A stretch of 64,000 nt of DNA from Opisthorchis felineus (Eukaryota > Platyhelminthes > Trematoda > Opisthorchiida > Opisthorchiidae). Below the pieces are notes generated by a model. The model searched no databases. It was not told the origin of the DNA and saw nothing but the letters and a program-made list of their open reading frames with translations. This document shows, one piece after another, positions 1-64,000 of this stretch. The stretch is taken from assembly GCA_004794785.1 (NCBI GenBank), contig SJOL01006475.1, positions 696,881 to 760,880 on the forward strand. Reading direction: 5' to 3'. Within the stretch, counting starts at the first letter, position 1; the number at the start of each line of letters is the position of its first letter. Made by a program: the position numbers and the translations under genes.

Positions 1-3000
1 TTTTATTCGTCTTCTTGCAGAGAATGCGCAGAATGACTAAACGATATTCATCATTGTTCAATGGCCAGCGAGAAGCAACATAGTTAGTATCATTATTAAG
101 AATATTGATATTGCAGATACTCCAAAAACAGCCAAAAATGATGCAGGCATGGTGATTATATATAACAAGAAACAACACTTCAGCGTAGAAAATGCTGTTT
201 CTATCATCAACTAATTTCAAAACTCGATACAACCACAGAGATTGGAAGATCGAGCGGATGGCAATCATACGTATCCAAGTAATGGAAGAGAAGGTAACAA
301 AACGTCTGCTATGCACTGTTGGTATAGTATGTCTCACAGTCTGTTATGATCCACAAAGTTCTGCAATGGAATTTATCAGTCATAAGACAGCCATCGTTCA
401 GCTTAGTTTACTTTAGCCCATGGCGCTATTGATTCAGCTGCCTTATTCAGTACTTCAATCAGGGGTACACTGAACGACGTTTTGTTTATTTCTTGGTAAA
501 AATCTCTATCAGATGCTTTCACTGTTTTTTAAGTACAATCACATATGGATAGAAATTCATACTGGTTTCGTATACACTCCTGGACGGGGATCTAGATTTC
601 GTGTTTATTTGTACTTCAGGCTGAGACGGTACTTAGTTTCTTAAGCACACTGGCTACCCATAATTATGAGTAGTATAAGTTTAGTGCGTTTTTGCCTATC
701 CCTATGACCATCGAATCCGATTAATTTTGCGCTAGCATACAAAGTCTACTGTTTCCATATGTGAACTTTCTCTTCTCATCAACTATAAATAAATGGGATT
801 ACTCTGTGCAGTGAAATATCGCTTTTAGTGGTGAACCAGGTGCCAGAATAATGTTATCTTTATTTTATCGGTAAATGTTAGTGGTAGCAACTGAGGATAA
901 ATAGTAAGACAATAAATGGGTCTAGTGTTTTGGTTTCGACTCTGTTGATGAAGGACTCCAGTGTGGGATTGAAGGGTAAGTCTCACGAGCGGCTGACAAT
1001 TTGGGTTTGCTCGTTCGGGATTACACTTCTCTTTTACGCTCATCTTAAAAGTCATCTCTTCTTTCGAATCGTGGACTTATTCGGGTCAAAATCCCTAATT
1101 AAAGCTGAGTGATCATCGAGTCCTCGCAAAGTTGTAAGAGTAAGGAACCATTCTTGGAATAAAAGCGAGGCGCTTCCTGGACCCCAGACCCGTTTGCCTG
1201 GACAGGATCACGCATGGGCGGTCGTACAAGTTAAGCATGGAGACAGTCCTCAGTGCGCCCGTGCAAAGGTGCTGGGTAGTACATAGTGCTTAAGAGGGAT
1301 TTTGTTCTCGGTGGACGGTGATGCGAACTTGTGTACAAGTAATTTTATGTACCGAGCTTATATCCATAAGCTTCGGTCCCAAATGGGGAAGTTTCACACA
1401 ATTATTCTCCCACTACCCTGAGTTCTTAATAACACTGAAGACTCACGAATGCATGAGTTATGTCCAACCAACCGATTTGTCTTTCCACAAATGATTTCGA
1501 ATGGGCTTCAATGTCCTCGTGGAACATCCACAGTGACGAATCTATCAGCAGAAATTTTTTGGCCATTATTTAACTTAGCTAATAATCTTATTTTTATCGG
1601 GCCTTAACATACATAGCTCCATATCACGGATGGTTTTGCCTGTGAACTATGCTTATCCATTATAGTCACAGTGCAGCGGAGACTTCCCTCTTGATGGAAG
1701 ATTTGCTCGAATGTAGCAAGACGACGTGACGAAATTTGTAGGCATGCGAAATACCAAGACCAGTTTAATCTGTTTCACACCTCCAAAGGCCGGAGGTTTT
1801 TATTCTTTGAATTACTGATGAGAATAGAGAACACAGAATCTGGGCACAGCCAACTGTTTCACAGTCGGCGCTACCCTGACTGTTTGTGACAAGACTACTG
1901 AACTTTCTTGAATCTTGCATGAAGTCTTAAGTTCATTAGATGTTTTGGTGTCATTCAATACACAATGAGATAGAGCAAGCCCTGCGCACACTAGTGTAGC
2001 AGAAAATAACGCACTGCTTGTTGATTAGGCTCGCTGGTGTAGAAGTTTGCTTCACACGCAGCTGGTCCTTCGCTCCAAGCCATCCCCCCAGTGGATTTCT
2101 TCACATGTCTAGTAAAACCATCGGAAGGCTTGCTGATTTGGTTGGCTGAAAAGTGCTTGAAACCCACCTAGATTTTTGGAAACCATATTGTTCGGCTTAC
2201 ATCGAACAACTATACCGGTTCCTCAAGTGATGTTTGCGTAACCGTATTCTTACGGGTACTTGAGAAAAATTAATCTTCGCAAAGTTTTACCGAAGTTAAA
2301 CATATGCAGCAACCCCATCCGCGTTTTTGTTCCGCTTGTCACATCAGTTACAAAATCTTGTTATTTCTTACTCATTAGGCACAGCAGCAATTTGGAGAAA
2401 AACTTAACCAGTCATCGGAGAAAACGGTTTATTCAAAGAAAGGTACAAACTAAATTATCCTTCAAAAGAAAGCTCACACGGACATTTGCCATGCGTGTGC
2501 ACATGGAAGTGGGCTGCGCGTTCCTGTGGAGATTCACATGTCTCTCTAACTGTTTGCTTTTCTCGGCTGCTTTATCGAGCACTTTATATCATCTTGTCAC
2601 GCAAGGCGATGTGCGTCTTTAAAATGCTGACCTCAGCGCGCGTCCACATCTGTTCACCAAGTGCTTCAACCACTCATTCCAACCATCGTTGATGTGCACC
2701 TTCCTGTCACATCGCGCGGTTGCTCCTTTCTTTATGTGGTCATTTCGTAGTAGGCCAACGAACCAACGTATTTTAAATCTAACTTCCTGTGTTGCCTAGC
2801 ATAAAAGTCATTGTTACTGATCATCGAGCTGAGCTCGGATATCCATATACCCTGCCATTGGACTGAGTCGATGGAACTTGGGTGTCCTATTTAAAAAAAA
2901 CGTAACCCCGAACTTTACCAGATCCAATTCTCCAGCTGTCGTATTACCTCTGGTGAACACTCGCAAACTTATTCACGCGTAGCCATCGGCATGCAATTTA

Positions 3001-3340
3001 TGACAGCTTTAAAAACAGCACACTGAAAGACCATCGGTCCAGTCCAACAGAAGTGGGAGGCCAAAAAATAGGGGTTTTGCGCCCAACAACACAGGCGACT
3101 GCTTTTAGTTTTACGACCAGTAGGCATCTGAATGCAATGTAAACTCAAACGACCAAATTCGGTCAAGTGACACGACCAGGGCTGGAACAATCCACTGACG
3201 CACTGTAGGACGTACTTCGGTACATCCGAATGGTCTTGATTTAAATGTGCATGTTGCCTGGCGTGTTGAGTTGAGTACAGGTCACCAGGAAATTGCATAA
3301 GTAAAGTAAGATACTGTATATTTGTTCAAATTCATGAACG
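1..3340. other. No supported gene
   Basis: Only short frames that overlap on both strands. A GC-richer patch at about 1160-1300 has no tRNA, 5S rRNA or coding signature that I can defend. Confidence 0.6.
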
Positions 3341-3359
3341 AAAGTGTAGTGCACCTTGT

Positions 3360-3500
3360 CTAGACGTATAACGCTACTCATAAGGTTAGTGAAAACTCTT
3401 TGGCAGCCCACGACCGGTTTCGACCTTTTAGGGGCTGATCGGGTAGGCGCCGTCACCGATTTCCCCTCTAATTTGAGTTCTACTTGAATCCAAATTGGAC
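3360..3500 (-). repeat. Hammerhead-repeat copy
   Basis: Minus-oriented fragment holding the ribozyme at 3405-3450, the tail (plus strand CTACTCATAAGGTTAGTG, matching 39131-39148 closely) and a diverged spacer beyond 3450. The shared TTTGCAAATGAGTG block is not recognisable here. Confidence 0.65.
3405..3450 (-). ncRNA. Hammerhead ribozyme copy with mutated core
   Basis: On the minus strand: GCCTAC (3448-3443), CCGATCA in place of CTGATGA (3442-3436), stem II GCCC..GGTC with a loop of six (one mismatch), GAAA (3421-3418), CCGGTC with the predicted cut at 3412/3411, then GTGGGC (3411-3406). Stem I pairs fully (GCCTAC with GTGGGC, one G-U). The fold is kept but two core bases are changed. Confidence 0.7.
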
Positions 3501-3509
3501 AGATTTCGA

Positions 3510-6500
3510 CAGATATTCTTATCTGCACACGAATTCGGTTTTGACAATAGACTCAACTGAACGAGAGGTGCAGAGGGATTCAGTTTTGTCAGAATCAAAT
3601 TAGTGTAGAGTATTTGTTGTTATTTGTATTTGTTGATATACCACACCTTGTGTATTCCAGGAGTAGACGCCTCCGATTCATTTCCATACGAATATTATGC
3701 GTCTTGAGCTAACATGGAGAGCCATAAGATAGTATTTTAGATACGGAAGTAAGCGAGGCCGGACATCGCATTCTACAGAAGTGATCTTTTCGCACGCACA
3801 GAAAACCAACACTAGGTAATCAAACAATACATCGATTTTTTTATTTTATCCTTCTCCGAACTTCTATATTTTACGGGAGGTGGGAGGATGGACTTCCAGG
3901 ATGGTCTGTAAACAGAGTACTAATTGGAACATTAACAAATATAGACAACAGTGATGATCTACGCAAAGTTATGACCCCTGTCGAACATCTTTCGTTTAAC
4001 TCCTGAGTAATACTGTCCTCTGGGGTGACGATATTTCCACCGCATCATTGTGAACTGGCACCTATTGGGGCTTTATTGGGAATTCTGTCACTAGCATTCC
4101 CTTTCAAAACTTAGTAATTGGCATTACAATTGCTCCTATTGTTACTCCAAGAAAGTTACCCTATGTGGGAGCGCTTGTTTGGACTAATTCCAGCTCCATA
4201 CAGAGCAATAAATTTGCAGTGATTAACACCAGAACCAGATAGACCGGAAGCACCTTCTACTAGCCAAATGACTGTTCACTGCTCAGTAAAGAGTGCCTCA
4301 CTATCGAATCCTTCTTAGGTTCATAGCACATTTAGATGAACAAAACTTCACCAGACTAGGGCTAGCCTGAATTTTCTCCGCTAATCCAACCACCTACGTT
4401 TTCCCTAAGAAAGTTCATTTCCCGCTATCTCCTCCATCATATTTATTCTCCCCAAAAATTCACTGAATGCAGCACTGCGAACACTACATGCCTCATCACC
4501 CATTACTTAACTTTTATTCTTGGAATCGGGAACCATCTGCAACTTGAAAAGGGATTTGAATGCCAATTACATTTGGAGCTTATTCGATTGGCAGAATCGA
4601 TAGAACCGGCGATTCTGTGGAGTCTCACGTACAGCACACTGATCTTCTTCATAGGTTACTGAAAGGTCCTCTTGTGAAGATAGGTTTGATATTTTCCTTA
4701 CCTACGTATTGCACAATTGCTTAGTAAGATTCATTAAATGCACAGCTGGTCACAGGAGGACTTCCTATACCCATGTTTATTTACAGGCCACTGATGAATC
4801 TTCACATGAAACACAAGTAAAATACATTTGGTCAACCGATGCACATCAAAGGCTTACATGGCTGCATAGAGAACCCAGTGGTTCTGAATCAAATGAGTCG
4901 TGCCGATTAGAGTCTGTACACTACTAGTGGTGTTGAACCATGCAGGAAATCGATGAAACTGTTAGCATAACAATAGAAAATCAAGACGAATGCGTGATAC
5001 TTGTATCGGGATAGTGATATCTGTTTCATTTCCCCTGTTTTGCGGTTCATTTGTATACTAGTGTAAGAATTCTGAAGATCCCTGGTCGAAATTCAGGAAG
5101 TATTGGTATGCTACTGAAACTTATCCTATTTTTAAACGATCGGTGTCACTAGCACAGATTTAACTAAATAAGAAAGATATGCTTGGCGTAATTTTCCCGA
5201 CAAAATGGTGAAACAACTACATGATACTCCATAATTTCGCAAAGAAATCTCAGAGAAACCTCATGCCACACATCACACAGTATACAGTGGGTACTAAAAT
5301 AGACGCATCAGTGTTTCCTCCCATAAATCTGAAAATACTGCCTTGAAATCGAATGCCTTTTTCTTCTGCATAAGGGTCTCAGCAGTCACTTGGGTTAAAT
5401 ATGCGGGACTCAATCGTTCTTTCGAATCGCCAGGCCAACGACGAGGTCACAACCCGTCTAAATAGTGCTAGCAATGTGCTCTGCAAACGATGGGACACAG
5501 GAAAGAAAATAACCTGAATACTGAGGTCCTGGTCTCTCATTCCGACGTACTTCAGTTTGTGTTTGTGAAAGCGGACCTATGATTGTTCTGAATACCCTCT
5601 GTACTGAGGTCTTAACCACCATCGAATGGGGAACATTTTAAGGCTCATTTTTGGGATCCATTATTGAACAAAGGTGCTGCAGGTACTCTGGCACCGCTGA
5701 ACTCGAGCGACTTACCGATAGTGACAAATCCGATTGTTTGTACATGTGTCTCACCGCCAATATACCGGCATCATCAGCGCAGTCTTCAAGGAGGTAGCTA
5801 AGGTAGCGAATCGACAGTGTTAAGTCCGATTTTGAATACCCCAGCCTATGTACTACCAATGGCCTACACCACTGAGACCAAGGTTGAGTCAGAATCTGTG
5901 ACCATCTTTTCTGGCAGCGATGCAAGATATCCGTGAAATCTACTCATCGTCACACATAGAAGTGCACTGATTTCCGCCAGTATTGAATGCTGTCAAACGG
6001 TTCACTGGTATCCATCAAGTCCTCAGAAACATGAGCATGTGTTGCGCTGTGGGATGCGATGAAATTTCAGAAGTTATCCTGGTACAATCGCTCAATAGCC
6101 AGACGTTCCTGTGTACAAAAATATCACCATTTCTTCATGAAGCTCCATATTCCTTCATGGAACTGGCTTATTCTGCCGTCGATAAACAGAAGAGGATATC
6201 TTATTACTAGGTTGATCAAGCATTCCAAAAATGGATCGAATGACAAAAAAGGCAAAGCCGATGGTAGATATCTAAAAAGACAAACGTGGCTGTTGTACTG
6301 CGCGATTTGAAGTGCCGAGTATTCGCTCACCGTCGTGCAAACATCGAACGCATTATTTCGCCAGAATAATAGATACTAAGTAGCATTCCCGGTTGCAAAG
6401 AATTGTCAAAAATAGATAAGTACACGACAACCGGAGAAGATCTAGAGAACCCGAATAAAGCACTACAGAAGACTGGAGGACAGTTTTTTCATGCAAGTTG

Positions 6501-8300
6501 TGCAAAGCAGCGGTGCTTTTGAAATCAGGCTAAGCAGGTGTGATAGCTTGACTGGCTTCATATCGTATTGAAAAGTTCCAAGGTTAGACACTGTTTTATT
6601 TCGCAGAAGGGTGTTAGATGCACTTCACTGGGGCATTTTACGCAGCTTTATGTACAGTGAGAAAAACATCAATTATGGTGAGCACTGACGGAGACTGCGA
6701 TTAAAACAAACTCAAATATTCTTAGTCTCTTTACTATACCGAAACAATCAATCAGTTTATCAGCAGGACAAGCCTAAATGTGGTGTGTCAGTTGGACGGT
6801 TCATTCTGTTTGGATTATTATCTCTAGTCTACCATATCTGAGGCCGACACAATGAAATGGCAACCGGAGTGATGGTGACAATTGTGACCATGGTATTGTT
6901 GGTGGTGGTTGTCGTCGACCCCACCTGCTCGTATTGACTGGGCTTTCGGCGGTTTATGAACGAAAGTGGTGATAGCTCCGAACTGGCAACCGAATAGTCC
7001 CCGGTTGGTAAGTGCAGTTGGGTCTCACTCGTCCCAGTTGGGGTGGTTCGCGCTGTTAGTAGATATCAGCTGGTGGTAACCAGATCGGTTAGCGATTACC
7101 CTGTCGACAGAAAGAGCCAGCTGGGCCCCAAATGACTGGTCAAGCGAGCTTAGCCCCTAAGAAGTCTGAGGGACCTGAATAAATTGCAGTTCCTCCTCCG
7201 TATAAAATTTCTTACCTTGGGTTTAAAGTTAGCTAACAGGTGGATGCCCAGAGACTTACCGTCTCAGCTCCGGCAATGCTAAGACATCCACAGCATCTAG
7301 CAACACCGATATTTTGCCCTACCTTATAAACTTATTGACGAATAGAGCAGAATGATGATAGTACCAGAATGATAGTGTACCAGAGTAAATCTGGAAGATG
7401 TATCGCGGTTCTCTCTCTTTCTGTAAACTGAGGACGCCAGTCCCTAATTCGGACCAGAACCAAATTTCTAAGTAACATTCGGTCAGAATCTATCTCTGAG
7501 AAAATTTGTCAGGTTGCTCGTCTAACGTGTAGCCGGGGCAGAATAACATGCCTACTGGTGAATGATTGAGATTTTTTTTCATAGCTGACGTCAAATTAAC
7601 GAGCTCAGGTTTTTGTCGACAGTGCGCGCCGACGGTGTCATGCCGACTGTTGACAAAACTTCTGAATGCTCATTTGCTCAGCAAACAGAGCAACAGCCAC
7701 GGGTCAACATTCGGTGGATGACTTTTCTCAGTTACTCATAAGTAGACAAAATAAGCGCACATAAAAATTGGTCTGCGAACGGGAATCGACGAGGATGATC
7801 GGAGACTCAGAATCAGAGGATGGGAGGAGGTATGACCCAGTGATTAGTAAAATCATCAGCGCATCTTCACTTGATGCCCTGCTCATGATACAACTTGCTC
7901 CTCGTTTTATTTATATTTCATGAACCATAAAATTCCACCTCTCACTGTAAAGGTGGATCAACCTCCTGAAGAATGCTGGTATTCTCCGTCAACCATAATT
8001 TACCATGATCTGCCGAAACCAGCCCACCTCAGTGGATGACCAAATCGATATTCCTCTATGGTGGCCATTTTTGGGACCACCGTGGACCAAAAACTTTTGG
8101 CTGATATGATTGTCGCTTTTATGTTAGCATTCCGGCACTGAAAATCACTCCGAAAATGTCTGCGACTTTCAGGCTAAAAAATGTACGGCCTGCTTGCAAA
8201 GTACTCCAGTCCACGTTTTCCCTTTTATGACCATGAGTGCTGGGTAGAGGTATCTGGCAACTAATTATTATGCGGATTCCCAAAGTCGAATAAGTCGTTC
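3510..8300. other. No supported gene
   Basis: AT-rich sequence with chance frames. A GC-richer segment at about 6860-7180 contains GGT-rich simple sequence near 6890-6910 but no coding pattern in any frame. Confidence 0.6.
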
Positions 8301-8309
8301 ATCTGGTAA

Positions 8310-8470
8310 GACAAATGCTCATTTGCAAACTGAACTAGTGTTGACGGCAGACTCAGCTAAAATTCATCTGGATCCCTTGCGGTGACTATACCTACTTGAT
8401 GAACCTCAAGACAAGTGAAATTGATAGTGAGCTCTGCGGAGTCTTCAGTGGCCTTAAGAATAGTGTTTAA
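8310..8470 (+). repeat. Hammerhead-repeat copy, diverged
   Basis: Contains the ribozyme at 8389-8432 and a decayed tail. Just before it, GCTCATTTGCAAACT (about 8317-8331) resembles the reverse complement of the shared block, hinting at the head-to-head arrangement again. Confidence 0.5.
8389..8432 (+). ncRNA. Degenerate hammerhead ribozyme copy
   Basis: ACCTAC (8390-8395), core TTGATGA (8396-8402, first base changed), weak stem II ACCT/AAGT with a six-base loop, GAAA (8417-8420), TTGATA for stem III and cleavage segment, GTGAGC (8427-8432). The order and spacing match the family exactly; several pairs are lost. Confidence 0.55.
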
Positions 8471-8474
8471 AGTT

Positions 8475-9695
8475 TTTTATCTGTTCAGATAAACGTTATT
8501 TCATCGGTTTCCAGACTTATTCTAACGCATCTTTTTATCGGCTTGGTTATGCGCATACACGGAATATAGGAACTACCTCCTCGGACGAGCTCAGACGGAG
8601 GCAGCGAGTGTCACAATGTCGCTCAAAATAGAGCCAAAGTTTACGCAGTAGGCAAAAGAACACGCCAACTAAATGTATGAATCAGCAGAATATCTGAGCA
8701 GATACCTCTCACAACTCAAGATTAAACATTGTCCCTTTATGGTTGCGAACACTAACTCAAAAAGATCCTTAAAAGTTTTCATAGTCACAAACACCCCAAA
8801 CCAAAAAACTGAAAATATTGGAAAAATTTTATTTTTCTATTCAAGTCCAACCGGTTGTTAGTAAGTACACTTTTGACATCGGGAAATTGAATAAATGACA
8901 CATACATTGATGTTTACTCACCGCAACAAACAAAAGAGCTAAGCAAAGAAGTTTCTTGCCAGCCGGAATACTCTGGTTGATGGGCAAGTTAGAACCAATC
9001 ATAGTGGGTTTCTGTGGATCACGAACAGTAACAGCACAACGTAAAGGAGGATTCCTGAAAAGACGAGCATCTTTTGTCCTGAACTATCTCCTCTAATGAA
9101 AACCACCCCAACTAAGATCCATTCGATACGGTGCGGTGAGACATCACCTTGCGATATGACACATAAACTTCGTGAAAAGAACACATCCATTCAGTTATCT
9201 AGTATTGTTCATGTGCAAGAAACAGGCTTCTACACTTTTCTTGTTAGTTCAACGAATTATGTTGCACGTTAGTTCTTTGGAAACTTCCAAAATAGCACAA
9301 AATTTAAACAAGATTCAGCTTTCTGTAATCGCACGTATAGTGGTTTATACATGTAATGGATACAGCCATAGTAGAAGTTCTCCAGCAAGACAAACATGTG
9401 ACTGAATAAACTGAAGCGCCTGCTTAAACTGCATTTTCAGGAGACGTGCATAGAATTTACTGTATTTCTAAAGGAATACGTTAACGACTTTTGTTAATGA
9501 GGGTGCCCTTGGTTTCGAACGACGGAGAAGAGATAGAGAATTCATCGTCTTGGGAGACTTTGCCAAACAGCGACAGTTAATCTTCTTCCTGAGAAGGAAG
9601 AACGCCTCAACTTCTTGTAACCTTTTCCAAGAACGGTTGCTGCCATAGCTGAAGAAAGCTTGTGATAAAAATTCCTACCACAAGTAAGATTGTTT
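8475..9695. other. No supported gene
   Basis: Nothing recognised between the two hammerhead-repeat fragments. Confidence 0.6.
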
Positions 9696-9699
9696 CCAA

Positions 9700-9830
9700 G
9701 GCCCTGACGAATCAGGGTATTTAAACGAAATACACTCATTTGCAAACAAATTTGGTCTTGCGAGAGACTCACCTGGAACCCAGCTGAATCTCCAGGTTAT
9801 TTAGTGTTTCCAGCCACATGCATATGACCC
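9700..9830 (-). repeat. Hammerhead-repeat copy lacking the ribozyme
   Basis: Plus-strand GAAATACACTCATTTGCAAA (9738-9757), then a near-identical 40-nt stretch including CGAGAGACTCACCTGGAACC (about 9759-9779) shared with 38991-39010. Flanks diverge and no hammerhead core remains. Confidence 0.7.
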
Positions 9831-9834
9831 ACAA

Positions 9835-12800
9835 ACTGACTCTTATCTCTAGAAGTAGGGCTGTTATGAAGACTTGGTGAAAAGCCGGTTGGTGTCACAT
9901 CACATCTGTAAGCGGACAACCTGCGCGACTGCTCTTGATCACGTTCTGCTAAAAACAATGAGAGTAGCTTGGTTGGTTGTTTGGAGAAGCAAGTTTAAAA
10001 ATCGATACTCCTACCACTCTTACCGTGCAAAAGCTTCAACGAAAGAAAGAGACAAAAACCTATTTAAAGTCAGAGTAGTCTATTTGTTTAATTTTTCACG
10101 CTGTTTGCTAAGTAAACGTTTGACGCGATCGCGTAAACGCAGAGATGTTAGAAGTAAAATGGTCTTTCGGATGAGGGATTTGCTAAGTACTTTGTTTAAA
10201 AATTTAGTCTTTTCCTATCAACGTGGCTGATGCAGAAACAGTGTACACTGTTTACCACTTTTTACTACCGACTTTTTAAACCAAAAAGCTCCACATTTTA
10301 GCTCCATCCACTCACTTAAACTCATGGTTAGATTCCTTAACGAAAATATACTGCTATAACTTGAAAACAGTACCAACTGGAATATAGTGCGGACTATGTG
10401 CAGCACACGCATTTGAAGAATATATCATAAGACTAATTTGAGATTCAGATACGTCTCCTATGAAAATCAAATTGGTGTGCAATTGAACGTAATTGGCGAC
10501 TATTTGTCTGGAATTCCAAATTTTCAACCATTTTTCAGATAATCTCACCAACCTCTGGATAACTTACGAGTCATTGATGCATCAGCCCAGTCAACTGTAA
10601 CGTTGGGGTTTTTGTGGCTTTAGAAACACATTGGACTTCCTGGTAACGCCTTTACTGCCTTTCCTGTGGATTAATCACTCCTTAAGAAAAAGCGTAGACC
10701 TTTAAAGAGGGGTAGTAGTAACCTTTCTGGCATAAAATATCCTATTTAATCTGGCAGGAAGGCTTGTTGTCTGGGGAACTGTGGTGTCAAAGGGATTTTC
10801 CGTAGGCAGAGTACTGCAATGTTATAAAATTGCGCGTCAACATCTATCGATAAGGCGAATAAGCATGCATTTGAGTGACACCCAAGGGCAAATGACAGAT
10901 TCACTTGAGGAGAGGTTAGGTGATCTACATTATCGATAAACTTCTTAATTGGGCCCGGTTTCCAATTTGTTCACGTACCCACTGGACACAGGTTTGCGCA
11001 AATTTGATCATTAAATTGTCTGTAAACGTAACGAATAAAACTACTATTCAGATGGCCGAAGCTGGCCACCGATATGTCAATGCTCGATTTGACAGCCGAT
11101 TCAAATCGGACTGGCAGTCGCGAACAAAAACAACAACAGCACCGAAACAAATATTGCGAGTCCATGGAGCGTCTGGCCTCGGTGATACGTTGCATCTTTT
11201 GTTTGTGCAGAAGGACGGTTTTCGCTCGCATCCTACACGTGGGCACAACGACATGCGTGAGAAGCTGACGGAACGAACTGTCCAAACTGGGTGGTCAGTA
11301 GGAGCTCGACAAACATAACGGTGTGATGGGACGGTGTGCGGAGTCCAGTAACGCGCGTGTACAAGCATGTAATCTCATCCTGTCATCAGTTTACCCATAG
11401 GGCCAGAGCTTGTGATTTGGATGCTAGATGGCTACATAGATATATACAACATATATGTGGTGCAACGCGAATACGTAAAAAACAGCATGAAAATAAACGG
11501 AACAGATCCGATGTCTGAGGTGGGTAGCCAAACATACAGGTCGTGATTGGTGGTACAATTAATAATCCTAGTGGATATGAAATTTATTTGGAACAGCATC
11601 TGCATTACAAATCATCTGACTGTCAATGCCATGGGCATAAATTGCAAAATGTTAACGGGTTAACCGGTTGAATCAACGGTGTTTTTGATTAGTTTCAACT
11701 AGAAGTTAGCCAAGAACTGTAACCAAAATTTATTTAGGAATATCCATCTAGTACCATTAAACCGTGATAGCGCGCATCCCATAGTGCATATTGATGTTCG
11801 TGAGATCAACCACGTTTCTACAACGGATTACTACAGATGAGTAAAACTATAACGGTCAATGGATAGAGAAAGTATAGAGAAAAAGTATACTTAATTGGCC
11901 ATTGTGAATCTTTACATACTCGTATTAGGGCTTTCAATAGGTTCTTAAGAATCACACAGTGGTGATTCGTGACTAAAGTTTAAACATTACCTAATAAGGT
12001 TTCAACTGAACTCATTGTCTACAAGTAATTGAAACGATCAAAGAAGCCGTAGCTTTTCAGCGGCCGAAATGAACTAACAACTAAGGCTTGGATTCCGTTT
12101 CCCCCTTCTCGCAAACAACTCATGGTTTCATGTGAAAGTTTTGTATTCACCTAGACTGTAATGGATATGCAGAGTTTCTTCTGAAGGTGCAACCAAGCCA
12201 GCGCAACCAGGTAGGCAAATTTCAAATTCATGGCGGTTATGGAAGAAGGATATTGGACCAACTCCATCTCTGAAATTCCTTTGACTTATGATCGTCTTTC
12301 TGTGCGGCTGACGGTAACTTAATCCATCCTGTGGTGGAAAACGAAATCATTTTACTGTAAGGTTCACATTTGGAAGATGACAGCAACAATTAACTTGACC
12401 ATCGACTATTTCTGTGAAAGTATATTATGAAGTAGCAGAGATACTCATGGTCTGGTGGACAATATGGTGAACTTAAAATAGGGCGTCCTCACAATAGCAT
12501 GACGGCCAGCCCTGATCCTGAAACCGTGGGGTGTATAGTCTAAAGAGAAGTAGGCCAACGATTAAAATCACGGAAGAAAATTTTTCCGACCGTGTTAATC
12601 CAAATTCCCTTTTAAATCACAAACAGGCCTCAATGCCCTCCAGTAACTCATCCGTAACCCGTGGTCGGGAGGTACTATTCCAAATAATTTCAAACACATT
12701 GGGGAGAGACACCATCCCGGATTCCGTCTTGACTCTCACTTCAGGCTCTCTACGTACAGTCAGTGACGATGTGAATTGGCAGTATCGTGCTACCATTTAT

Positions 12801-13780
12801 TAGCAGCAACCATCAAAGGTAATAGTGCTGGATAGAAATGCACCCATCAATCTACTGTATGTTACATCTTATTTTGTGTGTTCCCCGATTAAGTTTTCTT
12901 ATGGTGGTTCAGAAGTGCACGGGTAAAAGACAATAAAACACAACTCAGTGGCACGACGCCAAATTAGAAGATAGGCGTTATCACCTCGCGCGTTTGGTTA
13001 GCTGATTGACCCTCTTGACGATTTGGCGTTTTCCAACTTGATTGATCGTACTTTACATGTCTCTTTGTGCTTGACACGTGAGGAGATCTAGACGCATCCG
13101 GAGGCCATCCAGTTGATGTATACTTATTGATCTAACAGAATAGTTAGACATCAACTGTGAAATGTCAGATGATAACTGTGTTACGTAAGTGTCTTGAGGT
13201 GGTAATCGTGGCTATTTGAATGTGAGTAACCAACGGACTGTTTCAGTGTTTTCTGTCAAGCGTTATCCGTTATCTGAGCAAACATTCGTATTATTTTCAC
13301 TCGTACTTGGTGGCCATCCAGATTTATTCAGCAGGATACTCAGAGACAGTTCGTTGGTGTATCTATACTTTTTTTGCGTTTAGACGCCTGGACATTTCCG
13401 TAGGATATCCCAGAGAAATAACTGAAGTGGATTAATCGGAAATTTAAGGCATCTCCGTAGAGCTTTCAAGACAAGCAGGCGCCAGTTTAGGGTGTCTCAG
13501 GGGATGTCCAACCTCAAGCGTAAAACCAGATGAGTTTTCCGGCCTTCAAACAGCTTAACTTGAAAGTAGGCCTACTTTTGTCAGTCAGGAAATTCCAGGA
13601 GGGCATGACTTTCATCGAAACACACTGGAAAAATTACTGAGACATCAGAAGGAAAAAAGGTATAGTTCCATAGAATATGATGAGATGCCATTGTTGGATG
13701 TAGTCAGCATGGTTAGCATTTTCCCGCACTTGTCTTTGGTTGTGTATAACGCCTGGCCTAATGGTCCAGTTCTCCCTTCC
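9835..13780. other. No supported gene; one multi-frame open GC-richer patch
   Basis: At about 10920-11370 four or more frames on both strands stay open for 60-130 codons. The translations show no domain and no single frame stands out, so it is more likely a compositionally odd repeat than an exon. Confidence 0.5.
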
Positions 13781-13784
13781 CGGT

Positions 13785-13970
13785 TTAGGGTTTACAGTTC
13801 CCAGTAACCCGTCGGGTCCGTATTATATTATGTACCGTATTATATAATGGGTCACTTAAACATATGATACCTTGGTGAATTAGCTCCTCCATCTTGATGC
13901 TGTGTTGTCCTTCCTGGTTGTGAGGAGACATGGTATCCAGTGCTACCGGTCGTTCAAAATAATCTTGACT
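13785..13970 (-). mobile_element. Possible Ty3/gypsy reverse transcriptase N-terminal remnant
   Basis: The minus-strand open frame reads RPVALDTMSPHNQEGQHSIK, then MEELIHQGIICLSDPLYNTV, then RTRRVTGNCKP and a stop. This parallels the gypsy RT entry segment: R-R-L-x-P, a helix ending in (M/L)xxxGII-x-PSxSP, then KKxGxWRxC. The Trp and following Asp-Tyr are lost. No flanking LTR, protease, RNase H or integrase is recognised. Confidence 0.42.
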
Positions 13971-13974
13971 ATTG

Positions 13975-16900
13975 GAGCCACTGGTTGGAAGAGAAACATC
14001 AGTATAAGGCCTACAATGAATCACATCAGCACTGAACCTAAATGAAACGGATGGATGGGTAGAGGATCACATGTAATCATTTAAATGATCCTTACCAAAT
14101 CAAGCGCACAAGCAACCACATTGAATCTGTCAGTCAAACTTAAAATGGCTTTTATGTACAAGTTTGGAAAGCTACTTCCCATTGCGTTGCTCACGCTTCA
14201 CCGGAAAACTGAGGTCCAGATATACTATTTTTCATGAATTCTCAGAGGGAAATGACAAGGTTGGAGATTAAATCTATCGACCTCCAAATTTGGGGGTCGG
14301 CATCAACTTGGCTACGGAGGACCCCATGCTCGTCCTCACTGGAGGTTGCCGTTTCGTTATCCCCTGTATAGACCATTTTTCTGATATGTAAAACCTACTG
14401 ACTTGCTGGTAAAAATGAGCAATGTATTAATTTTGCTGACAATTCAAGGAGATCTGTTGAAGATGTGACAGCGCAGCATGGGTGCGAGAGTGACCCAATT
14501 AACTTATTTAAAATTATGGAATGTCCAATACTCGAACTCCACTGAGAATTTCGGGTCGAATTTGTGAAATGGTTTTTGTTCTGACGTTTTCGTGCAGGGC
14601 TTGAGCTGAAGCCTGGTGTTAGTGACGAGTCCAATTAACACTGCCTACGCTCCCTCGGAAATTCGATCAAACAAATTCCCCCGATATGGCGCTAGGCCAC
14701 TGTTATTACATTTCGCAAAATGAGGCAATCCCCCTCTATAGAGTGCGTCTTAAGAGACCGATCAAAATATCTTTTCCCTGAAAACTAAATCTATATGCAT
14801 CTAGGAAGGCCTAAATTGGGTACGGAAATGTATTTCTTCTGAGTGATTTGCTCTCCTGTAATGAGTCTGTCCTGAGGTGCCCGCTGTGGTAAGCAGCACA
14901 AATGGCCTGGTGAGGATATTTATGTTAGTTCATACACCACAGACCTATTTTGCATGTCAGCCTAAATTACTGTATCATATTCTCACAATCGACAGCTGCC
15001 CCTCTCTGAGTCACACGTCTTAAAGCTTGTCGAGTCCTCCGTTTCAATGTGCCATTTAATATCTGTGCAGGTCGGTTCAATCGCAACGGCGTTTTGAGCC
15101 TGAATTTCACTACAGAGCCCCAAACGTTGGTAAACCGGAAAACTAAGGGCACTTAAACGCTCTATAAAAGCAAGTCAAACTAAAAAATATGTATAGGGAA
15201 TCATACGTAAGTAACTCGAAAACAACAGCAGATATTCCTATCATGGATCACTACGCCTACAAGATGGCACTTCTTGGTCTGAAAAGGTTTTTTATTAATA
15301 CTAAGATAGATTGTTCATCCAAAGGCGGGCAGTTGACGGAATTTTATGGGAGGGCTCTGGATCATCAGACGATCCTACGCTGTTATATGTAAATTAAATG
15401 TTAACAGTTACTGCACTCAGTGATGCGACATATTTGTGCTTACCAGCGCTAAAACTTCATGCACCAAACATTCTCTAGGGAGCTCTATTTTGAATCCTTG
15501 TGTTCGGGAACCGATGGTGAAAACAATCCAGTGGACGTTTACATCATACTCTTTTAATCCATCTTATTCCCCTACTTGCTTTTTTGTTTCAAGCGGTCGA
15601 TTTCAACGAGTTCTTGAGCAGTGAGATTAAGGTGCTACAAACCTACTGGTTATCCGTAAGGCGTCATCTTTATATTACTTAAATCTCTCAAAAACCCGGT
15701 TTTTCTTCATAACCTGTTCCGTTTTAACCGTCCACTAACTAGTAAGTATCTATCAGATATGTCAACATTTCGTTTGACGTCATCGGCCGTCGCTATATGA
15801 AAACACATAAAACAGGAGATCTATTTGGACCAATTTATAGGCACCAGTGGCCAGCAGGAAACAACAACTTTTGGACTTCTAGATCAGCACTTACCTTATG
15901 AACAGATGTCCTAATTCATAGCACTTTAACGATCAATACATTTCAGCTGGTCTGGATAGTGAATAAAACCCTGTCATCGAAAGTAAACCCAATGGGAAGT
16001 AAACTGAGAAGGACCAGACCCACGTAGAATCAAATGCTTTCATTAGTTTCCATCTGGATTAGTTCCACTTCCCAGTGTACTATCTTCCTCCCAGTAGGAA
16101 TACAGGTTTCTTGTCCGAGGGGTCTCAACCGCTAGAGGACCATCCTTTAAGATTTATTCAATTTTTACCCTTTGAGCAAGCATGATTCTCAACCCCACTG
16201 GACAGCCTGTTTGGATTTTGAAGCACCTATTTTGGAGGTCTATTAGTTGTCAGTATAGGTGCTAGTTGTTGGGAGACTACCCACCAACCTCGTGTTCATT
16301 ATTAAGCTGAAAGTAGTAGAAGAACTAGGTTTTACAGTGTTTTATTACATTGCTATTTCCGAATAAAATCTTGAATTCAGAACGAATTCAGACTCAGAAT
16401 CACAGGTGAATGCTGAAATTGATTGATTCTTTGGAGGCCAGAATATTTTTCTGCTATCTATCTGCCACGATAAAATAATCCTGTCTAATTTTTGAAGCCT
16501 GTGTAGTGAGCGAATACCCACAGACCGTTAGTACATTCCAATGGACAGCGTTTCCCAGAACTACGCACTTTTGGCTAAACTTGTGTGCTTTTGGGAAGCC
16601 TTTATTTTACTCAAGATGCATCCCTGGTAAATACCCTCGCCATCATCTCCATTGCATGATGGTCACCGATCAGTGTAAAACTCCATAAATATCCCAGTAC
16701 ATTCTATACCCCCGCGTCTCCTTACGTACGCATCCAAGAATTCAGGTAACGATGCAACCGCTTTCTTACCAGTATTGAATAAACCTCTGGCGTATTATCT
16801 ACCAGCGTCAGTCATAAAAACAACCTCGGTTGCATACATTCACACCAACAGAAACTAGACCTCTCTCACAAACTCAGTTCGTCAAAGCCTGCAGAAAACT

Positions 16901-17490
16901 GCTTTCCAGCCCCACCCATGCTTATGAAGACATCGACCTGGTATTCGAAAATGGACTTTTTTCCTCAGGCCATCTGAATAAAGTGTGGAATTCGGAGCGG
17001 AAAGTAACAAACCACAGATATATAGAGAGAGGCATGGAATAAAAATTGAACAAATCGTTCAAAAAAACAGGGGGAGAGTGATTTTGAATAAAAGACTGCT
17101 GGAAGTGAGAGGAGTTAGAGAGCAAACCAAAAAATTACTGTACAGTGTGCATCATAACATTTATCTATAAGTATAATCCCCGCGCAACAAACGAGCAAGG
17201 AGCACAAAAGAGAGAAAAGTAAATAATGCTGTAACAACTGAGAAAATATCTGCTTTTGTATAGCATGTACAGCCGAACAATAGGACCAAGACACATCGTT
17301 CCAAAAAAGGAAGGATAATTTCACTTGTCCTGCCAAACAACTGATTTCTTAATCTTTTTTCAGGAATGTGAAAGGTTGTCACAGTTGGTCAGATATTGGT
17401 CTGGGAGTGTTGGGGGTAAACAGCAGGGATGTTGGACAAATCGCATCATATTTAGTAGGTCAGGACTTCCTAACCAACTGGCTTCTGTTG
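13975..17490. other. No supported gene; includes presumptive 3' flank of the PPC gene
   Basis: The segment just below 17496 would be 3' UTR and flank of the minus-strand gene, possibly to the AATAAA at 16606-16601. The remaining frames show no recognisable domain. Confidence 0.5.
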
Positions 17491-17495
17491 CAATC

Positions 17496-17864
17496 CTAGT
17501 CGGAGTATATTCGATCAGCTATATTCTCAACCGCTAGTTCTTTGAACCCGGTACGAGGATCCTCTCTTCGGATAAGACGTATTCCAGTGTTAGAGACGTC
17601 ATTTTCACGTCGTTTCTTTGCTGGAATACCCTCCTCATTCTCCTGGGAAGGGTTGGAACGGACTTCACCAGCTGTCCTAATTTCCACGCCAGTCGCTCCC
17701 AGGACAATTTCGGCTGTTGTGTTCACTTGACAGGACCCCAACAGGTGACCCCCTAATACCTGACCGTTCGAGTCGGCCAGAGCAATGTGTAGGTGTGGAT
17801 GGCCATCACTTGCGAGAGTACCCACCATTGAAACAATTTCAAACGGGCCTTCCAATTCACATTC
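17496..17864 (-). CDS. Terminal coding exon: C-terminal half of PPC (DUF296) domain, basic motif, stop (exon D)
   Basis: The exon is 369 nt: 122 codons plus TAG at 17498-17496. The acceptor is a pyrimidine-rich tract ending TTTTTCAG at 17865, phase 0. Residues 6-60 complete the PPC domain begun in exon C: GPFEIVSMVGTLASDG, then HLHIALADSNGQVLGGHL, then CQVNTTAEIVLGA. The GPFEIV segment corresponds to the GRFEIL motif of plant AHL proteins, and the DG/HLHI/GGHL motifs are the family's best-conserved positions. After the domain comes a basic cluster (PAKKRREND), a likely nuclear-localisation signal, then a DPRTGFKELAV tail of the type that closes some PPC proteins. The open frame continues upstream to 18272, but that part is intron. 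A minus-strand AATAAA lies at 16606-16601, about 0.9 kb past the stop, and could be a polyadenylation signal; this is weak. The 6.2 kb intron to exon C contains a hammerhead-repeat pair on the antisense strand. Confidence 0.88.
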   Translation of the reverse strand, partial: ECELEGPFEIVSMVGTLASDGHPHLHIALADSNGQVLGGHLLGSCQVNTTAEIVLGATGVEIRTAGEVRSNPSQENEEGIPAKKRRENDVSNTGIRLIRREDPRTGFKELAVENIADRIYSD

Positions 17865-18826
17865 CTGAAAAATTTGGAATAAACCGCACTCGATATATTG
17901 CAAGTTTGCTCTATAAACAAGGAAAGCCATAGGGTTAATAGAAAATAAAGAATCACTCCTTAGAAAATATAGACCAAAGTTGAGAAGTAAGTAAGTAAGT
18001 CCACGAGAACTGCGTAAATTTTTAGAGCCTGGATATCTACGTAAACATTTCATTGGAAAATGACAAGTAACGTGTTTGAGAACACAACACAAACATTTGA
18101 CGAAGACTGTCAGTAGCAAGAAACCCAAGTGCTGAAAGTAGGCCCAACGGAATAACCGCATTTCTCTCTTCTCTCTTGCAAACTCAAGTAACAGTTGTTG
18201 AAATACAAGGAGCCAATGTTTAATTGTTATATATTCCTCAGTATTTGACTCCGTAAAAGAAAATTTAAGCAAGGAAAAGCGGATACCTAGAGTGAAACAG
18301 TCCAGAACGAATAGGAATTACTTGCAACAGAAAAAGATTTAGGTGTGCCAAGTTACACGACTCGTCAAATATTGTAACCACAAACTACGATCCTGAAACA
18401 TGACCGTCCGTTTTCAGCTCACCAAACGGAACAGGTCCATTCAGTTTACCATCCTGTGCTTTCCCGGTTGATAAAAAAGGAGGAATCTTAAGTTTAGGCA
18501 TGTTCTGCACGACAGAGTCTGCCTCTTTGATAAACAGGTTCTATAAGTTGAATGCGAATGAACTGAACTGTTATCGTCAAGCCATATTTCTCTCCCAAAG
18601 AGACATGCTTCCAAGGTTGATGTTTACTAGTCTAGATCCCATATTCTGGAGAATGGGTATTCTGAGCAAGTTAAGCCAGCTTTTTCTACTTATCCTAACA
18701 CAAGATTACTTGTCCGGACGCTAACTGTATATCATGTTCTCATCAGTTATCACGTATCCGCTGATTTACTGTCCACACGCCGCCAGTTACTACCGTAATG
18801 TTGCGTCAACTGGCGATCATGACGGT

Positions 18827-18840
18827 ACACGGTACCGTGT
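18827..18840. repeat. Perfect 14-bp palindrome
   Basis: ACACGGTACCGTGT, centred on GGTACC, inside the PPC-gene intron. No larger inverted repeat surrounds it. It may be chance. Confidence 0.8.
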
Positions 18841-21800
18841 GAAAGTTAGTAACTAAAACAGCCATTAAAGCAGTGACTCCTCTGGTTACTTATAAATCGG
18901 TGATCTATTCAGCCATCTTCATAACACAGAACTCAAGGTTGTGTTATCGCACACTACTCATATCTAGTTAGCGATTGTGGTCCAATACTACTCAATACAG
19001 TCAGCTATTGAGGTGCACAGATCAAAAAGCGTGCAGTCGATAAAAAGCTAATTCTGAAGGGCCAAATCTGGATGACTGATCACCACACGAAGGGCATGTT
19101 TGCCTGGAACTTGGGTGTCAGTTACTGTAAAGTTTGGAGGGCACCTGCTCTAAAGTTAATATAATGATGCTCACTTTTGATTGCAATAGCATGCAAACTA
19201 AGTATTACCTTCGGAAAAGCCAATTACTATGCTGTGCACTGAAAAATGGTCACACTTCAGCCCCTGGAGACGGAAGTAAATTACAGTACAAAATAACGCT
19301 GTCTACTAGCAAAATGCGTAACTGGGTGGATAGTGCATTGTCAACTAACGAAAAGTCATAAAAGACAGGGTGGGTTTCTAAACGACAGACACGCTCAGGT
19401 TATCTTATTAAACGTCATACGCAGAAGTAACAAAGAAGGCGAAAGGAATTTACTCAAACCGACCACAGTATGTTCAAATTCTTATAGATACTTTGTTCTA
19501 GGGTGCCCCAGGAACCCCGAATAAGACCACTGAAATTAGAACTTCTCCTGTTGGAGGCCTTGACTTATTCCACTCTGCTTTCTAAAGAAATGCCAGATTA
19601 TGTTGAAAGACTGAGGAACCTTTAGCAGTTTTTTCATCCGACCTATTTCTCGCAAAACTTACAGAAGAATAATATCCATGGCTTCACAGGGAATATTTGA
19701 GCAACCATCCGCTGGACTGCAGGCTGCTAATCAACGGTATCGTCGTCACCCACACAGCCCAAATACCGTCGGCAAACGTCACTGACAATGAGACTCACAA
19801 GGCATTTTCGGTCCCTGAATTAACACCCCCATTTGTAGATCTAAGTGGGTTTTTTCGAAAATGAGACATCCCATACTGTTGTCAGTCTGTCAGCTTTTTT
19901 AGTACATGCCGGTTCATCAAACTGAATGGAAAGCATAAATTAAGCGTCCGATTGTCTTTACTATCTGCACAAAAGTCCATTATATGTTTTCGGGAAAAGC
20001 AAACTACCCGAAACAGCAAAAGTATACAATCGCGTGAAGCACAGCGCATTCGACCACACGGATTCATTACGCTACTCAGCCTCTCCTCCACAGTCATCAT
20101 CACTGCCATAGATAGCAACGCGATACTGGTTGAAACTGGTGTTCAACTGTAATACAACCACTAAGAAAAAGCCAACAGCAGGCTAAAGAGGAGAAAAGTG
20201 GGGAGTATTTGCAGGAAACCGTAAGTTTCTGTAGAAAACTTTCAAAAGCGAGGTGCCTACACTTTCCATAACCATTGAGATGAACACATCTGAGCATCAT
20301 TTTGGACCCAGACAGACAAGCGTTAGTGAGGCTAAGAAGTGACAGCAAGCTCACCACTGGGATCAGTTGCATGCGATGTCCTGCAGAATTTCCAAACACG
20401 CTCAAGTAGACTCAAAGACTACACCCCACCCTCACACAGAGTGTGAAATGAGCCTCAATAAAAGCATTGTAATACTCGTCATGGTTCTCTGGAAAGTTTT
20501 ATGTAACTTGAGTGGACATCTAAACAAACTATGGTAACAATCAAAATTGCGTTTGACTGACGAAGATAATTCGTCAACTCAGAACATAAGTTCCGTGTTT
20601 CGCCAAACATCCCGTAACGGTGTGATTAAACTGCGTATGGATTATATGAACAGACCGAAAAATTGAAAAATCTTTTCTAAGTGAAGACATCTCATCTAAT
20701 TTTTTATCTCCAATACATCCGTATGAATGTAATGAACACTAGTAAGTGTAGACCACCGGCAGAAAAGGTCAGTTCTGGAAAAACAATTCACCACGCGTTT
20801 TTGCTCCGGTCGCGAAAGGGGATACAAAAGAGGATTTGTTCATTGCCTCCTCGATTTTACCAATTTCGAGAAAAATCGTCTACAACTGTGAATTACCCGA
20901 TGGTATTCAATAAGGAATAATGATAATTTATTCTGAAGCCTAAAAAAACTAGCGTTGTCACCTCCAAACTTCCATCAGTTCAACTACTCATTTTGCAGCA
21001 TGAAAGCAGTCGTTTAGGTTGAAAATGCTTCAAAAATCAAGTAGCTAGAAACGATGGTTTGCAGAATTTGCTTGTTTGCTTGCAGAATTTGGAAATCGCT
21101 GACTTTTAGTCCGAACGGGCAGTTCTATACATAGCCATTTGCATGTGCACAAGAGTGCTCTAAGTACAAAATATTAGCTTATCAGATTCGCCTGTTAAGC
21201 GCGCGAGGGACGATGCTGCGAACAGCCGTGAGCAACAGGATTTTATAAATTGATGATGTGGTTGTTCAAGACACCAGCAGCCTGAGAAACATTCCACTAC
21301 ACCTTATCAATAGTAAATGAAGTCAGAGATTGCTTGCAAGATGCATGCTGTGTCTGTGAATGGATAGGGTAGTTGGTAGAATGTTTTACGTTTATCGGAT
21401 CGGACAGCTCCATTAACACGCCATGAGAACGAGCATGCTAATAAAAAATTACTGAGCACCGCCTAGTATGTGTGTGGGTTGATTTCCGAACAGTTGATGG
21501 GATGATAAATGGATAAAATCTATACGACCTGCATCACTAATGACTTTGCACTAGAAAACGAATGACAATGTTTTCGAAGTAGCGTAGGAGACTGGAACTT
21601 CAAGCATCGCTCATAACTATAGGTCACCTTTAATGCTGATCCTGGTAAAAGGGGTCAATCATGACCTTCCTGTATTCCCCGCATTTACGCGCGTTGGAAG
21701 AAGCCTTGCTCTATGCATAACTGAGACCTATAGAAGTGCTATTCCTATTACGTAGAGCCCCCTGTGCTCGTTTTAATGTTAACTCTGCTATCTCTGTGTG

Positions 21801-23384
21801 TCTATCAAATTCACGCATGAAAATTCACATACTGCATGTGACAGAGGTTCAAATGGCCTAACTCACTGTCCTGATAAATTCCGTAAAATTTATAAATACA
21901 GCCTTAGCTGTGAGGTTGGAATATATCCCCAGCGGGTTTACTGGCTGATGCGTGATCTCCACTGCTACACGCGAAATGTGTGCTCAGCGACCGTTTTTCT
22001 AATGTAATGTGTGTTTAGGTTGAACAATGAGATGGCATTGGTCCGTTCACCCCTAAGCTCCCACACTTTCTTTTCCTTTTCGAATAGGATAAAAAGTTTG
22101 TGTGCTTATTCCAGATTAACAAATGTATCATGGGCAATGACTCTGATACAGATAGGCTAATCTAAGCAGATAACCGCCAATATGAGACGTAATGAGCTTA
22201 AAACAGAATAGTGTTAATTTCTTTCCTCTCTAAATTTGCACCGGTAAAAAACACCAACAATGGGAGTTTGTGATTTTCAGTACATACCAACGGCTGCCAA
22301 AGGGCAGAAGGAAAACAAAATGGACAGTGTGTTTTGTTCGTTGTCCATTACGTCCCATTACGTGAACTTCGACTTTGGATTTAGGGGTTCACAAACGCCC
22401 TTCCTAATCTCGGCCGGATCATAGAAGTTAACGACTATCCACATTCTAATGAGTCTCCAAGACGACGACAGTAACAAGCCCCTGCGCCGAAGATTAGGTG
22501 AAGGTTTCAGTCTTCACGTCGTTTTCCGTGAATAGGACGACCAGAGAACGTGGCCCTATCGATTGTCGCTTAAATGATCAATCGAAGTTGCGGAGTCAGC
22601 TTGTCTGAGCGACGCAATGTAGTCAACCAGGCTGTTAGTGTGTGAGAACCAGTGTGAAAATCAAGGTTATTTTTGGGTGCACGAACATGATGCATTTGGG
22701 CTGATGTACCGACAGAGCAGTCAAACCTAACTGGGAAGAGGACGGTTAGTGATACCAGTTGTAGCCAGTTGGCTGGTTGTGAAAACCAATGACGATGAAC
22801 ACAATACTACGACAGTAACTCATTGCTAAAGATCTAATCTCCGCGCCTGCTCTTCCGTGGGACGTGGAGGACCAGAAATCGGTGCTCATCAAGCCCACGC
22901 ATATTGACTGGTCTTGGGGAACCTATGAAAATGCTACATGCTCCAGCATAGCTAATACGGTTGCTGTGCATCACGATAAGTTAAGTAAATTCACGACGGA
23001 CAGGAACCCCTGTTCCGCTAATCAAAGCAGGCTAACAGCAGTTTTCACGTCCTCTAATCAAGCCCCCTATTGTAACAAACACTCGTAGGAGAGAGTAAGC
23101 TAGCCTTGTTCGACGAAGATAGCTATTCTGGTACATTGATTTTTGTACTCTTTAAACTTAATTTTTAACTATTTTGGAATGCCTATGACTTCCCAGTGAT
23201 ATTATGGAAACAATTATATGTAGTCCCATGCGCTCCCCCGCACAATAGCTGACGATACCATCAAGGGTTAGGCTACTTTCCCCTCGTTGTCAATCACTGG
23301 CTTCCATCTGATCTACGATTGTTTATTCCAATCGTTGTTTCTTGCCACCTGTCTACAAGCGTAGTGTCCATAAGATGCTGGCTA

Positions 23385-23525
23385 AATACACTCACTGCAG
23401 ATTACACCGGTGTCAGTGGCAGACTCGACTGGACTTGTCGTCTTTGATATTCTTCAAATGAATGTGCTGAACCAAGCCCGCCTCAAGTATCATTTGTCAT
23501 GCAGATCGGGATAACAAGTATAGCA
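23385..23525 (-). repeat. Hammerhead-repeat copy, minus arm of the 23-kb pair
   Basis: On the plus strand it begins AAATACACTCACTGCAG, then TCTTTGATATTCTTC, then GAATGTGCTGAACC. The order matches plus-strand 38961-39060 (AAATACACTC, TTTATGATGTCTTAAG, GAATGTGCTGCGCC). It is diverged and lacks the ribozyme part. It lies directly before a plus-oriented copy, the same layout as at 39 kb. Confidence 0.5.
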
Positions 23526-23539
23526 TCTTGATTTACCCT

Positions 23540-23725
23540 AAACGAGAAATTCAGTTGAATCTACCGTCAACACGAATGCAGTTTGTAAATCAGTGTATTT
23601 CGCCGTCTGTGTATTATTGCAAGTGGGATGTGACGTTGATGGGGACTACGCCTACCTGATGTGTCCCAAGGACGAAATCAGTAGTGACCTATCAAGTCCT
23701 CAGCAACCCCATAAGTAGCTTGTTG
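23540..23725 (+). repeat. Hammerhead-repeat copy, plus arm of the 23-kb pair
   Basis: Contains the block GTTTGTAAATCAGTGTATTT (23581-23600), the intervening spacer, the degenerate hammerhead at 23650-23689 and the downstream tail ending near CCCCATAAGTAG. Same order and spacing as 39205-39417. Confidence 0.65.
23650..23689 (+). ncRNA. Degenerate hammerhead ribozyme copy within the PPC-gene intron
   Basis: GCCTAC (23650-23655), core CTGATGT (last A changed), stem II GTCC/GGAC with a CAA loop (23663-23673, four good pairs, so compensatory relative to GCCC/GGGC), GAAA (23674-23677), TCAGTA in place of the CCGGTC stem III/cleavage segment, then GTGACC. Stem I is weakened. It lies antisense to the host gene. 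Catalysis is unlikely in this copy. Confidence 0.65.
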
Positions 23726-24057
23726 GTTCAACAGAATGTGGGGACAGTGTTAAAATCATGTACCCAACACTTGATAAACACACTCACTTCTCAGTTTCAA
23801 TAACTCCGGACAACCAAATTTCCAGAGCCTTCAAACATCTATGAAGAATGACGTCTGAAGGTGAAGTATGTGTGGCTATCATCTATGCAAGCACGGTGGT
23901 TGTTGAAACTGATTTGGAAATCCCAAATGGAGGGCATCTTCAGAACTTCGGTTTCAAAACTAGCGTTATTCAAGCCAAACAAAACACCTTTCAATATAAT
24001 CCACAACATAGAAAATTAGGGAATTTAGTAAGTCAATGCACCGAAATGAGAGCTCAC

Positions 24058-24477
24058 TTGCAAATTGGCTAAACGTATATGAGCTTTTGTAAGACTGCCG
24101 CAACACGTAATGATGAATGCTCCAGTCAGATGATGGCTCAGTATGTAGTGAGACAGGCAGCTGCGAACCTCTTGTCCTGGAGCAAGCCGTAAAATATGAA
24201 CACCGAAGCCCTCACCGGCAGAATGAATTGAAGAGACATCGCAACCCGGAATTTCTGCTGGTGCGTGAGTGGAATGTGGACCAGAGAGACGCGTGGACCA
24301 AAACGGTGAGAGGGATGGTGCGGGCTGCTCAATAGTACGAGGGCTGTCATCCTTGCGTTGATCGGATGAGCTACACTCAGAAGCAGTATTATATGGGTGC
24401 TCCATCAAAGACGGAACTGGAGAAGGCGTCCTAAACTGTTCTTGGATGGTTGGTGAATCGACGGGCGTGCATACACT
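24058..24477 (-). CDS. Internal exon: N-terminal half of a PPC (DUF296) domain (exon C)
   Basis: The exon is 420 nt (140 codons), phase 0 at both ends. The acceptor is a pyrimidine-rich tract ending TTTACAG at 24478; the donor is CAA|GTGAGC. Residues 1 to about 88 are Ser/Pro-rich. From about residue 90 (GFGVHILRLAPGQEV) it matches the first half of the PPC/DUF296 domain: strand, conserved RLxPGQE turn, helix, then AFIITCCGSLTKAHIRLAN. PPC domains occur in prokaryotic proteins and in plant AT-hook (AHL) nuclear proteins, where they mediate trimerisation and nuclear function. The second half lies in the next exon at 17864-17496. The leading 17 codons of the open frame (24528-24478) look like a signal peptide but are the intron's pyrimidine tract. 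Phase, strand and Ser/Pro composition all allow direct joining to exon B 4.8 kb upstream; this link is inferred. Confidence 0.85.
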
Positions 24478-26509
24478 CTGTAAACACAGAACACACAGAA
24501 GCGAAAGTAAAAGTTCCTGCCGAAACAAAACGAATTGGTAATCTCGAACGAATGATGGTTTAGTCGTGGCATACTATTTCATTAGACACTGTTCAAGTAG
24601 GATATCTATATTTCAAAAACGGAGTATCCGGTTTTATCACATTACGAAGAGTCGGTGCTTTTATAGACCAACCTTATCTGAAGTGGTCAAACAAGTAAGA
24701 TTATCAATTAGAGATACATCATCCTCGTTGTCCAGGCCGTGTTTACTCGATATGTGGATTACCACGTCAGACCTGACCTGTCGATCGTTCGGGAGTCAAG
24801 AGAATGAGCGCGCTCTCCAGCTATGCATTCGGCAGCTGACCAATCACCGGCAAGGTTATCCATTTGTGGCCTGCACAGGATTGGTTATACCCAGGCCACA
24901 GTCAACAGAATATTGATCCAGCACGTCCCGACATGTATACATGTCCAGACGGTGAGGGGTGCTTGACCCGGTGCCCTTAGCCTTCGGTAAAGTATGTCGT
25001 AAATAAGAATAAAGTGGACTAATCAGGCGTTCTCGTTTTATGCAGTAAACACAGAATCCTAGAAGTCAACACGAAAGTAGTGCAGTCTCCTTCACCGATA
25101 TATACGGTGTGCTGCTGCTACGTTTGCGTGAATGGTGGAAACTGGTCTGAATGAGGCCCGAGTATGTGCTCCTTCAGAAGTTTCGTCAACCAAGTCAATA
25201 TTAGCTCTGCTGATACCTCATAATCACAATGATCGGCTGCCAGGCGAGTCACAATCATCATCACAGACAGCAACACCAATGTGAGAAAGCTGGTACCTGG
25301 CTGACTTACAGTCGTCCCAAGTTAAGTTAATAATGCTCTTTTACGAAGGTAAAACAATGCGAAGAATAAGAAGGAGCCTGATACTGTAAAGACAGGCCCG
25401 AGGTGCCAAAACCGCCAAACTCTCAGACGAAAAATTGGGGTAGAACGCCGTTCGCAATAAATACCGGCCCTTTTTAGTATCCCAATCCAAGCACATGGGT
25501 GGTCTCACTCACCACATCAAAAGAAGTTGTCAGCGCTCAGGCCTATGCATTCTCTTTCTGTTCCCTCTATTGAATGAGACTTTTCCAGACTCATAGTTTG
25601 TGCTTCCGACATGCAAAACAACCCACTTTCCCGATGGTCCAGATTATGTAACATATAACAAGTGTACAAGACCAGAGTTTTAAATACGGAAAAAGATACA
25701 TAGTATTCTCCCTCCGAAATGAAAAGTAGGCAGTTGTGTCCAAAGTCACGTCAAAAAGTAAGTTTTTATATCTAAGAGTACACCATAAGTTGTAGTTAGG
25801 TCTTTGCCTGCCACAAAGTTATCACTGCTGTGATTCCTCGAATAAAAGCACTTCCCTAACTAACTTTATCTGAGCTTGTGTTCACAAGGTCTGTTCTAAG
25901 AAGTAATAACCGGATAATAACATAGTGGTAAGACAACAGACAACTTCTATAACTGTTCACTTATACAGCGTAGTAGCGATGAGAATTTTACCAGCACCAC
26001 TGGCTCACACCTGTAATAATCACGAAAGCGGGCCTTCCTGCAAAGGTTTACGTATCACGCAGGTACGTTCGTATGCTTAAAAGAATGTGTGAAAAATCTG
26101 TGTTCGTAATAGAAATGTCTCCGCAAACGAAGACCTCACACATAAAACATTGCCATGTGTAATATTTTGTCTTATGAGGAACCTTCGAGGGACAGCTTTT
26201 CGACTTTGGGTTCACGAAATAGGCATTTCAATCTCTTCTAAGGGGAAGACTACAGATATCATCTCAGTATGTGACAATACAAGACAACTGGAAATTTCAA
26301 CATCAACCATCGATGCACTGTGATTTGTTGACGACAGAAATCTTTTGAAGCGCTGTTTTACTGTAGAAGTAGCACTAATGCTACATGGAGGATTTGCGAA
26401 GGACCGGTGAAGGATAGTTGTTTCGTGGTTGAATTTCAAGGTGGGCTTAAGTCATCCCAGAGACATGACTTCCAACTACATTTTAGGCGTTGCTAATCGG
26501 CGGTTATTT

Positions 26510-26700
26510 TCCCCGTGTACACGCCAATGCATGTCGTCGATAAAATCTCTGAAAAGACCTCATGATTTCCGAAAGGATACCGCTCCATCTTAAGCATCCT
26601 AAGCGTTGTTATTCGTGGACTTCGATAAAATATTTTCATATGAAAGCGTGTACCGATGGATTTGGCCGAAATCAGACAACTCCAACAATTTGTCTCTAGT
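26510..26700 (+). mobile_element. Probable LINE reverse transcriptase remnant, N-terminal palm region
   Basis: Plus-strand frames contain HDFRKDTAPS followed, after two stops, by LLFVDFDKIFSYESVYR, resembling the LINE RT segment (I/L)FxDFxKAFDSVxR with the first catalytic Asp. It could be the 5' part of the same insertion as 27870-28860, separated by about 1.2 kb of unrelated sequence. It is short, so this is tentative. Confidence 0.42.
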
Positions 26701-27869
26701 AAGTTGCTCTCCATTATCAACCACCGGAAAATGTGCCGTAGCTCCTCCCAATCAAGAGAATTCACCATTCTCTAGCCACGGTCGCTTCGCCAGACCCTTT
26801 ACATTGATACTTTCTGACTGGCCATCTCACGGCATCCAACAGAGGGTAACCTATATATCCCCCGGCTGAGAAGTCATCTCCAAATAAAGACCAGTTTACA
26901 AACCTCGTGCGCCGGGTTTTCTTGCATCTATATGCTAGTTATGTATCAAGCCCACCAGTTTGAAGTTAAGTGTGTCTCACGGGCACGTGTGGGACCTAAA
27001 TATGGTTTCCCTCTGCATGTCATTTTTGAGCTTTTCCCTTCTGAAGAAAGCTGGGAATGGTATTTTTCGAACGAGTTCTTAGGGGTAAATTTTAAGGCGG
27101 GGAATTGTAAGTGCACCCAAAGCTACGTTTAAAAAATTTGTCCGTTTAGTGTAAACTAACAAAAATCACGATTCAAACGATATGCTAATGTTCTCTACAT
27201 GCAAAATCCTGCTTCATTTTACGACTTCCAGAATTTTAAAATGAGCTATCGCTTGACGAGATCCGTTGGTTTGGGCACCCACAAAATAAAGCAGCTCCTT
27301 TGAGTTGGCAGTTTAAACACTGATTTTTTCTCCAGCTGAGGACACTACCTTAGGATCGATCAAAAGTGGCCTTCTCTGGGAGAGACACTAGCATTGAAAC
27401 TTGAACCTTCTAGTGGAAGTTCAAGATAGGACTTGGGTCACGATGGTGACTCAAGTTTATATGCGTATCCGCGTGTTTCTGCAAGTTTCAGGATTCGGGG
27501 ATCCATAAACCAGCTTATAGCGTGTTGCTATGCCTTTCGTTCTTCGTTGAGATGTCGTCGGGCAAAATAACCAGATGAGCTCCTAGTGGCGTTGGTAAAT
27601 TTTTGGTAACATTTTGTTTTACATCGACTAGATAGTTCAGACTAATCCTCGAATGTGAGTGTGTTCCAATAAACTGAGGACAATCAAATACTTTACCTTT
27701 ATTCAACCAGGGTACCAGAAATGCCCATTACAGCCACAGTGGTAAATGTCTTACTCCAGCTGTGACGAGTCTACTGGTCCAGACGGCACTAAAGCCCATG
27801 AACTGTCACATGACCCTCAAGCTCGACAGCAGCAAGCAAGGTTCCGACCATCTTCAAATTACATCAAGT

Positions 27870-28860
27870 GTTTGAGCCGCGTCATGTATGCTGTCGACCA
27901 GCAGCGGCAATTTTCGCTCACCTCAACAGAGCCTACTACTCCGTGGATTGATCGGTCTCCACATATCCGAATGTTCCATTGAAACTAGTTGGATCTGTCA
28001 GGAATGTCCCCTCTCCTTACCTTTGTTCAAAATTTTCGGCAGTACTATGAAGTGCACTCTCCAAAGAACAGTGAACCTGGGTACCAGAATCACATATGGA
28101 GAGAGAGAGAGAGTAGTGAGCCTGTATTATACAGATGACACTAATCTGTTAGTTGACAATCATGCGACCACTAGAATTGCTCTAAATGAAATATCGGAAG
28201 TTGTCTGTACTTCGGCATGAGGTTCGTGGCTTCAAACTGCATCTTGTTTCAATATACCCCAGTATCGTGTATCATTTTGGGACTTCTGAATAAGGGGCTT
28301 GCATTTGGTTAAACAGCGTGTTTAGCAGATACGTGAGCCGTGATTCTACTGCGATAGACGTAGTCCGTGTACATCGTGCAGTAGGCACATGCCAGATCGT
28401 GTCATCTTTAAGGTCAAAAAAGAATCTCATTGAGGCTCGCACAAAAAGATCGTGAAAGCAGTCTTAAATTATGGTCATAGGGCCTGGCTTCTCTCATATG
28501 GGCCATCTTCAAAGATTTACTCATTAGGATCCTCTTATTCTATAACATATTCGTAAATCGGTACTAGGTAATGAATTGGATTCGAGCGAACATCAGAAAA
28601 ATCTTGCCCGTCTGGGATGTTTGGCTCACGTACTACTTATATGCCGAAGGAGGTGAGATTTCTAGTACAAGTACAAGTTCATGGGGTACGGGCCACGACG
28701 TGACAGTGCGAAATTGAGATGATCACTGCCAGGTTGAGTGCCATGGGACCTGCACTATTTCCTGGGTACTGTCCGTGTGATTCGACCTGTGCGTAGTTGG
28801 GGACCATAGAAAACACATTCCAGTGGCAAGCTTGCTGTCATTCCCTAGCCGAATTACCTA
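27870..28860 (+). mobile_element. Degenerate LINE (non-LTR) reverse transcriptase, C-terminal part to near the 3' end
   Basis: Frameshifted remnant. Recognisable in order: a QECPLS segment (equivalent of the RT QGCPLSP motif) near 28000-28030; YTDD at 28128-28139 replacing the catalytic YADD, followed by LLVDNHATTRIALNEIS; a decayed stretch; then, near 28600-28855, weak matches to the conserved C-terminal tail of flatworm LINE proteins, including VASLLSFPSRIT. Stops and frame changes make it non-functional. Clade is probably CR1- or RTE-like; I cannot decide without a search. It lies antisense within an inferred intron of the zinc finger-PPC gene. Confidence 0.72.
28099..28113 (+). repeat. 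Short (GA)n microsatellite inside the LINE remnant
   Basis: Fifteen bases of GA repeat just 5' of the YTDD motif. It probably arose after the LINE died and contributes to its frame disruption. Confidence 0.85.
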
Positions 28861-29280
28861 GTTAACGTTTTTTGCACTGAGCTTGTGTTCGGGTTCACAG
28901 GGGATTCTAGGTCAGTCCTACTCATAGTATCATACTTGAACTTGATCCTCAAATGTACTAATTCCTGCGGTTCTAAATGATGCAGGCACCTTTTTCGTTA
29001 CATTTTCCCCCAGGGATATAATGCATCTTACCATTAATCCCTACCACCCATTTCTAATAATCTTTGCATGAAACGTCTTCTTTGGTTATGCGGCGACTTA
29101 GCACCTGCCTCATCTATGGGTGTATTACTTTCTCTGATAACGATGAGGACGAGATATCTTTCCTCCATAATTGTTTCATTATGAGGATCTTCATATAATC
29201 AGTTAAAGGTCTGTAAAAGACATGTTTCAATGTGATAAAAGGAAGTTCTGTGTATCCAAATCAGAACAAAATATGCCTAC

Positions 29281-30603
29281 CTTATTTACTGAAGTTGAAA
29301 CACTGCGATCTTCACCATTTTGTCTGTGAATTGTCGGTTCGCCACCGAAGTTCATGGCTAGGCCGTTATTTCCGTATGGACGACGCCTGGAATCCTTGTC
29401 TCTGGCAGCGCAACTCTTAGCGGCCTGTGGAGGGGAGCAGTCAGTTCTGGCATCCGGCGGTGAGGAGTGCGACTTTTGACCGGATAGGTCACTGCAGAAT
29501 TTGGCGTTCGAATCTCCTAGTGAAGCCGACAAACAGGGGCTACGTTGATAAGGGGGACACAATATGGGTGGGGTTCGGCTACTCAGAATCCCCGGTATAT
29601 CACAAGTAGCGGGTGTAAGGGAACAGTTCACAATAGATGTACTGCGGCTGACCGTCAAGGAACCTCCTCCAGAATTTGGTAATGCGTCACATGGGCTCAT
29701 GCGTCCATTTGACGGTTTTTCTTTGTCATGGTAAGCCCGCGGTATGTTTCCAGATTCTGACCGACAAGTATGTGACATATGTTGTAACGGAGAAGGGACA
29801 TAATTGTTTTTATGAGCCACACTGTTATGGTCCTTGTTCTCCCAGCTGCAAACTAGGCAGGTGAGTCGTTCATGTAGTGAATTTACTGAAGATTTCGGGG
29901 AACATATTCCATCTGTATGTCTCGCCATGAAATTATCTTTCCTTGAATTGGGGTTGTGGTTGGATGACTGCTCTGGTGGCATTGGATGCAAAAACGAGGA
30001 ATGGAATGCTTTTCTAATATCGCTGGCGATGTTTGTTGTGTCAGGATCAAAAAACTGAAACGTTGTTGGCTTGGGTATGTGTGAAAACACCTCCCTTGGT
30101 TTCCAGTCCCAGATCATAGGGGCCGCGGAAACTCCCAATAGCCGATTATGGTCACTTTTGGGAGAAGGCAAGTTTGGAAAATTGCTTGCTAGTTTTGAGG
30201 CTGATTCAGCTACGGCTGCAGTAAAGATCGGCGGCAAATTCTGAAATGCAGAAGGTCGGTTGGCATTGTAAGGGGTTGCGGATAGCACATGTGGGTTGTT
30301 GTTGTTGTTGGATACTTGAGGTGAATATGCCGGAGTAGGTGTTCGACATCCCGGACCGTTGAAGGCTGTGCCTGTTTGTTTATGACTTTGTTTGGTGAGA
30401 ATATCACTACCATCAGTTGTGTTACGTGGTCCTGCGTTTGGTATTGCCGCTGCCATTGCAGCGGCCCAAGATGCCATCATCATGGGTGTTAAATCAGCAG
30501 ACCATTGAGGCATCTGAAAATATGCGTCAGAGGAAATCATCGGCATGAGAAAATCTTGTTGATGGTATATGTGTGAACTAGGGCATTTTCCAGATGGGAG
30601 GCC
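29281..30603 (-). CDS. Internal exon: Ser/Pro/Asn-rich linker (exon B of zinc finger-PPC gene)
   Basis: The exon is 1323 nt (441 codons), phase 0 at both ends. The acceptor is the pyrimidine-rich tract ending GGGCGAG|GGC at 30603; the donor is AAG|GTAGGC at 29280. The acceptor ends in a less common GAG, so its exact position is less certain than the others. No known fold is visible. The N-terminal part has a Met/Ala helix-like segment (MMMASWAAAMAAAIPN) after a Trp-containing stretch, then an Asn run coded by a GTT repeat near 30296-30312, then a long Ser/Pro/His-rich disordered region with scattered Cys. Near the C-terminus a basic patch (KDSRRRPYG) resembles an AT-hook core but lacks the RGRP glycine. 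It joins exon A in phase 0 across a 3.2 kb intron, and the composition matches exon A, so both almost certainly belong to one transcript. It probably links the zinc finger to a downstream domain. Confidence 0.82.
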
Positions 30604-33600
30604 CTCGCCCGAAGACAATACAAAGGTGTGTGTGAAAATATGTGATACAACGTCCCTTTAAAGTGGATCATCAGTTAGATGCGAAAACTGCAGAAACGGC
30701 ATTAACTGCGGAGACCAGGATGTGGCAAACGCTGCGTGCAAAGTAACATGTGACTCAAGCGATCTTTTTAGCTTCAAAGCATTCATCATTTAGAAGGAGG
30801 AAACACACTTAAGTCTCTTTTGCCTTGCTAGAAGTCCCCGTCTAACTGCAACGCCTGAGTCTCTTTAAATCTGGTTGAAATAAGTGAAAAAATATGCGTA
30901 GCTTCGGTTCGACCTCGTACTTTCCCAGGAAACTTATGGGTAATTAGTCCTAAGTAATCAATGCCAGTGTTTGAATTTGCTCAGGCTCAGGTAACGTTCA
31001 TCCACGTGTACAATCCGTAATCAGCCATCATTCCTCTAACACAAAAACTGGTACTCACTGATCACAGTTCATGTTTAGCCTTTAATCTGACTGAAACGTA
31101 GTAGTGAACATGCCTCAACACATGGGTTGTATGTTCTCCATTTACCAATAACATTGATCATCTGTCCAGTTCGCTCTCTTAAGTTTTTCGTGTTACGTTC
31201 ACTTAACCGAACTTGACTCAAATCTGAAAATGTGGTCTATACGGTAATGAGTTCAGAATTCAACATAGTTTTATTTTCCTACATACTAGGGTTTACGACA
31301 CACTTAAGAAAGAATTTAATGTTTCTAAGAGCATTTCTCATGCGTCATTCTGGGACGTTGTGTTATATCTGGTTGTATTTCTACGGTGCGTCTGGAACTT
31401 ACTACCTGCCCCGCTGTGTAGTTTGACTCTCGCAAAAACGGCAGTGATTTTTTTCACCAATGCGTATTGGCAGTGTTATCCGGCATATTGAGTCTACCCC
31501 TACAGGCTTGTTTATAGAACTTGTGAGTTCTGTAGCCTTTAGACTACCAAAAGTAGATCGTTTTACACAGCCGTTATTCCCTGATTATTCGCTCTTGAAA
31601 GCATCTCGCAGTCTCTCAAAATAGTACTCACGGGGTGGAGGTATCAGGCGCATGAATTTCGCGAGGTGAGAGAAAAACTCGCTAAACATATCTCTGCCAC
31701 AGATAGATGATTTCAGACAGTTGTAGGCCTACAGAATAGATCATTGTTCGATCAACTCAGTAGTCTATTTTTCGTACTGTTCTATATATTGGGACCCATA
31801 TCCACTGCAATTGTTTCATGCAGTTGCTATATTATGCAAATCACATCATTGTTAGCCGGATCAACTTGGTTTTGTACCACGTTGCATCATAAGGTCAAAA
31901 ATTATTGTGGCTTTCCAAGCAGATGCACAACTTGTGCACAGAAGGAGGTAGTTATCTACAAACTGACTCAATGTGGTCCTTGAAATCAGTATATTGACTG
32001 CCCTTTTTGCGGATTAGTCCATGGGATTTCATAAAGCAGCTTATCTTTGCAGTTACAGAAGTGCTGTCTACCAGTAATTATTCATCTGTGTCGTAGTGAC
32101 CCAAAAATAGGTACGAGATGGCTCTACGAGAAATTTTTTGGTAAGGTGCCAATCTTTCTGACTGACATTATTGGTTCGATCACAAAGAGTCCATTGTGAA
32201 ACTAACTCTGTGAAGCTCTGTATGATTACTGTTCAAAAAATCAGCCTCGCGTGATCAGAACTGAAGCCGGTTGGCGAATCAATTTGACGGGCTCTGTTGA
32301 GTTCCGAGGGTAAAGTTTAACAATGCTGTTCAGCATTCAACTATGAAATGGAGGCGGGAAAATTGAGTTACAGAGGAGAAAACAGTCGTAAGTGAAGAAA
32401 AGAAACATGTCATTTTCGTTTTCTTATCGTTCCTGGTTAGTGCTGTACAACGAGATGTATCGGAATCGATCACTCAGTTACTGAAAGTCGGATGGGAAAC
32501 AAAGACGGCTGCGTCATAAACAGTGCATTTTACTGTTATCCGATTAGTATACAGAGGGATTTCCGCTGTTTCTTAAAAAAAGAATGTCTAAAGAACACTT
32601 CCGATGTTACGACCGACGGAATACTATGGGTAGATCTCACAGCGCCTGGGCAACTTAGTAGAAAATCATCATCAATACTAACGATCTTGAATAGTTGGAG
32701 TTATGAAGTCTTATAGAAGCGGCTTTCTTGTTTTATCGGCCTTGTAGATTTTAGAATAGGGTGCTTCTTGCTTTGGGCAAACAACCCCTCTTATAACACG
32801 GAAACAAACATTGAAATCTGATGTAAAAAATATTCGGAAGTTTGCTTCCTGGCCTACGCTACATGCTGTCCGGTGGAATCTTACACTGACCCAGAGCAAT
32901 ATCCTTATACGCGTGCCTCGGATCGCGCAAATGTGGGTTTATAGTAAAAAATTTACTCAAAAGTATTTTTACAGCTATCCCCATGGCTTCTTATTTTATT
33001 CACATGGAACTGCGAACAATCTGTTCGTCCAGAGATTTGATGCGTTCGCTGTCATATATTGTCTTGGAGTGCTACCAGGTGGGTTCCTTTCTGATTCACC
33101 AAATGCTGTGCAACAACTTACTAAATAACTTACTCGTTTCTGCTTACCGGTGATGAAGTTTGTAGTAATTTTCTTAGCAATACCAATCTCACCCAATATC
33201 AGATAGACTCACCATGCTGAACTGTCCACTTCTACCAGGACCTACCCCCAAACTCAGTATACTGCAGTTAATTTGGACATACTGTTCCATTGCTGTGTTC
33301 TCCAAGCCCCTTCACAGAGAATATTGACTGACCATGCCTTTGGTTAAGAATGTTTCCCAGTGGGGAGAAATATCGGTGAGCAAGACCGTCAATTTTGTAG
33401 TCAGCAAGACCAGTGACTCCTGTTATACCTTCCTCTTGTGAATCTTAATGGACATCTGCTACAGTTTTTCGTCCTTTTCCCCTCCAAAGCTGCGTAGAAA
33501 TGTGTTTGCACTGCAGTCTCATTTAATCCCTTTCTCGCCTTTATATTCAGATACATGGCTAAAAGCTGCTGTGGGATAATGAGTCTGAACCCAGGGCTTC

Positions 33601-33775
33601 TAATAAGATAAGCTATACATGACGATGGATTGTTGCTGTCATGTTTTCAGGGTTCTCACAATTTGTCCTCAACTCTGTGTAAATTCGTCCAGCCTGTCTC
33701 GACCTTGTTTCACACACAATAGTTTCTTTAAGCATGGCAGTATCTGTATGGACCAAACAGTAAAACAAAACTCAC
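30604..33775 (-). other. Intron between exons A and B (3172 nt)
   Basis: Donor GTGAGT at 33775; acceptor tract ends at 30604 with GAG. The sequence between is AT-rich with only short overlapping open frames on both strands. No repeat or coding element is recognised. Confidence 0.7.
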
Positions 33776-35056
33776 CTGGTTCATCAGTTCGGCGGGAGAA
33801 TGTGGGGGCCACAGATTCTGAGGGAAACGCAAGAGGGATTGTGCTGTCGCGGCTGCAGCCAGCGCAAAAGCTGTGTGATTGTCTGAGATCGATGCCAACT
33901 TTGGCAAGTTGATTGGTTCAATCCCGATCCCCGTCTGGCAGCTTATACCGGGTAGAAGGGGATTAGATGGCAGTGTGGAACTAACTGATTGGTCATTATC
34001 AGTCTTATTGCATCTTGAACTCGGTAGATTACCCGAAGCTACTAGATTCGGGCTAGTCACATGCTGCTTGGGAGCATCTGAACGGATTCCAGGTTTGGTG
34101 TGATTCAGCCCGATAGAAGGTAGAAGCTTAAATGAAGATGCTGGCTCCGTGTGGTGAAATGCTGTCTGTACAGAGCCATAAAAGCTTTTGAGACGGGTAA
34201 CGGTTCCCATTTCCTCGCTGTCACAGTGCTTCGTTCTGGATGCTGCAAGCTGGTCCAATATTTGACTGAATGGCGAAGCGCACGATCTCAATTTTCGCTC
34301 GCTTTCCAAACTTTCAACTGGCCGAAACACTGAGTTAGTCGACGGCAGAGCAGAAGGGAATGGGGGTGGATTACCGCCTATTTTGTCAAAAAAGGAAGGT
34401 GCGACATAATGGTTTGGGGAGGCAACCTCACCAAGATCACTTGGAAACGAAGAGGGGGCACGTAATGAAGCTCGGTTATATTTGAGTGGAGAATCATTCG
34501 GCGTACTCCTCAAAATCGGAGACGCCGGTAGACCTTGTTCATTGCTAAAAATTGGTGAAACGTTTTTGAATGGTGAGATCATGGAACGGGTGGTAGGTGT
34601 TGGGTTCCCTACTCGGCCTAGTGTTGTTATGCTCATTTGCTCAAAGTTGTTTTTCTTGTGTCGTATTTCTGGAAACACAGGCTTTTCCTCCGACAACTTG
34701 AGTGAGGGACTCAAGTGGTTTGGATGCCATATCGGAAGCTCATTTGATCGGGCACTCGTCAACCTTGAAACTTGGTTTTCAAGACCACCCAAAGCTATGC
34801 TTTCCAAAGGCTTGTTCATTAGTAGTGCTTTTGTCATCTCCGGAACCTTACGGCTCACGCGGGTCGTGGATGTGTTGTTTGTCTGGGCCGCATCCATGGG
34901 ACCCATCAAGTTGTGTTGGCGAACCAACTGTTCAAACAGATTTTGCCTGTCCGTCTCAGGCATGCCAAGCAACTCCACGTGACGCCGAACTGTGTGACGC
35001 TTGATTGTATCCAATTTCCGTTGCGTCATTACCTTGTGACACACCAAACACATGAC
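33776..35056 (-). CDS. Internal exon: atypical C2H2 zinc finger plus Ser/Pro-rich region (exon A of zinc finger-PPC gene)
   Basis: The exon is 1281 nt (427 codons), entered and left in phase 0. The acceptor has a strong pyrimidine tract ending in CCGCAG just above 35056. The donor CAG|GTGAGT follows residue Gln427. The first residues hold one zinc-finger-like unit with C3-x2-C6-x14-H21-x4-H26 spacing; its helix is very basic (QRKLDTIKRHTVRRH). This resembles the single C2H2/BED-type fingers of transcriptional regulators and transposase-derived proteins, so DNA or chromatin binding is likely but not shown. Residues from about 55 onward are Ser/Pro/Asn-rich and look disordered, ending in an Ala-rich stretch before the donor. 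ATG at 35053 is only the second codon; because the acceptor is good, I infer that the true start lies in an upstream exon not found here. Reading past the donor gives 14 intron codons and a stop. The coding call is secure; the exact family is not. Confidence 0.85.
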
Positions 35057-38000
35057 CTGCGGTTGGAGAAAAACAAAGGCCGGGTTAGAATAGAATGTGG
35101 AATATGGTCAACACGTTTAATACTTCTAGGTCCTGTATATCCCTTGGCTAGTGGTTCTGTTGTATCGTCTAATGAGCATGAACTCTGATCGCTATCTACA
35201 AACCCAACCATAAGAGGAAGTTCGAAGTGGGTCCACCTTCTACTGTAACCCATGACTGCCTTGACTAAGTATGTAGTTAATAGCCTAACTATGCCTGGTA
35301 CCCCCAACCTTCATAAGCCGGTGGCCCGTTAAGACAGATGTCTTCGTTTATAGGCTATCATGAAAAAGCCACTAAGTTCATTTGAGGCACACGCTGAAGG
35401 TGTTCAGCAACTCACCATTATATCCAGCGCCCACAATTCCATTTAACTTCCTTGGATTAGGATTTATGTGCAACAAAGTCCCAAGTGGAAATATTGTCGG
35501 GCTAAACCCATAAGGTATTGGAAACAGGTTTGTACACTCACTCATTCACAACTGTACATAGCTGCTTTTAATAAACGCAGCCAAAGGCATATTCTGGCCA
35601 GAAGTTCTTAGAGTTTCTTTCAGACCTCTGGTGCAAGTTAGCTCGGGGCACACCGAAGATTTAAAGGCAGTTTACGCTGACGTTCAGCTCAATATACTCA
35701 TCAAATACACTCAAATTTGGCAGCCATTCGATGAATTTCCAGGCTCTCCGAGGGAGAAATTTAGGTAACCAGAAATCCGAAAGCATTTATCGGACAGCCT
35801 TCTAATCTATGTTTTTGGGGACGCAAAATGACATTCTTACCATTCGTACTGTGTCGATTTTATCGGTTACCAACACAAAAGACGTCTACCCTTGATTACA
35901 GTAGGTTACAACTGATCAGTTTGAATGCGGTTCTAATATTAATATTCCAGACTCGCTTCATGAGACTTTCGTAACCAACCGTCTACAGACATTTGCCCTA
36001 CTTTCGTCCAAGTACACAGTATCACTCAAAGTCTTAACTATTACAGGAATGGTGCTTCACTCTGTAAGAAAGTCATCTGGTTATCAGGCATCAAACTCCT
36101 CTCAGTCGCATTTTCCGAAATGACAGTATGAATCAGATTTTAGTATTCTATTAATTCAGAAGTGGAAGTCCATATTTTACCGAAGTGGATCTTAGCATTC
36201 TCTAAGTTTACTCGCGGATTCTATGAAAAATCGAAATACCTTGATTCGTGCAATGAAACGTTTTTCTTCTGATTCCAGATTTTAGCCAGAAGTTTCTATT
36301 AAATTTCCAAAAGTGCACACGAACAACATCGTAAATAAACCAAAATGTTTAGGTGGGTGGCTCAGTGAAGAAAGCTTGGTTTCGGGAGGATATGATAACT
36401 CTGAAGTCGACAACATCTTCGTAATCTGTTCACCTCGTAGTCTGTAAGTGTTCACTGTCACGGATAATCTTCAAGAAGTACTTGGTCTTTGTCATCAGAT
36501 CAACCAATTTTGGCATTAATGAATCTTCCTATCAGTAACCAACTGAGTCCTCGACCTCCTGACTCACGTCGCTCAGCTATCACTCTGATGATCACCTGTG
36601 TTCGTTTTAGCTCCTCAGGCTCCTTGTCGGTTAGAGCTATCAATTGCGTCTACGTCTATCAATTGTGTCTACGTTACGTAAGGAGTGGAAGAGAGAGCGT
36701 AGCTGTACAGAGGTGTGCACAGCTAGGGGTTTGACAACCTTTCCGTTTTATTCTAACCCTTGGTGACTTTAGGATTCCGATTTAGGCTCCAATCGAACCA
36801 GGGTAAACGATATCTCACAGTTTGTCGAGATGAAAATGTTCCTAATACAAGTCAAAATGGGGAAACTAACCCGGTGGAAGTTTGTTGATTATATAGCTAC
36901 TTTCAAACTGGAATATAATTTACAAATAAGCTGGTCAAACAGCTAACAAACAGGCGCATTTAGCCTTATGGTAGCACAAAAGCTGTGTGCTCATAATTCT
37001 GTTAGTTACATTTTTACCCCTCCAGCCTGCAAGTCGCATTTCACATTGTACACTAAGAAACACTAAAAATAACTGTTCATAGATGTTCTGGATTTTTTCC
37101 TCGGACCAATACCACTGAAAGGGTAGAATTCATGGGGCTAGTAATGTCTGCAAATGATCTCTCCAGAGATATATGCCCCCACCATTTTCTGGGAGAGAAT
37201 TCCTTGAGAGATTATCCCACAGAAATCATCATGTTTGTTTGGTCTTTTTTAACATCACTCGATGGTAGCGGACCGTCTAGAGTTAGGTTTACCAGATGCT
37301 TTTCTAAATGGAACATGCGGCTGTATAATTTTTGGCACATTCAGTTGAAGAATATTATGAACGAGAGAATCACTCAAATTTCATTCCCTTTTTCCACCAA
37401 CTTCATTCCCAATTACGTTTTTGAGTTCGGTCCAGTTCTTATCACAGTAGCCATTTTCGCTCTTTTTAGTCCTGTTGATAATCACTGGAGGTGGGAGCTC
37501 AATGCAACCCTGAGGAGATTCAAACTTTTAGCAATCCATTTTACACCAGGACACCGCAACAATCGGTTGGCAGTTTGAGTAATTCAAACTTAGACCATGA
37601 ATATACGCACCATCCTTCAAGCATAGTTCGCTTTGAGCGATTTGGTGTTGGCCGACTGCTAGCTGTAATGTTTGGTTTACAACCCCCGAGTGATAGGTGA
37701 AATGTGGACTACTTATGCTTCCTAATAAGTAGGAAACGACCGTAGAGGGCTGCTTTTGTTTTCAGTACAGGCTGAGTTCAGTAGTGAGGCGGAATTCTAA
37801 TTGGAGCATCAACGCCCTACTCCCTACGAAGTGCAAGTAATTTATTTGGTAGGAGAGTAAATCCCACGGTCCTTCCATGGTTCGTCTAGCAGGAAGACCG
37901 CCAGTCCAAGATTCAGTCACCACCGGTTCGATTGGTGTGAACTGTATGACAGAGTGATGGCACTATTATACCCTGTCTAAATGCGCATTAGCCGTACCGC

Positions 38001-38950
38001 TGACATGCCACTTGTGACGGAACTGTGTGCTGTCCAACCTAGAACCCTCCTGAGACTCACACTACTAAATGTTCCGAGGTAGGGGGATGAAGTAGTAGAA
38101 GGATGAAACAGTCATATAAACTATCCGGCTTTTTGGGACAGGTACGCTTCATTTCAGTATAAAATGTTAAGTAAAATTACTGCAGTCGTCCACTTCATGA
38201 AATTACTGCACCGGTGAATAATTCAATCATCTCACGGCAACATTTGTTCGAAAATGCATCATCGTGATTTGAAAGTCAGTTGCTTATCTCTGTAAGTTTG
38301 GTGTGTCCACTTAAAATTTAATCTGCCACATTCGCTATTAAAAATGTAACAGAAATAACAGCACTACTGGTGTGCGTAGTTGAGTGTCCATATTCACTCT
38401 ATCGAAGTGCAGTCGCCTTTCTCTCCTCCGACTCTCCACTTTTACTAAGATCTTACTAAAATTGCAAGCCTTATCTACCCGCAGCTGCCTTGCAATACCT
38501 GTATTTCTTTCATTTCACTGACATGCCATCAAAAACGAAGACAAGTATTTTTCTGGTTTCATTGCTCACAAAATTTGCCCAGATGAGTCTGATGATGATC
38601 GGTAGGATTGTCCCAAGGATCGACTGCACACCAGTCAGTTTAATCGCATGGCTGATAATAATGATAATTATCTAAAGGGACGGAGATAGTGTAAACCGCT
38701 TTTAACATGTATTCACCTCTGACTAAAAACAACAAAAGTCTTTGTTGAAAAAACCACACATGTTAGTTCTGGCCTGTGAGCGTACACAAACATGTAAATA
38801 GATATATCGTATTTCTATTCAGTCGTCAATAAGTGGCCTGTGACAGAGGTGTGAAGCCTGTTGAATCGTGATTACTGCTCACCTGGTGGTCTATCTTCGC
38901 AGTTCGTCATCGCAATACACTAATGCGACAATTCGTTAGCAAACTAAACT
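35057..38950. other. Upstream intron/5' region of the zinc-finger gene; no exon recognised
   Basis: The acceptor at 35056 implies an upstream exon, but none could be picked out here on the minus strand. The plus-strand frame at 37132-37578 has no domain pattern and is treated as chance. Confidence 0.5.
36637..36674 (+). repeat. Tandem duplication of a 19-bp unit
   Basis: Two adjacent copies of CTATCAATTGCGTCTACGT, with a single C/T difference in the second. Function unknown. Confidence 0.85.
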
Positions 38951-38957
38951 CATATGA

Positions 38958-39187
38958 ACAAAATACACTCATTTGCAAACCAATTTAGCTTTGCGAGAGA
39001 CTCACCTGGAACCCAGATGAATCTCTCGTTTATGATGTCTTAAGCAACTGAATGTGCTGCGCCAGGCCGCCTCATGTTTCAGTTGGTACGATATTCGATA
39101 TATTGCGATATATGTATAGACGTAACACACTACTCATAAGGTTGCTGAAAATTCTTCGACAGCCCACGACCTGTTTCGCCCTTCTTA
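38958..39187 (-). repeat. Hammerhead-repeat copy, minus arm of the 39-kb pair, 5'-truncated in the ribozyme
   Basis: Read on the minus strand, it begins inside the hammerhead stem II loop (AAGAAGGGCGAAACAGGTC, near 39187), keeps GAAA, the GTC site and the stem I 3' strand GTGGGC, runs through AGTAGTGTGTTACG, then an A/T-rich spacer. It ends in the same TTTGCAAATGAGTGTATT block at 38961-38978. It lacks the CTGATGA core. About 65 nt of its ribozyme end is the reverse complement of 39349-39415. Confidence 0.8.
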
Positions 39188-39204
39188 AAGACATCAAAAA
39201 AGCA

Positions 39205-39417
39205 GATACTCAGCTGAGTTCCACGTGAGTCTCGCGCAAAACCAAATTGGTTTGCAAATGAGTGTATTCCCCTAATTCTTGCGACTTGGGTCCAGGTATA
39301 AAATAAGGTTGACGGAAACTCGGGGACTGCGCCTGCCTGATAAACCCCAAGAAGGGCGAAACCGGTCGTAAGCTGTCGGAGAGTTTTCAGCAAACTTATG
39401 AGTAGTGTGTTACGTCC
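39205..39417 (+). repeat. Hammerhead-repeat copy, plus arm of the 39-kb head-to-head pair
   Basis: Starts near the segment CAGCTGAGTTCCACGTGAG, passes through a shared block ending in TTTGCAAATGAGTGTATT (39251-39268), then about 60 nt to the hammerhead at 39331, and ends AGTAGTGTGTTACGTC at 39417. The same blocks recur at 23.6, 8.4 and 62.7 kb and, reversed, at 3.4, 9.75, 38.96 and 47.7 kb. Confidence 0.8.
39331..39373 (+). ncRNA. Type I hammerhead ribozyme, best preserved copy in the window
   Basis: In order: stem I 5' strand GCCTGC (39331-39336), catalytic core CTGATAA (39337-39343; consensus CTGATGA, one change), stem II ACCC/GGGC around loop CAAGAA (39344-39357, three of four pairs kept), GAAA (39358-39361), minimal stem III CCGG, cleavage triplet GTC (predicted cut after 39367), and stem I 3' strand GTAAGC (39368-39373). 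Stem I forms five of six pairs. Hammerheads self-cleave RNA by transesterification. The very short stem III is like those described in Sm-alpha and Penelope-like elements. The change in the core (G to A next to the invariant A) probably lowers or kills activity of this copy. Confidence 0.8.
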
Positions 39418-39419
39418 AA

Positions 39420-41780
39420 ACTCATTTCACTTACAATTCCAGAAGTGGGAAATACCAGGAAGGCTAAAAACCTCCATTTTTCAGCTCAATTTTCTTGGTG
39501 AAGAAGTTACGAGCTCGCGGAGTATGTTCAGTTTCCCTTATCCACTTCAACAAACAAGTGTTGAGGATAACAGTATGAGGGATTCAGAAATATCCTCAAA
39601 TGCCATCTGTCCTGTATTATATATCTGATGTTTCTAAACGTTCGTTTATGTGGAAGGTGGAATTGTTACAAGTACTAAGCGCCCCATAAATGGACGCGCT
39701 CACCGGCTGTAAGCAGAAACCACCCCCTCCAATTAACTGTTAGTATACTGCCAGATGATGTGTTAGTTCTAGTTAGCACTTTGTCTCTGCTATTTCACAC
39801 TTCACACTGTCTCACACTTGGCGATGTGAACCCTGTCATTTAGGTATTCTACCGCGCCGGTCGTGCTAAAAATCGAGCCACTACTCACGGCGCATTTCTG
39901 TGTCGGCCCACCTTTACGGCCTACAATCATGGTGTGCGCAATTGCGTAGGTCGCCCAAATCTTGATTAGCTGGTTGAAGATGCGTTTTCTCTGTGGCGAG
40001 ACTGCAGCATGTATGGGTGACATGTGACAAAGGAATGCACTATTCAGTGCATCTGATCTCCTGCTTGCTCGCTCACTCGCACTCTCATGCTTGCTGAGTT
40101 TGTCTGCACGTGTGTCTGCACATATTCGGTACCAAATAAGACAGCAAGGCGCAAGGCTGAATGACACATGTCTTACACAGCAATACTAACAGGCATATTA
40201 AACAGATTAGTGAGGTCCAGTTTGTGGACGATAAATGACTTGTCAGTTGTGCTTTTTCTACTGAATAAGGGATATTAGGCGCAGCAGTGAAAGTTGAGTG
40301 ACACACTTTTCGAAACGACACCAGATTTCACATCAAAATCATATCCCCTTTTTCCAAACAAACTCGGTAACTTGTATCCGAAAGCGTTGGAAGTTCGTGT
40401 GCCACTGGGCATGCTGCCGGAAATCTACATGCCGACTTTTAGCCCCTGAATATTCTCTGCAAATGGAGAGTTTTAGGACATACAACAAAAACATTGTGTG
40501 GCTATCATCAGAGATTGCAACATCGGTGTTGACACTACCCGTCACTGCCGCAAAACCATAAAGTTTGTTTGATTTTACCTAAAGCCTTAAAGTGAAAAGA
40601 AAGGAAAAGAGTGGATGAGAGAGGGACCTGTTGCTAGCCCTTCTCAGCAAACTTTGTTTGGACCACTGGTTGGCTGCTGTTTGGAAAAGTACTAATTTTC
40701 GTGTACTCGCAGGGAAACTTACTGAGACCCAAAACACCGAATTGTCACATATTCGCCTACCATATACCGTCTACGTACATTTCTAGATCAGTCCGGACAA
40801 CCGCACCTTGGCAATAGCTTGGACAGCAGTCTAGTCGTCTTCGGAGAGAAACCATTCTTCAAAAGCGTTTGCAACATGCGTTTTTCGCCAGCTTTTCTTG
40901 CTTGGAATTTGCTTCTAGTGAAGAAGTTACTACAACCTCCCAACGGAAGCCACAATTAACTTTCCTCAAAGAGGGTTCTGCAGTGAACGGAAGCCAAAAA
41001 CTGAGGTTTTGTGTAAAATTTAGGAGCGTATGATAGTACTGAAAGACTTGAGTTACGTGACGCCAAACAGCACACACAGCTGCTAAGGTACTACGATTCG
41101 GATCACCTGTCTCAAGTTCACAGACAAACGCACCGTTACTAGTGTTAAGCCTAACAACACAAAACTCGTTACAACACCACGCTGAACTTTCCTGCTTCAA
41201 GTGCCGCGCTTATTCATCATTCTGCTTAGCCAGAAAGTTCATTGAGCACCGTAATGATTTCAAACGGCTAAATATGGAATGCCAATTGAACCAACAAACG
41301 ATTCGCGATGAGTTCTCTATGGGCTGCCTTTCTGCAATGGCGAAGCGACGGTCTACTAAAGGCTATTTCCTGCATCAAACTATTGCACTAGAAATGTAAA
41401 GTACCTTGACCTAAGACGAAACACGATGCACAAATAGCGACTGTTTTGTCAGTTTTCTGTCACCAGCGGAAATTCACTTGAGATCACAATAGAAATTGTA
41501 TTAAGAAAGATTGAAAGATAAACGAAGTTTCTGCATAGGGTGTTTCGGGACACCAAATACATAGTGGCAAACCAAATATGAGGCGAACAGACCTGATTCG
41601 CCTCATTGAGCAACCTAGTGAAGACATTTTCGGGGAGCTCCTCTTCTGATTTTTATCCTTAATGGAAAGTACTAGCCATAATCTTGCAGAATGCTAAATG
41701 CTTTACTTGCACAACCGGCTAGAACTAAGCACCTGATCCCGAAAAAAATTTTAATTTTACTTGAAGCTCAAAAGTTGAGA
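39420..41780. other. No supported gene; unexplained GC-richer segment at about 39820-40170
   Basis: The minus strand is open for 121 codons across 39802-40167, with the stretch ATYAIAHTMIVGRKGGPTQK reading more protein-like than its neighbours. I know no family for it. It may be part of an unrecognised transposable element. Confidence 0.4.
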
Positions 41781-41789
41781 GTTCAACAC

Positions 41790-42900
41790 AACTCGATGAA
41801 CCATCAAAGGTCAGGCAAAAAATAGAATCCGCACTGATCGAGAAGCTTCATGGGTCCAGAAACTCAGAGATAGAGGAAGCGAGAAATTCTAGGACTGTAT
41901 GAAGGCTATCCCAACTGATACGAGCAACAAGCTTAAAAGGCCTATGATGAACGGAAGAATGAATGATAAAACTGCTTGTTCATCTCTACGAAGAAAACAT
42001 GTGGATTGTTGGGTCAGACGCTTCAACGACACTTCAACTAGCCACCTACAATTCGTCGACCGGACTGCCGATCTTTAACAAAGCACCAAACTGAACGCTT
42101 GACTGCTTCGGAAATAAGTAAGCATCTTTTCTCCCTCAAACATCACTCTTGATCCTACCTTCTCTGTTTATGGATGGAAGTGGAGTACTAAGTCGGTGCT
42201 GGTATAAATTAATTACCTCTGTCTAAGTAAAAAAGACTTTCTCAGTCAATTGGGGCGGTCTGATATTTTCAACGTGCTTGTGCAGCAGAAGCTTGTGAAT
42301 ATCATACACCTATCTTAACCACATACTTATGCCATCTTAAGGGTGTTTAGGGACCCACCCAAAAGTTTCCCTACAATCAGTGATGTCTGACGGTCTCCCC
42401 ATTTTTGTTCAAGTTCATCATCGTTTAAGTACTGAGATTAAATCTGGGGGGCCTTCAAAATCCAGGTACTTAGACCTCTCCGGGTGAGAACCTTGTCGAC
42501 CTAGAATATGCAGACAACATTTTCCTCACTTTCGAAAAGAGCAAAAAACGCAAACATTATTGGCAAAGCCGAACAGAATCATTCTGTCCTTCGGCATGTG
42601 CTTGACAACTTTGGAGCGCAAGGTAGTGTTATGGGACGTGCTGTCCCTAAGAAATCTGCTAATGTTACTGTAACTTTTGAGGCGATGCACGTATTTCGGA
42701 AATTGCATTAGTTCTAGCGGTACTGTGTCGGACGAAGTAGACGCACGAATGTCAAAGGCCATAATTGCTTTCACGAATTTGTTCCCCTTGTGTCATCAAA
42801 AGGCATGCCAACGGGTCTCAAAGAACGAGCGTGTCAGAATAATGACCCTTCCAGTTTCAACTGCCCTATAGACAAGCATTTCCATCTCCCTGCTCTCCTA
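41790..42900 (+). mobile_element. Degenerate LINE (non-LTR) reverse transcriptase ORF
   Basis: Several pieces appear in the order expected for a flatworm LINE ORF. First comes a linker (IRTDREASWVQKLRD) near 41828-41872. Then WVRRFND near 42008-42030 matches the RWxEHF box. YADN at 42507-42518 stands in place of YADD, with LEYADNIFL around it. Finally CISSSGTVSDEVDARMSKA (about 42707-42763) and the following AFTNL match the conserved post-catalytic block. The last block is a different frame from the YADN block, and the middle is shortened: the expected fingers/palm motifs between 42060 and 42480 are not recognisable. It is a dead copy. Confidence 0.75.
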
Positions 42901-42904
42901 TTTC

Positions 42905-45900
42905 GTCGTTGAACAGTTGCTTGTATTACCGCTGCCATAGATCAGCTGGGGTGAGGGTTCATTTGGTTCAAAGCCGCACTCCCTAGTCGTTGCCACAGTA
43001 TTGAAAAGCGGTGCTTCGAACATGCTACAATTTATGCAGGTCTATTAAAATTTTTGCAAGATTGGTCGTCTAATGTTAGCTGAAACTTTTGAACTTTCAG
43101 TCCTAAAGTTGTTGTAGGTCCACCAAAAGTTGTTGATAGTGGAAATCTGCATGTGATTGAAGGTCTTCACTTCGCTTGGTCAGTAATCCTTTCTTTGCAC
43201 TCTACAGACACTTCAGGAGCTTTGTCCTGGTGATTTAATGTTTCTTCCTAGTTGTTGAATCTGCAAGTTCTTAAAAAATTTTGACGAACGACGAATTCTT
43301 TTTTTCGAATCAAGGTAAATATTGATGAGTTACTTTCATCGAACCGATCTCGCCATTGATCTTGGTTTAATCCAATTGTACCCGCAACAGCTCTTAGATA
43401 TGTGTTTCTTCTCGGGCTCACTGGCTTTCAAGCGGGCTTGGGACTTGGTCAGATACTAGCCTTCGCTCAAGAGCACTGTTGACTTTCGAGGCCTTTTCCT
43501 GGTTCATCTTGGCAGTTTGGGACCAAACAGATAAAAGTGCTCACGTTAGTCAATTGCACTAATCGCTTTCGTCATCGACACATTGCCGCACAATGATACA
43601 GTCTCTCATAACGTTTGAGTTCTTTCTTAACAACTGGAGTTAGACTTTCAGGCATACTTCACCATCCTTAGCAAGGAGCGTCCTCGCCCTCTAGGATTCA
43701 AACCACAGATCTAACTTCATTCGTTCTTCAATAGGCCGTGTCACGTGATCGGAAGTGGCGTCTACAAATTGTTCAGAATGGAAGTAAATGGCTCTCTCGG
43801 CCTTAATGCGTGACACTCGGGGTAGTGACCGCTCTTACCAGAAACATCGGACCAGGAGGTTTGATTCCTAGTACTCACACCAAGTGCTTTCCGATTGACC
43901 TCGGGCTCTTGATCTCGGCTGTCTTGATGACTGCTCTGCCGGTTACAGTCAACTGTCCGGCGATCTTTCTTAACCTGTTCTTACTCTTGGGAAAGCAGCA
44001 TAGGGGCTTTCATAAAGAAAAGCATGATAGCATCCTTGTGGGAACACCATACAACTCTCCAGTCAAAGCGACTATTTTCGTCAGACTGCACCACGTTAGA
44101 CTTTCTGGTAAAAATTGGACATTAAGAAAATGGGCTTTAACCACTGCAGCCCGCGAAGTCATTAGAGAATCAAAGACTGACAACTACGACAAGATGACAG
44201 CTTCCGGTTGGCAACAGGTAAGAAATTAACGCAAAGAAATTACCAACTCCAGTAAACCTGTGGTCTAAAAATTCGCCGTGTGATTTCTACGATTATTCTT
44301 CACTTTTGCAACTTTTAGCATCATTGAAATTATTTGGAGACAACTTTTTGTTCCATGACCTAAAAAATCGGCAAATGATGTTTCTATACAAAGCTTTCTC
44401 AGAGAGCATAGTTTAGCTAAAATGTCATAGGTTTGTAACTTTCGGCTGATATACTGATACTCATTATTACTGCCTTGATGTTACTGTTCCATGCCACACA
44501 AAGCCCGTGAGTTCGCCAGTGCGCCGTCTAGACGCGCCTGCTAGCCACCAAGTGCGTTGTGTCAAGTTCCCTGAGTTCACCTTATCGCACTAACTGTGGC
44601 TGTTCGAAGGAGAGAGGCAAAAAAATTATACTAATCACCTATGAGTAAACGGTACCTAATTTTGCCGTGCACAGTTGCTGAGTGAAAAGGCATGATTACC
44701 TTTATCCACGTCAACTCTCATACATCATTCAACCCGGTACATTTGTCCAGCCAGCACAGAATTCCAACCAACTAGAACGAATTTTCAAAGCGAAACACAG
44801 GCGGTTTTGACCAGCCACCCGTGTGTGCACTGTGAATCCAGAGGCTTTATTTATTGATGTTTATATTCACATGAGACCTTGTCAACTCGAAACAAATCTT
44901 TTCATCAGCTCTGCTGGCGTGACGCTATGCCTGTGTCCCAGGAGATCGAAGATGGAGGTAGTAATGCGTGTATGACAGAGAAAGGGTTGGATGGAGGTGT
45001 GAAACTACTGTATTCCAGTTTGGCAGCATTCGGCTCTTGAGGCGCAAGCGTGAACCGGGGCCTTACTGGTTTTGGAGCGGAACGGTGGCTGCCACGTGTT
45101 AGCATCGTTCGTATTGTGGGTGGACAGAAGTACGTGGTCGGTAGGACACATGACGCAGTCGAAGTCCAATATGTACACGTATGTGCACAGCCCAAAGCAC
45201 CTTTACGTTTTTCGGATTCTAACCGTGGCCAGCATGATAACGTGTCGCAACTTACCAAAAAACCCTCAGCACTGCAAACCAACGTTTAAACTTCTCCCTG
45301 AAGATCTTCCATGTATTTTACCGGATTAAATAGGGTTAGGCTTACCGGATAACTCGTTACTGACATGAAAGGAAGTCGGTCATGAAGTGCGTAGGCTTAA
45401 ACGCCTAATTTTGAACTAAAGTGGCAACGACAAACTCTGACGACACCCTTCAGCCAATTGTGATCTGCACAGTCCGCCTCAGGCCAACAGCGAATTACCT
45501 TCACAGGATACTACCCATCAGGTTCAATCATTTTCAATTCTGAAGGAAGACTGATAGAATTTCGCACACTGTAGCTCACTGCTGAGCCTCGAACTGGAAG
45601 AAAAACCTATCTTCATCCTTAAGTAGTAGGCCCGCGTCTGCCCGCCCATTAGTTGATTTGTAGCCTCACTATCGGCTGATCAGATGAACAAATATAAAGT
45701 GAGTTACCAAATCATACGCTAAAACAATTCATCATGTGTAAAGTGCGGACTGTAGTCTAAACCAGTGAAAGACTCAGGATATCAATAGATCAGCGCTGGT
45801 AAATGGACCGACATATTCAGTCATGGACATCTTGAAGTGTTCACATGATTTCCGTTAGTACTATTTGGAGAAGCAGTTTCGTGCATATGATTCGCATGTC

Positions 45901-47685
45901 ACGTTATCAGAATTAAGAATGAAATGATGGTTTAAGGTATGCAAGTCAGTAGTAGGTTCCAACGGATGCAGGTGTGCTGTCGGTCAAAATGTGAAAATTC
46001 TCGTGTAATTCTACAGATCAGTTCCCCCAGCAACTTCATGAGGAATTTCAAAAAATCTTTGCCTCAAAGTTTTTTTTCATTAGTACTCTGGACCTAATGG
46101 TATTACACAGTATTTTTCAAGGAATGACTGCACTCCGAGGCGTGTATAGACCTGCCTGAACTCATTGAGACCCCCAGAACTGTATAGTGTTTGTTCCTAC
46201 GGTTGCTCAAATATTCGATATCAGTAATTCGTAATGTGACGAATGAAGAGGAACCACGCGAAGCCGTCGTTAAGAGGGAATAAAGGCGGCGTCAGAAAAC
46301 TAAATAGACTCAGACAACCTCTATCATGAATAATCAATATTCATCTAAATGTTGTCTGATGTATGAGCAATGGGAGTAGGCAGCCCACAATATCACACCC
46401 TGTGTCACCAGTTTGTCTCCCAAAAACCATATCTGTCTAACAAGCAGGTGGGTGTCTACCAGAGATAACCACAAATCACTGTCGAATATCACCCTTGTTG
46501 GTTATGCGTTTGTGGAAGTTTTTTATTCTTCATGTGTGGGCCTGTATGTGTTCATTTTAGCTCCAGAGTTAGACTATTGTGTACTGACACTTGTTCTACG
46601 TTTCTCACTCACATACATATGTGTGTCACTGGGCTGATATGCCTATCAGGACTATTCCATATATCCACACTATGTGGCCGTCTACCTTGATCAGCTCATC
46701 AATCAGGTTCCTGGACGTAACTACAAACAAACAAAATCAACGAAAAATAGGCAGGTACAACTGCTACTGTGTATGTCGTCCTAAGTTATTAATGTCAGTC
46801 TGCCAAATTGTGGGACTAGTTGAAGCACAGGCTTTCCGCAAGTGCGGCAGTGTGGTCAGCATGTGAAGTCGAGCATTTTTAGGCAGTTGCAATAACTCCT
46901 CCTTACCCAAGATGCGCTGGTCAGGATAGAATGTTGGTTTTTAGCAGTTCAACATACAATAAGTAAGTATGGTGTTGCTCGGATGTTGCATCGGTGTCAC
47001 GGTGTCCTTGCCTCCGTGAAAAGAGGTAGTCCTCGGACGCCTTTACACACGTGTATCTTACACTGAGTTGGCAAACTGCGTGATGGATTAAAAGTGGATT
47101 TATATCAGTCATTAATGAACCCCGAAAGTCGGCTATAAGTTGAAATCCCCAGATGAATAAGGTTCACCGGTTTGCTTTGGTGTAGAAGAGGCGGAAATTC
47201 GCATAACCTTTACTGAGAACCCAAAAACACATGGTATCGTGGGCCAACGTACAAGATGGTTCAGCTGGTTCGGCATTCGTTCGGTGACCGGCTGCTCATC
47301 GGTCCGAGTTCCGCCAAAAGTTGCCCGTCTTTGGTTTGCTCCACTAGTTTTCGGTGTTGTTTATTTACAGGTTTGTTTTGCAGCAAGTTAGGTGGACAGA
47401 AAATTGCTACTAACGGCAAGATAAACTTAGGCTCTCTGGTAAACAGTATCCACGGTAAATTTGAAGTACTGTCCAACCTCATTTGTTCTTTTTTGATTGA
47501 AGCATTTATATGGATGCAGAGTATATTCAAAAATTGCGAGATCTGAACTGCTTATGACTCCCAGTCAGACATTTCATACACATCAACTAAATATCATCTT
47601 GTAAAAACCTTATGATGGAGCTAGTAGCTGTGTGTGATCGACCGCTGCACTGAGGCTACCAGTAAGCATAGTGGCTTATTTTTAT
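42905..47685. other. No supported gene
   Basis: Open frames at 43810-44229 (plus) and 44905-45289 (both strands) have no recognisable domain. A possible gypsy integrase-like tail at 45050-45200 was considered and not accepted. Confidence 0.5.
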
Positions 47686-47689
47686 GAAG

Positions 47690-47775
47690 CAAACTGCCCA
47701 TAAGTTTCTGAAAACTCACCTACAGCTCATGACCAGCTACGTCCTTCTTGGGGCTCATTAGGTAGATACTATCCT
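47690..47775 (-). repeat. Hammerhead-repeat copy
   Basis: Minus-oriented fragment with the ribozyme at 47725-47767 and the tail TTTTCAGAAACTTATGGGC, which parallels TTTTCAGCAAACTTATGAG in the 39-kb copy. No further part of the unit is recognisable. Confidence 0.65.
47725..47767 (-). ncRNA. Degenerate hammerhead ribozyme copy
   Basis: On the minus strand: ATCTAC, core CTAATGA (one change, 47761-47755), stem II GCCC/GGAC with loop CAAGAA (one mismatch), GTAG in place of GAAA (47740-47737), CTGGTC with the cut at 47731/47730, then ATGAGC. The loop and stem II match the family closely. Confidence 0.65.
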
Positions 47776-47779
47776 CGAG

Positions 47780-50700
47780 TTTTCTTTTCCTTTCCTTTTC
47801 TTCGGATTACGTTTAGTAAAGATTCAATAAAAGTTCACATGTTTCATAGAGCACTGACAGCTCTGAACAGCTCAATCGGGGAGTTCTGTTTCGTCAAATA
47901 AACTGAACTGGACAAATTCAGTATAGTGATGGAGAGTATCCGAGTTACGGTAATGTAAAGGTTGAAGATAAATAACCTTCCTCCGATTCGAAATCAACCA
48001 TTGTAAAACATCCAAATACCCATTTGTAAAACCGAAGCAGTTTTTGTTGTTGGGTCTCGCAGTGATAAAGAATAATCTCAAATACACTACACTATTTTTT
48101 TCAATTTGTTATGCATGCTTATTGAACGGTGAATCTTTAGGTGACAGGAACAACGTTCATTCTTTTATAAGAGAACTCCTCTTCTATGCTAATTCAAATG
48201 CATCTAACAGTGAGAAATAAACCTTGTGCTTGGCCATTAGACCACTGAATTGGATATGTTTGAAGCGCTTTTTTTTACCTTTTAGTGGGAGACATGCAGC
48301 CATTTTCTTGAGGTAGAATGTAAGTATTATAACGCAGACCATCAAAGAGTGCCAAGGATAAATTATTTTACCTAGCTGATGGCAGCTTACCTGCCAATCC
48401 ACTTGGGAATACGTGTATATACAAGGCAACAAGCACTCAGCTAATCATTTTAACATTCTTGTGTAAAGTGACACCAGCTGCGGCAGCTATAGCAACAGTA
48501 AATATTAGTGATACTTACACTTCTACCAGCTAATGGATTTTCAATTCATTGGGCAAGAGCAGGTCAGCTGGATGTTTTTGGCGTTTTTCGCATCCGTTCC
48601 CATTCATCTGGGTGGTCATGATATGCCGGTTTCCATGACTCATATATTCAGCAGTATTGTTTGGCTCTGTCTGGTTCTATCCTCCAGTACACCCCTCCCA
48701 AACATCTATCTCAGTGGCTCCTAACTGTCTAGTCACCCAAAACCGACACTCCCAAATGTCGCATTGAAGTGTTTGTTTTTTGTCACATACTTCGCCGTAC
48801 CAGCCAGTTCGCCCGCCTATCACCTGTCCGACATTCTGCACAATAACTAGTCTTGTGGTCTGAGTGGTGGTATTGGCGGGTGACAAAAATGACGCCTAGA
48901 TGTCTGGGTACCTACTGCATGCATTGTGCACATTCCGCACATTAGTGAAAGTAGCTAGCTTTTTCAGCTTTGTGTAGATGTCGGGGTCGGCCGAATTGAG
49001 CTAAGCATAATCGAAGACTATGTGCACACCCGTCTCGCTGTGCGTGTGTTCATATCAATCTGATGACAGTCGTCCATCCGGTATATGAACGACGTCTTGA
49101 TCAAGGTCACTTGCGATGTCTGGCGAACCAGCAGTAAATGATATGCGGAGAGAAGGTCCAACTAATTTGCTGGTTGCCTCCGTTGAGCACCTCAGCGCAC
49201 ATTGTCCATAATACATCCACACTATTTACACGGAATATGATTCCAAGGGTGTCCGAAAGCCCGCTGTCGGGAAGGAAAGATTAGGGATCGATTCGCGTTA
49301 GAAATAGTCTCGTTTGTGGCTAAATTTTTCTAATCCGCTCTGTCAGTCATTCTGAGTAGGTGTTTTTCATTTGTAATCTTGAACAAAAATGAAAGATACT
49401 ATTAATTTTCTCTTGACCAGAAAGGTCAAGGAAGCTATAAAAGGACCTAATTATAATGCGTACGGCCTAAATAACCCACTACGAAACAGTTCCGATAGAG
49501 TTTATAAGAAGAGGTCATATTCGTTATTTCTGTTTGTCAATATCTCACCAAGTTTTTTTTATTCTACAGTCGGTTCCTTTCATGAAAACTTTGGACAATA
49601 CTGTCATTGTTCAGGAATATTTGTTAAGAGTAGTGTGCGTATTTAGTGAGCCAAGATGAGCTGAAAGGGGATAAGATGCTTGGAAAATGTAGGGTTTAAA
49701 GGGTCACATGTAGAATTGTAGGCCTGATTCACAAACTGTTCAGGTGATAAAATAGATCAGGAAAACGGATACTTCTCTGACCAGGAAACTTTTAAAGTCC
49801 AAACATGTATTTCGATTAAATTTATAGGTTAGAATGGGACAATAACAGAAGGGGTGGTATATTGCATAAGATACTATCAAGGTACTTTTTTTAGTTAATT
49901 CACTCCCAATGAGCTTGAGATAGTTTGATACGCAACATTACCACTTGAGAGAAGTGGGAAGACATTGTGCTGTATTATTGTTGGGTGCGAAGTTCCAATG
50001 ATCTGAGCAGAATCCAAGCACAAAATTAAGCGGTTTCATAAATTGCAACACCTGCGATTAGCATCTTAGGAAGGTTGGAATCTGGGAGGCTCCTCTGGAA
50101 CTTCTGCCTCTATTTTATTCCATATGTCTTCAGAATTTCCACAACACAGGATTTTGTGCCTTCGCTCTACAGGCGAATCATAATTACAGATTGTGTGATT
50201 TTCTTGATATCTATAACTGGACCATGTGCTGACCAGCCTTGAATTGAAGTACTCAGGTAAGAAAAGTTAAGTTTTCTTTAACTCAAGAAGATATCCACAG
50301 CTTATCAACTCTCGTGAGTTGTGACCTATTTGACCTCGAATGAGAAAAGCCAAATGTTCCAGTTCCATTCAAGATGGTTCTTTCTGATGTAGGATTTCGT
50401 GTTCCGTAAGGTGGTACATTTAATTTTTTTACGTTCACTATCCATGACCGGTTAATCTTGTTATCCGATCACCGCAACATACAATCGAACAAGCCCAAAA
50501 TTATGTATTCTCCCTTTCACTGAGTAAAAGATCAAATGGGACAACTGAAACTGAAACTGGTTGACTGCTCAAGGGAAGTTCCACATGATTTCACCAAAAG
50601 AACGAACACTAATAAACGGGCAACGAAGTAAGTAGAAAATTACTTGTCACTGGGACCAGTAAACGTGAACTCTGTCCACACACAGGCTAATTGATAACTG

Positions 50701-53620
50701 GGTAAATGCAAAAGTCTTCGGGTATTTTGAGGCGTCTTGCTCAATAGTCAGTCTGGACCTAACAAGTTAGAAGCAAAAGTGGCAGTCCGGCTAGATGGCT
50801 ACTTTTCACAAAAACAATTTATACATGTTTTGTGAACGAACGACGCTGAATAATGTTGCGCGAAGGTGAAAAAGTGTGGTCTACAAAGTAAATTTTTGGT
50901 TTGCCATCGCTTTCGAAGCTTTTACTCTGGCAATTCCTTCGCTGGTGCTGTCTTCCTCATTCACTTGACACCAGGCGAATTGAACCAAGTATTTGTGTAT
51001 GCGTCGAGAGTCACTACAGATGTGATATGTCTCTCAAGTTGCGGAGTAAAAACACGGTGTCCCAAATCTTGAAGAGAAGTTATCCTCTGATGGTCTTGCT
51101 GACGTTTTACCCTAAAACGACTTCATATATAATAGAATGCTAGCCATTGCACTACGAGCATCTGTGTTGCAACGCTGTTATGTGATGGCTGTTGTGTTCC
51201 ACACTGTAGGCTCCGATTTACGTGTTACTCCATAGAATTCCACAGTTAGATAATCGTCCTCTTTGTTCCAAGTGGTCGAGTGATCTTCCACTGTTCGTAG
51301 CGCAGTGGTGTATATACACGTGTTTGAGCGTGTGCCGTTGTGTGAAATTATGAGAAGAGAAAACGCCAGCTATCTGAATTCACGCAATACTAGATGACCA
51401 TTATAAGCGACATTTCTAACGATCCTAATCATCAGCTTTGATTCTGCAGTATCAGCACTATATGTGTACCAAGTGAGTCCCCTCCTTACTGAGTAAGCAG
51501 AAAAACCAAGCAGAGTGACCAGTTCGCAGTCCTATAAAATATAACAAAACCGGCAATATAATGCAGAATCGGAAATTACACGCTTGATGGCAGCTGTTTA
51601 TGTTTACTTACGTGAGGTATGTTGGTGACAGGAAGTCACTTATTGTTGCAGGGGTCTTACTGAAGTTTAGTTCATAACCTCTAATTACTACAGGTTTGAT
51701 AATGAAATCAAACCTGTTTGTTGCAGACTTCTGGTTATTGTCTGGGTTAGTGAGTACAGCTTGCCATTTAGCGTGCTCTTTCGAACAAAAGGCAAATAGG
51801 AAGGCAGTGTGTACAGGCGGTTGAAACTAGTGCCTTGTGTAATCCCCCAGCTATCGGCAGATATTTTTCATTCTGGAAGTTTATTTAAGACGTAACAAAA
51901 AATTAGTCATCGTCAGTTTTTTTAGTATCGAACCTCGAAGTTTGTTTCTTTAGGAGAGGAGAAAATGCTAGCAGACTTTTCTCGACGGCATGATGGGGAA
52001 TTTATAAGTTCATTGGGCACTAAACCTGAAAATTAAACTTGGTGTTTGTTGCGTTTCGAGATAATTTGGTAAGAAGGCAGATGCTCTTAAGGTGAAACAT
52101 GATAAGAGAAGGAGGTCGTGGAATTGTTCGTAATTGATCAAAGCAGACCCCACTTGAGTTTAATTTTAATAGACATCCTTCTAACTACCTAACTGGCAGC
52201 CTTCTATTTTGTAGCCATATCTATCCTTTATCGAAGATCTCATGGGTTTATTGCAAATCAAATGACACTAAACCACATTGTATTTCAAAATTGAGCCAAA
52301 ATGACCTATATAATAATAAGACATTATTGTAGTAGTACGAATCGTAGGGCGTTTACCATATCATTATTCAGAATGGCTGTTTACAGAAACGGGAAATTGT
52401 CGGTCTACGTAATCTGATGTACTAAACGGTCAGTTTTTGTACAATGTGCGTGCGTCTTCTCCCTCAGAAATAGCTTCCAAACAAACCGGATAGATTATCG
52501 CGCTTCATGATTAGCTAACTTATTATACTATTTATTTCGTACATGATCATGCACTCCATCACATTCAGGACTTCATGTCGCAAGTGAATTTTAGTCAGCC
52601 AACGGTCCGTCGAGGTTATCCGTATTTGAATTACGGATAACCTGGAGGCTCTTGTCTGCAACAAATGATACTCAAATTTTATGTGCGGGGGGACCATTCT
52701 AAATTGGGCCATTTGACTGGTGGTTAAAAGCGACCTCCCGTGAAACACTCTAAAAGGACGTACAGTATAGTTGGGTTTCTTGTCAGCAGAATGGAGAATT
52801 AGCTAACAGTTGTTCAGTGATTATTTTCGTCTCTACAGAAAATTTCCTTCGTTCAACTCCAAAAAACCATATTTTATGCAACCCAAGTAAAAATCTGTTC
52901 CCTGGCAGTCGAACATTTAACTTCTGCAAAATCTTGTCGACAAAATCAAAAGCTAAGGTGAAAGTGGGCTACCAATATTTCCAAGTGTGATTGCAGGCAG
53001 CTCTATATGCTTTCGAGGTCGGATAATTCCCGCCAGAAAACGGGCGAGTAAATATGGCATCTGGTGGAGACGATAATCTAGAATTATAGGTCTGAACTAT
53101 CTGTGACAGTTTTTAGATAGTGGTGGAACTCTGAATTTAAATGGAAATTTTATGTAAACTTAACAAGTTGGCTCTATCCTTGCATCATTTTCATACTGGT
53201 TAAAGAGAGTGGGTGGGATATTTTGGCTTGCAATGCAGCCGCTGAACACTGGACTTCACCTTTCAACGAGTCAACAGCTATCAACGATAAATCCCTGAAA
53301 ACCACAGTCACTTTTATTGTACGAACCTCCCTCTCGATATCCCTCTAGTCAGTAGATCCTCCTGAGCCCCGGGGCACCTTCCAGCTTTCTAAGTTGTCAA
53401 AAACTCCCGCTGATCACCCGATCTCTGTTCATGGTTAGAACCATAGCGTCGGTCAGAAAAGTTGTTTTCAATGCATACTGTCTATCAACAGCAAACTGAA
53501 GGAACGGTCAGTCTTCTCCGTCTTTCCACCCAACAGTGTACTGATGGTGTCACCTCTGTTGGTGACAATATATATATGGCAGTGAAACATCAGTGCTGAA
53601 CGCTGATGTCATAATGTCGA
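47780..53620. other. No supported gene or element
   Basis: AT-rich sequence with short, overlapping frames only; no repeats shared with the rest of the window were seen. Confidence 0.55.
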
Positions 53621-53623
53621 TGG

Positions 53624-53707
<84 letters not shown>
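53624..53707 (+). repeat. Perfect (TGA)28 trinucleotide microsatellite
   Basis: 84 uninterrupted bases of TGA/ATG/GAT repeat. Open frames across it encode pure Met or, on the other strand, His runs and are artefacts of the repeat. Its purity against otherwise diverged surroundings suggests recent expansion and likely length polymorphism. Confidence 0.97.
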
Positions 53708-54474
53708 CGAAACATAGGCAAACTAACTGTCAAGCGCGCCCGACAGCCCGGCGACCACCTGACCAACCACCAGTCGCTGTTTCCAGTTGGATTCGAATTC
53801 TGTATTTTGACCCTCCTTGCTTCAATACTGCGCAGCGAAAACCAGCACACACAGTAAAGCGTATTTGGTATCGAAGCGTAGGCCTTAGGTGTTTGCATTT
53901 TCTAACATGATCTGCCATAATATTTCCGAGCTTTTGTGGTCAGTGATGAAAGGCTACTTTGTAAGACTATGAAGGGATGACTCCACGACTACTCATTAGC
54001 TACCTGACAAGGTTCCGCTTCCCACGGTTGAAGCTGCATTTCACGTCTGCCTAGCTCATTAATTTCCCGTAATCGAAATGTTACTAAGTTTTCCCCAGCA
54101 GTATGTGTTCAGTCAGACACGTACCTATCAAAGTTCGGAGACAGGGTGCAACCTGATCTATTACCTGCGTTCCGTTCACATTCACGGCGTGCGTCAGGGC
54201 TGGCTGTCTGCTTCCAATTTGTCTAATGTTGTTTTGCACGTTGGCAACAGCCGATGCTTAGGCGACTGGGTAGTGGGGGGCAGAAATGGCGGCAGGGCGT
54301 GTTTTGTGTTAGATACCCCAGGGATGGAATCATAATTTACTGGACCCGTCATCATTTCATGGTACCCAAATAAAAACGGAGGCTTTTTCAAATTAATCAT
54401 TTGTCGGTGAAGCGTATGATCAATTGGCGAAAGGTGTGCTATGACAAGCTGATCAATTGCTTATTTACTTGTAG

Positions 54475-54629
54475 ATTCCATTGATTTGTGCTTTTGTGGG
54501 GATGCGGTTGATGCTAGTGGTGGCGAGGTTGAGGATGATGAGGATGATGATGATTGTACTGCCGTTGTTACCAAGCAACGATTTGGTCCAGATGTTTTTG
54601 GTCCCATACGGGACAGCTTCGACCACTGA
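54475..54629 (+). CDS. Candidate terminal coding exon with acidic run (weak)
   Basis: A pyrimidine-rich tract ends in ACTTGTAG at 54474, a plausible acceptor. The following frame (entered in phase 1) reads 50 codons to TGA at 54627-54629: SIDLCFCGDAVDASGG, then EVEDDEDDDD, then TKQRFGPDVFGPIRDSFDH. AATAAA occurs at 54922-54927, a suitable polyadenylation position. I do not recognise the protein, and no upstream plus-strand exon was identified. The GAT-repeat sequence also opens long frames on both strands in other registers, so the acidic stretch could be a simple-sequence artefact. The non-repetitive tail is what makes it look coding. Confidence 0.28.
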
Positions 54630-54639
54630 TACCTTCTTG

Positions 54640-57600
54640 TCATTGGAATCACCACCAACAACCATAACAAAACAGCAGCAGCCAAACAGCTGTAGCGACA
54701 TCAGCAACAATGTGATTCAGTCATTCAGATTTGTTCGAACATATCGGGGGCGATTTTCCCTGGTGTCGACCGCACCAGCTGGTGATTGTGTGGTTTAACG
54801 CCATCCAGTAACAACTTGTGTATTGCCGTCACCCTAGGGTGTTTATACGAATTTACTGCCAACAAAACGCGCATATGCTTATTTAGTAACATTCGTCTAC
54901 CTACACACGCGCGCAAGGACAAATAAACATATGGAGGAAATAATCGTCCACGGGCATGGAACACCGAGTGTCATTAATGCCCGGATGGTCGCACTACTGT
55001 GGCTTCGAATGACGAACTGGAAATAAACATTGCGCTCCCAGCTGGTCGAATCATCTAGCCTGCCTTTGTGGCATAAGTTTGGGTTATCAACAGGTTGAAA
55101 TATGAAACCGGAATTCGGTAGCCCCACTTCGGCAGCAAGGATACCGGGCGCTTTTTTAAAAGCTTATGACAATACGAGTTAGGCCGAGCTACAGGGAGAG
55201 GAGAGCATATACGAAAACCACAGCTTAGGATTAGAAAACCGCAGTACTTCGAACTTAAGCGCAGACTATTTGCCCTACAGCCATAGAACTGGATCTGAAA
55301 TACTGAGAGCCGCAAATCTATTGTCAGGTTTCCAGAATGTGCGAGAAATCTATTGCCACTAAATCGCGCTTTGTAAATAGATTCATTTCCCTTTGGGGTA
55401 CAAGTTGTATTGGTGGAGAAAGCAGACATGGCAGGCTCCGACAAATGAAACACTCCCCCCCCTATAAGGACCCAAGGAAATATCTCGTGTCTCCACCAAG
55501 CACCCTTTGTGATAGGAGGATTCAGGCATCCTCAGCTGATCGATGTCAATGGAAGAAATTCCAGCAATTAGCCATTCGGATCCAATTATACGGACAGATC
55601 GTTAGCTTCTTCCATTTCGTAAAATGTCACCAAAAAGATGAGTTAGACAAGTTCCCTTCTTACCGTTACTGGAATGATACTATTTCCATCCGATGGGCTT
55701 ATAGGGTATCAAACGGGGACTGGTCGTCAGTATGTGGTCCACATCCGACAGTCAACTCTCAGATGCGACCCTAAATGGATGTTCACATGTCGCACACAGG
55801 AAAACCTGCTAACTGTTTTCGAAGAGGCCAATTATTTGTTGGTTGTCAGTGGTGAACGCGTGAAAATAAAAAATTGATTATCCTCATTACTTTACGTTCT
55901 TGTCGACGCTTTGTAATCTGCGTTTGATTGTGCACAAGTAATGGCAATAATGGGCACGGCACTTGAATGAAATACTCAACCTAAGAATATGTGTAGTCTG
56001 GGACCTTAGAATAAGCAACATATATGGAATCGGCTTCTCCAGCCATGGAAGTTATCTCCGCTAAATTCGATCTAACCTCTCTTTAGAACTGCGCACCACA
56101 TTCCTAGCTCTCAGACACCGTGAATTTTATCGCAGGATCAACATGGTGTGTTTTCGAAAACCCTTGAGCATCACGCACCTCCAGTGAATGAATATTTTAT
56201 TAAAGTGGCCTCACTGACAAATGACAAAATCCCCATATAGAATTGGTTGCATACAGTTTGGCCCGAAAGCATGGGTTGCAATCGTATGATTTCGCTATGG
56301 CTTCGTCCGATGTAGACTTAAATATCATGAACTTTGTGAACATGGGCCATATCAAGATCATATGACTGCGACCCACCTGTTCTTTACACTAAACTCGAGA
56401 ATATGAGGGTGATTTTAGCTAGATGCTTGAAACAAAATCCTCAGGAACTAATGGAGTCTCACATGCACATTACTCCGTCATACTCTGTCAGTGACGCATG
56501 AAAATGATTTATTAGACTTGACCGTAACATTCACACAAACAGAAAGCCTCGATTTAATGTTCTATTTTCAAAAGTATATAAGTGCGTTGCAAAAACAGCG
56601 TCGTAAGTAACGCACAAATTGTAGACCAATCGACCAGTTGGTTTGTTTGGGCCCAAATGACAAATGATAAGTGATTCTTAAATCAATATTACCTAAGACG
56701 GCAAATACAAGTGTCCTGGTTAGTGTTCCTGGGCGCGGCACGTACTCATTTAAATCGTGAGCCATTAGTTTTCGGTTGTGTTCTGTTCTAAGCAATTATT
56801 TAGCTGGGTTAATCCTACCTAGCTGCTAGGCCCTAGCCCTAGCCACTACGTGATTTCAATTTGTAACGTTCCTTTCCCAATTCGTTGCAGAATGTAATAC
56901 CGGAGACTAAAAAATTACTCCTAAAACTGGTTGAGATAATCAATACACCCACCCTACCATTTTCGGATCAGTTTGTCGCAGTCAAGGGGACATTCCCCAT
57001 AGTGGAATTCCCGTGAAAATGTCCTCCAAGTACTTCAGCATAACTGAAGGACAGTATCTCAAAATTGAATAGAAATATATCTTTTGGATCCCAATAAAGT
57101 AACTCAGGAGAGCAACCATTGTGGAGGCTCTGATGAGGAATCTCATATACTGTTGTCGCGTGGCACAGGTGATCCCAGTTAATTAACAGGGCTAAGATAG
57201 TTGACGACTGCCTCGTTGACGGTCGTTTGTTTGTAAGTCTAGAGAAGCTGGTTAAACTCTGAATCTAAGCTGACAGAGCATGAATCGGCCGCATTGGGTG
57301 GAATAGATGAGCCTAGAAATCCAGTGGCCACGACAGTGGTGTTGTTCTACCGCTGCCTGAGAGTATCCCACTGCCTTTCAGTTACAAAATTCTAGATGCG
57401 CAAATGCGATCAAAAGCAAGATGTTGCATCAAATTCCTGAAAGATTCTACAACCTACATCTTGAGTTCTGCAGAAGCAGCACTTATTCGCAACTCCTTCG
57501 CACATCTTGCTTGGAGGCCCGTTTTGTATATGTCATAAAACAATTCTTACTCGGTTTGAGACCTTTTCCAATGCTGTTGGTCAACCTATTTTTCTGTGGT

Positions 57601-57715
57601 CTCTGTACGAATATAACATCAATACCACGTGCTATTGTGAGGTTTGCACACGCAGTTTTGAACCTACAAGCCTCGAGCTCTGATTTCACCGGCTTCTCTA
57701 TCATCAATTGTTGAT
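54640..57715. other. No supported gene
   Basis: The plus frames at 55337-55774 and 55674-55877 overlap in different registers. Neither shows a domain, although the end of the second (TVFEEANYLLVVSGERVKIKN in two pieces) reads plausibly. Confidence 0.45.
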
Positions 57716-57719
57716 AGTA

Positions 57720-58330
57720 CTTGCTTCGGGGATACACTCTCTATATCACTCAAAATTAGCCCGCCAATTCCATCACGGAAGACGAATTTTTCGGACAACT
57801 GCAAATCACCTTGAGTCATGTTTCCAGACGAAATATTCAAGTTATGCTTGGAGACAGGAATGCTCATACCAACTCATTGAACAGCCAAACGTCCATATTC
57901 CAAGCAAATGAGTCCTAGTGAGCGTTGTGCTAATATGGCATGGCTAAGGTAGTGGTCAGCCTTCAACCGCACGTTTGTTCCCAACGAGCGCTTTTTCCGT
58001 CCAAGGAATCGTCTTAAGCTGCAATCGAATACGGGTGAGTAGCCAAAGGACTATACACTCGTTTGATCATTTTGGATGTCTTCTGTTGAAGATCGAAGCT
58101 CTTACAGTGAAACCGAAACTGGACACATTAAGATGTTCAGAACTACGCGGTAAAATATAATAGAACCGTTGTGTCCCCAAATGCCTCGATGTCAAAATGA
58201 CGAAGTACACAGCAATAATAAGCACTGAAGAACGTGGTCTGAAAATCGCCGAGGTTGATCCAGACAATAAAAGCATTCACCAAACAGGCAACCTCAGTCA
58301 AACTTGAAGCCACCTCTCGCCTTTCAAGCG
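57720..58330 (+). mobile_element. Degenerate LINE endonuclease domain
   Basis: Frames across this stretch contain FFGQLQITLSHVSRRNIQVM (about 57790-57850) followed by GDRNAH at 57851-57868, equivalent to the apurinic-type endonuclease GDxNA motif of LINEs. A decayed TFVPNERF segment (compare LFLxSTNF) lies near 57970-57995, and a weak match to the region after it continues to about 58270. The frame changes repeatedly and the Asp/His of the C-terminal SDH motif is not seen. Assignment rests on the order of short matches. Confidence 0.52.
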
Positions 58331-58334
58331 GGCA

Positions 58335-61300
58335 GATCTCCTAGATCGAATTCCGTCCTCACTCAAAAAGTAGGCTCGACTAATAGACTAGTTGAGAAAT
58401 CGCCTACCCCATTCGTTAGACGATAAGTTCAGAAAGAAAAGATGGATGGCAGTGTTCGACCATTTTGTCAGAGAACATGCAACTGACACCCTAAAATCTG
58501 TAAAGATGCAGTAAAAATGACTGTACGCATTCACTGTCGACGATTTCAATGTTTCGGACACGTACCGCGCGAAGTGGTGATAAGTCTGTGATGAAGATCC
58601 TCAATCTAGACCCGCTTCGGGGTTTGTGTCCTTGCCGACATGGGAATAGCTGAAGCTCTGCTTTCCTACAGGCAAGAAGATTTTTGCCTACGGTATCCAA
58701 TTATAGGGAAAACATTGGGTGGCCGGCTGGACGTATCTTGCCAAAGATCATCGAATATGGCCGGATCCAGTTCACCATATTCACAGCGCCGTTCATCTTT
58801 CAATAACAGTCAGTAGCAACAAGGTAAGGTATCTACCATAGAACTCGAAATGTCTTCTCGATAGTGACTAGTTCGTATTCCCGAAGTCAGATGCACACTG
58901 GTCCCACTGCCTCACTATCTAAAAGAAACAAGTGATCTTTACGTTTCGTAGTCGTAGCTGAGCAAAACCACAAGTGGAAATTACTGATGTTGAAAAATAT
59001 TTTGTAATAGTACAAATGGGGGACTGCAATTGTTGGGAATTCGGGATATAATGTGTCATTATGCGCAGACGAATTCGAGATGGCTGAGTTCGAGCCTAAC
59101 TCCGGCATTTCGAATTCTCCTGTCTAGGCGACCTGGCAGTATCTCACCCTCCCCCCGCTTCTTTTGGGTGGCATGGAGCTATGCATCGAAAGGTGTTACA
59201 GCTGAATGATTATTTTGCACTAGTATTATTCATTGGCATTCGTGCATATTCGTGCGATCAATTAATAGAGGATCCTGTTGGTGAGTTAAGTCTCTATTTA
59301 ATTTATTCAGACGCTAAAATATCGATGGCCAGCTTCTAGTGAGCCAGATTAACCAAAGATGATAGATGCAGACCTTTGCAATCCCCGCGTGCATTTATGG
59401 CCCTTGGTGCAAAGTGGACTACATGCTCTCTTTGCCTAGGCATTTCTTGCCGAACCCATCCAATCTGTGTTGATATCAGGTGTAGCTGGGCTCGCGAAAG
59501 CAGCAACCAGAGGCTTTAACCACTGTGGCTGATGCTATCTGCAAATTTGTGGTGCCATGTTCAATGGTTTGGTACACACGGCAACTGGCCGCATGAGAGA
59601 CTTTATCACTTTATTATCAGTAGAAATTTTCCTAAGCCGCTTGTTTATCGCTGTATTGTTTCTTCTGTTGTTGATAAACTAATCCCTACTTGATCCTTCG
59701 ATACAGTCAGCTAGGTCTTGTGGGCATCTGAAACATGGGCCGTGATAAAGTTCTTGGTCTCCAGAAAAGAATATAAACAGTGCGCTTTCACGACCACGGC
59801 CTGCGTACAGTCTCACTAAATGATAATAGGTACCCTACAGGAAGTCACAGGGTTAAAACTTCTACGATAATCACAGCCTGAGAGATATCAGTATAAAGTT
59901 CCCCAGGCAAGCCGACTTCGTCAAGCAACATGAAATCGTAGGAAATACCCTTGCTGAGGGTGTCCAAAAAAATCAGCAATCCTCCCAAAACGGGGGTTTG
60001 CGGGGGAATCCGAATGTCCGCTTCACTCATGATGGTCCATCGGGGGAATTCCCTTGTTTATCACAAACACAGAAGATAAAGCACAGGCCTAGCCTGTGCG
60101 AACATCTGTGGAAAGACAACTTGCAAATTCCAAAACTCTACATTCTACTTCGTGGAGCTGAACACATATAACCCCTCTAAATGCTTGTCAGAATCTTCCA
60201 TTTGGGATGACAATCAAATCAAATCCCAATCATTTAAAAAATTACAATTTACAAAAGACCAATTTTTAGAAACCGAGACCTGTTTCAGGACAATCCAGTA
60301 GACCGTTCTATCATGCGCTGTCGTTGGAGAAACCACCTGTAAAACTCATTTAACGATGCATCAGGTAAGTTGAATTAGTCAAAATGGAGTGATCGAAAGT
60401 TGACTTGAAGTGAGTCGATGCACCTTGATGAGTAACGCCTTTGTCCTTTGTCTAGTAACTGGTCCAGAAACACAGAGCAATTTGGGAGCCTGGGTTACAT
60501 TAAAATTGAGCAGAATGAGTGCAGTATTCGTTTGACCCAGTTCACTGTGAAAACTCTGTAAAAATTCCAAAATCGAGTTCTTGTAGTTTTTCACATTATT
60601 TCCGTGTAAAACTCCGTATTATTTTCAGTACTGTTGATTACCGATACTTGTATGTTTACTAGCTATCGGCCAAACGAACTAACTTCCCGAGCTACATACA
60701 TGCGTGCAGTCACACAAGTAAGTCGACAATAAGTTGCCAGTATCACCGTCGGTTTGATCGCTAATTCGGGGAGTTTTTATCGCAAATTTTCATCACCAAA
60801 TCTTAGACGTTGTCCCAGTTGACTGTCACGCGTATGCGAAAGTAAACGGCAATGTTCGGAGAGCAAATCAAGGACCGTCGACGCCAAATAACCTAGTATT
60901 TTTCCTCATTAGAAAACATTGGCTGGCTAATACAGAAACACTCCATTCACACCACCAAAGAAAAAATTCTCCTAGGTGGTTTGTGTATAACAAACGAACG
61001 CTTTTTCTTAGTACAATTTTACATCACGTTTTTCACTTCAGAGAAGAATCGCTCTGACTGTTTATTTGGTACGATTTTTTATTACCATTAGCAGAAAAGT
61101 GGAGGAGAGATTACGGAGGGGACCTACCGTACAGTGGAATCGTTTCAAAATGACATAGTGTGTATCGACTTTAAATGCCTCACCTAAAAAGTATATTTAG
61201 TCGAATTTTACTTATTTTTGCGTCTTGATTTTTTTTGGGAGTCTGAAGCTCCACTTGTTACAGGCTAATCTAGAGGCCTAAACGACAAATCGACATAGAC

Positions 61301-62655
61301 TAACTTTATCTAAAGGATGAGATCTCTATTTGAATACGCAGATCTGCTTATACTGTAAAAAAAATCAGTGATAATTTTCGACTTAGCTCGACATTAGTAT
61401 CAAATCAGTAATAACGCTCATATTGTCCCGCTTCAGCTTGCTGAGACGTGGTATTTCTCACGCCCACCATAACTGAATTAAGAAGTTTCAACTTCCTCAT
61501 AGTATCACTTCTAGACTAATGTCCTTTTGCTAATCTAAATAGCCTTAAACATATATTCCATGCGATCCGTTTTCCCTAGCCCATGGCCTTAGGTGCTGAA
61601 GTGATGAGGTTAAAATGGACATCCCTTCAGAAACCGAAATATATGGCCAAAAACAGACCGTCTCTTTTACAGCTAACTCACTGATACATCAAATTTTCAA
61701 CTTACTCATTTTGGATCTATTAGGTTTATTTTAATAACCTACTTTGATGAAATGGCTGGAAGTTTTGATTTCAGAAGCTAACAACAATTTTGTTTTCAGT
61801 TAGGTGTGAAGATTGTGAAAATGGGAACGAAATTCTTTTTTATGAAAAGTACATCAAGCAAATCAGCATAACAAAACTCCACTTCCATAAGGCTTCAGAG
61901 AAAACAACACTTAAACAGAGGCCTAAAACAAACGGTAAACCCCACTGTTCTGAGCAGCGAAGGATCATATCAAAAAGGCCCCTGAGCAGAACATTTAGAT
62001 GGGGTGAACTGGAAACGTCGTCCGAGAACAAACGATCGGTGACACTCCACTCCCCATTAATCAGATCGTGAGACAGAACTATGACGATCATGTGTTTATT
62101 GAAAATTCAGTCATCATGTTAAGACACGGATGTTGCGCACTCATAAGCCTGAGTAGTGGCCCAATCAGTTCTGTAGAAAATAAACATGCAGACAAGATGT
62201 CCGCCAATTTCCAACGATTTTTCCATAATTCTCGACCGCTAAGATTGGAAATAGATTAGTGGAACCGTGAAGGTCAGACTAAAAGTGATGTCATATTTAC
62301 CCCAAAACCGTCAACCTGAGATCAGGAGTAATTTCGAAAGCCTACATGGACAGCTGAGATTAACATATCTGCTATCGGCCTCAGGGAATTCCTGTTGTCC
62401 CCTGCAGAAATTTGGACGTGTATGCAGGAATCAAGCAAAGAACAAACAGATTAGCGCCCTAAAGCATCTGTATTTTATTGTGCTAACAAAACATCAAATC
62501 GCTTGGACGAAAATTCAGTGCATTGCATTGCGAAATGGGGTGATACTGTTGGTGTGAACAATTTACCACATTCAGCAAAATGAAGCAACAGCGTCTTTGG
62601 ATTTCTTCGCTTGATTTTTTTCTAGGGCTTTTAAGACCCTTAGTCTTGCGTGTTT
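58335..62655. other. No supported gene; possible further LINE trace near 59560-59830
   Basis: A WASETW segment near 59727-59750 resembles the LINE C-terminal LLYGSETW motif, but its flanks are too decayed to accept as a feature. Confidence 0.45.
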
Positions 62656-62659
62656 AAAA

Positions 62660-62745
62660 ACAGCATAAGCGAGAGATTTAGCTGGGTCCAGCTGAGTTTC
62701 CCGTCGAAACCGAATTGGTATGCAAGTGAGTGTATTTCGTCAATA
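62660..62745 (+). repeat. Hammerhead-repeat copy lacking the ribozyme
   Basis: Plus-oriented: GCGAGAGATTTAGCTGGGTC, then GAGTTTCCCGTCGAAACC, then ATGCAAGTGAGTGTATTTCG. This matches the reverse complement of 9738-9790 through most of its length. No ribozyme follows. Confidence 0.6.
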
Positions 62746-62820
62746 TTAATTTAGGTTTATTATTTTCTTCAGAAAAGATGGCTCAGCACACAAAATACGA
62801 CCAATCCCCAAGGTGATTGT

Positions 62821-62840
62821 ACTCGTGTGCTCACACGAGT
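62821..62840. repeat. Short hairpin-forming inverted repeat
   Basis: ACTCGTGTG and CACACGAGT separated by two bases: a perfect nine-pair stem. It lies about 80 nt after the hammerhead-repeat fragment at 62660-62745. No poly-U tract or gene nearby gives it a role. Confidence 0.7.
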
Positions 62841-62849
62841 GATGTGGTA

Positions 62850-64000
62850 AGCTTATTAGCTGTTTGAGTGTGTTTGCCGCACATATTTTCAACTGTATTT
62901 CTTCACTTATTTTTCAGGTATGCTTTTCTTTTTTCATTGTAAATCCCATATGAAAGAGGTGCTCAGTACCCTTCTCGAGCACAATGAACGTTGGTCGAAA
63001 TCCCACAAAACAAATGATACCGAGCATCAACCCCACTTAAGTATACATTCACCGAATCTTTTGTTCACGTCTTGAATATCACCGTATTTGTTCAGTCGCA
63101 CACACTAAGTGATTTATGTTGGTAGGTATATCTCTTCTTTTCTTCTAAAGTTGCTATCCTGCCGGTATCTGGGCAATTAGGTAATTAAACCAGGTCTGAT
63201 GGTGGAAAGATTTATGCATTTTAAGTTCGAGATTATCCCTACCTACTTAATCAGAACGATGATAGGTGGTGACCAGACGAACTACTGAGGCGGCCGTCCC
63301 TGCACAAGCCATCAGTGAAATTGCTATGGACACTTCACCAGTCGGGGCACTTCGCCTTATAAAAGCCATTTTTCTCTTTCTTGTTTTAAATAAAAATAAA
63401 AATAAACCACAACAGAAACCTACTTACGGAAACCTTACTGTGATAATTTGAATTGTCTGTGTCTGGTCGATTATATGAGTTTGGCCGGTACTCTACTAAA
63501 GACCCACAGCGAAGCTATTCCATGGTTTCAGTGCTTCACTCACTCACACACTTGTGCATTTTTGAAGCTGAAAGATTCGGCGGATGGTGCCCCCCTTGTC
63601 TCAGGTATAATTTTCCGCAGGCACATTCTCAAAGATCACATTTCCCACTTTTGGCGGTGCATAAAATAGGCTCCGATTTTTACTGCTAGTCACCCCAGAC
63701 CCAATCCGGGTAGGATTTCTGTAAGCTCGACCAATAACTAGGATCGAAGCATAAACGCAAGTTTCGCGTTTCTCAGTCAACCCTAACTTGTTGCTTTGTT
63801 TTTTCTTTGATTGAAGGACTAGGACATGTCTCAAGCACTGTAGTTCCTTCGAGTTCAACAAAGAGCACTCGCTGTAAAGGTGACTTTGCCGGCCTATTTG
63901 GATTGTTTTATGCCTAAGCGAGAGTGACTGTAGGAACTGTTTGTGTTCACATCGACCAGTCTAAATCCGTATACCCGCTTTCGATTGAGTTGTTTCTAAA
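62850..64000. other. No supported gene
   Basis: Contains A-rich runs (about 63388-63410) and short chance frames only. Confidence 0.55.

Follow-up and report, generated by a model that had tools for sequence, protein, structure and literature searches.

Sm-alpha of Schistosoma mansoni is a trematode repeat that carries a type I hammerhead ribozyme and has Pol III A and B boxes upstream. W-elements, for which a very short stem III has been reported, likewise are trematode repeats with a type I hammerhead (PMC8490949). Metazoan non-LTR retrozymes, such as the 330-bp family of axolotl and newt (HHR_Amex1), consist of tandem units of 150-450 bp with a GC content below 50% and a type I hammerhead, lack a coding frame and are expressed as small circular RNAs. 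The ribozymes of axolotl and newt have a single-pair stem III with a palindromic tetraloop, are predicted to act as dimers and reportedly need the dimer arrangement for efficient cleavage (PMC7229834). Retrozyme-like repeats have already been stated for platyhelminths (PMC7229834). Hammerheads also occur in Penelope-like elements. The purified Penelope protein of the anole cuts and extends both strands of its target and starts at two internal RNA sites; hammerhead cleavage is unnecessary for insertion, and the reading frame of the element starts in hammerhead stem II (PMC11167929). In rotifers, the repeats of Penelope elements lie head to head, are accompanied by duplications of 8-10 bp and may also have a tail of 31 bp (PMC3846280).

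The window analysed here, a 64-kb stretch of the genome of the liver fluke Opisthorchis felineus, holds one repeat family represented by five ribozyme loci and a sixth, truncated copy. All five loci have the same parts in the same order, namely stem I, a CTGATGA-like core, a stem II hairpin, GAAA, a CCGG-like stretch, the cleavage site and stem I again, as the initial annotation of the window had described. The loci listed there are real and homologous; strand was not mentioned, and two of them (3405-3450 and 47725-47767) are on the minus strand. Profiles trained on the other copies recovered each of the five at E ≤ 1e-9, with values of 3e-21 for the copy at 3405, 1e-9 for 8389, 2e-10 for 23650, 7e-14 for 47725 and 2e-27 for 39331, the last being partly dependent since the training set included the truncated copy from the same insertion. 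The best unrelated match in the window in these runs had E = 0.25. The sixth ribozyme copy (39119-39186, minus strand), found by the same profile model, is 5'-truncated and cut off in stem II. The window copies are old: none of the five retains an intact core, compared with 4 of 20 bystander copies, among which the five are themselves counted. The majority-base sequence of the five loci, put forward in the initial annotation as a canonical type I hammerhead, is letter-for-letter equal to intact genomic copies and so represents the intact form.

Positions within the repeat are given on a ruler of one 307-bp unit, in which numbering starts (unit 1) with the base that directly follows the predicted cleavage site. 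The ribozyme at 39331-39373 (plus strand) has a damaged core in which G8 reads A, and its predicted cleavage site lies after 39367. It is contained in the right arm of a head-to-head composite (39191-39414, plus strand, unit 131 to 47, 86% identity to the 307-bp array unit), the left arm of which (38961-39186, minus strand, unit 289 to 208, 91% identity) includes the truncated ribozyme. The composite, 38961-39414, is flanked by an 8-bp candidate target-site duplication, AAACTCAT, with its left copy at 38946-38953 and its right copy at 39418-39425. A second composite (23379-23718) has a right arm at 23552-23718 (plus strand, 67% identity to the unit) with the ribozyme 23650-23689, which has one core change, and a left arm at 23379-23513 (minus strand, unit 66 to 213, 64%) without a ribozyme; its flanks have no common word longer than 4. 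The ribozyme 3405-3450, with two core changes, lies in a copy at 3357-3559 (minus strand, unit 161 to 55, 77%), and 47725-47767, with three, in a copy at 47693-47782 (minus strand, unit 256 to 39, 77%). The most diverged ribozyme copy (8361-8473, plus strand, ribozyme 8389-8432) has one core change and was matched by the left-out profile, and blastn found no match between it and the unit. The X part of the unit occurs without a ribozyme at 9726-9826 (minus strand, unit 112-210, 85%) and 62658-62744 (plus strand, unit 129-215, 82%). A weak match (66%) to the link-plus-X part at 10346-10494 did not reappear when the 307-bp ruler was used as query with a threshold of E 1e-4.

The window also contains a multi-exon gene at 17496-35107 (minus strand) with a Spin-doc zinc finger and a PCC domain, which partially matches Opisthorchis viverrini T265_12748, and the composite 23379-23718 sits between two exons that match this protein. 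Four stretches of the window match O. viverrini protein with 74-97% identity. A (GAT)n microsatellite of 29.7 copies is located at 53619-53707.

Searching the 630,098,494-base assembly with the pattern CTGATGANCCCCAAGAAGGNCGAAACCGGTC at up to three mismatches gave 12,091 ribozyme cores (5970 forward and 6121 reverse), and 3,452 cores (1716 + 1736) were exact, with stem positions free and no mismatch. Reversed-pattern controls gave 0 matches in both searches, and the suggestion that the ribozyme belongs to a dispersed repeat family is borne out. Tandem pairs number 585 (273 + 312; control 0), with periods mostly of 293, 307 and 309 bp among the places listed. In one array all eight full 307-bp units are identical, one of the eight being the reference, and the one unit measured has a GC content of 46.6%. 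The surroundings of the arrays have no RT-like frame in common; the 293-bp units are traversed by antisense frames 125-131 aa long. A frame with RT and GIY-YIG was not seen in the units or at a constant flank position, some frames having been judged by eye. Three candidates for a larger element were set aside. The idea that the 293-bp arrays derive from a Penelope terminal repeat was rejected on three array loci (L069-L071), which have only the repeat in common; a longer element around the unit, on masked flanks with scattered repeats common to at most 6 loci and none at a constant place; and a Penelope frame in the fetched loci, on frames of at least 130 aa, among which none was evident by eye. 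A Gypsy-type-integrase-like frame, also recognised by eye, flanks a ribozyme copy at one locus (L008, 2395-3042, minus strand).

Judged by its sequence, the family is a non-autonomous retrozyme and neither Sm-alpha nor a Penelope element. The initial annotation had placed it with the same kind of retroelement as these two; a dispersed retroelement family it is, and the closer kinship fails on a B box with 3 mismatches at best and on the lack of an RT-like frame. Open-licence PMC papers yielded no report of a hammerhead ribozyme in Opisthorchis, although an earlier report elsewhere is possible, and for Clonorchis sinensis such papers yielded a single one, on S. japonicum egg RNA.

The invariant type I core (C3 U4 G5 A6, G8 A9, G12 A13 A14, the A15.1-U16.1 pair and H17) is present in the family, as the exact genomic matches attest. 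In an alignment of 56 copies, selected from the search matches and the window, 86.2% of stem cells pair compared with 34-46% when the partners are slid; core and stem pairing are both conserved genome-wide. Changes on both sides are seen in 17 of 30 pairs, a number reached in 0 of 500 shuffles. Slid pairings also give double changes in 12-18 of the 30 pairs, and since relatedness can beat shuffles without any structure, more weight is due to the share of cells that pair. All four stem II pairs have double-sided changes compared with only one of the six stem I pairs beside the core. Divergence in the 20 bystander copies is lower at the 11 positions of the core (22/205, 10.7%) than in the rest (218/1051, 20.7%; P 6e-4). 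The stems of these copies have not changed more slowly than the surroundings (stem I 42/235; stem II 39/149 against 218/1051 for the rest), and CCGG has 14/76.

Stem I is long and has internal loops. Stem III is ACCGGU, and the minimal CCGG stem III proposed initially has to be abandoned because no hairpin stem is possible: a single A-U pair closes a self-complementary CCGG tetraloop. In folding predictions the ACCGGU of one unit in a tandem RNA pairs with that of the next, which would complete two ribozymes, and a lone unit with its one-pair stem III is predicted to cut poorly. For a 406-nt tandem RNA from one array (L053), the unconstrained minimum of -147.6 kcal/mol is a double hammerhead, compared with -127.5 kcal/mol when two single hammerheads are forced. 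The inter-unit stem III has a pair probability of 0.75-0.89 in this RNA and behaves likewise in those of L070 and L071. The circular fold of the unit is also strong (z -4.9 against 100 shuffles).

The Rfam models that match the unit ribozyme best are RF00163 (Hammerhead_1) and RF02275 (HH9), and one copy (L001) matches the Hammerhead_1 consensus, CUGA-GAGUCCCAAAUAGGACGAAAC, at all positions but one. The Rfam search suggested in the initial annotation came back negative for the window, with 0 matches at the gathering score and HH9 matches only below it (E 0.27 at 3393-3454 and E 4.1 at 39322-39386). To take a lack of Rfam matches as refuting the ribozyme would mislead, because intact array units themselves score only 36 bits against the 52 of HH9; the null result is therefore taken as a property of the models. 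The array subfamily (L053, L070 and L010) falls below the gathering scores, probably because the models do not allow for so short a stem III. A genome search with RF00163 gave at least 21 matches among 74 scored, 16 of them over the cut-off and at least one (L002) from a second family described below, and no match in 14 control genomes. Matches to MIR, SNORD98, lincRNA, RNAIII and isrG were each below their own cut-offs and were discarded.

What is new about this family is the footprint of its insertions, which are often composites of two arms joined head to head. Segments at most 60 bases apart were merged into one insertion, 12 loci that repeat others (L009, L048 and L050-L059) were dropped, and the copy at 8389 is outside the counts. 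Insertions were excluded if they lay within 30 bases of a locus end, which gives a set of 87, or within 40 bases, which gives a set of 85. The arms are in minus-then-plus order in 34 of the 87 insertions and in plus-then-minus order in none; 34 composites are present among the 85. The loci came from ribozyme-based queries, so the end statistics do not describe a random sample. Moreover, the zones named here (A, B, 124-141 and 227-240) were set post hoc from the ends, and P values for them are descriptive and not tests. Outer sense-3' ends fall at site A (unit 30-72) in 63 cases, at site B (195-230) in 46 and elsewhere in 10, so that A and B hold 109 of 119 (descriptive P 3e-52 against a uniform distribution); outer 5' ends lie inside these zones in only 8 of 51 cases. 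The composites comprise 16 B/A, 10 A/B, 2 A/A and 2 B/B, with 4 having an unclassed end. One A end is thus combined with one B end in 26 of the 30 classed composites, and among the two-segment composites (n = 28) 22 of the 24 classed are mixed (descriptive P 2e-5).

Flank words of at least 8 bp are held in common by 10 of 34 composites (8-14 bp), compared with 0.6% of mismatched pairs, and by 4 of 51 non-composites, compared with 0.5%; no common flank word of 7 or more was found in 20 of the 34 composites. Composites inside one target duplication are likely to be single events. If so, both outer ends are places where target DNA primed the copying of RNA. The inner junctions are distinct in all 28 two-segment composites. 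They overlap by at least 2 nt in 13 (P 1e-4 under a simple model) and by 0 or 1 in 2, and unaligned bases separate the arms in 13. The 5' ends cluster at unit 124-141, where 14 of 51 outer 5' ends (descriptive P 9e-7) and 9 of 24 B arms (descriptive P 5e-6) end, and a second cluster at 227-240 holds 10 of 51. They are not enriched at the ribozyme cut, within 6 bases of which 2 of 51 lie where 1.8 are expected, one of the two being a probable mapping artefact. Some arms exceed one unit in length.

A similar arrangement is found in a second hammerhead family, consisting of L002 (ribozyme 1501-1545) and L072-L086, which is unrelated to the 307-bp unit and of which the window yielded no copy. It is a separate, tRNA-like SINE that resembles Sm-alpha in having A and B boxes followed by a hammerhead, with the palindromic stem III ACTCGAGT. 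The boxes have 0 (A) and 1-2 (B) mismatches in the four copies scanned, and a first look gave 2,762 candidates, of which 40 were scored. Minus-then-plus pairs occur at 5 of 15 loci, with arms about 17 to 150 bases apart, some of these gaps being beyond the 60-base joining rule used for the first family. Measured on the reference piece (L074, itself omitted), the 3' ends fall into two ranges, 317-342 and 360-376, with L072 (296) as an exception. That two unrelated hammerhead families have the head-to-head habit fits one enzyme acting on both.

The search for a mobilising enzyme covered Penelope-type RT and GIY-YIG. The genome has at least 6 matches to the GIY-YIG profile (150 of 553 candidates scored), and the one that was fetched (L087) has an endonuclease frame (GIY-YIG, 29 bits) adjoining an RT-like frame. 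Pfam gave no match for this RT-like frame alone. Among 57 relatives of the frame, PF26215 was found in 54, PF00078 in 11 and PF01541 in one, and the nearest include proteins of Clonorchis and Opisthorchis. From RT and GIY-YIG taken together, we read proteins of this type as Penelope proteins. The Penelope fragment of L087 lies about 350 bp from a unit fragment and was dismissed as a chance neighbour, since units are common and this unit piece itself consists of minus-then-plus arms. The Penelope RT piece has at least 151 matches (150 of 3,386 candidates scored), among them open frames of 858-874 aa; some frames are far longer and may run through N stretches. Paired Penelope pieces at most 3.4 kb apart on 11 contigs picked by eye are minus-then-plus in 6 cases, plus-then-minus in one and same-strand in 4. 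A tandem period of about 2,781 bp is seen at two contigs. At L089 (775-996), two Penelope arms meet head to head in a long palindrome, whereas most ribozyme composites have asymmetric junctions.

The 5' regions at two Penelope loci (L088, and L089 with L090) contain CTGATGA-TGTCWCC...GGTGAY-GAAACGTT, which by our own parse is a putative minimal hammerhead with stem III ACGU, overlapping the start of the ORF in stem II. Rfam does not list this minimal hammerhead. The Penelope pieces L088-L090 (3,203 bases) have no match to the unit, and with no sequence in common the link between unit and Penelope rests on the footprint and on co-occurrence in one genome. A suitable type of enzyme is therefore present, and we infer from this analysis that a Penelope enzyme moves the unit.

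Compared with the systems described above, the unit is closest in its parts to the metazoan retrozymes, with which it has in common the type I hammerhead, tandem units of this size and GC content, a single-pair stem III with a palindromic tetraloop and predicted action as a dimer (PMC7229834). Target duplications of metazoan retrozymes, where present, exceed 4 bp, and those of the unit reach 14 bp. Unlike the retrozymes of axolotl and newt, it resides in an invertebrate, a fluke. It has two priming sites and A/B composites, of which the available excerpts of PMC7229834 contain no description, and its insertion ends do not suggest the circular template of the published retrozyme cycle. The unit is like Sm-alpha and W-elements in being a trematode repeat with a type I hammerhead, and differs from Sm-alpha in having no B box, its best A box having 1 mismatch; the Sm-alpha-like family of this genome is the second family. 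With Penelope-like elements (PMC11167929, PMC3846280) the unit has in common a hammerhead, a pair of internal start sites, a head-to-head arrangement of repeats and duplicated flanks of about 8-14 bp, but it has no RT/GIY-YIG frame, and the putative hammerhead of the two Penelope loci is separate and unlike that of the unit. The head-to-head repeats and the duplications in part of the copies are read as the mark of the mobilising enzyme and not of Penelope membership.

The explanation we prefer, with a probability of roughly 0.7, is that the loci in the window have decayed from a repeat, about 307 bp long, whose intact copies encode a type I hammerhead predicted to cut as a dimer and which is likely inserted by a Penelope-like RT. 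Tandem transcripts would cut themselves as a double hammerhead. A Penelope-like RT would bind a single RNA in which each unit offers two start sites, A at about 47-60 and B at about 207-216. One cut strand of the target would be extended by copying that starts at A, and the opposite cut strand by copying that starts at B. The two cDNAs would then join, often through short homology, to leave head-to-head arms inside a target duplication. The usual template may be a linear transcript that starts near unit 129 and is uncut by the ribozyme. A more specific version, in which two RTs, one starting at A and its partner at B, would act on one RNA in a single head-to-head insertion by a Penelope-like dimer, the unit would have evolved both A and B, and the hammerhead would trim multimers instead of making templates, is tentative, and we consider it somewhat less probable than its negation.

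The standard retrozyme cycle, published for metazoan retrozymes (PMC7229834), would instead have hammerhead-cut transcripts ligated to 307-nt circles that serve as the RT template. The tandem units, the strong circular fold and the arms that exceed one unit agree with such circles. The clustering of 5' ends at 124-141 is as linear run-off would give, the ribozyme cut has no excess of ends, and cleavage was also dispensable in the anole Penelope assay (PMC11167929), all of which makes a circular template rather unlikely, with a chance of about one in four being conceded to it. The short overlaps at the inner junctions, the flank duplications and the head-to-head order are also what a LINE enzyme would give if the composites were the product of ordinary twin priming. 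Twin priming is known for LINE-1, in which one end is at the poly(A) and one at an internal position. Here the outer ends on both sides cluster internally, at A and B, and most classed composites combine the two sites; we regard mobilisation by a LINE as improbable.

For the Penelope elements of rotifers it has been proposed that head-to-head arms arise when the cDNA primes itself with antisense RNA or DNA as template (PMC3846280). The same could apply here, and the palindromic junction at L089 is of the form this would give. Self-priming predicts matching inner ends, and only 2 of 28 composites are near-symmetric, with inner ends at most 20 nt apart, so that it is very unlikely to explain the family. 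Least credible of all is a satellite spread purely by DNA-level recombination with the ribozyme as a passenger. The array of identical units is what such a satellite might look like, but the dispersed copies have flank duplications and clustered ends, the flanks are not alike at any constant place around the loci, and the core changes more slowly than the rest.

The family bears on two questions left open in the cited papers: which enzyme copies animal retrozymes, for which Penelope elements and Terminons have been named likely candidates (PMC7761336), and how the head-to-head repeats of Penelope elements originate, the later insertion steps having been left for validation in the anole study (PMC11167929). 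Both questions become countable in this family, since a single genome supplies copies in the thousands and numerous insertions of a unit that has two start sites. The family also illustrates that curated ribozyme models can overlook one with thousands of exact copies. The head-to-head composites, which make up about four of ten sampled insertions and mostly start at the two sites, suggest that a Penelope-type enzyme likely pastes the repeat from both DNA strands at once.
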